Shown here: one piece after another, positions 1 through 64,000 of the stretch
Layout: every line of letters begins with the position of its first letter
How positions within the stretch are numbered: position 1 is the first letter of the stretch
Assembly: GCA_014360205.1 (NCBI GenBank)
Contig: JACIXZ010000001.1
Span: forward strand, 214,137-278,136
Source of the DNA: Tissierellales bacterium
GTDB taxonomy: Bacteria; Bacillota; Clostridia; Tissierellales; Tissierellaceae
Reading direction: 5' to 3'
DNA: 64,000 nt
Program-made: the position numbers and the translations under genes
Notes under the pieces: generated by a model
Seen by the model: only the letters and a program-made list of their open reading frames with translations
Told to the model about the DNA's origin: nothing
The model's database searches: none

Positions 1-87
1 GAATTAAAATTTGATAAAAAAGATACTACTACTTTTTTAGTGATGCTTATATTTTTTGGATTTATAATGTCTACGAGGTATTGGTGA
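1..87 (+). CDS. ecfT: EcfT C-terminal fragment (energy-coupling factor transporter membrane subunit), partial
   Basis: The first 28 codons of the window are open in frame 1 and end at TGA 85-87. The visible peptide has a hydrophobic stretch (FLVMLIFFGFIM) followed by a short polar end, as at the C-terminus of a membrane protein. No diagnostic motif is visible. The EcfT call rests on context: in Firmicutes the order ecfA1-ecfA2-ecfT-truA-rplM-rpsI is strongly conserved, and truA follows here with overlap. EcfT is the transmembrane coupling subunit of ECF vitamin importers. Confidence 0.6.
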   Translation, partial: ELKFDKKDTTTFLVMLIFFGFIMSTRYW

Positions 88-839
88 ATAATATGAAAAA
101 CATTATGCTAACTTTAGAATACGATGGAACAAATTACTCGGGTTGGCAAATACAAGAAAATGCCAACTCTATTCAAGCAGAGATACAAAAAGCTATATAT
201 ACCCTTACAAAAAAAGAGGTCACCCTAATAGGGGCAGGTAGGACAGATGCTAAAGTCCATGCCCTTGGACAGGTGGCAAATTTTTTTATAGAAACATCTA
301 TACCAGGGGAATCGTTTAAATATGCATTAAATGAGTATTTGCCAGAAGACATAAAAGCAGTATACTCAAATGAAGTACCAAAAGATTTTCATGCACGTTT
401 CAGTGCTATTAAAAAAAGATACAGATATAAGATCTATCTAAGCGATGTTGAAAGACCACTATTACGAAATTATGCCTATCAAATAGATAGAAATTTAGAT
501 ATAAACAAAATGAAAGAGGCATCTAAGTATTTAATTGGTACACATAATTTTACAAGCTTTGAAGGAAGAAGAAGCTTTACAAAATCTAAAATACGGACAC
601 TTCACTCAATAGAGATACATAAAAGAGATGAATTTATAGATATAGTAGTAGAAGGCGAGAGTTTCTTGCGAAATATGGTGAGGATAATCACAGGTACCCT
701 AGTAGAAGTTGGGACAGGAAAGAAGAACCCATCAGAAATAAAACTGATATTAGAAGCACAAGATAGAAGGCTTTCAGGACATACTGCCCCACCACAAGGG
801 CTTTACTTAGAAAAAGTTTTTTATGACATATTTAAGTAA
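84..839 (+). CDS. truA: tRNA pseudouridine(38-40) synthase TruA
   Basis: Converts uridines 38-40 of the tRNA anticodon arm to pseudouridine. The product is about 251 residues, normal for the family. The N-terminal motif LEYDGTNYSGWQ and the catalytic-loop motif GAGRTDAKVHA (catalytic Asp near residue 55) are diagnostic; FLRNMVRIITGTLVEVG near residue 200 is the conserved C-terminal motif. Three starts are possible. GTG 84 overlaps the ecfT stop and lies 5 bases after GAGG; ATG 93 (MKNIMLTLEYDG) matches the usual family N-terminus but is far from that site; TTG 81 is too close. I chose 84. It is probably translationally coupled to ecfT. No convincing terminator follows before the flagellin promoter. 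Confidence 0.95.
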   Translation: MNNMKNIMLTLEYDGTNYSGWQIQENANSIQAEIQKAIYTLTKKEVTLIGAGRTDAKVHALGQVANFFIETSIPGESFKYALNEYLPEDIKAVYSNEVPKDFHARFSAIKKRYRYKIYLSDVERPLLRNYAYQIDRNLDINKMKEASKYLIGTHNFTSFEGRRSFTKSKIRTLHSIEIHKRDEFIDIVVEGESFLRNMVRIITGTLVEVGTGKKNPSEIKLILEAQDRRLSGHTAPPQGLYLEKVFYDIFK

Positions 840-859
840 AAATTTTTTTTAATTGCTAT

Positions 860-886
860 TAAAATATATCTCATTCTTCCGATACT
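860..886 (+). promoter_or_regulatory. Sigma-D (sigma-28, FliA-type) promoter of the flagellin gene
   Basis: TAAA at 860-863 and CCGATACT at 879-886, separated by 15 bases. This fits the motility sigma factor consensus TAAA-N15-GCCGATAT at nearly every conserved position. It lies about 95 bases upstream of the flagellin start, so the transcript has a leader of about 85 bases. The motility sigma factor gene itself is not in the window. Confidence 0.75.
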
Positions 887-937
887 ATAACCAAGAAGGA
901 AAACTTCTTTGGCCGAGATGATCATAGGCCAAAACAA

Positions 938-955
938 ATGAACACGGAAGTTCAT
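938..955 (+). promoter_or_regulatory. Leader hairpin with ACGGAA loop, candidate CsrA binding site
   Basis: ATGAAC (938-943) and GTTCAT (950-955) form a perfect 6-bp stem presenting a six-base loop, ACGGAA. A GGA in a hexaloop of an A-N-GGA hairpin is the classic high-affinity CsrA target. It lies just upstream of the Shine-Dalgarno sequence AAGGAGG (965-971), which also contains GGA. In Bacillus subtilis, CsrA blocks flagellin (hag) translation through a pair of sites arranged this way and FliW relieves the block. A further imperfect hairpin around 890-912 also carries GGA near its loop. The sequence match is direct; CsrA binding is inference. Confidence 0.6.
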
Positions 956-978
956 AAAAAATTCAAGGAGGAAGAGAA

Positions 979-1911
979 ATGAGAATTAATCAAAACATTT
1001 CAGCAATGAACACTTATTCAAGACTAACAGCAGCAAACAATGCAAAGAGCAGCTCTTTAGCAAAACTATCATCAGGATTAAGAATCAACAAAGCAGGAGA
1101 TGACGCAGCAGGACTAACAATTTCTGAAAAGATGAGAGGGCAAATCGGAGGACTTAACCAAGCAGTAAGGAATGCACAAGACGGTATATCTTTAATTCAA
1201 ACTGCTGAAGGAGCATTAAATGAAACTCACTCAATTTTAAATAGAATGAGAGACTTAGCAGTGCAAGCAGCAAATGACACTAATACAAAAGATGATAGAA
1301 TTGCTATACAAAGGGAATTAGATCAATTGTTAGATGAAATTGATAGAATAGCTGGAAATACAGAATTTAATACACAAAAATTATTTGGGGAATATGGCGT
1401 AAAGACTACTACAGTAGGCAGTGGCTCTGGAGCTACTACTATAACTGAAGCATCTCATACTCCACTAACAGTTAAATTCCAAATAGGCGCAAATAAAGAT
1501 CAAAATATTGAACTTAAAATTAATGATATGACAACAGCGGGGCTAGGATTAAGAGATTTTACAGTTGTTTCTGGTAAAATTGTAATAGATACCTCATCAG
1601 GAGCTAAAGTAACCGACTTAACTACTCAATCAGGAGCAAATAAAGCAATAACAACTATAGATGATGCAATAAAATTAGTATCAGAAGAAAGATCCAAACT
1701 AGGTGCATATCAAAACAGATTAGAGCACACAATAAACAACCTAACAACAACATCAGAAAACTTATCAGCTGCTGAATCAAGAATTAGAGATGTAGACATG
1801 GCAGAAGAGATGATGAAATTCACAAAGAACAATATCCTAAGCCAAGCTGCAACATCAATGCTTGCTCAAGCAAATCAAATGCCACAACAAGTACTTCAAC
1901 TATTACAATAG
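979..1911 (+). CDS. Flagellin
   Basis: Structural subunit of the flagellar filament, secreted by the flagellar type III apparatus. The 310-residue product has the conserved N-terminal D0/D1 region (MRINQNISAMNTYSRL, SSGLRINKAGDDAAGLTISE, about residues 1-130) and C-terminal D1/D0 region (about 220-310, ending NQMPQQVLQLLQ). A short variable central segment, about residues 135-215, is rich in Thr, Ser and Gly and is the usual target of O-glycosylation. The start ATG 979 follows AAGGAGG at normal spacing. The gene is monocistronic: sigma-D-type promoter upstream, terminator downstream. A Maf-type glycosyltransferase at 16.6-18.4 kb is a plausible modifier. Placement between truA and rplM, away from other flagellar genes, is unusual. 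Confidence 0.97.
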   Translation: MRINQNISAMNTYSRLTAANNAKSSSLAKLSSGLRINKAGDDAAGLTISEKMRGQIGGLNQAVRNAQDGISLIQTAEGALNETHSILNRMRDLAVQAANDTNTKDDRIAIQRELDQLLDEIDRIAGNTEFNTQKLFGEYGVKTTTVGSGSGATTITEASHTPLTVKFQIGANKDQNIELKINDMTTAGLGLRDFTVVSGKIVIDTSSGAKVTDLTTQSGANKAITTIDDAIKLVSEERSKLGAYQNRLEHTINNLTTTSENLSAAESRIRDVDMAEEMMKFTKNNILSQAATSMLAQANQMPQQVLQLLQ

Positions 1912-1936
1912 TTAAAAAACAATTTAAATTAAGTAA

Positions 1937-1968
1937 AATAAGCGATCAAATTGGTCGCTTATTTTTTT
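1937..1968 (+). terminator. Rho-independent terminator after flagellin
   Basis: AATAAGCGATC and GGTCGCTTATT pair (one G-T wobble) around a short AT-rich loop, followed by a run of seven T. It isolates the flagellin transcript from rplM. Confidence 0.85.
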
Positions 1969-1977
1969 GTGATTTGC

Positions 1978-2006
1978 TTGACATGCGCCCTTACATGTAT
2001 TAGAAT
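1978..2006 (+). promoter_or_regulatory. Housekeeping promoter of rplM-rpsI
   Basis: TTGACA at 1978-1983 and TAGAAT at 2001-2006 with a 17-base spacer: perfect -35, five of six at -10. It gives rplM-rpsI its own strong promoter downstream of the flagellin terminator, so the ribosomal genes do not depend on the truA transcript. Confidence 0.8.
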
Positions 2007-2012
2007 ATATTA

Positions 2013-2050
2013 GAGTGTTTAAAAAGAGCCCGGAACTTTTTGTAAACACA
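2013..2050 (+). promoter_or_regulatory. L13-leader-like stem-loop upstream of rplM
   Basis: GTGTTTA and TAAACAC form the outer stem and AAAAG/CTTTT the inner stem, with a GC-rich loop (AGCCCGGAA). It lies in the leader between the promoter and rplM. Firmicutes carry a structured L13 leader here (Rfam L13_leader), thought to mediate feedback by the ribosomal protein. Pairing and position are seen directly; membership of that family is inferred from context. Confidence 0.6.
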
Positions 2051-2101
2051 ACCCAAATTAATTTGAATATAAATGATTAATCGTAGTAGGGAGGGAAATA
2101 G

Positions 2102-2530
2102 ATGAAAAGCTACATGGCAAAGCCAAATGAAGTAGAGAGAAAATGGTACGTAATAGATGCTACAGGTAAACCACTAGGAAGATTAGCCTCAGAAGTTGCT
2201 TCTATATTAAGAGGAAAGAAAAAACCAATATACACACCTCATGTTGATACTGGCGATTACGTAATTATAATAAATGCTGAAAAAGTTAAATTTACTGGAA
2301 ATAAAATAAATCAAATGAGCTACACATATCATACTGGATACCCTGGAGGACTTAGACAAGTACCATACAACCAATTGATAGAAAAAAATCCTGAAAAAAT
2401 CATCGAATTGGCAGTAAAGGGAATGCTACCAAAGAACACACTAGGTAGACAAATGTTTAAGAAATTAAAAGTATACAGTGGGCCTGAGCACAAACACGAA
2501 GCTCAAAAACCAGAACTATACGAATTTTAG
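2102..2530 (+). CDS. rplM: 50S ribosomal protein L13
   Basis: Large-subunit ribosomal protein needed early in 50S assembly. It has 142 residues, the normal bacterial length. Family landmarks include the N-terminal [43 protein letters not shown] in the middle, and [20 protein letters not shown] near the C-terminus. The start ATG follows GGGAGGG at good spacing. Co-transcribed with rpsI 23 bases downstream, the arrangement seen in nearly all bacteria. Probably regulated by the leader stem-loop at 2013-2050. Confidence 0.98.
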
Positions 2531-2553
2531 TTAATGGAAGGGAGGATAAGTAA

Positions 2554-2946
2554 ATGGCAGTAGCGCAATATGCTGGAACTGGAAGAAGAAAAACTTCAGT
2601 TGCTAGAGTTAGATTGGTTCCTGGAAACGGCAAAGTTAAAGTAAACGATAGAGACATTGAAGAATATTTTAACTATGAAACACTAAGAACCATTGCAAAA
2701 GAACCATTGGTAGTAACTGAAACTTTAGATAAATATGATGTTTTAGTAAATGTACACGGTGGTGGATTTACTGGACAAGCTGGAGCAATAAGACATGGTA
2801 TTGCAAGAGCATTGATTGAAGCTGATCCTGAACTAAGACCATTGTTAAAGAAAGCAGGTCACTTAACTAGAGACCCAAGAATGAAAGAAAGAAAGAAATA
2901 TGGTCTTAAAAAAGCAAGAAAGAGTCCACAATTCTCAAAGAGATAA
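2554..2946 (+). CDS. rpsI: 30S ribosomal protein S9
   Basis: Small-subunit protein whose basic C-terminal tail reaches the P-site tRNA. It has 130 residues. Conserved segments are [16 protein letters not shown] at the N-terminus, [21 protein letters not shown] in the middle, and the terminal [12 protein letters not shown] with the invariant final Lys-Arg. Preceded by GGGAGGAT and the last gene of the rplM-rpsI unit; a strong terminator follows at once. Confidence 0.98.
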
Positions 2947-2950
2947 TATT

Positions 2951-2983
2951 AAAGCTAGATTGTATAAACAATCTAGCTTTTTT
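2951..2983 (+). terminator. Rho-independent terminator after rpsI
   Basis: A perfect stem (AAAGCTAGATTGT with its complement, 4-base loop) followed by T6. It also lies just past the 3' end of the convergent minus-strand aldo/keto reductase and may serve both. Confidence 0.9.
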
Positions 2984-2993
2984 AAATCCTAAT

Positions 2994-4118
2994 TTATCTC
3001 AATACTTTATCAGCCTCTTTTAATGATTCTATGATTGACAAATGCTGTGGGCAAACAGCTTCACAGTTTCCACATTCAATACAATTTGATGCATCCATAT
3101 TGTTTTCTATTAACCTTTGATACATCTTTTTAGATTCTTCCAATTCATCAAACACATACACATTGTTATACAACTCAAAAACTCTTGGAATATTTACACC
3201 GGATGGGCAAGGCATGCAATATTCACATGCAGTACATCCTACTTTAAAGCCTTCCATATAAATCTGTGTAGCTTCATCAATCAGTCTGATTTCATCAGGA
3301 GTTAGTTTGGTATTTTCGCTAGCTACAGCTATATTTTCCTTTACCTGTTCCAATGTAGACATACCGCTTAAAACAACCGATACTTCCTCTTTATCAAACA
3401 CCCATTTTAATGCCCATTGAGCAGGTGATCTATCTACATTAGCTCTGCTAAATACATTTTTTATCTTATCTGGAGCTTTAGCAAGTTTTCCTCCCTTTAC
3501 AGGCTCCATAACTACTACATCTAATCCTTTATCTTTAGCATATTTAAGACCTTTTAGACCTGCTTGGTAATTTCTATCTAAATAATTAAGTTGAATTTGA
3601 CAAAAATCCCAATCATAGCTATCGACAATTTTTTCAAACGCTTCATATTCATCATGGAATGAAAAACCAATGTATCTTATTTTTCCTTCTTCTTTAGCTT
3701 TTTTAACAAAGTTAAAAACCTCTAAATCTACTATTTTATCGAATCTTTCAGCATCCAAAGAGTGTAGCAAATAAAAATCAATATGGTCTGTTTTAAGATT
3801 GTCAAGCTGTTCATCAAGGTATTTCATGAAATCCTCTTTTGTTTTAGCTAACCACACTGGATTTTTAGTAGCTAAATACACTTTATCCCTATATCCCTCG
3901 CTTAATACTTTTCCAACGAATTTTTCACTCATACCGCCATGATATGGGTAAGCTGTGTCTATGTAGTTGACACCATTTTCAATAGCATAAATTAGCATTT
4001 CCCTTGCTTTTTCTTCATCTATTGCCTTTTGATCTCCATTTAATATAGGAAACCTCATACATCCAAAACCTAATTGTGAAACCTTTAACCTATCGTTAGT
4101 AAAATAACTATATTGCAT
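2994..4118 (-). CDS. Aldo/keto reductase with C-terminal [4Fe-4S] ferredoxin domain
   Basis: A cytoplasmic oxidoreductase of 374 residues with two parts. Residues 1-270 form the aldo/keto reductase TIM barrel, with NYIDTAYPYHGG near residue 51 (Asp and Tyr of the active site) and the catalytic-Lys segment YLATKNP. The C-terminal part has one cysteine cluster C295-x2-C-x2-C-x2-C and a second C346-x2-C-x2-C-x3-CP, the pattern of a bound [4Fe-4S] cluster, suggesting ferredoxin-linked rather than purely NADPH-linked chemistry. This fused type is common in anaerobic Firmicutes and its substrates are mostly unknown. Transcribed away from gcvT; a TGGTATAAT extended -10 for this gene is visible on the minus strand at 4169-4177. 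Confidence 0.9.
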   Translation of the reverse strand: MQYSYFTNDRLKVSQLGFGCMRFPILNGDQKAIDEEKAREMLIYAIENGVNYIDTAYPYHGGMSEKFVGKVLSEGYRDKVYLATKNPVWLAKTKEDFMKYLDEQLDNLKTDHIDFYLLHSLDAERFDKIVDLEVFNFVKKAKEEGKIRYIGFSFHDEYEAFEKIVDSYDWDFCQIQLNYLDRNYQAGLKGLKYAKDKGLDVVVMEPVKGGKLAKAPDKIKNVFSRANVDRSPAQWALKWVFDKEEVSVVLSGMSTLEQVKENIAVASENTKLTPDEIRLIDEATQIYMEGFKVGCTACEYCMPCPSGVNIPRVFELYNNVYVFDELEESKKMYQRLIENNMDASNCIECGNCEAVCPQHLSIIESLKEADKVLR

Positions 4119-4255
4119 TAATATACCCCCTTATGTATAATGAAGCTAACAAATTCGCTTTTCTAAATATTATACCATAAGAATAGTTTAATTAAAAATT
4201 ACAAGGGTAGAATATTTATGTATTAATTATATCATAAAAAAGAAGGAGTGATTAA
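4119..4255. other. Divergent intergenic region between aldo/keto reductase and gcvT
   Basis: 137 bases. On the minus strand an extended -10 (TGGTATAAT, 4177-4169) probably serves the reductase, with a poor -35. On the plus strand only weak candidates exist for gcvT, for example TTACAA at 4199 or TAGAAT at 4208. The gcvT ribosome site AGAAGGAG is at 4241-4248. I see no glycine riboswitch: the region is too short and lacks the conserved aptamer cores. Confidence 0.5.
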
Positions 4256-5356
4256 ATGAGTGCAAAAAAAACGCCTATTTACGATGAACATTTAAAGCTC
4301 GGCGGTAAAATCGTTGAGTATGCGGGATGGCTAATGCCGGTCGAATACGAAGGATTGGTTGCCGAGCATGAAGCTGTTAGAAACGATTGTGGGCTCTTTG
4401 ATGTATCCCATATGGGAGAAATAACCATAAAAGGCAAAGATGCCACTAAATTTGTTGACTACCTAATGACAAATGACATAAGCGCTATGACGAATAATCA
4501 AGTTATTTATACGCTTATGTGCAATGAGAAAGGTGGAGTAGTGGACGACTTACTGGTTTATCGCTTTGATGAAAACTATCTTTACTTAGTTGTAAATGCT
4601 GCAAACACTGATAAAGACTACGACTGGATTTTAAAACATATAAATGGTTTTGAAGTAAAGGTGGAAAATATATCTGATAATATAGGCGAAGTTGCACTTC
4701 AGGGTCCAAAAGCACAAAAAGTGCTGCAAAAGCTCACCGATTACGACCTTAATGGCTTAAAATTCTTCCACTTTGTGGATGGAATAGAAGTTGCAGGAGT
4801 AAAAGCCATGGTTTCCAGAACAGGCTATACTGGAGAAGATGGCTTTGAAATATACACAGATGGAAAAGATATAGTGAAAGTATGGGGAGAAATACTAAAA
4901 GCAGGAGAAGAAGAAAATATTAAGCCTGCAGGGCTTGGATGCAGAGATACACTAAGATTCGAAGCATCTCTTCCACTATATGGACATGAGTTTGATGATG
5001 AGATCACTCCACTTGAAGCAGGATTTAAATACTTTGTCAAATTAGATAAACTTTCTGACTTTATAGGGAAAGAAGCTTTAAAAAAACAATTAGATGAAGG
5101 GTTAAAAAGAAAACTAGTTGGTTTTGAAATGATAGACAGAGGAATACCTAGAGAGGGATATGAAGTGTATAAAGACGATGAAAAGATTGGGCATGTCACC
5201 ACTGGATACCACTCTCCGACCTTAAAGAAAAACATAGGCAATGCACTCATAAAAACTGAATTTGCTGAAATTGGCACGCCTATTGAAATAATGATTAGAA
5301 ACAAACCTTGCAAAGCTCAAGTAATCAGCAGAAAATTTTTAAATAAGAAAAAATAG
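4256..5356 (+). CDS. gcvT: Glycine cleavage system T protein (aminomethyltransferase)
   Basis: Transfers the methylene carbon from aminomethyl-lipoyl GcvH to tetrahydrofolate, releasing ammonia. It has 366 residues, normal length. Landmarks are [27 protein letters not shown] at the N-terminus, [12 protein letters not shown] near residue 45, [13 protein letters not shown] near 190 and [20 protein letters not shown] near 230. First gene of a tight five-gene operon with gcvH, gcvPA, gcvPB and lpd, which together oxidise glycine to CO2, NH3 and 5,10-methylene-THF, or run in reverse. The complete set suits an amino-acid-fermenting anaerobe. Confidence 0.97.
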
Positions 5357-5367
5357 GGGGTTTTAAG

Positions 5368-5751
5368 ATGAAAGTATTAAAAGGATTGTATTACACAGAG
5401 GATCATGAATGGGTGAAAGTTGACGGCAATTATGCTTATATCGGCATAACTGACCATGCTCAACACAATTTAGGCGATATCGTATATGTAGATTTGCCTG
5501 AAGTGGATGATGAGTTTGATAAAGGAGATGCTTTTGCAGCAGTTGAATCAGTAAAAGCAGCAGCAGATGTATATATTCCAGTAAGTGGGAAAGTAGTCGA
5601 AGTAAATGAAGAACTAATTGACGATCCTGCTCTGTTAAACGCAGATGCTTTTGAAAATTGGATTGCAAAAGTCGAATTAAAAGATAAATCAGAATTAGAT
5701 GAACTTATGTCAAGCGATGATTACGAAAGCTTTTTAGAAGAGGAGGAATAA
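5368..5751 (+). CDS. gcvH: Glycine cleavage system H protein (lipoyl carrier)
   Basis: Small lipoylated shuttle that carries the aminomethyl group from P to T protein and is re-oxidised by dihydrolipoyl dehydrogenase. It has 127 residues. Motifs are [35 protein letters not shown] and the lipoylation site [11 protein letters not shown], with the modified Lys near residue 63. Starts 11 bases after gcvT behind GGGGG; gcvPA follows after 1 base. No lipoate ligase gene is in the window. Confidence 0.97.
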
Positions 5752-5752
5752 G

Positions 5753-7099
5753 ATGTATCCTTATGTACCACATACACAAAAAGATGTGGAAGAGATGCTT
5801 AAAAAGCTTGGCTTAAATGACATCGAAGAACTTTTTAATGATATACCTGAAGATGTCAAATTGAATAGAGAATTGAATTTACCTAAAGCAAAGAGTGAGT
5901 TAGAGGTAAGAAATAGATTGATGGAGCTTGCTAACAAGAACTGTTCGGTATCGAAAATGACTTCATATTTAGGAGCTGGAGCATATGAACACTACATTCC
6001 TTCAGTAGTAAATCATATTATCTCCAGAAGTGAATTCTATACTGCATACACTCCTTATCAACCTGAAATAAGCCAAGGGACTCTTCAATACATCTTTGAA
6101 TTTCAAACTCTTATAAGTGAGCTTACTGGAATGGATGTTGCGAATGCATCACTTTATGATGGCGGAACTGCAGTTGTAGAAGCTGCTTTGATGTCTTGCG
6201 CTTATTCTAAAAGAGATAACATTATAATATCTAAGACTGTTAAACCAGATGCAAGGAAGATACTAAAAACATATGCCCATGCACAAAATTTAAATGTGAT
6301 TGAAGTAGGAATAGATGACGGAGTAACTGACTTAGATGAGCTTTCAAATTTAGTAAATGAAAACACAGCCGCAGTCATAGTCCAAAGTCCAAACTTTTTT
6401 GGAATAATCGAAGATTTAGAGAAAATGTCAGAGATAGTTCACAAAGTCAAAAAAACTACTTTTGTAGCTTCAGTTGATCCTATATCACTTGGTATACTTA
6501 AAAGACCAGGAGATTTAGGGGTAGATGTAGTAGTAGGGGAAGGACAATCCTTAGGCATACCTCTTAGCTTTGGAGGCCCATATCTTGGCTTTATGGCGGC
6601 TAAGAAAGAATACATCAGGAAAATGCCTGGTAGAATAGTTGGACAAACAGAAGATATGGGTGGCAAAAGATCATTTGTGCTAACGCTTACAGCTAGAGAA
6701 CAACACATTAGAAGAGAAAAGGCAACCTCGAATATATGCTCAAACCAAGGGTTAAACTCATTAGCAGCTACTGTGTACATGGTAACATTAGGAAAGAAAG
6801 GGATTAGAGAAGTAGCTCTTAAATCCACACAAATGGCACACTATGCTTATGAAGAACTAACCAAATCAGGAAAGGTTAAACCATTATTCAACAAGCCATT
6901 CTTTATAGAGTTTGCATTAAAAACTGACAAACCAACTGAAGAGATAAATCAAAGATTGCTTGAAAATGGGATAATCGGTGGATATGATCTAACAAAAGAA
7001 TACCCTCAATACGAAAATAGCTCCTTATATGCTGTTACTGAAGTAAGGAAGAAAGAAGACATTGATAAGTTAAAGAGCGTATTGGAGGGGATACTATGA
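5753..7099 (+). CDS. gcvPA: Glycine dehydrogenase (decarboxylating) subunit 1, GcvPA
   Basis: N-terminal half of the two-subunit P protein. It has 448 residues, matching the family. It begins [19 protein letters not shown] and carries [36 protein letters not shown] and [16 protein letters not shown], all typical of GcvPA. The PLP-binding lysine is on the partner GcvPB. It shares the sequence ATGA with gcvPB, so the two are translationally coupled for 1:1 assembly. Confidence 0.97.
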
Positions 7100-8550
7100 G
7101 AAATTACGATAAACTGATATTTGAAATCTCAAAACCAGATAGAATTGGATACAAATTACCTGAATTAGACATAGAAGAAAAGCCTATTGAAAGTTTGATT
7201 CCTGAAGAGTTTTTAAATAAAGAGGAATTAAACTTACCAGAGGTATCAGAAGTCGATGTTATTAGGCACTATACAAATTTATCCAATAAAAACTATGGAG
7301 TTGACACAGGATTTTATCCATTAGGTTCTTGTACAATGAAATACAATCCTAAAATCAATGAGGATATGGCTAGACTAGATGGCTTTGCAAATATTCATCC
7401 ATATCAACCACTATCTTGTGTACAAGGCTCATTAGAGTTGATGTATGAACTTCAAAACTACCTATGTGAGATATCTGGAATGGATGAAATAACTCTTCAA
7501 CCAGCAGCAGGAGCACATGGAGAGTTGACTGGTGTCATGCTTATAAAAGCATATCATGAAAGCAGAAATGACACAAAGAGAAACAAAATAATCGTTCCTG
7601 ACTCTGCACATGGAACAAATCCAGCTACAGCAGCTATGGCAGGTTACGAGATTATAGAAATAAAGTCAAATAAAGATGGTCTAGTTGATTTAGAGCAATT
7701 AAGACAAGCTGTGGGGGATGACACAGCCGGATTGATGCTTACAAATCCTAATACTTTGGGACTATTTGACAAAGGAATAAAGGAAATAGCTAAAATAGTT
7801 CACGATGCAGGAGGCCTATTATACTATGACGGTGCAAATGCCAATGCCATATTAGGATATGCTAGACCTGGAGATATGGGATTTGATGTAGTGCACTTTA
7901 ATTTGCATAAGACATTCTCAACACCACATGGTGGTGGAGGACCAGGCTCAGGGCCAGTAGGTGTAAAAAAGGACTTAGTTCCATTTTTACCAGTACCAAT
8001 AGTTAAGAAAGATAATGAAAAATTTTATCTTGACTACGACTATCCACAGTCTATTGGAAAGATAAAGGATTTTTATGGGCACTTTGGAATATTGGTAAGA
8101 GCTTACACTTATATACTATCAATGGGAAGCGATGGACTAAAGAAAGCTTCTCAAATGGCAGTTCTAAATGCAAATTATCTAAAAGAGCACTTAAAAGAAG
8201 ATTACTATTTGCCAATAGACACAATCTACAAGCACGAGTTTGTTTTAGGTGGGCTTAAAGACTCATTAAGCGATGTAATCACTTTAGATGTTGCAAAGAG
8301 ATTGCTAGACTATGGGTATCATCCACCAACAGTTTATTTCCCACTTATCATAAATGAGGCTCTTATGATTGAGCCAACTGAGACAGAAAGCAAAGAAACT
8401 CTGGATGAATTTATTGAGGCTATGAAGAATATAGCAAAAGAAGCAAAAGAAAATCCAGAAACTTTAAAGACCGCACCACATAATACAGTGGTGAGAAGAC
8501 CAAACGAAGTTAAGGCAGCAAGAGACATCATCGTAAAATACGAAGGGTAG
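7096..8550 (+). CDS. gcvPB: Glycine dehydrogenase (decarboxylating) subunit 2, GcvPB
   Basis: PLP-bearing subunit that decarboxylates glycine and passes the aminomethyl group to lipoyl-GcvH. It has 484 residues. The PLP Schiff-base lysine is in [18 protein letters not shown] (Lys near 272). Other landmarks are [20 protein letters not shown] near 66-85 and [15 protein letters not shown] near 167. The start ATG overlaps the gcvPA stop; the stop is followed directly by lpd. Confidence 0.97.
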
Positions 8551-8559
8551 GTGTATTGT

Positions 8560-9969
8560 TTGACAAAAAAAATAGCAATAATTGGTGCTGGCCCAGGAGG
8601 ATATGTAGCAGCTATACGAGCTGCTCAACTTGGGGCAGATGTGACACTAATAGAAAATATAAGAGTGGGTGGAACTTGCTTAAATAGAGGTTGCATCCCT
8701 ACAAAGACTTATTTTACTAATGCAAAGATTTTATCGGACTTAAGAAGGGCAAATGAGTTCGGAATTGAAGTAGATGGGTTTAGAATGAATGGAAAAGCTT
8801 TGCTTAAGAGGAAAGAAGAAGTAGTAGAAAATATCGTAGGAGGAGTTGAAAAACTCATATCCTCTTATAAAAACATCGAACTCATAAATGGAAAAGCAAG
8901 CTTTGAGAGTTCAAACACATTGAAGGTTACTTTAAAGAATGGTGAAGAAAGAACAGTTACAGCTGATGATATCATCATAGCAACTGGTTCTTCTGCTCAG
9001 ATGACAGAGACAAAAGGTTTAGACTTAGAGGGAGTGATCACATCTGATGAACTTCTAGAGCTTGACGAAATACCTGAAACTTTAATTGTAGTAGGAGGAG
9101 GAGTCATAGGTCTTGAATTTGCAAGCATATACAAAGAACTAGGGTCAAATGTCATACTTTTAGCATCACGAATACTAAAAGACGGCGATAAAGAAATTGC
9201 TAAAAGACTCACTCCAACTTTGAAAAAGCAAGGAATAGAAGTTTATGTAGATATCAGAGCAAAAGAAATTATTAGAGAAAACAACAAACTAAAAGTAATC
9301 GCTAAATACAAAGAAAAAGACGAAGAAATTACAGTAGAAGGAGATTATGTTTTAATTGCATCAGGCAGGGCGCCAAATGTAAATGGCTTAAACTTAGAAA
9401 ATGTGGGCATAGAATATTCACCAAAAGGCATCAAAGTTGATGACAATTTTGAAACGACAGTACCTCATGTCTACGCAATAGGAGATGTAAACTCAAAAGG
9501 CATTCAACTCGCACATGTGGCTTCTGCTCAAGGAGAATATGTAGTAGAAAAAATATTAGGAGAAAACCCAGATATAAACTTGGATGTATATCCATCTTGT
9601 GTGTTTACGATGACTGAGGTAGCACAGGTTGGCTTTACTGAAGAGAAATTAAAAGAGATGGGCAGAGATTATAAAGTTAGCAAATTCATGTTTTCTGCAA
9701 ATGGAAAAGCTGTAGCATTAGGGGAAGCTGAAGGGATAGTTAAAATAATTGCATCACCTGATGATATGATACTAGGTGTTCATATCATAGGGCCTCACGC
9801 AAACGACTTAATTCATGAAGGAGCTTTAGCCATTGCAAATAAATTGGATGCCAAAGCAATAACTAGGACTATACATGGACATCCAACACTATCAGAAGCA
9901 TTTTCAGAAGCGACATTAGGGTTAGACGATAAAGCCATTCACATGGTACCAAAAAGGAAAAGAAAATAA
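8560..9969 (+). CDS. lpdA: Dihydrolipoyl dehydrogenase
   Basis: FAD flavoenzyme that re-oxidises dihydrolipoyl-GcvH with NAD+. The N-terminal FAD fold IAIIGAGPGGYVAAIRAA is followed by the redox disulfide GGTCLNRGCIPTK (Cys 40 and 45 from this start), a second NAD-binding fold VVGGGVIGLEFASIYKELG, and the C-terminal dimer domain with the catalytic HGHPTLSEAFSE His-Glu pair. There is no extra N-terminal lipoyl domain. I placed the start at TTG 8560 (MTKKIAIIG), 7-8 bases after a GGTAGGTG ribosome site; an in-frame GTG at 8551 directly after the gcvPB stop is the alternative. Last gene of the gcv operon. Confidence 0.95.
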   Translation: MTKKIAIIGAGPGGYVAAIRAAQLGADVTLIENIRVGGTCLNRGCIPTKTYFTNAKILSDLRRANEFGIEVDGFRMNGKALLKRKEEVVENIVGGVEKLISSYKNIELINGKASFESSNTLKVTLKNGEERTVTADDIIIATGSSAQMTETKGLDLEGVITSDELLELDEIPETLIVVGGGVIGLEFASIYKELGSNVILLASRILKDGDKEIAKRLTPTLKKQGIEVYVDIRAKEIIRENNKLKVIAKYKEKDEEITVEGDYVLIASGRAPNVNGLNLENVGIEYSPKGIKVDDNFETTVPHVYAIGDVNSKGIQLAHVASAQGEYVVEKILGENPDINLDVYPSCVFTMTEVAQVGFTEEKLKEMGRDYKVSKFMFSANGKAVALGEAEGIVKIIASPDDMILGVHIIGPHANDLIHEGALAIANKLDAKAITRTIHGHPTLSEAFSEATLGLDDKAIHMVPKRKRK

Positions 9970-9970
9970 A

Positions 9971-9994
9971 TTAGGCAGCGAATTCGCTGCCTAA
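9971..9994 (+). terminator. Hairpin after the gcv operon
   Basis: TTAGGCAGCG-AATT-CGCTGCCTAA forms a perfect 10-bp stem with a 4-base loop. The following AATTTAT is only moderately T-rich, so this may be a weak terminator or an mRNA-stabilising end. Confidence 0.6.
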
Positions 9995-10014
9995 ATTTAT
10001 CATGGGGGAAACCA

Positions 10015-10629
10015 ATGAAAATAAATATTTCTAAATCATACTACATTTATATTGTAGCACTTATTTCGATTTTAATGTTATCATTAGGTGATAGTTTCTT
10101 TAACTTTGTGTTAAGTTTTGACGAAAACATACTTTTGTTTTTAGACAACAATCAATATCCAAACTTATTAAATGCTATGAAGTTTATATCGTTTATTGGC
10201 TCATCCGCTTTTTTAGTTCCAGCAATATCAATAACAGTAGTACTTCTAATCTTCAGAAAGAAATACAGAGAAATATTAATGATAATATCAGCATCTCTAG
10301 GGAGTCTAGGCATAAACTCACTATTAAAAAACATCATAAAAAGAGAAAGACCTGTAGAATTCTTTAAAGCAATCGAAACCTCATATAGTTTTCCTAGTGG
10401 GCATGCAATGGTTGCAGCAAGCCTCTCATTCACAATCGCATATATATTAACTAAAAATAAAAGTCAAGCTTCTAAGAAAAAAGCTTACATCATAGCAAGC
10501 ATATACACTGTTTTAATGAGCTTTAGCAGGCTATACCTTGGAGTTCATTATCCAATAGATGTAATATTTGGTATTTTTTATGGCATAACATTATTTATTC
10601 TAATAAGAGATTTATTTCTCAAATTCTAG
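10015..10629 (+). CDS. PAP2-superfamily membrane phosphatase (undecaprenyl-diphosphatase-like)
   Basis: Integral membrane phosphatase of 204 residues. Several hydrophobic segments alternate with the three phosphatase motifs: KNIIKRERP (motif 1), YSFPSGHAM (motif 2) and SRLYLGVHYPIDV (motif 3). Family members remove phosphate from lipid pyrophosphates such as undecaprenyl pyrophosphate, or from phosphatidate and phosphatidylglycerol phosphate; the substrate cannot be decided from sequence. The last 18 bases overlap the 3' end of the convergent ABC transporter gene. Start ATG 10015 follows a GGGGGAAA site. Confidence 0.9.
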   Translation: MKINISKSYYIYIVALISILMLSLGDSFFNFVLSFDENILLFLDNNQYPNLLNAMKFISFIGSSAFLVPAISITVVLLIFRKKYREILMIISASLGSLGINSLLKNIIKRERPVEFFKAIETSYSFPSGHAMVAASLSFTIAYILTKNKSQASKKKAYIIASIYTVLMSFSRLYLGVHYPIDVIFGIFYGITLFILIRDLFLKF

Positions 10630-12432
10630 AGTGCTTTTTTCTTCAATAAATTGGTTTGTATATAATTTATAGTAATAACCTTTGTTTCTAATAAGCTCTT
10701 TGTGAGTGCCTTCTTCAATTACTTCTCCATCGTGTATGACAAGTATTCTATCAGCATTCTTTATAGTCGAAAGCCTATGGGCTATGACAAAACTTGTTCT
10801 ACCCTTTAATACTTTGTTGATTGCTCTTTGAATTATCAATTCAGTTTCAGTGTCAATAGATGAAGTGGCTTCGTCAAGCACAAACAATCTCGGATTTCTG
10901 ACAATTGCCCTAGCAAAAGATATAAGTTGTTTTTGTCCAGTAGATAGTAGCCCTCCACCTTCACCAACTTCAGTATCATAACCTTTTTCCATTTGAATGA
11001 TAAATTTATGAGCATCCACCAATTTGCAAGCCTCAATTATTTCTTCATCGGTCGCATCTAACTTTCCATATCTAACATTTTCTTTTATAGTTCCACTAAA
11101 AAGGTGAGGTGCTTGAAGCACATAACCTAGGTTTTCATGAATCCATTTAATTGGCATATCTTTGTAGTTTATGCCATCAATGAATATTTCACCCTCGGTA
11201 GGCTCATAAAATCTACAAAATAGGTTTACAATTGTACTTTTTCCAGACCCAGTTTCACCAACTAAAGCTATAGTTTGACCAGCACTCACTTTTAAATTGA
11301 AATTTTTTAATACAGGTTCGCCTTCCTTGTATGAGAAACTCACATTTCTAAACTCAACATCACCTTTTATCTCAGGTAAAAGGTCTTTTCTCAAATTGGT
11401 TAAACCACCGTATTTTTCAATTACTTCAGGAGAATCCTTTATAGCTGGTTCCTCTTCTAGTAGCTGGAAAACTCTCTCTGCCGAGGCCTGAGCAATTTGC
11501 ATATCTGCTAATATTGCTGCCATCTGCATTACAGGTTCAAAAAATTGACCTGTATATGTTATAAAAGCAAACAGAGTACCATAAGTAATCACTCCAGCAA
11601 GAAATTCATGCCCTCCATTAACTACAGCCAATGCAGTGCCTATGCTGGCTATTGTGATTACTATCGGGATATATATTGAAGAAATTATAGTCGCTCTTAT
11701 TGAGCTTCTCTTATATGAACTAGTAAGCTCTGAAAATTCCTTTAGATTAAGATCTTCTCTTACCAGAGTTTTAGTTGTTTTAGCCCCTTGAATATCTTCA
11801 TTATATGCACCTGTAATCTCTGAATTTATTTTTCTAACTCTTCTTTGAGCATTAAGTATCTTTCTTTGAAAGTAGAAACTTATTAACGCAAGAGGTGGTA
11901 CCACCAAAAGAGTAATAATAGCTAATTTGGGACTTAAGATAAACATATATATAGTAACGCCAATCATCACAGTTATTCCCCATGAAAAGTCAACAAGCCC
12001 CCAAGATATAGTTTCGCTAAGCCTAGTAATATCTGAAGTCATTCTTGCCATAAGCCAGCCTACAGCCTTGTTATCGTAGTATGAGAGTGAGAGTTCTTGA
12101 AGCTTAAGAAATCCTTTTTTTCTCAAATCATAAGCCATCTGATTTTCTAACTCTCCAGCATATTTTATAAATAAAAATATTATCAAACTCAAAAGGCCAA
12201 CAGCCAATAGATAAATAAATATAAACAATGGCAGACCTTCGAAACTTTTATTTGCGATAAAATTATCGACAGCATATCTGGTAAACATTGGGAAGGTACT
12301 ATCTAAAAATCCTAGACCTATATTCAAGCTAATTAAAAACATAAATCTTTTTTTATAAGGTCTTAGATATTTAAAGAAGTTTTTCCATATCCCTATATTT
12401 ACCTTTTTAGTAACATCGTCTTTATCTTCCAT
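10612..12432 (-). CDS. ABC exporter subunit, second half of a heterodimeric multidrug-type transporter
   Basis: A half-transporter of about 606 residues: six-helix membrane domain (about 30-330) then an ATPase domain (about 370-600). Walker A is GETGSGKST and Walker B is FVLDEATSS with the catalytic Glu intact, but the signature is LSTGQ instead of LSGGQ. The partner gene upstream has the reverse pattern, so together they make one canonical and one degenerate ATP site, as in TM287/288 or BmrCD. I start at ATG 12432 (MEDKDD), one base after the partner's stop and with GGAGGTG inside the partner's last codons; an ORF extension to 12507 lies in the partner's reading region and is not credible. 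Likely exports drugs or lipophilic compounds. Confidence 0.9.
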   Translation of the reverse strand: MEDKDDVTKKVNIGIWKNFFKYLRPYKKRFMFLISLNIGLGFLDSTFPMFTRYAVDNFIANKSFEGLPLFIFIYLLAVGLLSLIIFLFIKYAGELENQMAYDLRKKGFLKLQELSLSYYDNKAVGWLMARMTSDITRLSETISWGLVDFSWGITVMIGVTIYMFILSPKLAIITLLVVPPLALISFYFQRKILNAQRRVRKINSEITGAYNEDIQGAKTTKTLVREDLNLKEFSELTSSYKRSSIRATIISSIYIPIVITIASIGTALAVVNGGHEFLAGVITYGTLFAFITYTGQFFEPVMQMAAILADMQIAQASAERVFQLLEEEPAIKDSPEVIEKYGGLTNLRKDLLPEIKGDVEFRNVSFSYKEGEPVLKNFNLKVSAGQTIALVGETGSGKSTIVNLFCRFYEPTEGEIFIDGINYKDMPIKWIHENLGYVLQAPHLFSGTIKENVRYGKLDATDEEIIEACKLVDAHKFIIQMEKGYDTEVGEGGGLLSTGQKQLISFARAIVRNPRLFVLDEATSSIDTETELIIQRAINKVLKGRTSFVIAHRLSTIKNADRILVIHDGEVIEEGTHKELIRNKGYYYKLYTNQFIEEKSTLEFEK

Positions 12433-12433
12433 A

Positions 12434-14236
12434 TTACACCTCCATCTCCAACTCCAATTCATCCTCAATAGATGACTGGATCTCGTAAATCCTCTTATAA
12501 AGTCCATTCGAATTTATTAATTCCTCATGAGTTCCTCTCTCAATTATCTTTCCATCTTCTAAGACTAATATTAAGTCAGCTTCAGAAACAGTAGATATTC
12601 TGTGTGATATTATAATGGTAGTTGACTTGTTTTGCCTTGATTTTAACGCATTTCTAATCTGCACATCGGTTTCGGTATCTACAGCAGAAAGAGAATCATC
12701 AAATATAACTATTGGAGTATCATTAATTATAGTTCTAGCAATAGCAATCCTCTGCTTTTGGCCACCTGACAGAGAAACACCTCTTTCGCCTACTAAAGTT
12801 TCGTATTCATCTTCAAATTCTCGAATATCTTTATCTACAGAAGCAATTTTTGCAGCATTAAAGACAGAATGATCGTCCACAGTTGGATTTGCGAATTTAA
12901 TATTCTCTTTAATAGTTCTAGCATAGAGAAAAGGTTCTTGTAGAATCAAACCCACATTCTTTCTAATCCATGCTTTGTCTATAGTCTTTAATTCTCTACC
13001 ATCTATTTTAATTGAACCCTTATCATAATCATAAAGCCTAGGCAAAAGATGTACTAATGAACTTTTACCAGAGCCAGTTGAGCCTATTATAGCGACGGTT
13101 TGGCCTTTTTTTACTTCGAAAGAGATGTCTTTAAGCACATATTTTTTTCCATCATAAGAAAAATATACATTTTTAAATTCAATATTTCCTTCTATAGGTG
13201 GCTCTTCTCCATTTTCTCTTAAAATCTCAATTGGTTCACTAAATATCTCATCAATCCTCTGTATAGAAATAGTTGCTTTACCCATATCGGTAAGCATTCT
13301 ACCCATTTGTCTAACAGGATATATAATCATATTTACATAGTTTAAAAATGCAAACAGTGTACCTAAAGTTATTTCACCTCGAACAACAAATACAGTACCT
13401 ATAACCAAAATACTAGCAACCTCAAGCATGCTTATAAAATCAGATATTGACCAATAGTATGCTAGATTTAGTATCAATCTATCCAATAAAGATTTGTAGT
13501 TTTGATTTTTTTTATCAAATTTTTCTATTTCATAATTCTCCATTGAAAATGCCTTTACGACTCTAATACCAGTTAAATTTTCCTGTATAACTGTACTCAT
13601 CTGAGCCTCTGCTTCATCAGCTTTTTTAAATTCCTTTTGAATTCTTCCAAAAAAATAATAAGCAAAGAAAAATAGGAAAGGTAAAACCACCAATGAAATT
13701 ATAGCCATCGTTGTATTCATGGTAAACATTATAACAACAATTAGCACAAGCATAAAAATAGACCCAGCCATCTCAACTAGCTGAACAGACAAAAACCTTC
13801 TTATAGTTTCAACATCAGATGTACATCTTTGTATTAAATCCCCGGTATCAGCTTTTACATGATACTCATATGGAAGTTTTTGTATGTGATCATATAAACC
13901 ATCTCTCATTCTCTTTGTCATCTCTTCAGAAGCATAAGAGGAGCAAATGTTTTTAATCAACATAAACAAACCGCGAAGTAAAGTAATTACTATAATTATT
14001 ATTCCTACAATCCACAAACGGTTTAATAGATACTCTCTACCGCCAAAGAAAACTATGATTCTTTCCATTATTTTAGATTCAATAGGGGCTGTACCAAATA
14101 TTGAATCTAGGGTTGTTCTGATTACTAATGGTCTAAGAATATTAAATATTACGGAAATGATAACAGAAATCATTCCAAATAAATATATTGACTTTAAACC
14201 TTTTGTAAATGGCAATATTTTTTTGAATTCTTTCAT
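12434..14236 (-). CDS. ABC exporter subunit with degenerate Walker B, first half of a heterodimeric transporter
   Basis: 600 residues: membrane domain (about 15-310) and ATPase domain (about 345-585). Walker A is GSTGSGKSS and the signature is canonical LSGGQKQR, but Walker B reads IVIFDDSLSAVD: the catalytic Glu is Asp, marking the degenerate-site subunit of a heterodimeric exporter. The gene is preceded by a leader peptide and two consecutive terminators, an arrangement like the translation-inhibitor-responsive attenuator of Bacillus bmrCD, so it is probably induced by ribosome-targeting antibiotics. The start ATG 14236 follows AGAGGTG. Co-transcribed with the second half-transporter one base downstream. 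Confidence 0.92.
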   Translation of the reverse strand: MKEFKKILPFTKGLKSIYLFGMISVIISVIFNILRPLVIRTTLDSIFGTAPIESKIMERIIVFFGGREYLLNRLWIVGIIIIVITLLRGLFMLIKNICSSYASEEMTKRMRDGLYDHIQKLPYEYHVKADTGDLIQRCTSDVETIRRFLSVQLVEMAGSIFMLVLIVVIMFTMNTTMAIISLVVLPFLFFFAYYFFGRIQKEFKKADEAEAQMSTVIQENLTGIRVVKAFSMENYEIEKFDKKNQNYKSLLDRLILNLAYYWSISDFISMLEVASILVIGTVFVVRGEITLGTLFAFLNYVNMIIYPVRQMGRMLTDMGKATISIQRIDEIFSEPIEILRENGEEPPIEGNIEFKNVYFSYDGKKYVLKDISFEVKKGQTVAIIGSTGSGKSSLVHLLPRLYDYDKGSIKIDGRELKTIDKAWIRKNVGLILQEPFLYARTIKENIKFANPTVDDHSVFNAAKIASVDKDIREFEDEYETLVGERGVSLSGGQKQRIAIARTIINDTPIVIFDDSLSAVDTETDVQIRNALKSRQNKSTTIIISHRISTVSEADLILVLEDGKIIERGTHEELINSNGLYKRIYEIQSSIEDELELEMEV

Positions 14237-14259
14237 AAATTCACCTCTTTAATAAAAAT

Positions 14260-14283
14260 AGCCATAGGGATAGACCTATGGCT
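14260..14283 (-). terminator. Proximal attenuator terminator (T2) of the ABC exporter operon
   Basis: On the minus strand, AGCCATAGG and CCTATGGCT pair, followed by ATTTTTATT. It lies between the leader peptide and the exporter start. Its 5' arm contains AGGTCTA, the same element as T1, and it appears to be a near-duplicate of T1. Confidence 0.8.
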
Positions 14284-14299
14284 AAACTAGAATTAAAAA

Positions 14300-14323
14300 A
14301 GCCATAGATATAGACCTATGGCT
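14300..14323 (-). terminator. Distal attenuator terminator (T1) of the ABC exporter operon
   Basis: On the minus strand, AAGCCATAG and CTATGGCTT pair, followed by T6. It begins just after the leader-peptide stop. AGGTC in its 5' arm is complementary to GACCT in codons 16-17 of the leader peptide, giving an alternative antiterminator pairing. Confidence 0.85.
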
Positions 14324-14330
14324 TAAAAAA

Positions 14331-14396
14331 TCACACAAATAACACAGGTCGTAAACAAATAGTTAAATTAGCATTTATTATTCCCAATATCTTCAT
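14331..14396 (-). CDS. Regulatory leader peptide (21 residues) of the ABC exporter operon
   Basis: A 21-codon ORF on the minus strand, beginning MKILGIINAN and ending CLRPVLFV-stop, with an excellent ribosome site (AAGGAGGT, 7 bases before ATG 14396). AGGTCGT next to its Shine-Dalgarno is complementary to ACGACCT in its Leu-Arg-Pro codons. That second segment can instead pair with AGGTC in the downstream terminators. This is the layout of a ribosome-mediated transcription attenuator: a ribosome slowed in the leader would free ACGACCT to disrupt termination and switch on the exporter. The peptide itself probably has no function once released. Structure is seen; mechanism is inferred from bmrB-bmrCD-type systems. 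Confidence 0.75.
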   Translation of the reverse strand: MKILGIINANLTICLRPVLFV

Positions 14397-14428
14397 CTTC
14401 ACGACCTCCTTTCTTTGTATCCTCATTT

Positions 14429-14457
14429 ATTCTACCCTAACTGTAAAATAAATGCAA
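14429..14457 (-). promoter_or_regulatory. Promoter of the leader peptide-ABC exporter operon
   Basis: On the minus strand, TTGCAT (14457-14452) and TAGAAT (14434-14429) with a 17-base spacer. Each hexamer matches five of six consensus bases. It predicts a start near 14422, about 25 bases before the leader-peptide ATG. Confidence 0.75.
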
Positions 14458-14492
14458 TAGATTATTATAAAATATTTTAATAATCGAAATAT

Positions 14493-15185
14493 TTATAATA
14501 AACAATCCTCTAAAGAATTTAAATCTAAAATAGTAAATTTACTTTTGTAATAGTCTATGAGCCCTTCATCTTTCATATTGGTAAGCTCTCTCGACAATGA
14601 AGGCCTAGTCACATTTAACATTTGAGCCATTTTTTCTCTGCCATAAGGTAATTCTACATTTAAAGAACTCGTCTTTTTATATTCTTTAATCAATAGGTTA
14701 GCAATCTTTTTTCGGGTTGTATCTAAAGATAAAGTAGTTACTCTGTCACTTAACAAGTGAATTCTTTCAGAAAGAATCCTAGCAAAATTTTCAAACAATT
14801 TTTCATTTTTACTCATAAGTTTCAAAAGGCCAGTTTTAGAAATAAAAAGCACTTCACTTTGAGTAATAGAAACTATAGTAGAAGGATATACATTTTTTTT
14901 GGAGAAAATTATACTTTCAGCAAACACATCTCCGCTTTTAAAACCAGTGATAGTTAAAAACTTTCCAGAAGGGAGTTCTCTTTGAACTTCAATTTCACCA
15001 TCCATTATAATACCTAAGTTTTCGCATACATAGCCTTCGATAGCTATATAGTCATTTGGGAAATATTTTTTAGTGAAATAATTGCCTCTATAATTTTTAT
15101 CTAGATACTCAAAAGAACTCTTTATTTCATCAGGACTTAAACCTATGAATAGAGAAGACTTAGATAAAGTTTCAATCATATCCAC
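14493..15185 (-). CDS. Crp/Fnr-family transcriptional regulator
   Basis: About 230 residues: an N-terminal cyclic-nucleotide-binding-like beta roll (about 15-130) and a C-terminal winged helix with the recognition region MAQMLNVTRPSLSRELTNMKDEG. No N-terminal or central cysteine cluster is visible, so it is not an oxygen-sensing Fnr; the effector is unknown. The longest ORF begins at ATG 15200, but that codon is part of the ribosome site ATGGAGGTG; GTG 15185, 6 bases after GGAGGTG, is the better start (ATG 15179 is possible). It lies between the ABC exporter and the ferritin gene and is transcribed away from ferritin, so either could be a target. Confidence 0.9.
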   Translation of the reverse strand: MDMIETLSKSSLFIGLSPDEIKSSFEYLDKNYRGNYFTKKYFPNDYIAIEGYVCENLGIIMDGEIEVQRELPSGKFLTITGFKSGDVFAESIIFSKKNVYPSTIVSITQSEVLFISKTGLLKLMSKNEKLFENFARILSERIHLLSDRVTTLSLDTTRKKIANLLIKEYKKTSSLNVELPYGREKMAQMLNVTRPSLSRELTNMKDEGLIDYYKSKFTILDLNSLEDCLL

Positions 15186-15249
15186 ATTTATCACCTCCAT
15201 TGCAAAAAATATTATACCCTAAAATAAGTTTAAAATATATCGATATACA

Positions 15250-15262
15250 TGTAATCATTACA
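15250..15262. promoter_or_regulatory. PerR/Fur-type palindrome upstream of ferritin
   Basis: TGTAAT-C-ATTACA is a perfect interrupted palindrome about 75 bases before the ferritin start. Its 3' half overlaps a possible -35 (TTACAA, 15258-15263; possible -10 TATATA at 15282). The same 13-base core occurs upstream of rubrerythrin at 21350-21362 and nowhere else that I noticed. It resembles the Firmicute PerR box (TTATAATnATTATAA). Confidence 0.6.
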
Positions 15263-15337
15263 AAAAAATTTTAGTGATGATTATATAGTTAAAAACTGGG
15301 TAATACTAATATAGTTAGATTATAGGAGGAGATATAT

Positions 15338-15823
15338 ATGTCAGATAAAGTATTAAAAGCACTAAATGATCAATTTAATTTTGAAATGCAATCAGGATAT
15401 CTATACTTAGGAATGGCTGGATACTGTGCAGCAGAAAATATGAATGGAATGGCACATTTCTTAACAAAACAAGCCTATGAAGAGTTTGGACATGCAATGA
15501 AATTCTTTGGCTATATAAATGAAATAGATGGAAGAGTAACTACTCAAGCGATGCCAGAGCCAAGAAACGATTTTAATTCATTCTTAGACTGTTTCAAAGC
15601 TGCCTTAGAGCATGAAAAGAAAGTAACTGGCAGAATTTATTCAATATTAGAATTGGCAAAAGAAGAAAAACATTATCCAACAGTTGAATTCTTGCAATGG
15701 TTTGTAAAAGAGCAAGTAGAAGAAGAAGCAAACTTTAGAGATATAGTATTTAAACTAGAAAAGATAAACGAAAGCTTCCAAGGATTGATGTTATTAGACA
15801 AAGAATTAGGAATGAGAGAATAA
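15338..15823 (+). CDS. ftnA: Ferritin
   Basis: Iron-storage and iron-oxidising protein that assembles into a 24-subunit shell in the cytoplasm. The 161 residues give a four-helix bundle with the ferroxidase ligands in FNFEMQSGYLYLGM (Glu near 16), YEEFGHAMKF (Glu near 49 and His near 52), LEHEKKVT (Glu near 92) and EQVEEEANFRD. It lacks the haem-binding Met of bacterioferritin. It has its own promoter region with a PerR/Fur-like palindrome and its own terminator. Start ATG follows AGGAGGAG. Confidence 0.96.
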   Translation: MSDKVLKALNDQFNFEMQSGYLYLGMAGYCAAENMNGMAHFLTKQAYEEFGHAMKFFGYINEIDGRVTTQAMPEPRNDFNSFLDCFKAALEHEKKVTGRIYSILELAKEEKHYPTVEFLQWFVKEQVEEEANFRDIVFKLEKINESFQGLMLLDKELGMRE

Positions 15824-15824
15824 T

Positions 15825-15855
15825 AAATAAGCGACCTTAAGGTCGCTTATTTATT
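15825..15855 (+). terminator. Rho-independent terminator after ferritin
   Basis: AAATAAGCGACC and GGTCGCTTATTT pair around TTAA, followed by a T-rich tail. The stem closely resembles the flagellin terminator at 1937-1968. Confidence 0.85.
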
Positions 15856-15952
15856 TACTACTATTTATTCTATGATATAATTATCATAGTTTATTAAATT
15901 ATATAGTAGTATGCCGATAGTATATATAGTTAAATTAAGGGAGGTTTTGATT

Positions 15953-16564
15953 TTGAAATTAATAGTCGATGGGAATATATACTTTTTAGAAAAAGATGAA
16001 GACATTATAGAAAAAATATCGGATATTTTGAGTAGAGAAGTAGAAAAAAAGAACAAAATAATTAAATCAATAATAATAGATGGAATAGAGCTTTATCAAA
16101 ACTACTTTGAATATATTAAGGATAATTTAGATTATGTTCAAGAAGTAATTGTTAAATTGATTACATACAAACAACTTGTAGAAGAGACTCTATATGGAAC
16201 AGTAGATTATTTAGATGGTGCTGCTATAGAAATAGTTCCATTGAGTGAAGAGTTTTATGCTGAACCTACAAAAGAATCTTGGGAGAAATTTTCAGACTTA
16301 TTAGAAGGCTTAAACTGGATTATCAGTGTATTTAATTTAATTGACAATGATAAGACCCTCATAGAAGCTTTACCTAGCTATGAGATATGGAATCTTTATG
16401 CAAAAGATGTCCTGACTTTAAATGAGTTAATACCACAAATGAATGATGCTTTGAATGCAAATGACAACACGCTTTTAGCAGATTTGATGATGTATGAGAT
16501 ATTGCCTATATATAATGATATGAAAGAACAATTGATGAGTTTATACAACATAGAGGAGAATTAA
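15953..16564 (+). CDS. Uncharacterised protein encoded upstream of Maf glycosyltransferase
   Basis: 203 residues, mostly acidic and helical, with no signal peptide or membrane segment and no motif I recognise. It begins MKLIVDGNIYFLEKDEDIIEKISDIL. I chose TTG 15953, 8 bases after AAGGGAGG; an upstream ATG at 15911 has no ribosome site. It ends 1 base before the Maf gene, so the two are surely co-transcribed and probably work together, for instance as partner or adaptor in flagellin glycosylation. That role is inference from position alone. Confidence 0.8.
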   Translation: MKLIVDGNIYFLEKDEDIIEKISDILSREVEKKNKIIKSIIIDGIELYQNYFEYIKDNLDYVQEVIVKLITYKQLVEETLYGTVDYLDGAAIEIVPLSEEFYAEPTKESWEKFSDLLEGLNWIISVFNLIDNDKTLIEALPSYEIWNLYAKDVLTLNELIPQMNDALNANDNTLLADLMMYEILPIYNDMKEQLMSLYNIEEN

Positions 16565-16565
16565 T

Positions 16566-18416
16566 ATGCAGGGATTAAGCAATATAAATTATTTGAAGAA
16601 TAATTTTCCTTTGGCATGGGAGAAAATTAAAGACTTAGATGAAAATTTATTTGAAGATGCTATAATTGAAGAAGCTAAAAGCGGATTAAATACACTTAAA
16701 ATAAGATCAGAGGGTGATTTTAAATACATTCATAGCAAATATGATCCTTTAAAAGAAGCTCAAAGCATAATTAAAAAGAATGAGAATAATTTAGAAAAGA
16801 GCAAAATAATAATATTTTTTGGAACTGGATTGGGTTATCATATAGAATTGATACTAAGAGCATATCCTGATATAAGGGCATATATCTATGAACCAAATAG
16901 TGAAGTATTATATTACTTTTTAAAAGAAAGGTCTTTCTCAGAATCACAGCTTAAACGATTTAGAAATATATTTATTGATAGGGACTCATTTTTAAGAGAA
17001 ATAGAGAATATAATTAGGTTAAATAGAGATAGTTTAACAATTTTAGAGTTGCCCTCATATAAGTCATTTTATCCTGATGAATATCAATTTTTTATTGAAA
17101 CTATAAGATCTAGCATTAAAAATAGAAGAAGCAATATAATAACAGAATATTCATTTCAGAAACGTTGGATAATTAACTCTATGAAGAACTTTAAACATGT
17201 GTTAAATACTCCAAATGTGATAGTAGAAAATAAAGGAAGATTTAAAGACAAACCAGCTATATTAGTAGCAGCAGGCCCATCTTTAAATGAAGAAATAGAA
17301 AATATTAGAAAAATAAAAGAAGAAGGACTTGCATATATATTTAGTGTAGGTTCAGCCATAAACACATTGATTGCAAACAATATTTATCCTGATGCAGCAA
17401 CAACTTATGATCCCACTGAGCACAACCAAAAAGTTTTTTTGAAAGTAAAAGAGCAGAACATAAAAGAGATTCCGCTTATATTCGGTTCATCTGTTGGATA
17501 TGAAACCATAGAAAATTATCCTGGGAAACTTTATCATATGATTACATCGCAAGATAAAGTATCAAATTATTACTTAGACAATGAAAATACAGAGCCTATA
17601 GACATAGTGCTAGATGCTCCAAGCATTGCCGTGGTTACGCTTCAGTTGCTAAATTATCTAGGATTTAATCCAATAATACTTGCAGGGCAAAATCTTGCTT
17701 ATGTAGGTACAAAAAATCACTCAGAAGGTGTGTTTTACAGCAATGATTTATCAGATGAAGAATTAAAAAACGCCCTTGAAGTCAAAGATGTTTACGGGAA
17801 TACAATAAAGACAAATAATGGATACAATTCAGCGAGGCGACAAATGGAACTGTATATAAAGCAACTAAAAAATTTAACAGTTATTAATACAACTAAAGGT
17901 GGGGCAGACATTGAAGGAGCTCCATTTATGGAATTAGAAAAAGTGATGAATAAATATTTAAATGTAAAACTCGTAAAAGATAAATTTTTAGAGAATTGGG
18001 ATTTTCACTATGACAAATCAAATTTAAAAGATAAATCAAATAGAATGGATATATATAAAAATGAAGCAGAAACAATAATGAAAGAATACTATACATTATT
18101 AGATAAAATGGAAAACTTGTTAATAAATAACAACACAAAAGAACTCCAAAATATGTACAATCTGCTAAATTTAACAATCGACAAAATCGAAGAAAATCCA
18201 TATTTTAATACTTTTATTCTTCAGATGAATCGCCTCTATCATCAGCTATTATCTGAAGAAATTAAGATATTATCAGAAGAAAAGAATCTACGAAAGAAAA
18301 ATGAGAAATTAATAAAAGAATATAGAATTTTTATGGATAGATGTAAAAGTGATTTTGAATTAATAACTCCTATATATGAGGAGCTAAAAGAAAATATTTT
18401 AGAGTATTGTAAATAA
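16566..18416 (+). CDS. Maf-type motility-associated glycosyltransferase (DUF115/MptE-like)
   Basis: Cytoplasmic protein of 616 residues. The central DUF115/MptE-like domain (about 195-420) is clear: AILVAAGPSLNEEI, AYIFSVGSAINTLIANNIYPDA, TYDPTEHNQKVF and ILAGQNLAYVG. N- and C-terminal helical regions flank it, as in Maf proteins that transfer nonulosonic acids (pseudaminic or legionaminic acid) to flagellin Ser/Thr before export. The flagellin gene 15 kb upstream has a Thr/Ser-rich centre. No nonulosonic acid synthesis genes are in this window. Second gene of a two-gene unit ending at the terminator 18419-18440. Confidence 0.88.
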   Translation: MQGLSNINYLKNNFPLAWEKIKDLDENLFEDAIIEEAKSGLNTLKIRSEGDFKYIHSKYDPLKEAQSIIKKNENNLEKSKIIIFFGTGLGYHIELILRAYPDIRAYIYEPNSEVLYYFLKERSFSESQLKRFRNIFIDRDSFLREIENIIRLNRDSLTILELPSYKSFYPDEYQFFIETIRSSIKNRRSNIITEYSFQKRWIINSMKNFKHVLNTPNVIVENKGRFKDKPAILVAAGPSLNEEIENIRKIKEEGLAYIFSVGSAINTLIANNIYPDAATTYDPTEHNQKVFLKVKEQNIKEIPLIFGSSVGYETIENYPGKLYHMITSQDKVSNYYLDNENTEPIDIVLDAPSIAVVTLQLLNYLGFNPIILAGQNLAYVGTKNHSEGVFYSNDLSDEELKNALEVKDVYGNTIKTNNGYNSARRQMELYIKQLKNLTVINTTKGGADIEGAPFMELEKVMNKYLNVKLVKDKFLENWDFHYDKSNLKDKSNRMDIYKNEAETIMKEYYTLLDKMENLLINNNTKELQNMYNLLNLTIDKIEENPYFNTFILQMNRLYHQLLSEEIKILSEEKNLRKKNEKLIKEYRIFMDRCKSDFELITPIYEELKENILEYCK

Positions 18417-18418
18417 TT

Positions 18419-18440
18419 AAGTGGCAAAAGCCACTTTTTT
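18419..18440 (+). terminator. Rho-independent terminator after the Maf gene
   Basis: AAGTGGC-AAAA-GCCACTT followed by T4. It lies immediately upstream of the -35 of the arsR-type operon. Confidence 0.85.
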
Positions 18441-18441
18441 C

Positions 18442-18485
18442 TTGACATAAATATTTATATATTCTAATATTAGAATATATAAATA
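18442..18485 (+). promoter_or_regulatory. Promoter with 34-bp palindromic operator for the ArsR/CoA-disulfide reductase operon
   Basis: TTGACA (18442-18447), 17 bases, then TAATAT (18465-18470). A perfect 34-bp palindrome with 17-bp arms spans 18452-18485 and covers the -10 and the start site. Its core is TATTCTAATATTAGAATA. ArsR-family repressors bind such AT-rich dyads over their own promoter, so this is probably the operator of the regulator encoded just downstream. Confidence 0.8.
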
Positions 18486-18498
18486 GAGGAGGAAACTG

Positions 18499-18783
18499 AT
18501 GGAGATTGATAGAAAAATATTTAACGAAAAAGCAGATTTGCTAAAACTAATAGCTCATCCCATAAGACTATGCATTCTAAAAGGGCTGATTGAAAATGGA
18601 GAGAACAATGTTTCATTTATGCAAAACTGCTTAGATGTTCCACAGTCGACAATTTCTCAGCATTTGGCAAAACTGAGGACTGCGGGGATAATAGAAGACA
18701 ACAGGCGAGGCAATGAAGTGTATTATAAAATAAAAGATGATGAAGTAATAAACATAATAAAATTGTTATTTAATGAAAAATAG
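18499..18783 (+). CDS. ArsR/SmtB-family transcriptional repressor
   Basis: 94-residue winged-helix protein. KLIAHPIRLCILKGLIENGENNVSFMQNCLDVPQSTISQHLAKLRTAGIIEDNRRGNEVYYKI is the classic ArsR fold, with recognition helix QSTISQHLAKL. Metal-type CxC motifs are absent; two cysteines (Cys 25 in RLCIL and Cys 43 in QNCLD) could act as redox or persulfide sensors, as in BigR/SqrR-type members. It is co-transcribed with the CoA-disulfide reductase fusion 11 bases downstream, which supports a sulfur-related inducer. Likely autorepressor at the palindrome 18452-18485. Confidence 0.93.
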   Translation: MEIDRKIFNEKADLLKLIAHPIRLCILKGLIENGENNVSFMQNCLDVPQSTISQHLAKLRTAGIIEDNRRGNEVYYKIKDDEVINIIKLLFNEK

Positions 18784-18794
18784 GAGGAAAGAAA

Positions 18795-21281
18795 ATGGGT
18801 AAAAAAGTATTGATTGTTGGTGGTGTAGCAGGTGGAGCAACTGCTCTAGCAAGGCTTAGAAGACTTGACGAAAGTGCAGAGATAATTTTATTTGAAAGAG
18901 GCGAATATGTATCATTTGCTAACTGTGGTTTGCCATATTACATTGGTGGGGAAATCCAAGAAAGAGATCAACTCCTAGTTAGCACACCAGAGAGTTTAAA
19001 AGTGAAATTTAATGCAGACATAAGGACATCAAACGAAGTCTTAAAAATAAACAGAGAAGAAAAAACAGTTGAAGTTAAAAATCATAAAACAGGGGAAATA
19101 TATAAAGAGTCATATGATTATCTAATTCTTTCGACTGGCTCAAGCCCATTAAAGCCACCCATTCCAGGAATAGATGCACCAAATATCTTTAGCCTTTGGA
19201 CTATCCCGGACACAGACAAGATAAAGGGATATATCGACACAAACAAACCAAAATCAGCAATAGTAGTAGGTGGTGGGTTTATAGGACTTGAGATGGCTGA
19301 AAATTTACACGCACAGGGGTTAGAAGTCTCCATTGTAGAAATGCTTGATCAAGTAATGGCACCAATAGACTTTGAAATGGCGCAAATAGTACATGAGCAT
19401 TTAAAATCCAAAGGGGTAAAATTACATCTTAAAGATGGCGTGTCATCTTTTTCTTATGAAAATGGAAAAACTACTGTAACTCTTCAATCAGGAGAAAAAG
19501 TAATAGGCGACATGGTAATACTTTCAATAGGAGTAAGACCAAACAGTGAATTAGCTAAAGACGCTGGCCTTGAAATAAATCAAAGAGGTGGAGTTGTTGT
19601 AGATGAATGGTTAAAGACCTCTGACGAATCAATATATGCAATAGGAGATGTAATTGAAGTAGTTGATTATATAACTAAAAATAAGACAATGGTGCCACTT
19701 GCTGGACCTGCCAACAAACAAGGAAGAATTGCAGCAAACAATATTTTAGCAGACTATAAAGAAACATATAAAGGGACTCAAGGCACAAGCATTGCCAAAG
19801 TATTTGATTTGACAGTAGCCAATACTGGAATAAATGAAAAGAATTTAAATAAACTTGGAAAAGAATACAAAAAAGACTATCAAATAGCTCTTATTCATGT
19901 AAATTCACATGCAGGTTATTATCCAGGAGCACTCCCAATGACAATTAAGCTTATATTTGACAATGATGGTAAAATATTGGGTTCACAAATAGTAGGATAT
20001 GATGGAGTAGACAAGAGAATTGATGTAATAGCAACTGCAATTAGATTTAATGCAACAGTTAAAGATTTAATGGAACTTGAACTTGCATATGCACCTCCTT
20101 ATTCCTCTGCTAAAGATCCTGTAAACATGATTGGATTTGCTGCAGACAATATATTAAGAGGATTGACAGAACAAGTGCTTTGGAGAGAATTAGACACTTT
20201 AGATAAGACAACTCATGTATTATTAGATATAAGAGAAGATGTAGAAAGAGAACTAGGGTTTATTGAAAATTCAATTCACATACCTCTAGGACAGCTTAGA
20301 AATAGATTAAACGAATTGGACAAATCAAAGACTTATATAGTATATTGCGCAGTAGGCTTAAGAGGTTATATTGCAGACAGGTTATTAAGACAAAATGGAT
20401 TTAAATCACTAAATTTAGCTGGTGGATTTAACACATACAAGACTATGTATATGCAAGACAAAATAGATAACGAACCAAGATCTTTCTCTGATTCAGGTGT
20501 TGTTGAAACACCAAAGAAAGAAGAATATGTAGGAGAAACATTCAAATTAAATGCATGTGGTCTATCATGCCCTGGACCAATCATCCAAGTAGCTGAAAAG
20601 ATGAAAGAATTAAATAATGGAGACATACTAGAAGTTCAAGCAACAGACCCAGGCTTTATCAATGACATAAAAGCATGGTGCCAAAACACTAAAAACACAT
20701 TTATATCGGAAGAAAAATTAAAAGACAGATGGGTAGTAAAGATAAAAAAAGGATTGGCACTCTCTGATATAGTCAAAGATGAAAAAGGCTTTATGGAAGT
20801 AAATCAAGGCAAAAAATCAAAGACATTGATAGTCTTTAGTGGAGATTTAGATAAGACAATAGCTTCATTTATAATAGCAAATGGGGCCAGAGCGATGGGC
20901 AATGAAGTAACAATGTTTTTCACATTTTGGGGATTGAATATTTTAAGAAAACCAGAAAAAGTAAAAGTTGAGAAAAATTTTATAGAAAAAATGTTTGGAA
21001 TCATGATGCCAAGGGGTACAAAAGAATTAGGGCTATCACGAATGAATATGGCAGGCATGGGTGGAAAAATGATCAGAAAAGTAATGAAAGATAAGAACAT
21101 TCAATCCGTAGAAGAACTCATGGAATTAGCAATCAATTCAGGAATTAGAATAATTGCTTGCCAAATGAGCATGGATGTAATGGGGATAAAAAAAGAAGAA
21201 CTATTTGATGGCGTTGAAATAGGTGGAGTAGCAACATATTTAAACGCTGCAGATGAATCAAATGTCAATTTGTTTGTGTAA
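18795..21281 (+). CDS. CoA-disulfide reductase / rhodanese / TusA / DsrE fusion protein
   Basis: 828 residues in four parts. Residues 1-440 are an FAD/NAD(P) flavoprotein of the CoA-disulfide reductase type: N-terminal VLIVGGVAGGATALARLRR, single active-site cysteine in FANCGLPYYIGG (Cys 44) and a C-terminal dimer domain. Residues about 455-550 are a rhodanese domain with catalytic Cys 518 (VYCAVGLRGY). Residues about 570-640 are TusA-like with CGLSCPGP (Cys 588 and 592). Residues about 668-828 are DsrE-like. The combination implies handling of CoA-persulfide, polysulfide or zero-valent sulfur, with sulfur passed along cysteines in one chain. The substrate is not proven. Controlled with the preceding ArsR gene. 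Confidence 0.92.
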   Translation: MGKKVLIVGGVAGGATALARLRRLDESAEIILFERGEYVSFANCGLPYYIGGEIQERDQLLVSTPESLKVKFNADIRTSNEVLKINREEKTVEVKNHKTGEIYKESYDYLILSTGSSPLKPPIPGIDAPNIFSLWTIPDTDKIKGYIDTNKPKSAIVVGGGFIGLEMAENLHAQGLEVSIVEMLDQVMAPIDFEMAQIVHEHLKSKGVKLHLKDGVSSFSYENGKTTVTLQSGEKVIGDMVILSIGVRPNSELAKDAGLEINQRGGVVVDEWLKTSDESIYAIGDVIEVVDYITKNKTMVPLAGPANKQGRIAANNILADYKETYKGTQGTSIAKVFDLTVANTGINEKNLNKLGKEYKKDYQIALIHVNSHAGYYPGALPMTIKLIFDNDGKILGSQIVGYDGVDKRIDVIATAIRFNATVKDLMELELAYAPPYSSAKDPVNMIGFAADNILRGLTEQVLWRELDTLDKTTHVLLDIREDVERELGFIENSIHIPLGQLRNRLNELDKSKTYIVYCAVGLRGYIADRLLRQNGFKSLNLAGGFNTYKTMYMQDKIDNEPRSFSDSGVVETPKKEEYVGETFKLNACGLSCPGPIIQVAEKMKELNNGDILEVQATDPGFINDIKAWCQNTKNTFISEEKLKDRWVVKIKKGLALSDIVKDEKGFMEVNQGKKSKTLIVFSGDLDKTIASFIIANGARAMGNEVTMFFTFWGLNILRKPEKVKVEKNFIEKMFGIMMPRGTKELGLSRMNMAGMGGKMIRKVMKDKNIQSVEELMELAINSGIRIIACQMSMDVMGIKKEELFDGVEIGGVATYLNAADESNVNLFV

Positions 21282-21305
21282 TAATTAATTTTAAATTTGC
21301 CCTAG

Positions 21306-21334
21306 ACTTAAAAATATTTTTGGTGTATACTATT
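21306..21334 (+). promoter_or_regulatory. Probable rubrerythrin promoter
   Basis: TAGACT and TATACT separated by 17 bases, just upstream of the 23-bp palindrome. The -35 matches four of six consensus bases. Confidence 0.5.
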
Positions 21335-21344
21335 TATGCAGAGA

Positions 21345-21367
21345 AAAATTGTAATCATTACAATTTT
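21345..21367. promoter_or_regulatory. PerR/Fur-type palindrome upstream of rubrerythrin
   Basis: A perfect 23-bp palindrome (11-bp arms around a central C) whose core TGTAATCATTACA is identical to the site upstream of ferritin. It lies downstream of the probable -10, where a repressor would block elongation or initiation. PerR controls rubrerythrins and iron-storage genes in Clostridia and Bacilli. Confidence 0.7.
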
Positions 21368-21410
21368 ATCTTTGCATAAATAAATATAAAAAAACAAGGG
21401 GGTAATATTT

Positions 21411-21956
21411 ATGAACGCAATGACACAAGAAAATTTAAGATCTGCATTTGGAGGAGAAAGCCAAGCACATATGAGATATAGAATTTGGGCAGACAAGGCA
21501 GAAAAGGATGGCTTTCCAACTGTAGCTAGATTATTTAGAGCAACATCAGATGCTGAACAAATTCACGCTACATTCCATTTTAATGCATTAAGAGATATCG
21601 CGGGATCTTTCTCAGTAACATCAGGCGGAGGATTTGGATTAGGAACAACATCACAAAATCTTCAAGGCGGAATCGATGGAGAAATGTTTGAGGTAACTCA
21701 AATGTACCCTGCTTACATAGCAGTAGCACAATTGCAGGGAGAAAAAGAAGCTGAAAATGCTATGAAATATGCAGTAGCAGCTGAAAAAGTACATGCAGAG
21801 CTTTACACAAAAGCTAAAGAATATGTAGACCAAGGAAAAGACTTAGATGCAAAAGTTGTAAAACTTTGCCCATCATGTGGATTTATAACAATCACTGGCG
21901 AAGAAGACAAATGCCCACTTTGTGGAGTATCTAAAGACAGGTTCATAGAGTATTAA
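21411..21956 (+). CDS. rbr: Rubrerythrin
   Basis: Non-haem iron peroxidase that reduces hydrogen peroxide in anaerobes. Of 181 residues, about 1-140 form the ferritin-like di-iron domain (GGESQAHMRYRIWADKAEKDG; SDAEQIHATFHFNAL; AAEKVHAELY) and about 145-181 the rubredoxin-like Fe(SCys)4 domain (LCPSCGFI and CPLCG). Preceded by GGGGGTAAT and a palindromic operator; followed by its own terminator. Monocistronic oxidative-stress gene. Confidence 0.97.
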   Translation: MNAMTQENLRSAFGGESQAHMRYRIWADKAEKDGFPTVARLFRATSDAEQIHATFHFNALRDIAGSFSVTSGGGFGLGTTSQNLQGGIDGEMFEVTQMYPAYIAVAQLQGEKEAENAMKYAVAAEKVHAELYTKAKEYVDQGKDLDAKVVKLCPSCGFITITGEEDKCPLCGVSKDRFIEY

Positions 21957-21961
21957 TAAAT

Positions 21962-21985
21962 AGAGCGCTTCTAAAAGCGCTCTTT
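21962..21985 (+). terminator. Rho-independent terminator after rubrerythrin
   Basis: AGAGCGCTT-CTAA-AAGCGCTCT followed by a short T stretch. Confidence 0.8.
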
Positions 21986-22005
21986 AATCTATATGGGGTG
22001 ATTTC

Positions 22006-22569
22006 ATGCTTTTAGAAGTGGTTTTAATATCATTAATAATAGCACTAGTAAGAGGCGGAAGTTTAAAAAATTTAACTTATTTACATATTGATGGTATAGG
22101 CTATATGCTAATAGGTGTAATTATTTATTCTTTCTCTATAAGATATATAGCAAATAGCAATAGTGAATTTTCGACATTGCTTTTTTCAAATCTTCCACTT
22201 ATATACATATTATCTTTTGGATTGATATTGTTTGGGCTATATAAAAATAAACATATAACTGGCATAAAATTGTCAATGGCAGGCATAGTTCTAAATCAAA
22301 TAGTGATTATACTTAATGGAGGAAGGATGCCAGTCTCTGAAGATGCTTTATTAAGATTAAATATGCTAGATCAATTAAAAATACTCCAACAAGATATAGT
22401 TATTACTCATACACTCATAAATAGCTCTACAAAATTATATCTTTTATCAGACATAATCCCTGTAAGATATATTTTGCCAAAAGTAATCAGCATAGGAGAT
22501 ATACTCCTTTCTATAGGTATATTTCTAATGATTCAGAAATTTGCAACTTCTCAAGATATGTTGCAGTAA
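22006..22569 (+). CDS. DUF5317-family membrane protein
   Basis: 187 residues with about five hydrophobic segments. The N-terminal pattern LISLIIALVRGGSLKNLTYLHIDG and the motif LNGGRMPVSEDAL match the DUF5317 family of small Firmicute membrane proteins, whose function is unknown. It starts 20 bases after the rubrerythrin terminator with a GGGGTGAT ribosome site and is followed 49 bases later by the CapA-like gene. I cannot assign a role. Confidence 0.8.
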   Translation: MLLEVVLISLIIALVRGGSLKNLTYLHIDGIGYMLIGVIIYSFSIRYIANSNSEFSTLLFSNLPLIYILSFGLILFGLYKNKHITGIKLSMAGIVLNQIVIILNGGRMPVSEDALLRLNMLDQLKILQQDIVITHTLINSSTKLYLLSDIIPVRYILPKVISIGDILLSIGIFLMIQKFATSQDMLQ

Positions 22570-22618
22570 TCAAGCTTTAGTTGTACAATTAGAGTATAGA
22601 TGATTAGGAGCTGATGAA

Positions 22619-23827
22619 ATGGGAAAAAGCTTGAGGTACATAGCTGCATTTTTGATAATATTACTTTTGTCTGGATGCAGTATAAGCTATACTCAAACTG
22701 AAGATTTTGATGCCGAACAAAGTGAAAACGTTACCATAGAAGAATCTATATCAACTCAAATAGAAGAAAAAACTATTGAACATATTAAGCCGTATTCATA
22801 TGCAGAGATAATTTTCGTAGGAGACATAATGCTTCATATGCCTCAGGTTAACAGTGCAAAGACTTCTGAAGGCTATGATTTCAATCCTGTGTTTAAATAT
22901 ATAAAACCTTACATAGAAGATTCAGATCTAGCAATAGCTAATATCGAAACATCCTTTTCTAACAAGGACAAACCTTTCAGTGGATTTCCCCTTTTTAACT
23001 CGCCTGTAGAAATATTAGATGCACTAAAATTTACAGGTTTTAATGTGCTTTCTACAGCTAACAACCATGTCCTAGACCAAGGCAGGGATGGTATTATAAA
23101 GATGATTGATGAGCTAGAAAAAAGAGAAATAGAATATATTGGAACTAGCAAAGGAGAATATACTCCATATAAGATATTGGATGTAAATGATATAAGGGTA
23201 GGTATATTTACTTATGCCTTTTATCTGAATGGCTTAAACAGCAGATTGAATGAAGAAGAAATATCGACGATGTTAAATCTATATGATGAAGATAGAGCGA
23301 AGATAGATATTGAAAACGCTAAGAAAGACGGAGCTGAAATTATAATTCTATTCTTACATTGGGGTAATGAATATCAGAAATTAGCAAGCGACTATCAAAG
23401 AGATACAGCCTTAAAACTAGCAGAATTTGGTGCTGATATTATTGTAGGCTCACACCCTCATGTCATACAAGATAGTGAAATAATAGATTTAGGCGATAGG
23501 AATACATATGTATTTTATTCACTAGGAAATTTTTATTCTAACCAAAGGCAAGAGACTATGGGAAATTCACTTACTGAAGATGGGGCTATACTTAAATTTC
23601 GTTTAAAAAAAGATAATTTTTCAGGTAGCACTTTAGTAGAAAATATAAATATAACACCGACATGGGTATATAGAAAGATGGAAAATGGGAAATATGGGTA
23701 TTATATACTTCCTGTTAAAGATGCCTTAGAAGGTAATCTTGACTTAAACCTACCTGAAAATATCATCGAGAGACTCCAAAGAAGTTATGAAAACACCTTT
23801 ACTAAACTAAATCTATATAAAAATTGA
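22619..23827 (+). CDS. CapA-family lipoprotein (poly-gamma-glutamate synthesis/metallophosphoesterase-like)
   Basis: 402 residues. The N-terminus is a lipoprotein signal, with the hydrophobic stretch AAFLIILLLSGC and lipidated Cys 20. After a charged linker, residues about 60-350 form the CapA fold (calcineurin-like): FVGDIMLHMPQ, LAIANIETSFSN, STANNHVLDQG, LFLHWGNEYQ and GSHPHVIQ, with the His and Asp residues expected to bind metal. Family members include PgsA/CapA of poly-gamma-glutamate capsules, but no pgsB/pgsC genes are nearby, so the substrate is uncertain. Anchored outside the membrane. Confidence 0.88.
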   Translation: MGKSLRYIAAFLIILLLSGCSISYTQTEDFDAEQSENVTIEESISTQIEEKTIEHIKPYSYAEIIFVGDIMLHMPQVNSAKTSEGYDFNPVFKYIKPYIEDSDLAIANIETSFSNKDKPFSGFPLFNSPVEILDALKFTGFNVLSTANNHVLDQGRDGIIKMIDELEKREIEYIGTSKGEYTPYKILDVNDIRVGIFTYAFYLNGLNSRLNEEEISTMLNLYDEDRAKIDIENAKKDGAEIIILFLHWGNEYQKLASDYQRDTALKLAEFGADIIVGSHPHVIQDSEIIDLGDRNTYVFYSLGNFYSNQRQETMGNSLTEDGAILKFRLKKDNFSGSTLVENINITPTWVYRKMENGKYGYYILPVKDALEGNLDLNLPENIIERLQRSYENTFTKLNLYKN

Positions 23828-23854
23828 CACAAATAAAATTTATTAATGTATAAT
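23824..23854 (+). promoter_or_regulatory. Possible promoter of the cdaA operon
   Basis: TTGACA (23824-23829) and TATAAT (23849-23854), both perfect hexamers, but with a 19-base spacer, which is long. The -35 overlaps the stop codon of the CapA-like gene. Confidence 0.5.
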
Positions 23855-23887
23855 ATAAGAATAGACTAATACAAAGGATGGTAGCCC

Positions 23888-24715
23888 ATGCAAAGTATAA
23901 TAAATTCTTTTATAAATATAAGGATAAGAGATATCATAGACATACTCATAGTAGCTTTTGTTTTGTACAGGATACTCATATTGATAAAAGAAACTCGAGC
24001 AGAACAGCTAATGAAAGGTATAGGTATACTACTTGTTTTGACAAAATTAAGTGAATGGGCAGAGCTATACACTATAAATTGGATACTTAGCAATGCCATG
24101 ACAGTAGGAACACTTGCACTATTAATTGTTTTTCAACCTGAACTTAGAAGAGGATTAGAATCACTTGGAAGAAGTAGATTTTTTACAAAATCATTTGTGG
24201 ATATAAGAACAGAAAACATGGCCAAAGTGGTTGATGAGATAGTTGAAGCAACTGCATCTTTATCTAGGCAAAAAATCGGGGCACTGATGGTATTTGAAAG
24301 ACAAACAGGTCTAAATGAAATAGTAGAAACTGGAACAAAGATCAATGGCAATGTAAGTGCAGATTTACTCATAAATATATTTATACCAAACACGCCACTT
24401 CATGATGGGGCAGTCATCATAAAGGACAATATAATAAAAGCTGCCGCTTGTTTTTTGCCGCTTTCTGAAAGCAGTGCTATATCAAGGGAATTAGGAACAA
24501 GACATAGAGCTGCTATAGGTGTAACGGAAAGATCAGACAGCCTAGCAGTTATAGTATCCGAAGAAACAGGGGCCATATCTGTCGCAGAAAATGGAGATAT
24601 CTCTAGATATATAGATCCAGAAACTCTTAAACAAATATTGCTAGACATGTATAAACCTAAAAATGGAAGAGAGTCCTTCTTAAAATGGAGGTTCAAAGAT
24701 GGAAAAGAGGAATAA
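23888..24715 (+). CDS. cdaA: Diadenylate cyclase CdaA
   Basis: Membrane-bound enzyme that makes c-di-AMP from two ATP; c-di-AMP controls potassium and osmolyte balance. The 275 residues start with three hydrophobic helices (about 15-80), followed by the DAC domain (about 85-255) with the catalytic motifs PLHDGAVII and GTRHRAAIG. The last 17 bases overlap ybbR, the usual partner and regulator (CdaR). In many Firmicutes glmM follows ybbR; here a fermentation operon follows instead. Start at ATG 23888 with AGGATGG upstream. Confidence 0.96.
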   Translation: MQSIINSFINIRIRDIIDILIVAFVLYRILILIKETRAEQLMKGIGILLVLTKLSEWAELYTINWILSNAMTVGTLALLIVFQPELRRGLESLGRSRFFTKSFVDIRTENMAKVVDEIVEATASLSRQKIGALMVFERQTGLNEIVETGTKINGNVSADLLINIFIPNTPLHDGAVIIKDNIIKAAACFLPLSESSAISRELGTRHRAAIGVTERSDSLAVIVSEETGAISVAENGDISRYIDPETLKQILLDMYKPKNGRESFLKWRFKDGKEE

Positions 24716-25916
24716 TAATATATCCTTAAAAATTATAACTATAGTGGTAGCTGTACTTCTATGGAGTTATGTAATGAGTGAAGTAAATCCTGTTATTAAA
24801 AAGGAATTTAGAAATATCACAGTTAATTATTTGAATGTCCAGTCATTAGAAAGGCAAGGCATAGTTATCATGAGCCCTGAAAGTGCCAAAGTAAATGTAG
24901 AGATTACTGGAAAAAAGAAAGAGGTAGACAAAGTCCTTGCCCAAAACATATATGCTGAAGTAGACTTGACAGGATATAGCGAAGGACAGGTTAGAGTGCC
25001 AATTACAGTAAAGCTATTGAATAGCACAGCGGATGTTACTGTCAGCAAAATTACGCCTCAAGAAGTATTGTTCACACTAGAAAAAACAATAAGCAAACAG
25101 ATCACCGTTTCTCCAGAGATAATTGGAGAATTGCCTGAAAAATATGTTCTTGGAGATGTTTTTACTGAGCCAGAAACCATTATCATCAGAGGACCGAGAA
25201 GTTGGGTAAATGAAGTAGATAAAGCAATAGCCACAGTGGATGTAACAAATAAAACTAAAGATTTTATAGAGACTGTGCCTATCAAGTTGATAAACAATGA
25301 AGGAGAAGAAGTGTTAGGAGTTGAAAAAGAGCCAAGTTTTGTCAGAGTAAATGTTCCAATACTTCAGACTAAAGAACTGCCAATAGAGCTTGTTATTTCG
25401 GGCGATGCACCAGAAAACATATCTATAACAAACATTTTAATAAATCCTAGCACAGTAATAGTAAAAGGATATGATGAGCTAAAAGACTTGACTAAAATAG
25501 AGACCAAACCAGTAGATATTGACAAGCTTTTAGAAAACAACTCTATAGAAGTTGAATTAGATTTACCTGATGGCGTTGAATTATTAGACCCAACAATAAA
25601 AGTCATTGTCTCATATACTCTAGAAGAAACGATTGAAAAAAGTTTTGAATATAGAGTAAGTGAAATGGAAATCATAAATGCTCCTTTGGGTTTGAAAATA
25701 GATAATGAATCATTAAATGATACAGTAAGAATAACCATAAGAGGACTAGATCAATATATAGCAAATGTGACAAAAGAAGACCTAACCCCAACAATTAACT
25801 TAATCGATTTAGATGAAGGCATACATCAAGTAAGACCTATATGGCCTACTATAGAAAATATAACTATCTCAAAAGTAGAGCCAGAAACATTAAGTATAAA
25901 TTTAATTCAAAACTAA
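24699..25916 (+). CDS. ybbR: YbbR-domain protein (CdaR-like regulator of CdaA)
   Basis: 405 residues: one N-terminal membrane helix (KIITIVVAVLLWSYVM), then an extracellular region of about 370 residues made of several tandem YbbR repeats with alternating short strands (for example VNVEITGKKKEVD and IIIRGPRSWVNEVD). CdaR binds CdaA and modulates c-di-AMP production. Overlaps cdaA by 17 bases, so translationally coupled. buk follows after only 11 bases with no terminator. Confidence 0.92.
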   Translation: MEKRNNNISLKIITIVVAVLLWSYVMSEVNPVIKKEFRNITVNYLNVQSLERQGIVIMSPESAKVNVEITGKKKEVDKVLAQNIYAEVDLTGYSEGQVRVPITVKLLNSTADVTVSKITPQEVLFTLEKTISKQITVSPEIIGELPEKYVLGDVFTEPETIIIRGPRSWVNEVDKAIATVDVTNKTKDFIETVPIKLINNEGEEVLGVEKEPSFVRVNVPILQTKELPIELVISGDAPENISITNILINPSTVIVKGYDELKDLTKIETKPVDIDKLLENNSIEVELDLPDGVELLDPTIKVIVSYTLEETIEKSFEYRVSEMEIINAPLGLKIDNESLNDTVRITIRGLDQYIANVTKEDLTPTINLIDLDEGIHQVRPIWPTIENITISKVEPETLSINLIQN

Positions 25917-25927
25917 GGGGGAAATAT

Positions 25928-27016
25928 ATGGATAAAAGATTTGTATTAGCGATAAACCCTGGATCTACATCGACAAAAGTATCATTATTCGAAGGGAAAG
26001 AAGAAGTAAAATCTAAAAAGCTCGATCATGACAAGGCCGATTTGGAAAAATTCGATCATGTTACCGACCAGTTTTCATATAGGCTCAAAGCAATCGAAGA
26101 CTGGCTAAACGAAGAAAACATAAGCCTCGAATCCCTTAGAGCAGTCGTAGGCAGAGGAGGACTTCTTAGACCAATGCCAAGCGGAACATATCTCGTAACT
26201 GATGCGATGATACTTGACCTTCAAATAGGCATACAAGGTGAACATGCCTCAAACCTCGGTGGGATACTTGCAAAGCATTTAGCTGATAAAGTTAACATCA
26301 ATGCATATATTGTTGATCCTGTAGCGGTTGATGAATTCGAAGATGTCGCTAGAATTTCTGGATTAAAAGAAATCCCTCGAAGATCTCTAGTGCATGCATT
26401 AAACATAAAAGCAGTTTGTCATAGATTTGCTGAAGAAAATGGGAAAAACATAGATGAGCTCAACTTAGTTGTAGCTCATTTAGGCGGTGGGATATCGATT
26501 TCACCAATTAAAAACGGGAAAATCGTCGATGCAAACAATGCAAATCAAATGGGACCATTTTCACCTGAGAGATCAGGGTCTTTGCCAGTTGGAGACCTAG
26601 TTGAACTATGCTTTTCAGGGAAATATTCTCAAAGAGAGTTAAAAAAGATGACACATGGAAAAGGTGGGCTTGTATCATACTTGGGTACTTTTGATGGGCG
26701 AGAAGTACTTAAGAGAATAGAAGAAGGAGATAGTTATGCTAAATTGATTTATGATGCTATGTGCTATCAAATTGGCAAGGAAATAGCTTCAATGGCTACA
26801 GTCCTAAAGGGAAATGCCGAAGCGATCATTATAACTGGAGGATTAGCTTATTCGGATTATCTAGTGGAAAAAGTCAAAGAGATGGTAGAATTTATTGCAC
26901 CCATATATATTTATCCTGGGGAAGATGAGATGAAAGCATTAAATGAAGGAACTTTAAGAGTGTTAAACAATGAAGAAAAAGCAAAAATTTATGAAGAAGA
27001 GGTGGAAAAATGGTAG
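25928..27016 (+). CDS. buk: Butyrate kinase (first copy)
   Basis: ASKHA-fold acyl kinase: butyryl-phosphate (or branched acyl-phosphate) + ADP gives the acid + ATP. 362 residues, with INPGSTSTKVSLFEGK at the N-terminus, VVGRGGLLRPMPSGTY, VVAHLGGGISI and the late adenosine motif IIITGGLAYS. The true start is ATG 25928 after GGGGGAAA; the longer ORF to 25841 overlaps ybbR and has no ribosome site. Overlaps ptb by 7 bases. A second, clearly divergent kinase copy lies after ptb. Confidence 0.95.
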   Translation: MDKRFVLAINPGSTSTKVSLFEGKEEVKSKKLDHDKADLEKFDHVTDQFSYRLKAIEDWLNEENISLESLRAVVGRGGLLRPMPSGTYLVTDAMILDLQIGIQGEHASNLGGILAKHLADKVNINAYIVDPVAVDEFEDVARISGLKEIPRRSLVHALNIKAVCHRFAEENGKNIDELNLVVAHLGGGISISPIKNGKIVDANNANQMGPFSPERSGSLPVGDLVELCFSGKYSQRELKKMTHGKGGLVSYLGTFDGREVLKRIEEGDSYAKLIYDAMCYQIGKEIASMATVLKGNAEAIIITGGLAYSDYLVEKVKEMVEFIAPIYIYPGEDEMKALNEGTLRVLNNEEKAKIYEEEVEKW

Positions 27017-27909
27017 AAACATTTGAAAGCTTATTTGAAAAAGCTAAAAACAATGGCCCTAAAAAGATAGCGGTGGCAGTAGCACAAGATGAAGATGTTT
27101 TAGGCGCAGTAAAATTAGCACATGAAAACAAGATAGCAGAACCCATTTTAGTAGGCGACGAAGAAAAAATAAGAGAAATTGCAAAAAAAGTTGATTTTGA
27201 TTTAACTGATATCGAAATCATAGATGAAAAGGACGGTTCATTAGCAGCTAGAAAAGCTACTGAATTGGTAAGCTCAGGGAAGGCATGTGTGCTTATGAAA
27301 GGTCTCATAGACACATCTATCATCATGAAACAGGTTCTAGACCATGAAATAGGGTTAAGGACAGGAAATGTGATAAGCCACATCGCACTATTTGAAGTTC
27401 CAACATATCATAAGATGTTCATAGTAACAGATGCAGCAATGTTAATAGCACCTGATTTAAATCAGAAAAAAGGAATTATAGAAAATGCCGTGAGCATAGC
27501 GCATAAACTTGGCATAGATACACCAAAAGTTGCAGTACTTGCAGCAAAAGAAAAAGTATCTGAAAAAATGGAAGCTACAGTTCATGCAAAACTCTTAAAA
27601 GAGATGAATGAAAGAGGAGAAATAAAGGGCTGCATAGTAGATGGACCATTTGCCTTAGATAATGCAGTCAGCAAAGAATCAGCTCGCATAAAAGGGATAA
27701 AGAGTGAAGTGGCTGGAGATGCCGATATCCTCCTAGTACCAGATATCGAAGCTGGAAATGTATTATACAAAGCACTTACATTTTTAGCAAACGCAAAATC
27801 AGCAGGCTTAATTGTGGGGGCAAAAAATCCAATAGTATTGACTTCAAGAGCAGATAGTGAAGAAGCTAAATTAAATTCCATAGTACTAGCTACACTAATG
27901 GCAAATTAG
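27010..27909 (+). CDS. ptb: Phosphate butyryltransferase
   Basis: Converts acyl-CoA + phosphate to acyl-phosphate + CoA. The 299 residues fit the phosphotransacetylase-like family (VAVAQDEDVLGAVKLAHE, MKGLIDTSIIMKQVLD, FIVTDAAMLIAPDLNQK, NAVSIAHKLGIDTPKVAVLAA). It lies between two butyrate kinase genes and starts within the first (ATG overlapping TAG). Downstream are genes for a branched-chain 2-oxoacid oxidoreductase, so the physiological substrates may be isobutyryl-, isovaleryl- and 2-methylbutyryl-CoA. Confidence 0.96.
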   Translation: MVETFESLFEKAKNNGPKKIAVAVAQDEDVLGAVKLAHENKIAEPILVGDEEKIREIAKKVDFDLTDIEIIDEKDGSLAARKATELVSSGKACVLMKGLIDTSIIMKQVLDHEIGLRTGNVISHIALFEVPTYHKMFIVTDAAMLIAPDLNQKKGIIENAVSIAHKLGIDTPKVAVLAAKEKVSEKMEATVHAKLLKEMNERGEIKGCIVDGPFALDNAVSKESARIKGIKSEVAGDADILLVPDIEAGNVLYKALTFLANAKSAGLIVGAKNPIVLTSRADSEEAKLNSIVLATLMAN

Positions 27910-27918
27910 GAGGAAAAT

Positions 27919-28995
27919 ATGGCAAACTATAGAATATTAACTATAAATCCAGGTTCAACATCAACTAAAATAGCAGTATTTGAAGATGAAAACCAAATTT
28001 TCGAAGAAACGCTAAGACACGATGTAGATGTGATAGGGAAATTCAAATCGATAGTTGATCAATATGAGTTTAGAAAAGAAATCATAATAAATGCACTAGA
28101 GAAAAACAACATAAAAATCCAAGAGCTAGATGCAGTAGTTGGCAGAGGAGGACTTTTAAAACCTATCGAAAGTGGAACATACGAAGTAAATGAAGCGATG
28201 CTTAACGATCTAAAACAAGCTAAATATGGAGAGCATGCATCTAATTTAGGCGCTCTTATTTCATATGAAATAGCTAAATCGATAGGCAAAAAAGCATATA
28301 TCGTTGACCCTGTAGTAGTTGATGAATTAGATGATGTAGCACGTATATCAGGGCTTAATCTAATTGAAAGAAGAAGTGTATTGCACGCTTTAAATCAAAA
28401 AGCTGTTGCCCGAAGATTTGCAAATGAGACACATAAAAAATATGAAGATCTAAATTTAATAGTGACTCACTTAGGTGGTGGAGTATCAGTTGGAGCACAC
28501 AGAAAGGGAAGAATAGTAGAAGTCGCAAATGCACTAGATGGAGACGGACCATTTTCTCCAGAAAGAACTGGGGGACTGCCTGTAGGGGATTTAATCAGCC
28601 TTTGTTTCTCAGGCAAATACACTAAAGAAGAGATAAAGAAAATGCTGGTAGGAAAAGGCGGTCTAGTATCATACCTTGGCACCAATGATGCAAGAGAAGT
28701 TGTAAAGATGATACAAAATGGCGATAAATATGCAGAACTTATATTCTATGCAATGGCATATCAAATCAGCAAAGAGATAGGAGCATGTGCAGCAGTTTTG
28801 AAAGGAGAAGTAGATCAAATAATACTCACAGGCGGTATCGCTCATAATGAAATCTTTACTAATTGGATAAAGGAGATGGTAGGCTTTATAGCTCCAATTA
28901 CGATTTACCCTGGTGAAGATGAACTAAAAGCACTAGCGCTAGGCGGACTTAGAGTGCTAAAAGATGAAGAAAAAGCAAAAGAATACATTGGTTAG
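27919..28995 (+). CDS. buk: Butyrate kinase (second copy)
   Basis: 358 residues, same fold and motifs as the first copy (INPGSTSTKIAVFEDENQ, VVGRGGLLKPIESGTY, VTHLGGGVSVGAHRKG, ILTGGIAHNE) but many substitutions throughout, so an old paralogue rather than a recent duplication. Starts 9 bases after ptb behind AGGAGG. Two kinases around one phosphotransferase suggest either different chain preferences (straight versus branched) or higher ATP yield. Confidence 0.95.
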   Translation: MANYRILTINPGSTSTKIAVFEDENQIFEETLRHDVDVIGKFKSIVDQYEFRKEIIINALEKNNIKIQELDAVVGRGGLLKPIESGTYEVNEAMLNDLKQAKYGEHASNLGALISYEIAKSIGKKAYIVDPVVVDELDDVARISGLNLIERRSVLHALNQKAVARRFANETHKKYEDLNLIVTHLGGGVSVGAHRKGRIVEVANALDGDGPFSPERTGGLPVGDLISLCFSGKYTKEEIKKMLVGKGGLVSYLGTNDAREVVKMIQNGDKYAELIFYAMAYQISKEIGACAAVLKGEVDQIILTGGIAHNEIFTNWIKEMVGFIAPITIYPGEDELKALALGGLRVLKDEEKAKEYIG

Positions 28996-29003
28996 GTGGA
29001 TAA

Positions 29004-29678
29004 ATGTTAAACGATAAAAGAATAAGGATCATAACTGGTCACTACGGAAGTGGCAAGACAGAATTCAGCATAAATTATGCTATAAAACTAAGCGAATTAA
29101 ATAAAAAAGTTGCTCTTTGTGATCTAGACGTAGTAAATCTTTATTTTAGGAGCAGAGAAAAAGAAGATATTCTAAAAGAGAAAGGCATTAGAGTAATCGG
29201 AAGCTCTATGAGAGGAAATGCAGTAGATATACCAGCTATATCTAGTGAAGTGCTTGCTCCCATAGAAGATAAATCCTATGATGCAGTATTTGATGTAGGG
29301 GGAGATCCTGCAGGAGCTAGGACACTCGGCAGATATAAACCTTTCTTAAAAGAAGGAGACTATGACATGTTCATAGTGTTAAATGCAAACAGACCTGAAA
29401 CCATGACAAAAGAGAAAGTTTTAGAATATATTATAAAGATTGAAGATACATCTAGACTTAAAGCAACAGGACTTGTAAACAACACTCACATGTTAAAGCA
29501 AACTCAAATAGATGATATATTAAAAGGATACGAATTAGCAGAAGAGGTATCTTTGGCTACAGGCCTTGATATAAAGTACAATGTTTGTTTAGAAACACTT
29601 ATAGAAAAATTACCAACAAACTTAAAAGGAGAGATTTTTCCCATAAAATTATATATGAGGGAAGAATGGATGATCTAA
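29004..29678 (+). CDS. P-loop ATP-binding protein of the 2-oxoacid fermentation operon
   Basis: 224 residues, cytoplasmic. It has a Walker A/deviant P-loop, ITGHYGSGKTEFSINYA, followed by VALCDLDVVNLYFRSR and VFDVGGDPAGARTLGRY, typical of MinD/CooC/CobQ-like ATPases. Family members recur next to butyrate kinase and 2-oxoacid oxidoreductase genes, so it may help assemble the oxidoreductase or its Fe-S clusters; this is inference from position. It starts 8 bases after the second buk gene. Confidence 0.75.
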   Translation: MLNDKRIRIITGHYGSGKTEFSINYAIKLSELNKKVALCDLDVVNLYFRSREKEDILKEKGIRVIGSSMRGNAVDIPAISSEVLAPIEDKSYDAVFDVGGDPAGARTLGRYKPFLKEGDYDMFIVLNANRPETMTKEKVLEYIIKIEDTSRLKATGLVNNTHMLKQTQIDDILKGYELAEEVSLATGLDIKYNVCLETLIEKLPTNLKGEIFPIKLYMREEWMI

Positions 29679-29695
29679 AAGGGGGATATAAGAAA

Positions 29696-29923
29696 ATGGC
29701 GAAAGCAAGAGGCAAAGTCACATTTGATGAAGACATGTGCAAAGGCTGCGGACTTTGTGTAACTGTTTGTCCAGTGAACATAATACAACTTGATACTGGC
29801 AAACTCAACAAAAAAGGCTATTACCCAGCCAGTGTTAAAGAAGAAGAAATGGAAAAATGCATCTCTTGTGCAAATTGTGCAATGATTTGTCCAGATGTAG
29901 TTATCACAGTAGAAAGATTATAA
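29696..29923 (+). CDS. vorD: 2-oxoacid:ferredoxin oxidoreductase ferredoxin (delta) subunit
   Basis: 75 residues with two [4Fe-4S] motifs: CKGCGLCVTVCPVNI and CISCANCAMICPDVV. It is the electron-transfer subunit of the following VorB/VorA/VorC-type complex. The start is ATG 29696 (MAKARGKVTFDEDMCK) with GGGGGAT upstream; the longer ORF from 29585 overlaps the ATPase gene out of frame and is not credible. Confidence 0.93.
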   Translation: MAKARGKVTFDEDMCKGCGLCVTVCPVNIIQLDTGKLNKKGYYPASVKEEEMEKCISCANCAMICPDVVITVERL

Positions 29924-29935
29924 GGAGGGTCACAT

Positions 29936-30997
29936 ATGTCTAAAGTTCTCATGAAAGGGAATGAAGCTGTTGGAGCGGCTGCAATTGCTGCAGGGTGCAG
30001 ATATTTCTTTGGATACCCTATCACGCCACAAAGCGAAGTTCCTGAGTACTTATCTAGAGAATTACCTAAAGTAGGTGGAGTATTTGTTCAGGCAGAATCT
30101 GAAGTAGCAGCTATAAACATGGTATATGGAGCAGCTGGAGCAGGAGGTAGAGTATTGACTTCATCATCAAGCCCTGGGATTGCACTTAAACAAGAAGGTA
30201 TATCTTACCTTGCAGGAGCTGAATTGCCTTGTGTAATAGTAGATATGATGAGAGGTGGACCTGGTCTTGGGAGCATACAGCCATCACAAACAGATTATTT
30301 TTTAGCAACCAGAGGTGGTGGAAATGGTGACTATAGACTTTTAGTCCTAGCACCTTCAGATGTCCAAGAACTAGTGGATCTAATAATGCTAGGATTTGAC
30401 CTTGCTGATGAATATAGGAGTCCCGTCATGGTATTAGGGGATGGAATGATTGGGCAAATGATGGAGCCAGTTGAATTTAAAGAAGATTTAAAAAGAGAAG
30501 CTCCAGAAAAACCATGGGCAACCACAGGAACAAAGGGTCAAAGAAAACCCAACATCATAAATTCTCTTTATCTAGAAGCAGAACTGCTTGAAGAACACAA
30601 CATTCATCTTCAAGAAAAATATGCTAAGATGAGAGAAAAAGAAGTCAGAGTAGAAACATATAATATAGAAAATGCAGACCTTGTGTTTGCGGCATATGGA
30701 ACAACAGCTCGTATAGTAAAAACTGCCATATCAAAATTAGAAGAAGAAGGGTATAAAGTAGGGCTTATTAGACCAATTACTCTATTCCCATATCCATATG
30801 ATACATTTAAAAACATAAATCCTAACTGCAAAGGTGTTTTAACAGTAGAAATGAATGCTGGACAGATGATAGATGATGTAAAGATAGCAGTAGAAGGCAA
30901 AATTCCAACATACTTTTATGGAAGAACTGGTGGTATGGTGCCAGGGCCTGCTGAAATTGCCGACAAAGCAAGAGAGATATTAGGAGGTGTCAGATAA
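29936..30997 (+). CDS. vorB: 2-oxoacid (3-methyl-2-oxobutanoate-type) ferredoxin oxidoreductase alpha subunit
   Basis: 353 residues: pyrimidine-binding domain of the TPP-dependent oxidoreductase. It begins MKGNEAVGAAAIAAGCRYFFGYPITPQSEVPEYLSREL, with QAESEVAAINMVYGAAGAGGRVLTSSSSPG and MMRGGPGLGSIQPSQTDYF; the transketolase C-terminal-like domain follows (about 245-350). Oxidatively decarboxylates branched-chain 2-oxoacids from Val, Leu and Ile to acyl-CoA, reducing ferredoxin. The TAATG junction couples it to the beta subunit. Confidence 0.94.
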   Translation: MSKVLMKGNEAVGAAAIAAGCRYFFGYPITPQSEVPEYLSRELPKVGGVFVQAESEVAAINMVYGAAGAGGRVLTSSSSPGIALKQEGISYLAGAELPCVIVDMMRGGPGLGSIQPSQTDYFLATRGGGNGDYRLLVLAPSDVQELVDLIMLGFDLADEYRSPVMVLGDGMIGQMMEPVEFKEDLKREAPEKPWATTGTKGQRKPNIINSLYLEAELLEEHNIHLQEKYAKMREKEVRVETYNIENADLVFAAYGTTARIVKTAISKLEEEGYKVGLIRPITLFPYPYDTFKNINPNCKGVLTVEMNAGQMIDDVKIAVEGKIPTYFYGRTGGMVPGPAEIADKAREILGGVR

Positions 30998-31743
30998 TGG
31001 CAGTTATATTTCAAAAAACCAGAGGTTTAACAGATGTTCCAACCCACTACTGCCCAGGCTGTACACATGGAATAATACACAGACTTGTAGCAGAATGTCT
31101 TGAAGAATTAGGAGTATTGGACGATGCAATAGGAGTAGCTCCAGTAGGGTGTTCAGTAATGGCATACAAATACTTTAACTGCGACATGCACGAAGCAGCA
31201 CATGGAAGAGCACCAGCAGTAGCCACAGGCATAAAAAGAGTAAGACCAGATAATTTCGTTTTCACATATCAAGGTGATGGAGACTTAGCTTCCATTGGTA
31301 CAGCAGAAATAGTACATGCAGCACATAGAGGAGAAAAAATATCAACCATATTTGTAAACAATGCTATATACGGTATGACTGGTGGACAAATGGCACCAAC
31401 CACATTAGTTGGACAAAAGACTACCACATCTCCTTATGGAAGAGATAAAGAAACCCAAGGAAGCCCAATCAGAATGTCAGAACTTTTAGCAACAATAGAA
31501 GGAGCTGTATTTGTAGAAAGAGTAGCAGTTGACACTCCAGCTAACATAAGAAAAGCTAAAAAAGCAATAAAAGAGTGTTTCCAAGTACAAATTGACAAAA
31601 AAGGATTCGGAATAGTAGAAGTGCTTTCAACTTGTCCAACAAACTGGGGATTAACACCACCAGAAGCATTAAAATGGCTTCAAAAAAATCTGATGCCATA
31701 TTATCCTTTAGGGAATTTTAGAAGACCAGAGGAGGTAAAATAG
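30997..31743 (+). CDS. vorA: 2-oxoacid:ferredoxin oxidoreductase beta (TPP-binding) subunit
   Basis: 248 residues. It contains HYCPGCTHGIIHRLVAE at the N-terminus, the TPP/Mg motif GDGDLASIGTAEIVHAAHRGE (around 96-115) and IFVNNAIYGMTGGQMAPTT. It is the catalytic partner of the alpha subunit. The start ATG overlaps the vorB stop by one base; vorC follows after 2 bases. Confidence 0.94.
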   Translation: MAVIFQKTRGLTDVPTHYCPGCTHGIIHRLVAECLEELGVLDDAIGVAPVGCSVMAYKYFNCDMHEAAHGRAPAVATGIKRVRPDNFVFTYQGDGDLASIGTAEIVHAAHRGEKISTIFVNNAIYGMTGGQMAPTTLVGQKTTTSPYGRDKETQGSPIRMSELLATIEGAVFVERVAVDTPANIRKAKKAIKECFQVQIDKKGFGIVEVLSTCPTNWGLTPPEALKWLQKNLMPYYPLGNFRRPEEVK

Positions 31744-31745
31744 TT

Positions 31746-32303
31746 ATGGATGAGAGAATAATAATCGCTGGCTTTGGTGGGCAAGGAGTAATGGCTATAG
31801 GGCAAATGCTTACTTATGCAGGAATGATTGAAGGTAGAAAAGTATCGTGGCTGCCATCATATGGCCCTGAAATGAGAGGAGGCACTGCAAACTGCAATGT
31901 CATAATCTCAGATAAACCTGTTGGCTCACCACTAGTAGAAGAAGCAACATCAGTAATCGTATTAAACAAACCATCACTAGATAAATTTGAAGGCAATGTA
32001 GTAAAAGGAGGAAACCTCTTTATAAATACATCTCTAATAGATAGAAAATCAACGAGAGATGACATAAATGTTTATTATATTCCAGCAAATGACATAGCTA
32101 CCGAATTAGGAAATCCTAAAGTAACAAATATGGTCATGTTAGGAGCATACCTTGAAGTGACTAAAGTTGTATCTATAGAATCCATTTATGAAGCTTTTGG
32201 CAAGGTATTTGGAGAAACCAAGATGCACCTTCTTCCAATTAACAAAGAAGCAATTGAAAGAGGAGCAAAACTAGCAAGAGAACAAATTAAAGTAGAAGCC
32301 TAA
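31746..32303 (+). CDS. vorC: 2-oxoacid:ferredoxin oxidoreductase gamma subunit
   Basis: 185 residues: catalytic-gamma domain with IIAGFGGQGVMAIGQMLTYAG at the N-terminus and SYGPEMRGGTANCNVIISD. Completes the four-subunit enzyme. Last gene of a continuous operon that runs from cdaA (23.9 kb) with no internal terminator visible; a strong bidirectional terminator follows. Acyl-CoA made here would feed ptb and the two kinases for substrate-level ATP synthesis. Confidence 0.94.
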   Translation: MDERIIIAGFGGQGVMAIGQMLTYAGMIEGRKVSWLPSYGPEMRGGTANCNVIISDKPVGSPLVEEATSVIVLNKPSLDKFEGNVVKGGNLFINTSLIDRKSTRDDINVYYIPANDIATELGNPKVTNMVMLGAYLEVTKVVSIESIYEAFGKVFGETKMHLLPINKEAIERGAKLAREQIKVEA

Positions 32304-32304
32304 A

Positions 32305-32356
32305 AAATAAAGTATAGATAGCTAAATTAAATTTAAGGCTGTCTATACTTTATTTA
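32305..32356. terminator. Bidirectional terminator between vorC and fabZ
   Basis: AAATAAAGTATAGATAGC pairs with GCTGTCTATACTTTATTT (one mismatch/wobble) around an AT-rich loop. Runs of A and T on either side let it work for both converging transcripts. Confidence 0.8.
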
Positions 32357-32363
32357 TCATAAG

Positions 32364-32792
32364 TTAACCTATTGCAAACATAAACTCTCCACTTGCTGCT
32401 TTTTTACCTCTTACATAAGCAACCCCTTCGCCAACGCCTATACTACCTCTAACTCTAGTTATATTAACTTCAATCTCTAAAGTGTCACCAGGTAAGACCT
32501 TTTCTTTAAACCTAAAGTTATTGACTCCAGCAAAATAAGCAGTCTTTCCCTTGTACTCATCTTTAGAAAGGATAATCACAGCACCTACTTGGGCCATGGT
32601 TTCAATCAATATAACTCCAGGCATCACAGGATTATTTGGAAAGTGCCCTTGGAAATAACTTTCGTTAATAGTCACATTTTTATATCCTTTTCCACTTAAA
32701 CCCTCATCATCAACTTCAACTCTATCGACAAATAAAAAAGGAAACCTATGAGGTAGGATATTCATTATTTCGTTTATGTCAAAACTAGTCAT
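32364..32792 (-). CDS. fabZ: 3-hydroxyacyl-[acyl-carrier-protein] dehydratase FabZ
   Basis: Dehydrates 3-hydroxyacyl-ACP in fatty acid elongation. 142 residues, single hot-dog fold. Active-site motifs are [17 protein letters not shown] (catalytic His) and [20 protein letters not shown] (catalytic Glu). The start is ATG 32792 ([10 protein letters not shown]), 9 bases after GGAGG; the ORF extends to 32813 but would place the ribosome site inside it. It is divergent from fabH-fabF; its TATAAT (minus strand, about 32837) overlaps the opposing promoter, suggesting joint control. Confidence 0.96.
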
Positions 32793-32821
32793 ATACTCAT
32801 TCCTCCAATACAAATTAGTTG

Positions 32822-32850
32822 TTGATAAATAGAAAAAATTATAGTATACT
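32822..32850 (+). promoter_or_regulatory. Promoter of the fabH-fabF operon
   Basis: TTGATA (32822-32827), 17-base spacer, TATACT (32845-32850): five of six consensus bases in each hexamer. The predicted leader before fabH is about 85 bases and contains a long hairpin. Confidence 0.75.
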
Positions 32851-32857
32851 TATCGTA

Positions 32858-32913
32858 AAATTTGCCATTAAACTAATATTATGATAATATATATTAGATT
32901 TAAATGCAAATTT
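32858..32913 (+). promoter_or_regulatory. Long leader hairpin upstream of fabH, unknown function
   Basis: AAATTTGC (32858-32865) pairs with GCAAATTT (32906-32913), CATTAAA with most of TTTAAATG, and CTAATAT with ATATTAG, giving a nearly continuous stem of over 20 pairs in the 5' leader. No T-run follows, so it is not a terminator. It may be an RNA control element or, as DNA, an operator for a fatty-acid-synthesis repressor. It does not match the FapR or FabT operators I know. Confidence 0.5.
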
Positions 32914-32942
32914 ATTAGATATTAATATTAGGAGGTGTGCAT

Positions 32943-33941
32943 TTGCAAAATAGACATGTAGGCATATCGGGAATAGGAAGTTTTATTCCTGAAAAAGTAT
33001 TGACAAACGAAGACCTTTCAAAGATAGTTGATACAAACGATGAATGGATAATAACAAGGACAGGCATAGAAGAAAGGCACATAGCAGATGAGTTTACAGC
33101 TACATCTGATTTAGCAACAAAAGCAGCCATAAAGGCAATGGAAGATGCCAATGTAGATCCAAAGGAAATTGACTTAATCATATTAGCAACAGCGACTCCA
33201 GATCATTTCTTTCCAGCAACTGCGGCTATAGTTCAAAAAAATATTGGAGCAGTAAATGCTGCGGCATTTGACATGAGTGTAGGCTGTTCAGGTTTTGTTT
33301 ACGCAATGGTAACAGGTGCAAACTTTATAGCAACAGGTATTTACAACAAAGTGCTAATCATAGGTGCAGAAACATTAAGTAAAATTGTAAACTGGAACGA
33401 CAGAAATACTTGTGTATTGTTTGGAGATGGTGCAGGAGCATGCATATTGGAACCATGTGACGAAAGTTTTGGAATATTAGCTTCAGAGCTTGGGTCAGAT
33501 GGTGCCAATGGCGAGTGCTTGATAATGCCAGCTGGGGGTTCTAGAAAACCAGCTACAATTCAAACAGTAGAAGAGAATCTTCACACCATAAAAATGGATG
33601 GAAAAGAAGTATTTAAATTTGCTGTTAGAGTCATGGATAAATCAACCACAAACGTATTGGAGAAAGCGGGTTTATCAAAAGAAGACATTGACTTTTTTAT
33701 CCCTCATCAAGCAAACATAAGGATAATCGATGCAGGGCTTAAAAAACTTGAATTAAGCAAAGACAAAACTATCATAAACTTAAACAAGTATGGAAACATC
33801 TCATCAGCTTCTATACCAGTAGCACTAGATGAGTTATCCAAATCAAAGAGATTAAAAAAAGGAGACAACTTACTCTTGGTAGCTTTTGGAGCAGGATTAA
33901 GCTGGGCTTCTGTTGTTATGCGTTGGGCAAAGGAGGATTAA
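32943..33941 (+). CDS. fabH: Beta-ketoacyl-ACP synthase III
   Basis: Starts fatty acid chains by condensing acyl-CoA with malonyl-ACP. 332 residues with the thiolase-fold triad: Cys in MSVGCSGFVYAM, His in IPHQANIRI and Asn in KYGNISSAS. In a branched-chain 2-oxoacid fermenter the primer is likely branched acyl-CoA, but that is inference. The start is TTG 32943 (MQNRHVGISGIGS), 7 bases after GGAGG; GTG 32937 is too close. First gene of fabH-fabK-fabD-fabG-acpP-fabF. Confidence 0.95.
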   Translation: MQNRHVGISGIGSFIPEKVLTNEDLSKIVDTNDEWIITRTGIEERHIADEFTATSDLATKAAIKAMEDANVDPKEIDLIILATATPDHFFPATAAIVQKNIGAVNAAAFDMSVGCSGFVYAMVTGANFIATGIYNKVLIIGAETLSKIVNWNDRNTCVLFGDGAGACILEPCDESFGILASELGSDGANGECLIMPAGGSRKPATIQTVEENLHTIKMDGKEVFKFAVRVMDKSTTNVLEKAGLSKEDIDFFIPHQANIRIIDAGLKKLELSKDKTIINLNKYGNISSASIPVALDELSKSKRLKKGDNLLLVAFGAGLSWASVVMRWAKED

Positions 33942-33942
33942 C

Positions 33943-34893
33943 ATGATAAACACTAGAGTGACAGAGCTACTTGGCATCAAATACCCTATCATTCAAGGGG
34001 GGATGGCATGGGTAGCAACACACGAGTTGGCAGCAGCAGTCTCTGAAGCTGGAGGCTTAGGAATAATAGCAGCAGGAAATGCACCAAAAGAAGTGGTAAG
34101 AGACGAAATTAGAGCAGTAAAAAAAATAACAAATAAGCCATTTGGCGTAAATATAATGCTACTTTCACCATTTGTAGATGAGGTAGTAGAAACAGTACTT
34201 GAAGAAGGAGTGCCTGTAGTTACAACAGGTGCAGGAAATCCTGGGAAATACCTTGAAAGATTTAAAGAAAAAAATATAAAAGTAATACCAGTAGTACCAA
34301 GTGTCGCACTTGCTAAGAGGATGGAAAAAGAGGGAGTAGACGCAGTTATAGTAGAAGGCACAGAAGCAGGTGGACATATAGGAGAATTGACCACATTTGC
34401 TTTAGTAGCTCAAGTAGTCGATGCAGTGAGCCTTCCGGTAATAGCAGCAGGCGGGATTGCTGATGCAAGAGGATTTGTAGCAGCATTTGCGCTTGGAGCA
34501 GAAGGAGTGCAAATGGGTACGAGATTTGTACTTTCCACAGAAGCAAAAGTACACGAAAACTATAAAAACCTGCTCTTAAAAGCTAAAGACAGAGATGCAA
34601 TAGTAACAGGAAGAACTACAGGCCACCCTGTAAGAGTAATAAAAAATAAATTCACAAGAGAATTTTTAGAGCTAGAAAAACAAAATGCGCCACTTGAAGA
34701 ATTAGATAAATTTGGAGCAGGCAAATTGAGACTTGCTGTAGTAGAGGGCGATGTAGAACAAGGCTCTGTCATGAGTGGACAAATTGCAGGGCTCATAAAT
34801 GACATAAAACCATGTAAAGAAATAATAGAAGGCATATGCAGTGAAGCTGAAACAGTAATACAAAACCTTTCTAAAATGATAGGAGGGAGATAA
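33943..34893 (+). CDS. fabK: Enoyl-ACP reductase II FabK (FMN-dependent)
   Basis: Reduces trans-2-enoyl-ACP, the last step of each elongation cycle. 316 residues of the nitronate-monooxygenase-like TIM-barrel family: LLGIKYPIIQGGMAWVATHELAAAVSEAGGLGIIAAGNAP, VEGTEAGGHIGE and PVIAAGGIADARGFVAAFALGAEGVQMGTRF. FabK replaces triclosan-sensitive FabI in many Clostridia. Start ATG 33943 overlaps nothing and follows AAGGAGGAT within the fabH 3' end. Confidence 0.94.
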   Translation: MINTRVTELLGIKYPIIQGGMAWVATHELAAAVSEAGGLGIIAAGNAPKEVVRDEIRAVKKITNKPFGVNIMLLSPFVDEVVETVLEEGVPVVTTGAGNPGKYLERFKEKNIKVIPVVPSVALAKRMEKEGVDAVIVEGTEAGGHIGELTTFALVAQVVDAVSLPVIAAGGIADARGFVAAFALGAEGVQMGTRFVLSTEAKVHENYKNLLLKAKDRDAIVTGRTTGHPVRVIKNKFTREFLELEKQNAPLEELDKFGAGKLRLAVVEGDVEQGSVMSGQIAGLINDIKPCKEIIEGICSEAETVIQNLSKMIGGR

Positions 34894-34894
34894 T

Positions 34895-35848
34895 ATGGGT
34901 AAGATCGCATTTATATTCCCCGGACAAGGATCGCAATACATTGGAATGGGTAAAGACTTCTATGACGAAATAAAAGAATCAAAATTGGTCTTTGAAGAAG
35001 CAGACGATGCATTGAACATGAAATTAAGCTCATTGATATTTGAAGGTACAGAAGAAGACCTTATGAAAACTGAAATCACACAACCAGCAGTGCTCACAGC
35101 AAGCATAGCAATGCTAAAAGCTTTGGAGAAAGAAGGAATTGACTGTGACTATACAGCAGGTTTAAGCCTTGGAGAATACAGCTCTTTAGTGACAAGCAGA
35201 GCTATGAGCTTTTCGGATACATTGAGAGTAGTTAGAGAAAGAGGAAAGTTCATGCAAGAAGCTGTTCCACAAGGGATAGGAGGCATGGCTGCACTATTAG
35301 GGCTAGATAGAAATTATTTACCTGAAGTATTAGAAGCGGGAAAAGACTACGGAATAGTAGAAGTCGCAAACTACAACTCTCCTGAACAAATTGTAATATC
35401 AGGAGAACTCAAAGGGATAAAGATATCCTGTAAAAAAGCTATTGAACTTGGAGCAAAAAAAGCAGTTGAACTGCCAGTAAGCGCTCCATTCCACACTTCA
35501 CTCTTAACACCTGCAGGTGAAAAATTAAGAAGAGAGTTGGAAAAAGTAAAGATAAATGATTTACAAAAGACTGTCATATCAAATGTAGATGGAAAGCCAG
35601 TAGAAACCAAAGATGAAATAGTTCAAAAACTAGTTGATCAAGTATCACACTCGGTATTGTGGCAACAGTCAATTGAAAACATGATAAACGATGGAGTAGA
35701 TACATTTATAGAAATAGGACCAGGCAAATCTTTATCTGGCTTTGTAAAGAGAATTGGAAAAAGCATGAACAAAGAAGTAACGACACTGAATATAAACAAT
35801 ATAGAAACATTTAGACAAACAGTAGAAAAACTCACAAAGGGGGCATAG
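34895..35848 (+). CDS. fabD: Malonyl-CoA:ACP transacylase
   Basis: Loads malonyl onto ACP. 317 residues. FIFPGQGSQYIGMGKDF at the N-terminus, the nucleophile elbow GLSLGEYSSLV (catalytic Ser) and the His of VSAPFHTSLL are all present. One base after fabK with GGAGGGAG upstream; fabG follows after 3 bases. Confidence 0.96.
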   Translation: MGKIAFIFPGQGSQYIGMGKDFYDEIKESKLVFEEADDALNMKLSSLIFEGTEEDLMKTEITQPAVLTASIAMLKALEKEGIDCDYTAGLSLGEYSSLVTSRAMSFSDTLRVVRERGKFMQEAVPQGIGGMAALLGLDRNYLPEVLEAGKDYGIVEVANYNSPEQIVISGELKGIKISCKKAIELGAKKAVELPVSAPFHTSLLTPAGEKLRRELEKVKINDLQKTVISNVDGKPVETKDEIVQKLVDQVSHSVLWQQSIENMINDGVDTFIEIGPGKSLSGFVKRIGKSMNKEVTTLNINNIETFRQTVEKLTKGA

Positions 35849-35851
35849 ACT

Positions 35852-36589
35852 TTGGATAGAAGAGTAGCCCTGATAACAGGAGGAAGCAAGGGAATAGGTA
35901 AAAGCATAGCACTCAAACTCGCAGAAGATGGATATGACATTGCATTCACTTATTCAAGCGATGATGATGCAGCTTCTAAAACAATAGAAGAAATAAAAAA
36001 ATATACTCCCAATGTCCTAATGATAAAAAAAGACATGAGTATAGAAGAAGATGTAAAAGAAGCTATCAAAGAGATAGAAGAAAGATTAGGGACAGTAGAT
36101 ATTTTAGTTAACAATGCAGGAATCACCAGAGATGGACTCTTGATGAAGATGAAGACAGAAGACTTCGATAAAGTCATCGAAGTGAACTTAAGAAGTGTAT
36201 TTTTGACAACTAGAGAAATCATAAGGCCTATGATGAAAAAAAGATATGGTAAGATAATAAATGTTTCATCAGTAGTAGGCATCATGGGAAATGCAGGGCA
36301 AGCAAACTATGCAGCATCTAAAGCTGGTGTAATAGGCTTTACGAAATCCATCGCAAAAGAGTTTGCTTCAAGAGGTATCAGAGCAAACGCAATTGCACCT
36401 GGATTTGTAGATACAGACATGACTAAAGTCTTAACTGATGCAGTAAAAGAAGAAATGCTTAAAAGCATACCATTAGGTTACTTTGCAAAGCCTGAAGATG
36501 TAGCAAATCTAGTGAGCTTTTTAGCGAGCGAAAAATCAGACTATATCACAGGCCAAGTAATTCAAATAGATGGTGGAATGAATATATAA
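35852..36589 (+). CDS. fabG: 3-oxoacyl-ACP reductase FabG
   Basis: NADPH-dependent short-chain dehydrogenase. 245 residues with ALITGGSKGIGKSIA (cofactor), NNAGITRDGLLMKM and the catalytic segment VVGIMGNAGQANYAASKAG (Tyr and Lys), ending in ITGQVIQIDGGMNI. Starts at TTG 35852 after AAAGGGGG. Fourth gene of the fab operon. Confidence 0.96.
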   Translation: MDRRVALITGGSKGIGKSIALKLAEDGYDIAFTYSSDDDAASKTIEEIKKYTPNVLMIKKDMSIEEDVKEAIKEIEERLGTVDILVNNAGITRDGLLMKMKTEDFDKVIEVNLRSVFLTTREIIRPMMKKRYGKIINVSSVVGIMGNAGQANYAASKAGVIGFTKSIAKEFASRGIRANAIAPGFVDTDMTKVLTDAVKEEMLKSIPLGYFAKPEDVANLVSFLASEKSDYITGQVIQIDGGMNI

Positions 36590-36609
36590 AATTATAGGAG
36601 GAATGTAAA

Positions 36610-36840
36610 ATGGTATTTGAAAAAGTAAAACATATCATAGCTGATCAATTAGGAGTAGAAGAAGATGAAATAACTATGCAAACATCTATGATGGGCGATC
36701 TACAAGCTGACTCACTAGATGCGGTAGAAATAATGATGGCTCTAGAAGATGAATTTGAAATAGAAATCCCCGATGAAGACGCAGAAAACTTTAAAAACAT
36801 TGGTGACATCGTAAGATATATCGAGGAGAAAATAGCATAG
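36610..36840 (+). CDS. acpP: Acyl carrier protein
   Basis: Carries growing acyl chains on a phosphopantetheine arm. 76 acidic residues with the attachment motif [16 protein letters not shown] (Ser near 35). Strong AGGAGG ribosome site, suited to a highly expressed protein. Its stop codon is followed with no gap by the fabF ATG. Confidence 0.97.
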
Positions 36841-38082
36841 ATGTCAAATAGAAGAGTAGTCATCACAGGACTAGGAGCTGTCAGCCCTGTGGGGATTGGC
36901 AAAGACAGTTTCTGGGAGGCTTTGACAAGTGGAAAGTCGGGGATAGACTATATAACTAAATTTGACACAACAGATTTTGAGGTAAAAATAGGAGCAGAAG
37001 TAAAGGATTTCGATCCAACTCTTTATATGGACAAAAAAGAAGCAAAGAGGATGGATCTATTTACCCAATACGCAGTAGCAGGCACTCACTTGGCACTCGA
37101 AGATGCTAAAGTGACGCCACAAGAACTTGACCCTAACAGAGTTGGTGTGATTATTGGTTCTGGAATTGGTGGGATATCAACATTTGAGACAGAAAAAGAA
37201 AAACTCATGACAAAAGGACCAAGTAGAGTAAGTCCGTTTTTCATACCAATGATGATATCGAATATGGCAGCAGGACAGATTGCAATAAGCTTTAACTTAA
37301 AAGGGCCTTCAATGACTGTAACTACAGCTTGTGCATCTGGAACACATGCTATAGGAGAAGCATTTAGGATGATAAAGCTAGGAGTAATTGACGCTGCTGT
37401 AACAGGTGGCAGTGAAGCAGCTATTACACCAATGGCAGTAGCAGGATTTAGTTCAATGAAAGCTTTGTCAACGAGAAATGATGAACCTCAAAAAGCCAGC
37501 AGACCTTTTGACAAAGACAGAGATGGATTTGTCATTGGCGAAGGAGCAGGGATATTGTTCATTGAAGAGCTAGAGCACGCATTAAAGAGGAATGCAAATA
37601 TATATGCTGAAATAGTCGGATATGGAGCAACTACAGATGCATTCCACATCACACAGCCAGATCCAAACGCAGAAGGAGCGAGGACAGCAATGCAGCTTGC
37701 ACTTTTAGAAGCAGAAGCTCCATTCGATGAAGTAGACTATATAAATGCACATGGAACTAGCACCTACTACAACGATAAATTGGAAACATTGGCGATAAAA
37801 GACCTGTTTAAAGAACATGCAAAAGATATAAATATAAGCTCAACAAAATCAATGACAGGACATCTCCTTGGAGCAGCAGGTGGAATAGAAGCCATAGCAA
37901 CAGCCTTGGCAATAAAAGAAAATACAATTCCACCAACTATAAACTATGAAACAAAAGACGAAGAATGCGACTTAAACTATACACCAAATGTAAAAGTAAA
38001 TAGAGATATAAGATATGCACTCTCAAACTCATTGGGGTTTGGAGGGCACAACGCAAGCATACTCTTAAAGAAATTTAACTAG
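36841..38082 (+). CDS. fabF: Beta-ketoacyl-ACP synthase II
   Basis: Elongating condensing enzyme. 413 residues, with the catalytic Cys in TTACASGTHAIGEAF and the two His in NAHGTSTYYND and KSMTGHLLGAAGG. Adjacent to acpP with zero spacing, so its ribosome site (GAGGAG) lies in the acpP 3' end. Last gene of the fab operon. No accBCDA genes are in the window, so malonyl-CoA synthesis is encoded elsewhere. Confidence 0.97.
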   Translation: MSNRRVVITGLGAVSPVGIGKDSFWEALTSGKSGIDYITKFDTTDFEVKIGAEVKDFDPTLYMDKKEAKRMDLFTQYAVAGTHLALEDAKVTPQELDPNRVGVIIGSGIGGISTFETEKEKLMTKGPSRVSPFFIPMMISNMAAGQIAISFNLKGPSMTVTTACASGTHAIGEAFRMIKLGVIDAAVTGGSEAAITPMAVAGFSSMKALSTRNDEPQKASRPFDKDRDGFVIGEGAGILFIEELEHALKRNANIYAEIVGYGATTDAFHITQPDPNAEGARTAMQLALLEAEAPFDEVDYINAHGTSTYYNDKLETLAIKDLFKEHAKDINISSTKSMTGHLLGAAGGIEAIATALAIKENTIPPTINYETKDEECDLNYTPNVKVNRDIRYALSNSLGFGGHNASILLKKFN

Positions 38083-38106
38083 CCCTGGAAATTTCCAGGG
38101 TTTTTT
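38083..38106 (+). terminator. Rho-independent terminator after fabF
   Basis: CCCTGGAAATTTCCAGGG, a perfect 18-bp palindrome, followed by T6. Confidence 0.9.
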
Positions 38107-38118
38107 GTTTAGTATGTA

Positions 38119-38147
38119 TTGTATGTTACCAAATATAGTGCTATAAT
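38119..38147 (+). promoter_or_regulatory. Promoter of the polysaccharide locus
   Basis: TTGTAT (38119-38124), 17 bases, TATAAT (38142-38147, perfect -10). A small dyad TCGTT/AACGA follows near the start site. It drives the winged-helix regulator and possibly the whole downstream locus. Confidence 0.7.
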
Positions 38148-38186
38148 TTAATCGTTCAATAAACGAATAAAGAAATGGTGAAATCT

Positions 38187-38825
38187 ATGCAAATAAATAA
38201 CAATAACCCTTTTTTCACACCCACACTTAAATATAAAGAGATGATGCTTTTAGAGTACATAGAAAAACACCCAGACACTACCCAAAAAGAGTTGGGGAGA
38301 ATAATCGGCTCAGCAGCATCTATGATAAATCTCTATTTAGATGAAGGGGAAGCAAAAGGATATTTAAAAAGGGAGTATTTAAGTTCCAAAACTATAAAAT
38401 ATCACATAACAGCAAAAGGGAAAAAGAGAAAAAACTATTTAAATATATCATATATGCAAGAACTCATAAATTATTATATGCTTGCTAAAAAAGAACTAGA
38501 AGACTTTCTACTTAATGCAACTAGTAAAGGCTATCATAAAATAATACTTTACGGAGCAGGAGAAGTATGTGAAATAATACTAACCACACTTAAAAATTCA
38601 ACTAAATTAAACATCACTATACCTGCGATAATAGACGATGACTTAGAAAAAAGAGGAAAGACTATAGAAAATATCCCAATCATCTCAAAAACAGACTTAG
38701 ACAAATATCCGCATGATGCGATTTTTATATCAAGCTACACATTCGAAGAGCAGATAGCAAAAGAACTTAAAAATATAGGATACGAAGACGACAGGATAAT
38801 TAAGTTTTTTGATGGGAGAAGGTAG
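38187..38825 (+). CDS. Winged-helix regulator with C-terminal Rossmann (PglD-N/CoA-binding-like) domain
   Basis: About 212 residues. The N-terminal half (KEMMLLEYIEKHPDTTQKELGRIIGSAASMINLYLDEGEAKGYLKR region, about 20-90) is a winged helix of MarR/ArsR style. The C-terminal half (about 110-212) begins KIILYGAGEVCEII and continues AIIDDDLEKRGKTIENIPIIS, the Rossmann nucleotide-binding pattern seen at the N-terminus of PglD or CapD/PglF-type sugar enzymes. Similar fused regulators head exopolysaccharide loci in Firmicutes; it may sense a nucleotide sugar or CoA ester. Start ATG 38187 has GGTGA upstream; ATG 38175 is the alternative. Confidence 0.75.
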   Translation: MQINNNNPFFTPTLKYKEMMLLEYIEKHPDTTQKELGRIIGSAASMINLYLDEGEAKGYLKREYLSSKTIKYHITAKGKKRKNYLNISYMQELINYYMLAKKELEDFLLNATSKGYHKIILYGAGEVCEIILTTLKNSTKLNITIPAIIDDDLEKRGKTIENIPIISKTDLDKYPHDAIFISSYTFEEQIAKELKNIGYEDDRIIKFFDGRR

Positions 38826-38828
38826 GGG

Positions 38829-38944
38829 AGTGGAAAGTAGAAAGATTGAAAGTGGAAGGTTGAAAGTGGACAGTAGACAGTTGGACAGGAAAAGAATTAA
38901 GCAAAAGCTGAAAGTTGAAGGTTAAAAGCGGAAAGGGGAAAACC
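38829..38944 (+). repeat. Purine-rich short-repeat tract, left arm of an inverted repeat
   Basis: The 120 bases between the regulator and the four-helix-bundle gene consist of degenerate repeats of a GAAAGTTGAAAGTGGA-like unit. The last 34 bases (38911-38944) are an imperfect inverted repeat (about 28 of 34 matching by eye) of 39309-39342, downstream of the small gene. The gene's ribosome site lies inside this arm. Confidence 0.7.
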
Positions 38945-38947
38945 TTA

Positions 38948-39292
38948 TTGGAGAATTTGTTGGTTTGGAAGAAAGCTCATGAGCTCACTTTAATGGTGTA
39001 CGAGATTACAAAAGATTTCCCTAAGGACGAACTGTTTGGCTTAACATCCCAAATGCGAAGAGCATCAACTTCTATTCCATGCAATATAGTTGAAGGGAAA
39101 GCTAGAGGTTCAAGTAAAGATTTTAAGCGGTTTTTATTAATCGCAAGAGGCTCTTTGGAAGAGTTGAAGTACCAGATTTTACTATCTAAAGATTTAAATT
39201 ACATAGATGAAGAGAAAAACGATGAATTACAAGATTTCGCTAAAGAAGTAGGAAGACTTTTAAATGGATTGATGGTATCTCTGGATAAGTGA
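38948..39292 (+). CDS. Four-helix-bundle protein (23S rRNA intervening-sequence/Avd-like family)
   Basis: 114 residues, all-helical: LLVWKKAHELTLMVYEITKDFPKDE, FGLTSQMRRASTSIPCNIVEG and GSSKDFKRFLLIARGSLEELKYQILLSKDL are the hallmark segments of the S23/IVP family. These small proteins were first seen inside intervening sequences of 23S rRNA and are related to the Avd accessory protein of diversity-generating retroelements; function is mostly unknown. No reverse transcriptase is near. The start TTG 38948 (MENLLVWKK) suits the family; an ORF to 38915 would read into the repeat. The gene lies between inverted repeats inside a polysaccharide locus, as if an inserted unit. Confidence 0.88.
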   Translation: MENLLVWKKAHELTLMVYEITKDFPKDELFGLTSQMRRASTSIPCNIVEGKARGSSKDFKRFLLIARGSLEELKYQILLSKDLNYIDEEKNDELQDFAKEVGRLLNGLMVSLDK

Positions 39293-39297
39293 ATTTT

Positions 39298-39342
39298 TCC
39301 ACTTACCAATTTCCACTTTTCGCTTTCCACTTTCAACTTTTA
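39298..39342 (+). repeat. Pyrimidine-rich right arm of the inverted repeat
   Basis: Starts directly after the stop of the four-helix-bundle gene. Its reverse complement repeats GGAAA/GTGGAAAG units and matches 38911-38944. In RNA the two arms could pair and enclose the whole gene, as in 23S rRNA intervening sequences. Confidence 0.7.
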
Positions 39343-39372
39343 AATATATCTCAATGAAAGGAAACATCTACT

Positions 39373-40518
39373 ATGACTACAAACAATAGTAATACAAATA
39401 ACATTAATAAGAAAAAAATCTTCCTCTCCAGCCCCCACATGAGTGACGAAGGCTATGAGAAACAATACATAGAAGAAGCATTTGAAACAAATTGGGTAGC
39501 ACCACTAGGACCAAATGTAGATAGTTTTGAAACTGAATTTGCAACTAAAATAGGTTCTAGTTATGCTGCAGCACTATCATCTGGCACATCAGCAATTCAT
39601 ATGGCATTAAAAGCTGCAGGAGTTAAACCAAATGACAAAGTTTTTTGTCAAAGCTTAACTTTTTCTGCAACAGCAAATCCGATCATCTATGAAAATGCTG
39701 TTCCAATATTTATCGATAGCGATGATAAAACTTGGAATATGGATCCAAATGCATTGGAACATGCAATAAAAAAATATCCTGATACAAAATATGCTATAGT
39801 CGTACATCTATATGGATTATCAGCAGATTTAGACCCTATCATAGAATTATGTGAAAAACATGGAATAACATTAATAGAAGATGCAGCGGAATCCCTTGGA
39901 ACAACGTATAAAGGAAAACAAACTGGAACATTTGGCAAATTCGGAGTGTTTAGCTTCAATGGAAACAAGATAATCACCACATCAGGTGGAGGCATGCTTG
40001 TATCCGAAGATAAAGAGCGAATAGAAAAGGTGCGATTTTGGTCGACCCAAAGCAGAGAAAAAGAAAGACATTATGAACACAAAGAATTAGGATACAATTA
40101 CAGAATGAGCAATATTGTAGCTGGCATAGGGAGAGGTCAACTAAAAATTTTAGATGAAAGAGTAGCAAAAAAAAGATATATTTTTGAGTTTTATAAAGAA
40201 AACCTAGGAAATCTTGATGGCATAAATTTTATGCCAATAAATGATTGGAATAATCCAAACTGTTGGCTAAGTTGTCTAACATTAAATAGTAAAATAAAAC
40301 CTTTGGATATTATGACAGCATTAGAAAAAGAGAATATAGAATCAAGGCCAATTTGGAAACCAATGCATATGCAACCATTTTTTGAAAAGTATGATTATGT
40401 AGGTGGGAATGTGAGCAGAAACTTATTTGAAACTGGAGTTTGCTTACCATCAGACACAAAAATGACAAATGAGGATTTAGAAAGAGTATGTTCAATTATA
40501 AAGGAGCTGTGGAGTTAA
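39373..40518 (+). CDS. DegT/DnrJ/EryC1/StrS-family sugar aminotransferase
   Basis: PLP enzyme that aminates a nucleotide-linked keto-sugar, like PglE. 381 residues: [55 protein letters not shown] and [15 protein letters not shown] with the PLP Lys near 199. It would use a UDP-4-keto-sugar, perhaps from the CapE-type dehydratase or an enzyme elsewhere. Next gene, a sugar-phosphate transferase, starts 1 base later, as in pglE/pglC pairs. Confidence 0.93.
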
Positions 40519-40519
40519 G

Positions 40520-41209
40520 ATGCAAACTGAAACTAAAAAGGATGATTTCCCTTCAAACTGTCGAACTGACCAACTGACCATCTCAAATGGAATATACAAA
40601 AGATTTTTTAAAAGACCTTTAGATTTTTTGCTTTCTCTCATTGCATTGATTGTTTTAAGCCCACTACTGTTATTTATGGCTATATTAGTAAGAGTAAAGC
40701 TTGGTTCTCCTGTCATATTCAAACAACAAAGGCCAGGTTTAAATGAAAAGATATTTACGATTTACAAATTTAGAACTATGACAGATGAAAAAGACGAAAA
40801 TGGGGAGCTTTTACCTGATTCAGATAGATTAACTCCTTTTGGTAAATTTTTAAGATCTACATCAATAGATGAATTACCAGAACTAGTTAACATTTTAAAA
40901 GGTGATATGAGCATAGTCGGTCCAAGACCACTTTTAGTCGAATATTTACCATTATATAATGAAAAACAAAAACTTAGACACACTGTAAGGCCTGGGTTAA
41001 CAGGATTAGCACAAGTCAATGGAAGAAATGCAATTACCTGGGAAGAAAAATTTGATTTGGATGTGAAATATGCGAAAAATTTAACACTAAAGATTGATTT
41101 ATTTATTGTTTTTAGAACGATTGAAAAAGTAATAAAAAGAGAAGGAATAAATTCTAAAGACGATGTTACAATGGAATCATTCAAAGGTAATTTGGAGGTT
41201 AATAGATGA
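40520..41209 (+). CDS. Bacterial sugar transferase (initiating phosphoglycosyltransferase, PglC-like)
   Basis: Membrane enzyme that places the first sugar-phosphate on undecaprenyl phosphate. 229 residues. The core begins [26 protein letters not shown] (membrane segment), then [51 protein letters not shown] and [14 protein letters not shown]. The first about 28 residues are not typical of the family and are encoded by CAACTGACC-rich DNA resembling the short repeats at 38.8 kb. Start ATG 40520 has GGAG 5 bases upstream. Stop and next start overlap (ATGA). Confidence 0.94.
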
Positions 41210-42210
41210 AAGAACAAAACATACTTTTGTTGAGTGCTGGAAGAAGAATTGAACTTATTGAATTATTTAAAAAAGCTGCAAAAGAATTAAAAATTACTAG
41301 TAACATTGTTGCAGCTGACTGTGATGAATTAGCTCCAGGATTATATTTCGCGGATAAAAAATATGTAATTCCTAGGATTAGTAGTTCTGATTATATTGAT
41401 TCTATAATTAGCATTTCAAGAAAAGAAAATATATCATTAATAGTACCAACGATTGACACTGAATTAATAATATTATCACAAAACAAGAATTACATTGAAG
41501 AACAAACCAATTCAAGAGTATTGATTTCAAATGAATATGTTATAAGCACATGTAGAGACAAAGAAAAAACTAATACTTATCTTGAAGAACATGGATTTAA
41601 TTGTCCGAAATTATTCAATCAAAACGAATTAAAGACAAAAAAAATTACCTTTCCTTTGTTTATTAAACCAAAGTCAGGAAGTTCAAGCATTGATACTTTT
41701 AAGATAAATAGCATAAATGAATTAGAAGGTATTTTACCTAATATTAAGGATCCAATTATTCAAGAATTTGTTAGTGGAGTTGAATATACAGTAGATGCAT
41801 TATTAGATTTTGATAGCAAAATAATAACAATAGTTCCTCGCCAAAGACTATCAGTAAGGGGAGGAGAAATTATAAAAGGTAAAATATGCAAAGATCAACA
41901 TATAATTAACGAGGTTAAAAGATTGTTGGAATTATTGAATCCTATAGGGCCTGTGGCAGTACAACTTATTAAAGAATCTGAGACCAATAAGATAAAGTTT
42001 ATTGAGATTAATCCTCGATTTGGGGGTGGAGCTCCAATGAGTATATTAAGTGGTGCTGATTTTTGCAAATATATTTATATGGTTTTAGATGGGGATAAAA
42101 TTACATATAATGAAAACTATGAGGATGGATTATATTTTTTAAGATTTGATAAGACCATTTGCATTAATAATAACAAGGAGATTATTTATGATAAAAGCAC
42201 TTGTTTTTGA
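41206..42210 (+). CDS. ATP-grasp domain protein of the polysaccharide locus
   Basis: 334 residues, carbamoyl-phosphate-synthase-like ATP-grasp fold: [18 protein letters not shown], a pre-ATP-grasp domain, [19 protein letters not shown] and [23 protein letters not shown] (Mg-binding Glu/Asn). It would ligate a carboxylate to an amine, for example an amino acid on an amino-sugar. Starts in an ATGA overlap with the sugar transferase and its 3' end overlaps the HAD gene. The pair ATP-grasp plus HAD is a known module in capsule clusters. Confidence 0.88.
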
Positions 42211-42862
42211 TCTAGATGATACATTATATCCAGAGATTGAATATGTAAAAAGTGGCTTTCGTCATGTTTCAAAAATTATATCAAATTTATTCAATCGTGA
42301 CGAAAACATAGTGTACATACAATTAGAAAGATTGTTTGATTTGGACTCTAAAAATGTATTCAATAGGTGGTTTGATGAGAATAATGTGGATTACACCAAT
42401 GAAACTATACAATACATTGTATCAGAATATAGAAAACATAAACCAATTATAATGTATTATGATGATGTGCTACCAACATTAACAATATTAAAAGAGAAAA
42501 AATTAAAGACAGGAATTATTACTGATGGTTATGCTTTATCTCAGAAGCAAAAATTAGAAGCTTTAAAAGCATATGAACATTTTGATGAAATAATTATAAC
42601 AGATGAATTTGGGAAAGAATATTGGAAACCTAGTGAGTTGCCATTTAAATTAATCTCAGAACGGCTAGATGTGTATGCTAACGAGATGGTATATGTAGGA
42701 GACAATCCTGCAAAGGATTTTTTTATCAACAGTATTCTACCTATAATAACTGTACGCATAAATAGAGATGGAATTCATAAAAATAATAATTATTTAAATG
42801 ATGTAAAAGAAAATTATAAAGTAAATAATCTATTAGAAATATGGGAAATATTAAATATATAA
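42188..42862 (+). CDS. HAD-family hydrolase
   Basis: 224 residues with the HAD motifs [13 protein letters not shown] (nucleophile Asp), TGIITDGYALSQKQK (motif II Thr), the Lys of FGKEYWKPSELPF and VYVGDNPAKDF (motif IV). The class I cap points to a small-molecule phosphatase. The start is ATG 42188 after AAGGAG inside the preceding gene; the ORF start at 42146 is an in-frame extension without a ribosome site. Functionally paired with the ATP-grasp gene. Confidence 0.9.
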   Translation: MIKALVFDLDDTLYPEIEYVKSGFRHVSKIISNLFNRDENIVYIQLERLFDLDSKNVFNRWFDENNVDYTNETIQYIVSEYRKHKPIIMYYDDVLPTLTILKEKKLKTGIITDGYALSQKQKLEALKAYEHFDEIIITDEFGKEYWKPSELPFKLISERLDVYANEMVYVGDNPAKDFFINSILPIITVRINRDGIHKNNNYLNDVKENYKVNNLLEIWEILNI

Positions 42863-43092
42863 ATATTGCCATAAAATTATGAAGTTATTGATTACTTCTT
42901 ATATTTTAGGAATCTATCAGTATTTGAATTTAATTTATATTTAATAGTAGTTTGCTTATGAATATCTTTAATTCATATAATAAATAATTATTCGAAAATA
43001 TATTATATGAAAACAAGCTTATTCAATACTAACTATTAGAGCTAGATTTAAATTGTTATATTTATAACCATATAATCTTTTGCTTTATTTAG

Positions 43093-43326
43093 TTGCATAT
43101 TAAAAAAAAGAAAAAAGGGAAATATTTATATCTTGGTGGTGGACTTGGAGGTACAAAGGAAATTATACAAATTCAAAAAGTCTTTAATAAGAACTAGGAC
43201 AAATCGTTTTATATAGGCAGCAAAATATTTAAGAATAAAGTTTATGAACAACTAGTTGATATAATAGATAAAAATAATACTCTAGATAAAGAAAGTAAAT
43301 TTTTTCCTCTATATAGAGCTAGGTAG
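43093..43326 (+). pseudogene. Relic of a FemAB/GNAT-type acyltransferase (C-terminal part)
   Basis: Translation of this frame gives KGKYLYLGGGLGGTKEI, a later SFYIGSKIFKNKVYEQL and the end FFPLYRAR, interrupted by an in-frame TAG at 43195. LGGG...FKxxF...FYIGxKI...Y..L...FFPLYR is the C-terminal pattern of FemAB-like peptidyl or acyl transferases in capsule loci. The N-terminal two thirds are absent. Surrounding DNA (42863-43092 and 43327-43560) shows nothing coding and is extremely AT-rich. Confidence 0.55.
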
Positions 43327-43572
43327 TTTTATAAATAGGCTATTTATATAAAGATCTTTAAAAGCTAACAACTTATATAGTTTAAAATAAAGATTTATGA
43401 ATTTTTATGCATAAATTTGAAGATAGAATTATTTTAGCATTAACATTTGAGACCATAAATTTAATAGTGAAGTAATATATAGAATATAATTATTATAACG
43501 TAAAAAATATATAAAAACCGACATAATTTTTTTAAACATAAATTGTTAAATAACCCAATATGAGGTGATCTA

Positions 43573-44793
43573 TTGAATGTATTATTTTTAACATTATCAA
43601 ATATAGAAAACATTGAAGAAGGAGGTATTTATACAGATTTAATAAGAGAATTACGAGATAATGGGATAACAGTATATGTTGCATCACCAAGGGAAAGAAG
43701 ATATGGGGAACCTACTGAATTAATTAATAACGATAGTGTAAATATCTTGAAAGTGAAAACTGGTAATATTACAAAGACTAAATCATATATAGAAAAAGGA
43801 ATTTCTACTGTTATGATAGAGTATCAATTTTTGAGGGCGATCAAAAAATATTTTGGCGATATTAAATTCGATCTTGTCATGTATTCTACACCACCAATCA
43901 GTTTTGTAAGAATAATTAAATATTTAAAGGATAAAAATCATTGTAAAACATATTTAATTTTAAAAGATATATTTCCACAAAATGCAGTTGATATTGGTGT
44001 GCTAAAAGAACATGGGTTAATCTGGAGATATTTTAGAAGAAAAGAAACTAATTTATATAAGGTCTCTGATTATATAGGATGCATGTCTTATGGAAATGTT
44101 GAATACATAAAAAACAATAATAAATTGGATGGAAAACAAATTGAAATTTTTCCTAATGCTATAAAACCGGTCCGAATTCAAGAGCCATCTATAAAAAATT
44201 GTGATATTTTAATTAAATATGGGATTCCTAAAGGGAAAGTCATATTTATTTATGGAGGGAATCTAGGAAAACCTCAAGGTATAAGTTTTATTCTAAGTGT
44301 TATTGATAATTTTTATAGGGTTGACAATGGTTTTTTATTAATAGTAGGTTCTGGTACTGAGTATTATAATATTAATAAACACATAAACGAAACTGATCCT
44401 AAAAATGTTAAATTAATTGAATGGATGCCTAAAAACGAATATAATGAAATACTGAAATGTTCTGATGTTGGGCTTATTTTTTTAGATCATAGGTTTACTA
44501 TTCCTAACATACCATCAAGATTATTATCTTACTATGAATATTCAAAACCTATATTAGCTGCTACAGATCCTAATACAGATTTAAAAGAAATAATTGCAGA
44601 ATCACAATCTGGGTTTTGGTGTGAAAGTGATGACATAGAAAAGTTTATTGAATACGCCAATAAAATGTCAAACAATCAAAAAATGATTCAACAATTAGGA
44701 GAAAATGGGCGCAGATATCTAGAAGAAAATTTTAACATTGAAAAAACCATAAAAATTCTAATTAACCATTTAATGGAGGGAAATAATGTTTAA
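43573..44793 (+). CDS. Glycosyltransferase, family 4 (WbuB-like)
   Basis: 406 residues, GT-B fold. The N-terminal domain has EEGGIYTDLIRELRDNGITVYVASP; the C-terminal domain has VIFIYGGNLGKPQGISFILSVI, KLIEWMPKNEYNEIL and GLIFLDHRFTIPNIPSRLLSYYEYSKPILAATD. WbuB-type enzymes transfer N-acetyl-L-fucosamine and often sit beside the three UDP-L-FucNAc genes, as here. The start is TTG 43573 after GAGGTGAT. The last 8 bases overlap capE. Confidence 0.88.
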   Translation: MNVLFLTLSNIENIEEGGIYTDLIRELRDNGITVYVASPRERRYGEPTELINNDSVNILKVKTGNITKTKSYIEKGISTVMIEYQFLRAIKKYFGDIKFDLVMYSTPPISFVRIIKYLKDKNHCKTYLILKDIFPQNAVDIGVLKEHGLIWRYFRRKETNLYKVSDYIGCMSYGNVEYIKNNNKLDGKQIEIFPNAIKPVRIQEPSIKNCDILIKYGIPKGKVIFIYGGNLGKPQGISFILSVIDNFYRVDNGFLLIVGSGTEYYNINKHINETDPKNVKLIEWMPKNEYNEILKCSDVGLIFLDHRFTIPNIPSRLLSYYEYSKPILAATDPNTDLKEIIAESQSGFWCESDDIEKFIEYANKMSNNQKMIQQLGENGRRYLEENFNIEKTIKILINHLMEGNNV

Positions 44794-45805
44794 AGATAAA
44801 ACTTTATTGATAACAGGCGGTACAGGTTCATTTGGGAATGCTATACTCAATAGATTTTTAGATACCGATATTAAGGAAATAAGAATTTTTTCTCGTGATG
44901 AGAAAAAACAAGATGATATGAGAAAAAAATACAAAAATTCTAAAATAAAATTTTATATTGGTGATGTGAGAGATATTTCTAGCATCAAAAATGCTATGCA
45001 TGATGTAGACTATGTGTTTCATGCTGCAGCATTAAAACAAGTTCCTTCATGTGAATTTTTTCCGGTTGAGGCCGTTAAAACTAATGTCTTAGGAACTGAT
45101 AATGTCTTATCTGCAGCAATAGAGTATGAAGTAAAAAAAGTGATATGTTTGTCAACTGATAAAGCTGCTTATCCTATAAATGCTATGGGTATATCAAAAG
45201 CAATGATGGAAAAAGTCCTCATTGCAAAATCCAAAACAGTAGACCCAAATAAAACTACTATTTGTGGAACTAGATATGGAAATGTAATGGCTTCAAGGGG
45301 TTCAGTAATACCTTTATTTGTTGATCAAATAAAAAAAGGAGAAGCATTAACAGTTACAAATCCTAAAATGACAAGATTTTTAATGAGTTTAGAAGAAGCT
45401 GTAGAATTAGTTGTATATGCATATCAAAATGCGGAAGCTGGGGATATAATGGTTCAAAAAGCGCCAGCATCCACAATAGGTGATTTAGCTCAATCTTTAA
45501 AGGAATTATTCAATGTAAATAATAAAATCAAAATTATTGGAACAAGACATGGAGAAAAGCAATATGAAACATTACTTACTAAAGAAGAAAAAGTAGTAGC
45601 AGAAGATTTAGGAGATTACTACAGAGTACCAGCAGATAAAAGAGATCTAAACTATGAAAAGTATTTTACTGAAGGATATAAAGAGATAGAGATATCCGAT
45701 GAGTACAATTCAAATAACACAAAAATTTTAAATAAAGATGAAATCAAAGAAAAACTTCTAAAATTACCGTATATACAAAATGAATTGGAAGGCTGGATAC
45801 GATGA
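44786..45805 (+). CDS. capE: UDP-N-acetylglucosamine 4,6-dehydratase/5-epimerase CapE
   Basis: First step from UDP-GlcNAc to UDP-N-acetyl-L-fucosamine. 339 residues, short-chain dehydrogenase fold: LLITGGTGSFGNAIL (NADP), HAAALKQVPSCEF and STDKAAYPINAMGISKAMMEK, where Met replaces the usual catalytic Tyr in the M-x3-K pair typical of CapE/FlaA1-like inverting dehydratases; GTRYGNVMASRGSVIP follows. capF and capG follow with tight overlaps. Confidence 0.93.
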   Translation: MFKDKTLLITGGTGSFGNAILNRFLDTDIKEIRIFSRDEKKQDDMRKKYKNSKIKFYIGDVRDISSIKNAMHDVDYVFHAAALKQVPSCEFFPVEAVKTNVLGTDNVLSAAIEYEVKKVICLSTDKAAYPINAMGISKAMMEKVLIAKSKTVDPNKTTICGTRYGNVMASRGSVIPLFVDQIKKGEALTVTNPKMTRFLMSLEEAVELVVYAYQNAEAGDIMVQKAPASTIGDLAQSLKELFNVNNKIKIIGTRHGEKQYETLLTKEEKVVAEDLGDYYRVPADKRDLNYEKYFTEGYKEIEISDEYNSNNTKILNKDEIKEKLLKLPYIQNELEGWIR

Positions 45806-46911
45806 AAATATTAATTACAGGAGCAAATGGGTTTATAGGTAAAAACTTAATTTCTGAGTTAAAAAACAATGGATTTAATGAACTATTTTTATGCACAAGA
45901 GAAACTACAGACACTGAATTAAATGAATTCACTCAAAAATGCGATTTTGTTTTTCATCTAGCAGGAGTAAATAGACCAAAAGATAAATCAGAATTTTATC
46001 AAGGAAACTATAACTTTACTACATTATTATTAGAATTATTAAAGAAAAATAATAACAAAGCTCCGATATTGATGTCATCATCGATACAAGCAGAGTTGGA
46101 TAATGATTATGGAAAGAGTAAAATGCTAGCAGAAAATACAGTATTAGAGTATTCAAAAGAAAACAGTATCAAAGCCTACATTTTTAGATTACCAAATGTT
46201 TTTGGAAAATGGAGTAGACCAAATTATAATTCTGCAATAGCTACATTTTGCTATAATATATCTAGAGACATTGAAATTCAAGTAAATAATCCTAATACAG
46301 AGCTAAGATTAGTTTACATTGATGATGTTGTAAAGGAATTTATAAATGTATTAACAGAAAAAAAAATACATGAAGAGGTCTATTGCAAAATAGAAAAAGA
46401 ATATGGAAAAACATTAGAAGAAATAACTAATTTATTATATTCTTTTAAAAACTCTAGAGATAGTTTATATTTACCTGATTTTCAAGATGAATTTACGAAA
46501 AAACTATATAGCACTTATCTTAGTTTTTTGCCTGAAGAAGATTTTTCTTATTCTTTAAATAGCAATGTTGACAATAGAGGCTCTTTTACAGAATTTATAA
46601 AAACAGATGATAGAGGACAAGTTTCTGTAAATGTTACAAAACCAGGGATTACAAAAGGAAATCATTGGCATCATACTAAAACTGAAAAATTCCTTGTAGT
46701 TTATGGTGAAGCTATAATTAAGTTTAGAAACATACATTCAGACAAGATGATTGAATACAAAGTAACAGGAAAAAATTTAGAAGTGGTGGATATTCCACCA
46801 GGCTATACCCACAACATAACTAATATTGGAACAACAGATTTAATAACAATAATGTGGGCAAATGAATGTTTTGACAAGAACAACCCCGACACATTTTATA
46901 TGGAGGTTTAA
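45802..46911 (+). CDS. capF: CapF-type bifunctional epimerase/reductase with cupin domain
   Basis: Second step in UDP-L-FucNAc synthesis. 369 residues: N-terminal Rossmann domain (MKILITGANGFIGKNLIS; FHLAGVNRPKDKSEF; LMSSSIQAELDNDYGKSKMLAE) and a C-terminal cupin domain (about 250-369) with metal-ligand motif GNHWHHTKTEKFLVVYGEA. This domain pair is specific for CapF/FnlB. ATGA overlap with capE. Confidence 0.93.
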   Translation: MKILITGANGFIGKNLISELKNNGFNELFLCTRETTDTELNEFTQKCDFVFHLAGVNRPKDKSEFYQGNYNFTTLLLELLKKNNNKAPILMSSSIQAELDNDYGKSKMLAENTVLEYSKENSIKAYIFRLPNVFGKWSRPNYNSAIATFCYNISRDIEIQVNNPNTELRLVYIDDVVKEFINVLTEKKIHEEVYCKIEKEYGKTLEEITNLLYSFKNSRDSLYLPDFQDEFTKKLYSTYLSFLPEEDFSYSLNSNVDNRGSFTEFIKTDDRGQVSVNVTKPGITKGNHWHHTKTEKFLVVYGEAIIKFRNIHSDKMIEYKVTGKNLEVVDIPPGYTHNITNIGTTDLITIMWANECFDKNNPDTFYMEV

Positions 46912-46912
46912 C

Positions 46913-48037
46913 ATGAGTAAATTAAGAGTAATGACCGTAGTAGGAACAAGACCTGAGATAATTAGACTATCTTCAGTAATTAATAAACTCGACAAATCAA
47001 AAGCAATAGAGCATATTTTAGTTCATACAGGTCAAAACTATGACTATGAGCTAAATGAAGTTTTCTTTAAAGACTTAAATCTAAGAAAACCTGATTATTT
47101 TTTAAATGCAGCTACAGGAACTCCAGTTGAAACAATTGGGAATATACTTATAAAGATAGATAGTGTATTAAATGAAGTTAAACCAGAAGCGTTCTTAGTA
47201 TTGGGAGATACAAACAGCTGTTTATGTGCTATTGCAGCAAAAAGAAAGCAGATACCAATCTTTCATATGGAAGCTGGAAACAGATGCTTTGATCAAAGAG
47301 TACCAGAGGAAACAAATAGAAAAATAGTGGATCATATCTCAGATATAAATTTAACATATAGCGATATAGCTAGAGAATATTTAATATCTGAAGGGATTCC
47401 AGCAGATAGAATTATAAAAACTGGCAGTCCTATGTTCGAAGTACTTAACTCAAAAAAACAAGACATTGAGAAATCAGATGTATTAAATAGATTAGGACTT
47501 GAAGAAGGAAAGTATTTTGTAGTATCATCTCATAGAGAAGAAAATATAAACTCAGAAACTAATTTTTTAGATTTGGTTGTGAGTCTTAATGCAGTAGCAG
47601 AAAAATATAAGCTACCATTGATAGTAAGTACACATCCTAGAACTAGAAAAATGATAGAATCTAAAGGTATTGAATTTAATCCTTTAGTTAAAACACTAAA
47701 GCCTTTAGGATTTAATGATTATATAAAACTTCAGATTAAGGCCAAAGCTGTACTTAGTGACAGCGGAACAATAAGTGAAGAAGCATCGATACTAGGATTA
47801 AAAGCATTAAATATTAGACAAGCACATGAAAGGCCAGAAGCTATGGAAGAAGCAACCGTAATGATGGTTGGGCTTAAGAAAGAAAGAATTCTTCAGGGAT
47901 TAGAAATATTGGAGGCTCAGGATAAAGATACATTGAGATTAGTCACTGATTATAGTATGCCTAATGTATCTGAAAAGGTACTTAGAATAATATTAAGCTA
48001 TACTGATTATGTGAATAGAGTTGTTTGGGGGAAATAG
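46913..48037 (+). CDS. capG: UDP-N-acetylglucosamine 2-epimerase-type enzyme CapG
   Basis: Third step, 2-epimerisation to UDP-N-acetyl-L-fucosamine. 374 residues of the non-hydrolysing epimerase family: MTVVGTRPEIIRLSSVI, HTGQNYDYELNEVFF, HMEAGNRCFDQRVPEETNR and the late [20 protein letters not shown]. The start ATG 46913 follows GGAGG; the ORF start at 46862 lies within capF. Its 3' third (about 450 bases) is repeated as a decayed copy at 51009-51460, and both copies are followed by a glycosyltransferase start one base after the stop codon. Confidence 0.94.
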   Translation: MSKLRVMTVVGTRPEIIRLSSVINKLDKSKAIEHILVHTGQNYDYELNEVFFKDLNLRKPDYFLNAATGTPVETIGNILIKIDSVLNEVKPEAFLVLGDTNSCLCAIAAKRKQIPIFHMEAGNRCFDQRVPEETNRKIVDHISDINLTYSDIAREYLISEGIPADRIIKTGSPMFEVLNSKKQDIEKSDVLNRLGLEEGKYFVVSSHREENINSETNFLDLVVSLNAVAEKYKLPLIVSTHPRTRKMIESKGIEFNPLVKTLKPLGFNDYIKLQIKAKAVLSDSGTISEEASILGLKALNIRQAHERPEAMEEATVMMVGLKKERILQGLEILEAQDKDTLRLVTDYSMPNVSEKVLRIILSYTDYVNRVVWGK

Positions 48038-48038
48038 A

Positions 48039-49040
48039 ATGAAGATAATGGTTTTTGATGTTGCTGCAGAAAGTGGTGGAGCATTAACAATACTAAATCA
48101 ATATTATGATTCTGCAATAAAAGATAAAGATAATGAATGGATTTTTGTTGTGAGTACTCCTGAGCTAAAAGAGACTGATAATGTTAAAGTTCTGAACTAT
48201 CCTTGGATTAAAAAAAGTTGGTTTCATAGACTGTATTTTGATTATTTAATAGCAAATAAATTAGTAAAAAAAAATAAAGTTGAAGAAATTTTATCTTTAC
48301 AAAATGTTGTTGTCTCCAAAGTAAAAGTTAAGCAGACACTATATTTACATCAGCCACTACCTTTTATTGAAAAAAGATATGGATTAATTGAAAATTTTAA
48401 ATTTTGGTTATATCAGAATATCATTAGCAAAATAATTTATAAATCAATAAGAGAAGCGGATGAGGTAATTGTTCAAACAAAATGGATAATGGAAGCAGCT
48501 ACCGAAAAAGCAAATGTAAAAAAAGATAAGTTTATTTTGAAGCAACCAGAATTAAATGTTTCAATCAAAACACTATATACACCAGACAAAAATAGTGAAA
48601 ACTTGTTTTTTTATCCTGCTAGTGGACTTACTTACAAAAACCATGAAGTTATTGTAAATGCATGTAAACTTTTAAAACACAAAGGGATAAGCAATTATAA
48701 AGTTCTTTTCACATTAAAAGGTGATGAAAACAAGCATATTAAAAAGCTTAAACAGATAGTATTAGATGAAAATTTGCCAATAGAATTTATAGGTACAATC
48801 GATATAGATACTGTTTATGAGTATTATTCCAAATCAATACTAATTTTTCCTTCTTACATTGAAACTTTTGGATTGCCAATGTTAGAAGCTAAAATGCATG
48901 AAACTCCAATATTAGCTTCTGACTGTGCTTTTTCTAAAGAAATATTGGATGGATATGAGAAGGTAGAGTTTTTTGACCCATTTGATCATCAAAGTTTAGC
49001 TAATATGATGTTAAGAAACATAATAAAGTGTAGTTTTTAA
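48039..49040 (+). CDS. Glycosyltransferase, family 4
   Basis: 333 residues, GT-B fold: MKIMVFDVAAESGGALTILNQYY, a central VIVQTKWIMEAATEKANV, and the donor-site region FFYPASGLTYKNHEVIVNACKLL, EFIGTIDIDTVYEYYSKSILIFPSYIETFGLPMLEA. The C-terminus (LANMMLRNIIKCSF) is somewhat shorter than usual, perhaps from truncation near 49040. The start ATG 48039 lies 1 base after capG. The acceptor and sugar are unknown. Confidence 0.87.
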   Translation: MKIMVFDVAAESGGALTILNQYYDSAIKDKDNEWIFVVSTPELKETDNVKVLNYPWIKKSWFHRLYFDYLIANKLVKKNKVEEILSLQNVVVSKVKVKQTLYLHQPLPFIEKRYGLIENFKFWLYQNIISKIIYKSIREADEVIVQTKWIMEAATEKANVKKDKFILKQPELNVSIKTLYTPDKNSENLFFYPASGLTYKNHEVIVNACKLLKHKGISNYKVLFTLKGDENKHIKKLKQIVLDENLPIEFIGTIDIDTVYEYYSKSILIFPSYIETFGLPMLEAKMHETPILASDCAFSKEILDGYEKVEFFDPFDHQSLANMMLRNIIKCSF

Positions 49041-49053
49041 AGAAAGGGCATAA

Positions 49054-49588
49054 ATGGTGTTAATTAATATGATTGAGTCTAAAAAAAACAAATATTCAAA
49101 TATAGTTTTTTTGCTTTTATCAATTCTAATTTTTCTAGTTTTGTTTTCTCCGACGGTATTTCAATATGTTAAATTAGTACCTTTAACCTTATTATTCGCA
49201 TTATCTATATTGAATATTCTAAAAAAAAATGAGTTTACCGCTCCATCCTAAAGTAGCGACATGGATTTTATTGTATATCACATTTAATTTTTTATTTTTG
49301 ATAAAAGGTACTTATAACAACTTAGATGTGTTTATGCAGTTAGCACCCGTTAATATATTGTGGCCATTAGTATATACATTTGCATTTATTATACCTTCGA
49401 GTAAAATAGAAAAATTTGAGTTATCGAATGTTTTTATTATATCTACATTGTTTATCGAAATATATATATTATACCTATATCTGAATTTCATTGGTATTTT
49501 GCCAGACACTTTATTATTAAATTTACCTTTAGGTCAAATGATTAATTATAATTTGGTTATATTAATTTCTTTTGGCTTAGAAATCTAA
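49054..49588 (+). pseudogene. Truncated, frameshifted O-antigen polymerase/ligase-like membrane protein
   Basis: Two hydrophobic reading frames join across a run of nine A at 49221-49229. Frame 1 (49054-49251) encodes two membrane segments; frame 2 continues from the A run (LPLHPKVATWILLYITFNFLF...) to a stop at 49588. One base fewer in the run would give a continuous product of about 178 residues. Full-length polymerases have about 400 residues, so the gene is also cut short, just where decayed transposase sequence begins. Wzy-like identity is inferred from hydrophobicity and place. Confidence 0.65.
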
Positions 49589-49599
49589 TAACAGGTAAA

Positions 49600-50860
49600 A
49601 ATATAGAATTAGGGTTTTCTTGGATATTTTGAATAACCTATTGGACTAATAGATAATAGGTTGCCGCATAAATGAAGTTGAAATATTAAGAATACTGACA
49701 ATATGCATGACAAATGGCAACTTATTCTATACAGGCCATGATGACGTAGGTAATTTTAGTAAACAACCAAAGAATTACACTATAATTAGCACCATCATTT
49801 GTATCATAAACACAGAGAACAAGGCAAGAGTCTTTAAAGGTGCAGTTAGAGCATTCAAATTTTTGTTTAAAAGGTCGATACTCTTTATATACGGCATTAT
49901 CATTAGTCAAGCTCATAAATTGAGTAGGATTGAAGTCCCAATCCTTCTCTATTTAAATTGCTGAGTAACTAAAGGATAAAGCTAGAAACAGCATATAAAA
50001 ATTTTAAAGCACTAGTAGGGAATTCTTTAAATTTATCTAAAGCCATTCTCAGTGTAATTGTACAAGGAGCTACATAACGATTTTTAGAAACTTGTAAACA
50101 AGAATATAGCTAGAAACATCATCCATAATGAGCCAAACATAGCCTTCGAGTCCTCTAATTCTGATTTAGATTTCATCAGTAGCTAAATTAATTAGAAGGA
50201 TTGTAATTGAATTTATCCACGAAGGCTTGACAATAACTGAAGTAGTTCTAGCATAATTAGTAACCATTGTGTGTGAAATATTCATAGTATGAATTCCATA
50301 CATAGCTTCATCACTTTACAAAGAGAAAGGAAAGGTTAACATAACAAGTTAAATAAAGCCTAATAATTAGAGTATTATTCTTTTCATAGTTAAAATTTAG
50401 TATAAGAAGGCATCTCATTATAATACATAGAAGAGAAATCTAGCCGTTAATTCATGCTAAATATTATGAATCTTGTATTTAACTTTTTCACTAGAGCATA
50501 AGTGCATAGGAAATTACTTTCGTAATATGAACAATTTTTATTGACGCATTTATGAACAATAAAATTTTTCAGCATTGTTTAATAGTCAAAGCATGAGTAC
50601 AATAATGATAAATAAGTATTAATTGGAAGTTTTTTGCTCATCTGCAATAAAAGTATGATAACAGACTTTGCATTGGGATTGGCCTTCACTACCACTGGTA
50701 TCAAAAATGTACTGATGAGGAGCAGTACAAATAGGGTAAAAAATTCTGGAGATAGATTTTTCAATATGCTGTTAAACTGGATTTAAAGGCACGTCGTAAT
50801 TTCAAAGATAGTATTCAAAGAGAAAACTATAATCCTACTAAATAAAATTTCGATTTTTTT
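49600..50860 (-). mobile_element. Decayed insertion-sequence remnants (DDE transposase)
   Basis: No intact ORF, but minus-strand translation gives recognisable transposase pieces. Near 50780-50630 is a zinc ribbon (PICTAPHQYIFDT, QCKVCYHTF). Near 50300-50230 is the helix segment ISHTMVTNYARTTSVIVKP. Near 50190-50090 are DDE core pieces (ATDEI, then after a stop RIRGLEGYVWLIMDDVSS). A further piece at about 49950-49800 (NPTQFMSLTNDNAVYKEYRP, FECSNCTFKDSC) may belong to a second element. Multiple stops and frameshifts show long decay. It separates the truncated polymerase from the capG duplicate. Confidence 0.65.
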
Positions 50861-51008
50861 GGTTATTGTAAGCTTACCTACTTTAAATTTCTAATCAGTA
50901 GGACTTTTAGAATCATCAAAAGTCCATTGTTAAAGCGAATATATTTTGTTATAAATAAAGTGAATAACCAATTGTTAAACTAAATAGATTTTTTTATATA
51001 TTTAATAT

Positions 51009-51460
51009 TCTTAATGCAGTAATAGAAAAATGAAAGCTAATATTGGTAGTATGTACGCATCTAGAGCTAGAAAAATAATAGACCCTAAAGAATTAGAATT
51101 TAATCCTTTAGTTAAAATACTAATGTTTTCAGGATTTAATGATTATAGAAATTACAGATTTAAGCAAAAGTTTTAATTAGTGACAGTGGAACAATCAGTG
51201 AAGAAGCATCAATACTAGGATTAAAAGTATTAAATATTAAACAAGCATATGAAAGGCCAGAAGCTATGGAAGAAACGCCAGTTATGATGGTGGGTCTTAA
51301 AAAAGAAAGAATTGTTCAGTGATTAGAGCTATTAGAGATTCAAGAAAAAGATACATTGAGATTATTAGGTGATTATAGTATGCCTAATGTATCTGAAATG
51401 GTGCTTAAAATAATATTAAGCTATACCGATTATGTCAATAGATTAGTTTGGGGAAAATAG
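51009..51460 (+). pseudogene. Partial second copy of capG (3' third), decayed
   Basis: Aligns base for base with 47584-48037 of capG, with clear similarity over about 450 bases (for example [14 protein letters not shown] and YERPEAMEE) but several substitutions, in-frame stops (TGA near 51031 and 51319) and small indels. It ends in the same TAG and is followed by ATG one base later, as in the intact copy. It marks a recombination or duplication boundary rather than a functional gene. Confidence 0.88.
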
Positions 51461-51461
51461 A

Positions 51462-52678
51462 ATGAGGGTCTTACAAATTAATTCAGTGTGTGGCATTGGA
51501 AGTACAGGCAGAATTGCTACTGATATTCATAATATCTTAATTGAACAAGGACATGAAAGTTACATAGCTTTTGAAAGAGATAAACCTAAAAATTGTGAAA
51601 ATGCTATTAGAATTGGGAATGATATTGATTGTTACAAACATGTAGTAAAAACAAGATTATTTGATAGACATGGTTTTGGTTCAAAAAAGCCACAATTGAA
51701 TTTATCGAAAAAGTAAAAGACTTAGACCCTGATATAATCCATTTGCATAATATTCATGGATACTATATTAATATAGAATTACAATTTAACTATCTAAAGG
51801 AAGCTAATAAACCTGTTATTTGGACTTTACATGATTGCTGGCCTTTTACGGGTCATTGCGCCTATTTTGATTATATTGGTTGTGATAAATGGAAAATGGG
51901 CTGTTATGATTGCCCTCAAAAGAATAAATATCCATCTAGCTTATTTTTGGACATGTCAAAGAAAAATTACATAGAAAAAAAGAGAATATTTAATCAGATT
52001 GGGAATATAACAATTGTAACTCCATCAGAATGGCTAGCAAAACTTGTAAAAAATTCTTTTTTAAATAAATATGATATAAGAGTAATAAATAATGGTATTA
52101 ATTTAGATATATTTAAACCTACTATGAGTGATTTTAGAGTCAATTACAATATTGAAGATAAATTCATCATATTAGGAGTTGCTAATATATGGGATGAAAG
52201 AAAAGGGCTGAATTATTTTAAACAACTTTCTGACATAATTGATGATAGTATAAAAATAGTTTTGGTTGGACTAAGTGAAGAACAAAAGAATAATTTACCT
52301 AAAAACATTTTAGGAATAAACAAAACAAATAGCATCCAAGAATTAGCACAAATATATTCAAGTGCAGATGTTTTTGTTAATCCAACATTGGAAGATAATT
52401 TTCCTACAACAAATTTAGAAGCTCTATCTTGTGGAACACCAGTTATTACATTTAATACAGGCGGTAGTCCTGAGTGTGTAGATAATTCATGTGGATTTGT
52501 CGCAGATAAGGGAAATATAAATGATTTGCTTAAGTTAATACTTGAAATTAAATATAATGGGAAAGAAATATATACAAAACATTGTAGAAAAAGGGCTGAA
52601 GAAAAATACAGCAGGGATGATAGATATTTGGACTATATTGATTTATATAATAAAAAAAATTTACTAAGGAATGACTAA
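51462..52678 (+). pseudogene. Glycosyltransferase split by a -1 frameshift at A AAA AAG
   Basis: Frame 1 (51462-51716) begins MRVLQINSVCGIGSTGRIATDIHNIL, typical of WcaC/WbaZ-like family 4 enzymes. At 51683-51689 it reads A AAA AAG and runs to a stop. Slipping back one base there continues in the frame that holds LDPDIIHLHNIHGYYIN, PVIWTLHDCWPFTGHC, VTPSEWLAKLVKNS, ADVFVNPTLEDNFPTTNLEALSCGTPVITF and ends at 52678. Together about 405 residues, full length for the family. Either a one-base deletion in the A run inactivated it, or the slippery heptamer allows some full-length product. Confidence 0.8.
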
Positions 52679-52680
52679 AG

Positions 52681-53814
52681 ATGTATTATATTATTTTTTT
52701 TATATTAGTTTCACTTTGTTTAGGTTATGATAAAAATCATATTAAATTGAAGACCATGTTCATATTATTATTATTATTATCTTTTTTTAGATATGGTGTT
52801 GGAGCTGATTACTTTGCTTATTCATACTTATATAGCAGATTAAATAGCTCAATAATAAAAGAACTAGTATCTGGGTTAGACAATCAAGAAGTACTATTCA
52901 GACTGTTAGGTTCTAGTATAAAATCATTAGGAACTCCCTATCAGTTATATCTCATAATATTAGCATCGATAAATCTTTACTTTATCTATAAATTATGCAA
53001 AAAATATAGTTTAAATCCAAGAATATCGATTTTGATTTATTACTCATTCTATTATTTTGTTTGGACATTCAGTGGGCTTAGACAAGGGCTAACTATATCA
53101 ATAGGACTCTACTATTTATTAGAAGCTTTAGAAAAAGAAAGAATAAATAAATTAATTATAGTTACTATAATTTTGACATTTATTCATAGTTCTTCGATTA
53201 TTTTATTGCCGATGTATTTATTTTTAAAAAAAGATCATTCAAAGAGCATTATGATTTTACTATTGATTTTTAGTATTGGATTTGCACTATTACCACTAAA
53301 TATAGTTATAAATAGGTTTATAGGAGTCCCCATACTTAACAGAGTTGCACCTTATTTAGTTAGTGATGCCAGATTAATAAATATTTTTGATTTTCAAACC
53401 TTTGGGAGATTGTTTTTTGTAGGAATAATTTTATATTATTACGATAACAATTTTTCTATAAATTCAACTAGATTATTTTCAAAGAAACTCAACAACATGT
53501 ATTTGATAAGTATTATTTTATATTTTTTTCTAAAATCATCTGAGCTAACTGCTTCCAGAATAGCGATTTACGGAAGTCTTATAATTATTATTCAGTTAAG
53601 CAATTTCTTATACACATATAATAATAATAAGAATCGGATTTTATATTTTATATTTTTGATATTTATATCTTTTTTATACTTGAATAAGGAATTATTAGCT
53701 ATGAAATCGAGTTCAGGATTGATAACTGATTTTAATATATATGTTCCTTACACAAACATATTTAATAAAGAAAATTTTGTATTTATCAATCAATACTTTA
53801 AATTTTTACAATGA
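52681..53814 (+). CDS. EpsG/Wzy-family polysaccharide polymerase
   Basis: 377 residues with about ten hydrophobic segments. The motif FRYGVGADYFAYSYLY near the N-terminus and FSGLRQGLTISIGLYYLLEAL in the middle are signatures of the EpsG family, which polymerises repeat units on the outer face of the membrane. Starts 2 bases after the split glycosyltransferase. It may supply the polymerase function lost from the truncated gene at 49.1 kb. Confidence 0.85.
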   Translation: MYYIIFFILVSLCLGYDKNHIKLKTMFILLLLLSFFRYGVGADYFAYSYLYSRLNSSIIKELVSGLDNQEVLFRLLGSSIKSLGTPYQLYLIILASINLYFIYKLCKKYSLNPRISILIYYSFYYFVWTFSGLRQGLTISIGLYYLLEALEKERINKLIIVTIILTFIHSSSIILLPMYLFLKKDHSKSIMILLLIFSIGFALLPLNIVINRFIGVPILNRVAPYLVSDARLINIFDFQTFGRLFFVGIILYYYDNNFSINSTRLFSKKLNNMYLISIILYFFLKSSELTASRIAIYGSLIIIIQLSNFLYTYNNNKNRILYFIFLIFISFLYLNKELLAMKSSSGLITDFNIYVPYTNIFNKENFVFINQYFKFLQ

Positions 53815-54132
53815 TGTTATAACGTAAAGACATTGTTTTAAAATTTAGAAAGACATCAAAAAATTAAAAAGGTAAAGTATTCTATATAGTGGTTTTGTTT
53901 ATATTATCTGCTTGGTTTTTAATATACAGAACCTTATTTTTGATCATAATTACACACTGCTGACAAATATTATTTATTTAAAAAGCACTAAGATTAACAA
54001 GTTTTTGATAGATATATAAATAAGTTGACTCTGTAAACTAAACGTAAAAAATAGTACATCGTTTTATGTAATTGTATTAAAATATATTAAATTTCACCCT
54101 TATAATGATACTTGAGGGAATTTCAAAAAATA
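53815..54132. other. Gene-free, AT-rich stretch after the EpsG-like gene
   Basis: About 320 bases without an ORF, promoter or hairpin that I can support. It probably belongs to the insertion-sequence scar that follows. Confidence 0.4.
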
Positions 54133-54690
54133 TTAAGCTAAAATGAACAAAACTAAGCTATAAGAAGATATTTTGTTATCCTTATCAGTTAGGCTTAATA
54201 CAACAATTTGAGCTGGAGTTAGTTCGTTAAAAGATAGATGAGGTCTATTGAAATTATAAAAGAAGAATAACATACTAATTAAATTAATTGTATAGTCATA
54301 TGAATCGAAACTTTGCTTAGTTTTATACAAGGACAACATATACGTTTAAAGTCAGTTTTTCCAATAAGTTTAGACATAGATGCAAATAGAATAGAATTTG
54401 GTTTAGCAACGAGTAGTGAATGATTACACTTTTTAACATAGCATCTAAAATTAGAGTAAAAATCATAATTGCGTTGAGTAGTAATTGCTTTATTATAACC
54501 ATGGTAACAAGGGTAATTTTGCTTCTGTTTAGAAACTGGACTATCAGGTGCAATTTGATTGTTACAGTTATGACAGAGATATTTATGATGACCATATTTA
54601 TCTTAGCTATATCTATAAAACGAATGATTATTGTTGCACTTTGGATATTTATTGATACAATTCTTTGCATAAGGACATCATCCTTTCTAG
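54133..54690 (-). mobile_element. Internally deleted transposase remnant (zinc-ribbon DDE type)
   Basis: Minus-strand translation from about 54680 gives zinc-binding pieces (DKYGHHKYLCHNCNNQIAPD, KQNYPCYHGYNKAITT, NFRCYVKKCNHSLLVAKP, MSKLIGKTDFKRICCP). From 54339 it gives the C-terminal end (YNFNRPHLSFNELTPAQIV), characteristic of integrase-core transposases. The catalytic middle is missing. The large plus- and minus-strand ORFs drawn here are shadows. This is a second insertion-element scar in the locus. Confidence 0.65.
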
Positions 54691-54790
54691 GAGGTATTTG
54701 ATTTACTGCAAAAATATTGTAGCATAGAGAGCTTGGAGTCTTAAATTTTCATTTAAGGTTACAAAACGAATAAATTTAAATGGAGGTATT

Positions 54791-55936
54791 ATGAATATGG
54801 GAGATAACCATCTAAAATACGTTTGTTTTTATGATTGTTTTGAGAATTATAAAGAAAATAGGAATTATTTTTTATCTGCTACTAATAAGGTAGATTATAT
54901 AATTAGTTCACTAGTAAAAAATGGATATAAAGTTAAAATAGTATCCCCTAGCTGGACAAACAATAAATTTGTGCGTTATAAAGGAAAGAAGCATAAAATT
55001 TCCGAAAACGTAATGTTACAAACATTTTTTACAATTGATTTTGGCAAAGCAAAAGGGATAAAACAATTTGTTTCATTAATACAATTGTTTGTGTATTTAC
55101 TAAAGAATACTAAGAAAGATGAACCAATAATAGTTTATCATTCAATAGCATTGATATTACCAATAATATTGGCAAAAAAAATTAAGAAGTTTAGTTTGAT
55201 TTTAGAGGTTGAGGAAATATACAATCATGCCGTACAGTTATCAGTGTACAAAAAAAAGTTAGAGGATTATATTTTTACTTTAGCTGATAAATTTATTTTT
55301 TCCACGACATACTTAAATGAGACTATTAATGATTCGAAACCATATGTAGTAGTAAATGGAGTTTATAAAAAAGAGGAAAAAATAGTTCATAAAAAGGATG
55401 ATGAAAAGATTAACGTAGTATATTCAGGAACATTTGATCTTAACAAAGGTGGTGCATTGTCAGCAATTCATGCAGCTAAATTTCTAACAGACATTTATTG
55501 CTTACATATTTTAGGATTTGGCTCAGATGATGAAATAAAAGAAATAACAACTGAAATAAATAATATACAGGATAATTCTGAAGCAACAATTAAATTTGTT
55601 GGATTATTAAGGGGAAAAGAGTATATTGAATATCTACAATCATGTGATATAGGATTAAGTACACAATATAACAATGCTAGATTTAACGATACTTCTTTTC
55701 CATCTAAAATATTGACATATATGGCAAACGGATTAAGCGTTGTATCTTCACGAATAAAAACAGTTGAGGAATCAAGTGTTGGTAAATATTTATATTATTA
55801 TGATAACAATGATCCGGAAGAAATAGCACAAACAATTATGTCTGTGGATCTAAATTCAAAATTAAATACACAAGAAATTTTAGACTATCTTGATAATGAA
55901 TTTACTCAGAACATATTCAAGCTATTAAATCAGTAA
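54791..55936 (+). CDS. Glycosyltransferase, family 4-like
   Basis: 381 residues: KYVCFYDCFENYKENRNYFLSATNKVDYIISSLVKNGYKVKIVSPSW at the N-terminus (given here only as family flavour), then VVYSGTFDLNKGGALSAIHAAKFL, EATIKFVGLLRGKEYIEYLQ and GLSTQYNNARFNDTSFPSKILTYMANGLSVVSSRI in the donor-binding half. It lacks the usual EX7E spacing but follows GT-B logic. Start ATG 54791 after GGAGGT (ATG 54797 is the alternative). It is isolated between scars, last gene of the polysaccharide locus. Confidence 0.8.
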   Translation: MNMGDNHLKYVCFYDCFENYKENRNYFLSATNKVDYIISSLVKNGYKVKIVSPSWTNNKFVRYKGKKHKISENVMLQTFFTIDFGKAKGIKQFVSLIQLFVYLLKNTKKDEPIIVYHSIALILPIILAKKIKKFSLILEVEEIYNHAVQLSVYKKKLEDYIFTLADKFIFSTTYLNETINDSKPYVVVNGVYKKEEKIVHKKDDEKINVVYSGTFDLNKGGALSAIHAAKFLTDIYCLHILGFGSDDEIKEITTEINNIQDNSEATIKFVGLLRGKEYIEYLQSCDIGLSTQYNNARFNDTSFPSKILTYMANGLSVVSSRIKTVEESSVGKYLYYYDNNDPEEIAQTIMSVDLNSKLNTQEILDYLDNEFTQNIFKLLNQ

Positions 55937-56074
55937 TACTATTAAACATATCTAATCATCTGTATAATAAATTGAATAGTGAAACAAGAAATGAAAATTC
56001 TAGATCTAGCATGTAGGTAAACTATAAATATTAATGCAGGGGTTATTAATTATGAGTTAAATAGTTTGTAATTA

Positions 56075-57212
56075 GTATTAAGGAAAATGAATACGAAGAC
56101 ATCGATGTTTTATTTGGGGATTTGAGTCAAGGTGTGATTGAAGCAAAAAAGTCTGTTAATGAAGGCGCAAAGATAATTATCTCAAGAGGTGGAACTTACA
56201 GCATGATAAAAATGAATGTAGACATTCCTGTTGTGGAAATTGCTGTAACACCTTTTGACCTATTGAGAGGCTTTGTTGAGCTTAAAGGCTATAAAGATAA
56301 GATTGGCTTAGTAGGATATAAAAATGTAATATGGGGTTCAGACTTGATTAGTGAACTATTGGAATTAGATATAATAAAGATTGAGATAAATAGAGAAGAA
56401 AAAGCAGAAGAAGTAATAAAACCATATATAGACCAAGGCATAAAAGTATTTGTAGGAGATACTATCGGCAGTAGAGTTAGCAATAAATTAAATTGCAAAA
56501 GCTATGTAATAAAGTCTGGAGTAGATTCTCTAATAACAGCTATAAAAGAAGCTCAAAGAGTTCTTATGCTTTCTAAAAGAGAGCAGGAGAGGAGTGAAAG
56601 ATTTAAGGCAATAGTAGATTTTGTTCACGATGGAATAATTTCAATAGATGAAGATGAAAAAATAACACTGATAAACAATAAAGCTAAAGATATGTTTAAA
56701 TTAAATGATGATGTCATAGGTAAGAAAATAAGAGATGTTGTGCCATCAACTAGACTAGACATAGTGTTAAAAGAAAGAAAAGCTGAATTGGGGAAATTAC
56801 AAGAAGTAAATGGGCTAAAGATTGCGACAAACAGAGTACCCATAATAGTAGAAGCGCAAGCAAAGGGAGTAGTTTCTACATTTAATGATGTGACAGAACT
56901 TCAAGAGCTTGAGAATAGTTTGAGAATCATTTTGTCAAATAATAAGGAATGATTGAAAGAGCATGTATACTTGCAAATACTAACTTCATAGAAATATCAG
57001 ATATAAATATAGATAAAGAAGATAAATATGATTTTGAGAAAGAAATAGAAATAGAAACAAATGAGTTTAGAGTGGATCAATTTGTAAACTTAGATGAATT
57101 GAATAAGAGGTATATTGAATATGTATTGAAAAGAAAAAGTGGAAGTATGAAAGAAGCTTCAAAGATACTTGGAGTAGATAGAAGTACAATATGGAGAAAA
57201 TTAAAACAGTAG
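56075..57212 (+). pseudogene. PrpR-type sigma-54 activator lacking its AAA+ domain
   Basis: Frame 1 (about 56075-56952) encodes a PrpR N-terminal sensor domain (SQGVIEAKKSVNEGAKIIISRGGTYSMI; VVEIAVTPFDLLRG) and a PAS domain (AIVDFVHDGIISIDEDEKITLINNKAKDMF), ending after LENSLRIIL. Frame 2 (56949-57212) resumes at MIERACILANTNFIE, the very end of an AAA+ domain, and continues to a Fis-type helix-turn-helix (SMKEASKILGVDRSTIWRKLKQ). The about 230-residue ATPase with Walker A and the sigma-54 contact loop is gone, and the first about 20 codons are also missing. Probably once activated the adjacent acid-sugar genes. Confidence 0.85.
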
Positions 57213-57230
57213 TTGCACTATGAAACGATA

Positions 57231-57264
57231 AGAGTTGCATATTGCAACTCTTTTTATTTTTTTT
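57231..57264 (+). terminator. Strong rho-independent terminator after the regulator remnant
   Basis: AGAGTTGCA-TAT-TGCAACTCT followed by an almost pure T stretch of about 13 bases. It lies only 33 bases before the first codon of the UxaA-like ORF, leaving no room for a normal promoter between them. Confidence 0.9.
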
Positions 57265-57296
57265 GACTAAATAATACTCTATTTTAGTTCTAAATT

Positions 57297-58418
57297 GTGG
57301 GAATCAGAAATCACTTACTTATCATACATGCATCAGTTTGTGCAAGTGAAGTTGCAAAAGCTATTGCAGAAAGAGTCTATGGGGCAGTCTACATACCAAA
57401 TCAACATGGGTGTTGCCAAATTGGCCCAGATTTAGATTTGACTACAAAAGTACTCGTAAACTTTGGCAAAAATCCAAATGTCGGTGCTGCATTGGTCGTT
57501 GGATTAGGTTGCGAAGGTGTGCCTACAAAAAAGGTTTGCGAAGAGATCGCTAAGACTGGTAAAACATGTGATTATGTAGTAATTCAGGAAAACAAAGGCA
57601 CTCTGAATACGATTTCAATAGGGGTAAAAAAAGCTAGAGAGATGGCTGAAAAATTGAGTTTAATGGATAAAGAGGAAATAGATATTTCTGAGATAACTAT
57701 TGGAATTGAATGTGGTGGCTCAGACACTACATCTGGACTTGCATCTAATCCAGCTGTTGGATATGTATCCGATAAACTAGTAGATTTAAAAGGAACTTCA
57801 ATATTTTCGGAAACTACAGAGTTTATTGGTGCGGAGCATATATTAGCAAAGAGAGCTAGAAATGAAGAAGTAGCAAATAAGATAATAAAAATTGTATTAG
57901 ACTGCGAAAAGAAAGCAAATTCAATGGGAGTGGATTTAAGAAGTGGCCAACCTACTCCAGGAAATATAGAAGGTGGATTGACGACTATTGAAGAGAAATC
58001 GTTAGGTTGTATTTACAAGGGAGGTACAAGAGTTATAGAAGATGTATTAGCTTATGGCGATATGCCAAGTGGTAAAGGATTGTATATAATGGATACACCT
58101 GGACAAGATATTGAGTCTATCACAGGCATGTTAGCAGGTGGAGCGGTTTTAATTATATTTACTACAGGCAGAGGAACTCCTACGGGGTCTGCTATCGCTC
58201 CAGTTATAAAGGTATGTGGCAACCCAGAGTCTTATGAAAGAATGAAAGACAATATCGATGTAAATGCAGGTACAATTATTGAAGGCAATAAAACAATCTC
58301 AGAAGTTGGCGAAGAAATATTTTCAGAGATGCTTAATGTGATTAATGGCAAGTTTACAAAAGCAGAATCTCTTAATCATAGGGAGTTTGGTATTTATAAA
58401 ATGATATCTACATTTTAA
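57297..58418 (+). CDS. UxaA-family (altronate/galactarate dehydratase-like) large domain, N-terminus probably lost
   Basis: 373 residues: VGIRNHLLIIHASVCASEVA, NQHGCCQIGPD, VVGLGCEGVP, IGIECGGSDTTSGLASNPAVG and ITGMLAGGAVLIIFTTGRGTPTGSAIAPVIKV, with the cysteines that hold the Fe or Fe-S site. Family members start with about 17 more residues ending in GKVGIRN; here the GTG at 57297 is exactly that Val codon, a stop lies just before it, and no ribosome site is visible. With a terminator 33 bases upstream, the 5' end and promoter look deleted. It may be a pseudogene. Confidence 0.75.
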   Translation: MGIRNHLLIIHASVCASEVAKAIAERVYGAVYIPNQHGCCQIGPDLDLTTKVLVNFGKNPNVGAALVVGLGCEGVPTKKVCEEIAKTGKTCDYVVIQENKGTLNTISIGVKKAREMAEKLSLMDKEEIDISEITIGIECGGSDTTSGLASNPAVGYVSDKLVDLKGTSIFSETTEFIGAEHILAKRARNEEVANKIIKIVLDCEKKANSMGVDLRSGQPTPGNIEGGLTTIEEKSLGCIYKGGTRVIEDVLAYGDMPSGKGLYIMDTPGQDIESITGMLAGGAVLIIFTTGRGTPTGSAIAPVIKVCGNPESYERMKDNIDVNAGTIIEGNKTISEVGEEIFSEMLNVINGKFTKAESLNHREFGIYKMISTF

Positions 58419-58432
58419 TTGGAGGGTGAAAG

Positions 58433-59386
58433 ATGAAAATATTAAAAAGCATTCAAAAAATTCCAGGTGGATTAATGGTTGTACCACTATTACTAGGTGC
58501 TACTGTAAATACTTTAGTGCCACAAGCATTAGAAATTGGCGGATTTACCACGGCATTATTTAAGAATAGTGCTACTGCATTGATTGCATTATTTGTTTTA
58601 TGCAATGGTGCTCAAATAAATGTAAAACAAGCAGGAAAACCTTTGTATAAGGGTGTGGTTTTAACAGCTGTTAAATTCCTAGTAGGTGCTATAATAGGCT
58701 GGTTTGTGGGTAAAACCTATGGAAATGCAGGAGTATTAGGACTGACCCCACTTGCATTGGTAGGAGCTTTAACAAATTCTAATGGCGGTCTTTACGCTGC
58801 ATTAGCTGGACAATATGGAGATTCAACAGATGTTGGAGCTATTTCAATATTGTCTTTGAATGATGGGCCATTCTTTACAATGCTTGCTTTTGGAATCACT
58901 GGATTAGCAAATATACCATTCATGGCATTTATAGCTGTATTAGTGCCAATAGTTATAGGATTTATATTAGGAAATTTAGATGAGGACTTAAGAGAATTTT
59001 TAGGAAAAGGGACTACTCTATTGATTCCTTTCTTTGCATTTCCACTAGGAGCTGCACTAGATTTTAGAACAATTATTGAGGCAGGTTTGCCAGGCTTAGT
59101 ATTAGGAGTAATGGTAACAGTACTAACTGGTCTTGCAGGATATTTTGCATCAGGATTATTTGGAGAGAGAAAAGCAGTAGGAGCAGCCATTGGAACAACA
59201 GCCGGAAATGCTGTTGGCACGCCTGCAGCATTAGCATTAGCTGATCCAAGCCTGCAACCTTTTGTAGCATCATCTACAGCTCAAATCGCAGCAGCAGTTA
59301 TTGTAACAGCTATACTATGTCCTTTGCTGGTTTCATTCCTTGATAAGAGAAAATCAAATGGAAAAGGGGTTACAGTAAATGCTTAG
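58433..59386 (+). CDS. kdgT: 2-keto-3-deoxygluconate permease family transporter
   Basis: 317 residues, about ten membrane helices. KILKSIQKIPGGLMVVPLLLGATVNTLVPQ at the N-terminus, ALVGALTNSNGGLYAALAGQYGD and GTTAGNAVGTPAALALADPS are KdgT-family landmarks. KdgT imports 2-keto-3-deoxygluconate by proton symport; beside a DUF1537 kinase and PdxA2 it may import a four-carbon sugar acid instead (inference). Start ATG after GGAGGGTG. Confidence 0.92.
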   Translation: MKILKSIQKIPGGLMVVPLLLGATVNTLVPQALEIGGFTTALFKNSATALIALFVLCNGAQINVKQAGKPLYKGVVLTAVKFLVGAIIGWFVGKTYGNAGVLGLTPLALVGALTNSNGGLYAALAGQYGDSTDVGAISILSLNDGPFFTMLAFGITGLANIPFMAFIAVLVPIVIGFILGNLDEDLREFLGKGTTLLIPFFAFPLGAALDFRTIIEAGLPGLVLGVMVTVLTGLAGYFASGLFGERKAVGAAIGTTAGNAVGTPAALALADPSLQPFVASSTAQIAAAVIVTAILCPLLVSFLDKRKSNGKGVTVNA

Positions 59387-59398
59387 AGGTGGTTTGAC

Positions 59399-60616
59399 AT
59401 GGATAAAATTTTAATAATTGCAGATGACTTTACTGGCGCAAATGACACTGGAGTTCAGTTGAAAAAAAGGGGTTTAAATACTAAAGTTGTGTTAGAAGGA
59501 AATAGAATTGAAAATGATGGTTACTCTTATGTCTTAGACACAGAGTCTCGAGCTTTGATGAGCGATAAAGCAAAGCAAAAAATAAAAAATGAGTTGATCT
59601 CTGTAGACTTAAATAATTATGATTTGATTTACAAAAAAGTAGATTCAACGTTGAGAGGGAATATATCTGCTGAAATCAAAGCTATAGATGAATTATACAA
59701 TCCAAGTATTATAATATTTGCTCCAAGTTATCCAGACATAGGTAGAACTACAATAGATGGAATACATTTGGTTAATGGAAAAAGAATTACTCAAACAGAG
59801 TTCTCTAAGGATCCTAAAAAACCTGTATTGGAAGATAGATTAAAATATATATTTACTGATTATAGCATAGATGATGTGGAAGCTCACAAATTGAATGAGC
59901 TTAGAGAAGGTGATCTATATTTAAAGCACAAACACATCCATGTATTTGACATAGAAAACAATGATGATTTTAAAATATTGCTTGAAAAAGCTTTGACAAT
60001 TGACGAAAAGATTCTATGGGTGGGTTCAGCTGGATTAGCCAATGAACTATTTAAAAAGCTATTTCCTCAAAAAAGTGCTATTGCTGTAGTTGGTAGTTTA
60101 AGTGAAGTTAGTAAAGCACAAATGAGATATGCAAACGCTAAAGGGGTAGATATAGTAAAGATAGATATTAGCAAACTATTGCGAAATGATGATATTTCAA
60201 ATTATGTCGAAACGATTAGAAATTTAATTAAAGAAAACAAAGACATCATTGTGACATCGTCATATGATGATGAAGACTATCTTAATGCTATAAAAACAGG
60301 CGAAGAGTTGTCTATGAGTAGAGAAGACATAAGCTATTTTACTCAACAGATTTTGAGTAAAATTATAATTAATAGCATCCAAAACCTAGATATTAGTGGT
60401 TTGTTTATCACAGGGGGAGATACTGCTATAGAATTTATAAAGGCTACAAATGCTTCAGGATCTATAATTGAGGAAGAAGTGCTCACTGGGATACCTATGA
60501 TGAAAATGTGCGGAGGTATTTACAATGGCATGAAATTGATAACAAAGGCTGGAGCATTTGGAGACGAAAATGCATTAATATATTCATTAGAAAAAATCAA
60601 GGAAGTGAAAGAATGA
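59399..60616 (+). CDS. dtnK: Four-carbon acid sugar kinase (DUF1537, DtnK/OtnK-like)
   Basis: 405 residues. The N-terminal domain has IIADDFTGANDTGVQL and YKKVDSTLRGNISAEI; the C-terminal domain has LFITGGDTAIEFIKA and PMMKMCGGIYNGMKLITKAGAFGDENAL, the ATP-binding end of the family. DUF1537 kinases phosphorylate D-threonate, L-threonate, D-erythronate or related acids at C4. The next gene, a PdxA2-like dehydrogenase, fits the D-threonate route to dihydroxyacetone phosphate. Overlaps pdxA by ATGA. Confidence 0.92.
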   Translation: MDKILIIADDFTGANDTGVQLKKRGLNTKVVLEGNRIENDGYSYVLDTESRALMSDKAKQKIKNELISVDLNNYDLIYKKVDSTLRGNISAEIKAIDELYNPSIIIFAPSYPDIGRTTIDGIHLVNGKRITQTEFSKDPKKPVLEDRLKYIFTDYSIDDVEAHKLNELREGDLYLKHKHIHVFDIENNDDFKILLEKALTIDEKILWVGSAGLANELFKKLFPQKSAIAVVGSLSEVSKAQMRYANAKGVDIVKIDISKLLRNDDISNYVETIRNLIKENKDIIVTSSYDDEDYLNAIKTGEELSMSREDISYFTQQILSKIIINSIQNLDISGLFITGGDTAIEFIKATNASGSIIEEEVLTGIPMMKMCGGIYNGMKLITKAGAFGDENALIYSLEKIKEVKE

Positions 60617-61578
60617 AATACATTGGAATAACAATGGGAGACCCTGCAGGCATTGGGTGCGAGATAGCTTTAAAAGCATTAAAAAATGATGAGTACAGAA
60701 AGAAATCTATAATATTTGGAAGCAAAGAGATAGTATCCCATTTTTTAAAGCTACTTGGCATAAATAAAGATATAAATGTGATTAATGATATTTCTGAATT
60801 TGACGAGGACAAGATAAATATAGTAAATGTAGTAGACTTAAAACTAAATGATTTTCAGTTTGGGAAAGTATCAAAGATATGTGGTGATGCTGCGTATAGA
60901 TATGTAGAAACTGCAATTAATTGGGCGTTGGATAAAAAAATAAAAGCTGTCGTCACAGGACCATTAAACAAAGAAGCACTTCATTTAGCAGGATATAATT
61001 ACGATGGGCATACAGAAATATTCGCTTCCCTTACCAATACTAAAAAGTATGCCATGATGCTTTGGAGTGAAAAGCTCAAGGTCATTCATGTCTCTACTCA
61101 TGTGTCGCTAAGGAAAGCTTGTGACAGAGTAAAAAAAGATAGAGTATATGACACTATAGTATTGGCACATGACACTTTAAAGAGAATGGGCATTGAAAAT
61201 CCAAGAATTGCAGTAGCAGGCCTTAATCCTCATGCAGGAGAGTCTGGTATTTTTGGCAATGAAGAAATAGAAGAGATAAATCCAGCAATACTCAAAGCAC
61301 AATCTGAAGGAATAAGAGTCACTGGAGCTGTAGCACCAGATACAGTTTTTTTGAAAGCATACAAAGGTGAATTTGATATAGTGGTCGCAATGTATCATGA
61401 TCAAGGGCATATACCTATGAAGCTCTTAGCATTTGACGAAGGAGTTAATATAACAGTAGGATTACCTATTGTAAGAACCTCCGTAGACCATGGAACAGCA
61501 TTTGGCAAGGCTGGGAAAGGCACAGCAAATGAATCTAGCATGATAGAAGCAATAAAAGCCGCTGATTATTTCGATTGA
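60613..61578 (+). CDS. pdxA2: PdxA2-like 4-phospho-tetronate (4-hydroxythreonine-4-phosphate) dehydrogenase
   Basis: 321 residues: IGITMGDPAGIGCEIALKAL, VVTGPLNKEALHLAGYNYDGHTEI, metal ligands in VSTHVSLRKACDRV, AGLNPHAGESGIFG and AMYHDQGHIPMKLLAF. The family oxidises and decarboxylates 4-phospho-threonate or 4-hydroxythreonine 4-phosphate. Coupling to a DUF1537 kinase argues for acid-sugar catabolism rather than pyridoxal synthesis. The start is ATG 60613 in the dtnK stop (ATGA); the ORF from 60508 is out-of-frame extension. Confidence 0.93.
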   Translation: MKYIGITMGDPAGIGCEIALKALKNDEYRKKSIIFGSKEIVSHFLKLLGINKDINVINDISEFDEDKINIVNVVDLKLNDFQFGKVSKICGDAAYRYVETAINWALDKKIKAVVTGPLNKEALHLAGYNYDGHTEIFASLTNTKKYAMMLWSEKLKVIHVSTHVSLRKACDRVKKDRVYDTIVLAHDTLKRMGIENPRIAVAGLNPHAGESGIFGNEEIEEINPAILKAQSEGIRVTGAVAPDTVFLKAYKGEFDIVVAMYHDQGHIPMKLLAFDEGVNITVGLPIVRTSVDHGTAFGKAGKGTANESSMIEAIKAADYFD

Positions 61579-61588
61579 TATTTTGATA

Positions 61589-61620
61589 AAAAACATCCAA
61601 GTATATACTTGGATGTTTTT
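61589..61620 (+). terminator. Rho-independent terminator after pdxA2
   Basis: AAACATCCAAG and CTTGGATGTTT pair around a TATATA loop, followed by T5. Ends the acid-sugar operon. Confidence 0.9.
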
Positions 61621-62065
61621 AGCTTGACTTTATTTGCTCAAAGTGTAGTAAGAATATATTGAATAGATATTATTTAAAAATTAATTTATGGGTTTTTTCA
61701 ATAATTAATTGACACTATCAGTCATAATCCCAAGATGGATATTATAAAAATAATTTGATATAATACTTCTATAGGAAGTACAAAACTATGTAATTTAATA
61801 AACTATGGAGAGGCTACAATTAACTGGGAAACTTAATTAATGCCATGTAAACTGATTTAATAATATTTGGATACATAGACATTAGGATATTTAAGTACTA
61901 GACAGTATAAGTAACATGGTCTTAAAAAACTATCTAAATAAGTTTTGCCTTTCTATTAGAATATAAATATAAACACTATCCCAAGTCAATTATATATTTA
62001 TACAATTACTCAATTACATAGCAAATTGGGATTTATGTGTATTAACTTTTAAAGGGAGCGATCCA
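61621..62065. other. Intergenic stretch with no recognised feature
   Basis: About 445 AT-rich bases between the acid-sugar terminator and the SEC-C gene. I see no ORF with a ribosome site, no tRNA and no clear hairpin. A TTGACA near 61709 has no -10 at usable distance. The SEC-C ribosome site AAGGGAGCGAT is at 62051-62061. Confidence 0.4.
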
Positions 62066-62812
62066 ATGAATAAAATAACTGACTATATTATTTCTCTTAC
62101 TCATCTGTATGGTTTGGTCCATAAAGATAAGGTTGTAGAGATTTATAATGCGCAAAATGAAGATAAGATAGAAGAGATTGACACAGTAAGATTAAGAGCA
62201 GGTGACATAAGTATTGACTTTGTAGAACTTGAAGATAATTTTGTGGAGGTTTTTAATGATTACTTCGTCCATGAAACTATCATTGAGTTTTGTGAATTTG
62301 ATGAGGAGTTGAGAAAGCGTTCAGGTAAACCATTTTATATACCAAGTCAAGATGAACTTCTTAAATACAAAGATGATAATTACTTCGAGATTAATAAGGA
62401 GTATGAGAATCTACTTAACTATGTAACTGAACACTTATTTGATGGTAATAAATCAAAGGCTGAAAACCTTGTTGAAGATATACAGGGTTATTGTGCACAC
62501 GATTTCTCTCCAAGAGATATATTTGACTTATTTAATGTTAGAAATGTTTCCTTTAAAGATGAGAAGCAAGTTGACGAGGTACTGCAACTTGTTATAGAAC
62601 TTGCAAACAACACAAGGATTTGGGAGAATAACGGGCATACACCAAATGAAATATTTGAAAAGTATGAGAAGCCACATATAAGGGCATTGTCTGATAAACC
62701 ATTTAAGTTTGGTGAGAGTGTTAAAAAAGAAAAGATCGGTAGGAATGATCCATGCCCTTGTGGAAGTGGGAAGAAATATAAGAAGTGCTGTTTGGGTAAG
62801 GATGGGATATAA
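62066..62812 (+). CDS. SEC-C metal-binding motif protein of unknown function
   Basis: 248 residues. The C-terminus carries the zinc-binding SEC-C motif [16 protein letters not shown] (residues about 226-242), as at the tail of SecA. The rest is acidic and mainly helical with no fold I recognise; [22 protein letters not shown] lies in the middle. SEC-C proteins often bind ribosomes or other proteins. It is probably the first gene of a small group with the decayed ORFs that follow 2 bases later. Confidence 0.85.
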
Positions 62813-62814
62813 TT

Positions 62815-63230
62815 ATGCAAGAGGAAAAAATTATCAGATTTTTTCTTGAGTCTGAACCTAAGACATTTTTTCATTTTCAATGCTATTCAACAAACAAGTA
62901 ATAGAATTGATAAAATGATGAGTGACGCAGTATATGATTTGTATCATTTAAAATCAGAAATTGTTTTAAGTTTATAATGAATGAATTTTTCCTGAAAATT
63001 TCAGAATTTATAGATAAAGATAATTTTGATCAATATTTTTTACCAATCAATCATTTAGATATTCAAGTAAATATAGCCGTCTAAAAAGAAATTCAAGACT
63101 TGTTGAGTATATTTTACTTAAATACTGTAAGACGGTGTAAAGTGATTCTGTTTTAGAACATAAACAACTAACAATAGAGCATCTATATGTAGATAACGGT
63201 TATACAGAAAATTCCTTATTTTTTATATAG
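62815..63230 (+). pseudogene. Decayed ORF cluster of unknown identity
   Basis: Short frames connect only through frameshifts. MQEEKIIRFFLESEPKTFF (62815 on) breaks at a T6 run (62866-62871) and continues in another frame as SNRIDKMMSDAVYDLYHLK to a stop at about 62977. A second frame from ATG 62977 (MNEFFLKISEFIDKDNFDQY) shifts near 63060 to SRLKRNSRLVEYILLKYC and, after a stop, LTIEHLYVDNGY. The last piece faintly recalls the C-terminus of DUF262/DUF1524-like nucleases (xYILxK...IEH), but this is weak. Confidence 0.4.
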
Positions 63231-63241
63231 AGTATTTAATC

Positions 63242-63286
63242 AAAATGGGCGTTTAAGGATCTTAAGAGTTGCCCGTTTTATTTTTA
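63242..63286 (+). terminator. Rho-independent terminator after the decayed ORF cluster
   Basis: AAAATGGGC and GCCCGTTTT pair (one G-T wobble), with a smaller TTAAG/CTTAA hairpin inside the loop, followed by ATTTTT. Confidence 0.7.
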
Positions 63287-63369
63287 GATTTAAGTGTCAG
63301 AATATTGAGTTAATATGATGTGAAGGTAATGCTATAAGAAAGTGATATACCTATGGAAGGTGAAGCGAT

Positions 63370-64000
63370 ATGAAAATAGGGAGCGATGAATATAACTTAA
63401 TGCTCATTGATACCAATATAATAAGAGAATTGTTGAATTTTCAATCAAATACGAGAAAAGGATTTTTCCATAAGGCTTTTTTATCAGAGACTAAATATGC
63501 ACCTTGTTTTTCCATTTACAATGTTATTGAACTAATGCCCTATAACGATTTATTTGAAAAATTTGTAGACATTTTTTCTGAAATACCATGTTTGATGCTG
63601 TTTACAGCTAAACAGTTTATCGAGGCAGAATATGATGCTTTTATAAATGGAGATAGTTTGCAAATTAACTGCAAATTGGCTAATTCCTTTACACCAGTTA
63701 TTGATAATGAAAGTTATAATTTAAGGAAATTCATTAATAGATTAAAAAAAGAGTCATCGCTTATAACAGTTATTCAAAATGAAGTTTACAATCTGCCAAG
63801 TATAGCTAATGAATGGGAAAAAGGTAGACGCGAAATCAGTAAAGTAAGTGAGCGTTTAAATGAAAAAGATTACTTAAAAAATGAAGCAAGGACTCTTCTG
63901 AAAGATATAATTAATTGGGGTATCAACCCCGAAGTAGAAATAAATGTTGAAAAATTTCCAGCATTAAGGATAATGGCATATTCGCAGTTCATGAGAGTAC
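63370..64000 (+). CDS. Unidentified protein with PIN-like N-terminus, partial (runs off the window)
   Basis: Open from ATG 63370 to the window end, 210 codons without a stop. The ribosome site GGAAGGTGA precedes it. The N-terminus YNLMLIDTNIIRELLNF resembles the first strand and Asp of PIN-domain nucleases (x-x-x-hydrophobic-D-T-N-hydrophobic); the later YDAFINGDSLQINCKL and NEWEKGRREISKVSERLN do not complete a PIN motif set clearly. If it is a PIN nuclease it could be a toxin or defence component, but this cannot be shown from a partial sequence. Confidence 0.6.
   Translation, partial: MKIGSDEYNLMLIDTNIIRELLNFQSNTRKGFFHKAFLSETKYAPCFSIYNVIELMPYNDLFEKFVDIFSEIPCLMLFTAKQFIEAEYDAFINGDSLQINCKLANSFTPVIDNESYNLRKFINRLKKESSLITVIQNEVYNLPSIANEWEKGRREISKVSERLNEKDYLKNEARTLLKDIINWGINPEVEINVEKFPALRIMAYSQFMRV

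Follow-up and report, generated by a model that had tools for sequence, protein, structure and literature searches.

What event left a polysaccharide locus with the end of one gene present twice, each time in front of a different glycosyltransferase? The case lies in a 64,000-nucleotide stretch of a Tissierellales bacterium genome (contig JACIXZ010000001.1; hereafter the window, with positions counted from its first letter), which shows, in order, an intact capE-capF-capG head, a glycosyltransferase gene (GT1), a cut-off presumed polymerase gene (wzy1), insertion-sequence debris, a dead capG end (psi-capG), a second glycosyltransferase gene (GT2), and a second polymerase gene (wzy2) (Table 1; loci and genomes used for comparison carry L and G numbers). 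The original prediction held that recombination at capG had replaced or added the module downstream. On the evidence below, we consider it reasonably probable that the locus is the scar of an additive joining of modules at capG.

Table 1. Features of the variable region and its left border, with window positions, strand, and basis of assignment
Feature	Position	Strand	Basis
DegT-type aminotransferase and bacterial sugar transferase, conserved left border	39373..41209	+	PF01041, PF02397; 95% DNA identity in same-genus G001
GT0, glycosyltransferase upstream of capE	43573..44793	+	Pfam Glycos_transf_1
capE, UDP-GlcNAc 4,6-dehydratase/5-epimerase-like	44786..45805	+	TIGR04130 FnlA 558 bits, cut-off 730; PF02719
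capF, 4-keto reductase-like	45802..46911	+	NF047837 452.7 bits, cut-off 500
capG copy 1, intact UDP-GlcNAc 2-epimerase	46913..48037	+	PF02350 E 6.7e-94; TIGR00236 over cut-off
GT1, open glycosyltransferase gene, left module	48039..49040	+	PF00534
wzy1, 5' part of membrane-protein-like gene, presumed polymerase	49054..49588	+	Open reading frames; one frame break; ends inside insertion-sequence relic
Insertion-sequence relic, internal part only, DDE (IS240/IS66-like) transposase	49565..50965	-	75% to L134 positions 398-1815
psi-capG (copy 2), 5'-truncated, decayed	50982..51460	+	Alignment; three in-register stops; two one-base deletions
GT2, right-module glycosyltransferase, broken once	51462..52678	+	PF13692/PF00534 for 51743-52675
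wzy2, EpsG-family polymerase, open frame	52681..53814	+	PF14897 E 1.2e-40
Second debris, transposase-like by eye only	53812..54790	-	Short matches to L116/L118, contig C10 of same genome
GT3, glycosyltransferase, right end of variable region	54791..55936	+	PF13692

The two capG ends fall into a single gapped blastn alignment, 47584-48042 against 51009-51465, with 391 of 459 positions identical (85%), two gap positions, and an E value of 4e-149; similarity of copy 2 extends weakly to about 50982 (74% over 80 bases), and the copies are spaced 3423-3425 bases apart. The prediction that about 450 bases of the capG 3' end recur 3.4 kb downstream was therefore right in coordinates and description, as was its statement that each copy stands one base before a different glycosyltransferase—both end in TAG-A-ATG, with the next ATG at 48039 for GT1 and at 51462 for GT2. 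The pairwise comparison that it proposed favoured kinship of the copies over resemblance to other capG genes: the copies share 85% identity, whereas no other locus in the comparison exceeded 77% with copy 2 or 83% with copy 1. When psi-capG is divided into nine steps of 50 bases, the fifth and the last two are 88-92% identical and the other six 80-84%, without a clear trend. Within the source genome, a draft assembly of 78 contigs, close capG matches are confined to copy 1 and two pieces of copy 2, the two other matches being 25% and 33% identical. We also examined the idea that the capG end is kept as the carrier of the next gene's start signal; with a crude pattern, a Shine-Dalgarno-like word was present in 22 of the 46 loci whose next start lies between -20 and +10 of the capG stop.

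Phylogenetic placement agrees with the alignment. With 84 outside capG ends—those of 88 offered loci that passed the length and identity limits—copies 1 and 2 were recovered as sisters (FastTree local support 0.991), and support was 0.989 with 12 outside sequences, dropping to 0.844 when codon positions 1 and 2 alone were used. Copy 2, which retains only about the last 40% of capG and is damaged by the stops and deletions listed in Table 1, is dead. Polarised against the three nearest outside genes, parsimony counts assigned 18/14/12 unique changes on codon positions 1/2/3 to copy 2 and 2/2/13 to copy 1 (Fisher P 0.001, with 6 sites ambiguous); since the changes of copy 2 are without codon-position bias and those of copy 1 are biased, copy 2 drifted and copy 1 did not. 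A distance model with bootstrap, run under three settings, put the share of post-split time that copy 2 spent under selection at medians of 0.12, 0.01, and -0.08, with upper 95% bounds of 0.62, 0.55, and 0.48 and loose lower bounds of about -1.2. These counts and this model were used in place of per-position maximum likelihood, which gave copy 2 a branch of 0.183/0.130/0.498 by codon position, not cleanly neutral, and which was set aside because third positions were saturated in most branches. The lack of codon-position bias points to death near the separation of the copies, and copy 2 probably died at or soon after parting from copy 1; so early a death would in turn mean that the recombining capG genes were close relatives.

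What stands behind capG elsewhere bears on whether the gene is a border. In the cap5/cap8 loci of Staphylococcus aureus, a type-specific centre lies between common genes; the capE-capF-capG head is common there, while the downstream genes differ by type. We know of no truncated capG copy in those loci. In the window, CapG scores above the TIGR00236 cut-off, and CapE and CapF match FnlA and NF047837 over nearly their full length, under the cut-offs; the head is presumed to consist of UDP-L-FucNAc genes. A scan of named genomes yielded at least 585 relatives, of which the best 80 loci (71-86% identity) were kept, and the next gene was scored mechanically as the first open frame of at least 150 codons near the stop, with families drawn at 35% identity. 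Among the 73 scorable loci of these best 80 of at least 585, capG is followed by 36 gene families, the next gene being GT2-type in 9 and GT1-type in 2. The closest complete capG genes in the same family (L006, L007, L008) have next frames that differ from one another and from both GT1 and GT2. A GT1-type gene directly follows capG in L012, L038, and L052, and in Proteiniclasticum ruminis (L060) capG is succeeded by a GT2-type gene and then by a wzy2-like polymerase, as in the window; the arrangements capG-GT1 and capG-GT2 thus both occur separately in other genomes. The proposed comparison for alternative modules after capG thus does show them, and the role of capG as the border of the presumed UDP-L-FucNAc head is supported by the 36 follower families; that copy 2 is a truncated sister of copy 1 is what recombination at capG would produce.

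The same-genus genome G001 extends this picture to the flanks. It matches the window at 93-95% on the left and 78-83% on the right, with only matches of less than 100 bases between them, so that conserved flanks around a variable centre, as in module exchange of the capsule or O-antigen type, were found with this one relative. Taken together, the varied capG followers and the kept flanks of G001 mark capG as a border in a modular polysaccharide locus in which two modules were joined. The capG matches of G001 and G002 are only 30-32% identical, and GT3 had no match at E 0.001 in these two other genomes of the genus. Between the same flanks, G001 carries different genes (L143, contig C72, 40000-59999, at 6636-17422 of that piece), several of whose frames look short or broken.

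We then asked whether the genes behind psi-capG share its decay. A one-base indel next to a run of A (51683-51688) breaks GT2 once; the gene's two pieces are 58% and 61% identical to L035, and its counterpart is one open frame in L035, L043, and L067. The 84-codon first piece alone matched no Pfam family, and the longer piece had strong matches (E <1e-40, 48-56% identity) in 3 of 149 other genomes of the order. Had GT2 and wzy2 been decaying like psi-capG, 14.8 in-frame stops would be expected in them; they contain no stop at all, whereas every one of 2000 simulated runs produced at least one (for the longer piece of GT2 alone, the probability of no stop was 0.004). Because of these missing stops, GT2 and wzy2 seem to have remained in use well past the death of the capG fragment, which suggests that the second module was kept in use. 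Of the two outcomes first proposed, plain replacement is not supported, because neither gene shows decay comparable to that of psi-capG, and adding a module fits the sequences better than replacing one.

The left module is less tidy. Inspection by eye and a place behind GT1 that matches L142 and L052 are our grounds for presuming that wzy1 is a polymerase gene; profile and relative searches with the fragment returned no family over cut-off and no convincing relative. Its frame breaks at a run of nine A (49221-49229), and it contains no stops where the decay simulation expects 3 (P 0.04). Lacking stops, wzy1 may have been cut after psi-capG died, which suggests more than one event; a single-event reading leaves these missing stops unexplained.

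Between the modules lies the insertion-sequence relic. The full element, as judged by comparing element copies, spans about 155-2030 in L134, a locus of another genome, where the transposase frame is open; the window relic lacks both ends, roughly 240 and 215 bases being missing, and the same-genus copies L119 and L144 retain the left end. In its intact form the element encodes a DDE transposase that has zinc-ribbon-like parts (PF13610; IS6 was the best NCBIfam model, at a score below cut-off); the X-masked translation of the relic itself had no match in Pfam. About 55 bases within the relic (49669-49723) match the intact element in inverted orientation at 89%. At its right end, insertion-sequence homology stops at 50965 and capG homology starts at about 50980-51010, with no microhomology at the joint resolvable after decay. 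Relic-only changes at codon positions 1 and 2 number 121 of 657, compared with 32 of 302 in psi-capG (P 0.002), or 30 of 284 when psi-capG is also cleared of near-gap columns (P 0.003), the relic and psi-capG counts resting on different reference sets. This excess suggests that the relic was dead before the scar formed; it is probably older than the scar, although a relic that had diverged further before dying would show the same excess.

The most economical account of these observations is that two closely related loci, with different followers behind a common capG, were joined. Two such loci would have recombined, with one side of the exchange homologous and the other an illegitimate joint, near 50965-51010, from the inside of the dead insertion sequence to the inside of capG. 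This illegitimate joint would have deprived the second capG of its 5' part, after which the capG fragment would have drifted neutrally, while GT2 and wzy2 would have stayed under selection, fed by the UDP-sugar from the intact head. The homologous anchor could be capG or the downstream flank, and the left module may have entered in front of the right one, or the right one may have been attached behind the left. A change of polymer structure is inferred to be likely.

The strongest competitor, which we nonetheless regard as unlikely, starts from a tandem of two complete modules, both of them including capG if not all of capE-capF-capG; a later deletion, with one end in the insertion sequence and the other in the second capG, then took out what lay between. 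A relic without both ends that adjoins the interior of capG is what a deletion joint would leave, and the wzy1 fragment, which looks younger than psi-capG, hints at several steps. A long-lived functional second capG is, however, not favoured by the little or no selected period of copy 2 after the split, although upper bounds of 0.48-0.62 leave room for a shorter-lived one. Nor did the best 80 of at least 585 loci contain a second capG-like piece of at least 45% identity (up to 10 kb on each side, less at contig ends). Among 59 other relatives searched, no close partial capG containing stops appeared: the stop-bearing piece of G050 is 30% identical, and the 81% identical piece of G019 is open and cut by a contig end. 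A plasmid search gave four records, three from Enterococcus faecalis that match capE to capG and one from Escherichia coli that matches part of capG. Against the additive joining itself stands that no strain with the unfused arrangement was found among the genomes compared.

That the insertion sequence itself made the exchange, by recombination between two of its copies in different loci, is improbable. The relic does sit exactly between the two modules, but both element ends are missing, even though same-genus copies keep the left one, and the relic seems to have died before the scar formed, or to have diverged more before its death. The second debris, which separates wzy2 from GT3, is not the same element, having no significant match to L134; it matches no Pfam family. 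We therefore rejected the insertion sequence as the main agent, on the mapping of its ends as missing at the joints and on the decay comparison that suggests an older relic. The transposase debris named in the original prediction is real insofar as 49565-50965 is an insertion-sequence relic with 75% identity to an element with an open frame; a part in the exchange does not follow, and a relic without both ends and apparently older than the scar is more likely a passenger than an agent. That the capG end was simply duplicated in place, with GT1 or GT2 inserted later and no exchange of modules, would account for the sister copies but is very improbable, since both copies meet their followers at the same natural stop-start joint, and these followers stand behind capG in other genomes, so that duplication fails to explain the two follower sets.

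Comparison with published systems places the scar among events of a familiar kind. The nearest published case that we found is the capsule island of Neisseria meningitidis, where Regions D and D' contain an intact galE1 and a 5'-truncated galE2 that has lost its first 402 nucleotides and kept its last 615; its authors suggest that illegitimate recombination ran into the epimerase gene as the island was taken up (PMC5349592). Both cases have a sugar-nucleotide epimerase gene at a capsule-locus border, with one intact copy and one 5'-truncated remnant; galE2, however, sits in an inverted repeat region that borders an acquired island, whereas psi-capG is in direct orientation, inside the locus, and fused to a second module. 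A second parallel comes from the immunity arrays of Vibrio cholerae type VI secretion (T6SS), which arise when effector-immunity modules are displaced: a conserved stretch anchors the incoming module and the resident 3' part is shifted downstream, in a process that the authors propose to be akin to homology-facilitated illegitimate recombination (PMC5361080). The capG scar resembles what is proposed there, but the genes are unrelated, and where those arrays retain an immunity gene or an effector 3' end, the window retains a dead capG end together with a still-conserved glycosyltransferase-polymerase pair. The literature on capsule-locus remnants, covered by titles and abstract openings with few subscription papers, yielded no description of a capG scar of this kind. 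The class of mechanism is already known, and the capG scar is a new case of it.

A decayed piece of capG here marks the junction of two sugar-polymer gene sets in one chromosome, an ordinary yet unusually readable trace of how bacterial surface coats are remodelled. The locus appears to have been caught part-way through that remodelling, with the neutral capG fragment serving as a rough clock for the event, and this clock, set beside the conserved GT2 and wzy2, makes adding versus replacing testable from sequence. Much more speculatively, and with little confidence, we suggest by analogy with the T6SS immunity arrays that modules might repeatedly be joined on, one after another, at the capG 3' end, with older ones displaced downstream yet still used; if so, surface polymers would evolve by stacking of modules as well as by swapping.

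Several smaller features accompany the locus. Genes related to GT0 stand directly before capE in several loci (for example, L039, L048, and L052). In the 0.7 kb gap before GT0, 43162-43317 is a short relic, 52 codons long and 37-46% identical, of the end of a 352-residue protein found in L058 and L141. A genome search for two flippase families gave no match inside the window, including 38000-56000, the genes being on other contigs. Finally, the frame breaks of wzy1 and GT2 both lie at or beside runs of A, as expected from slipped-strand switching or from sequencing error.
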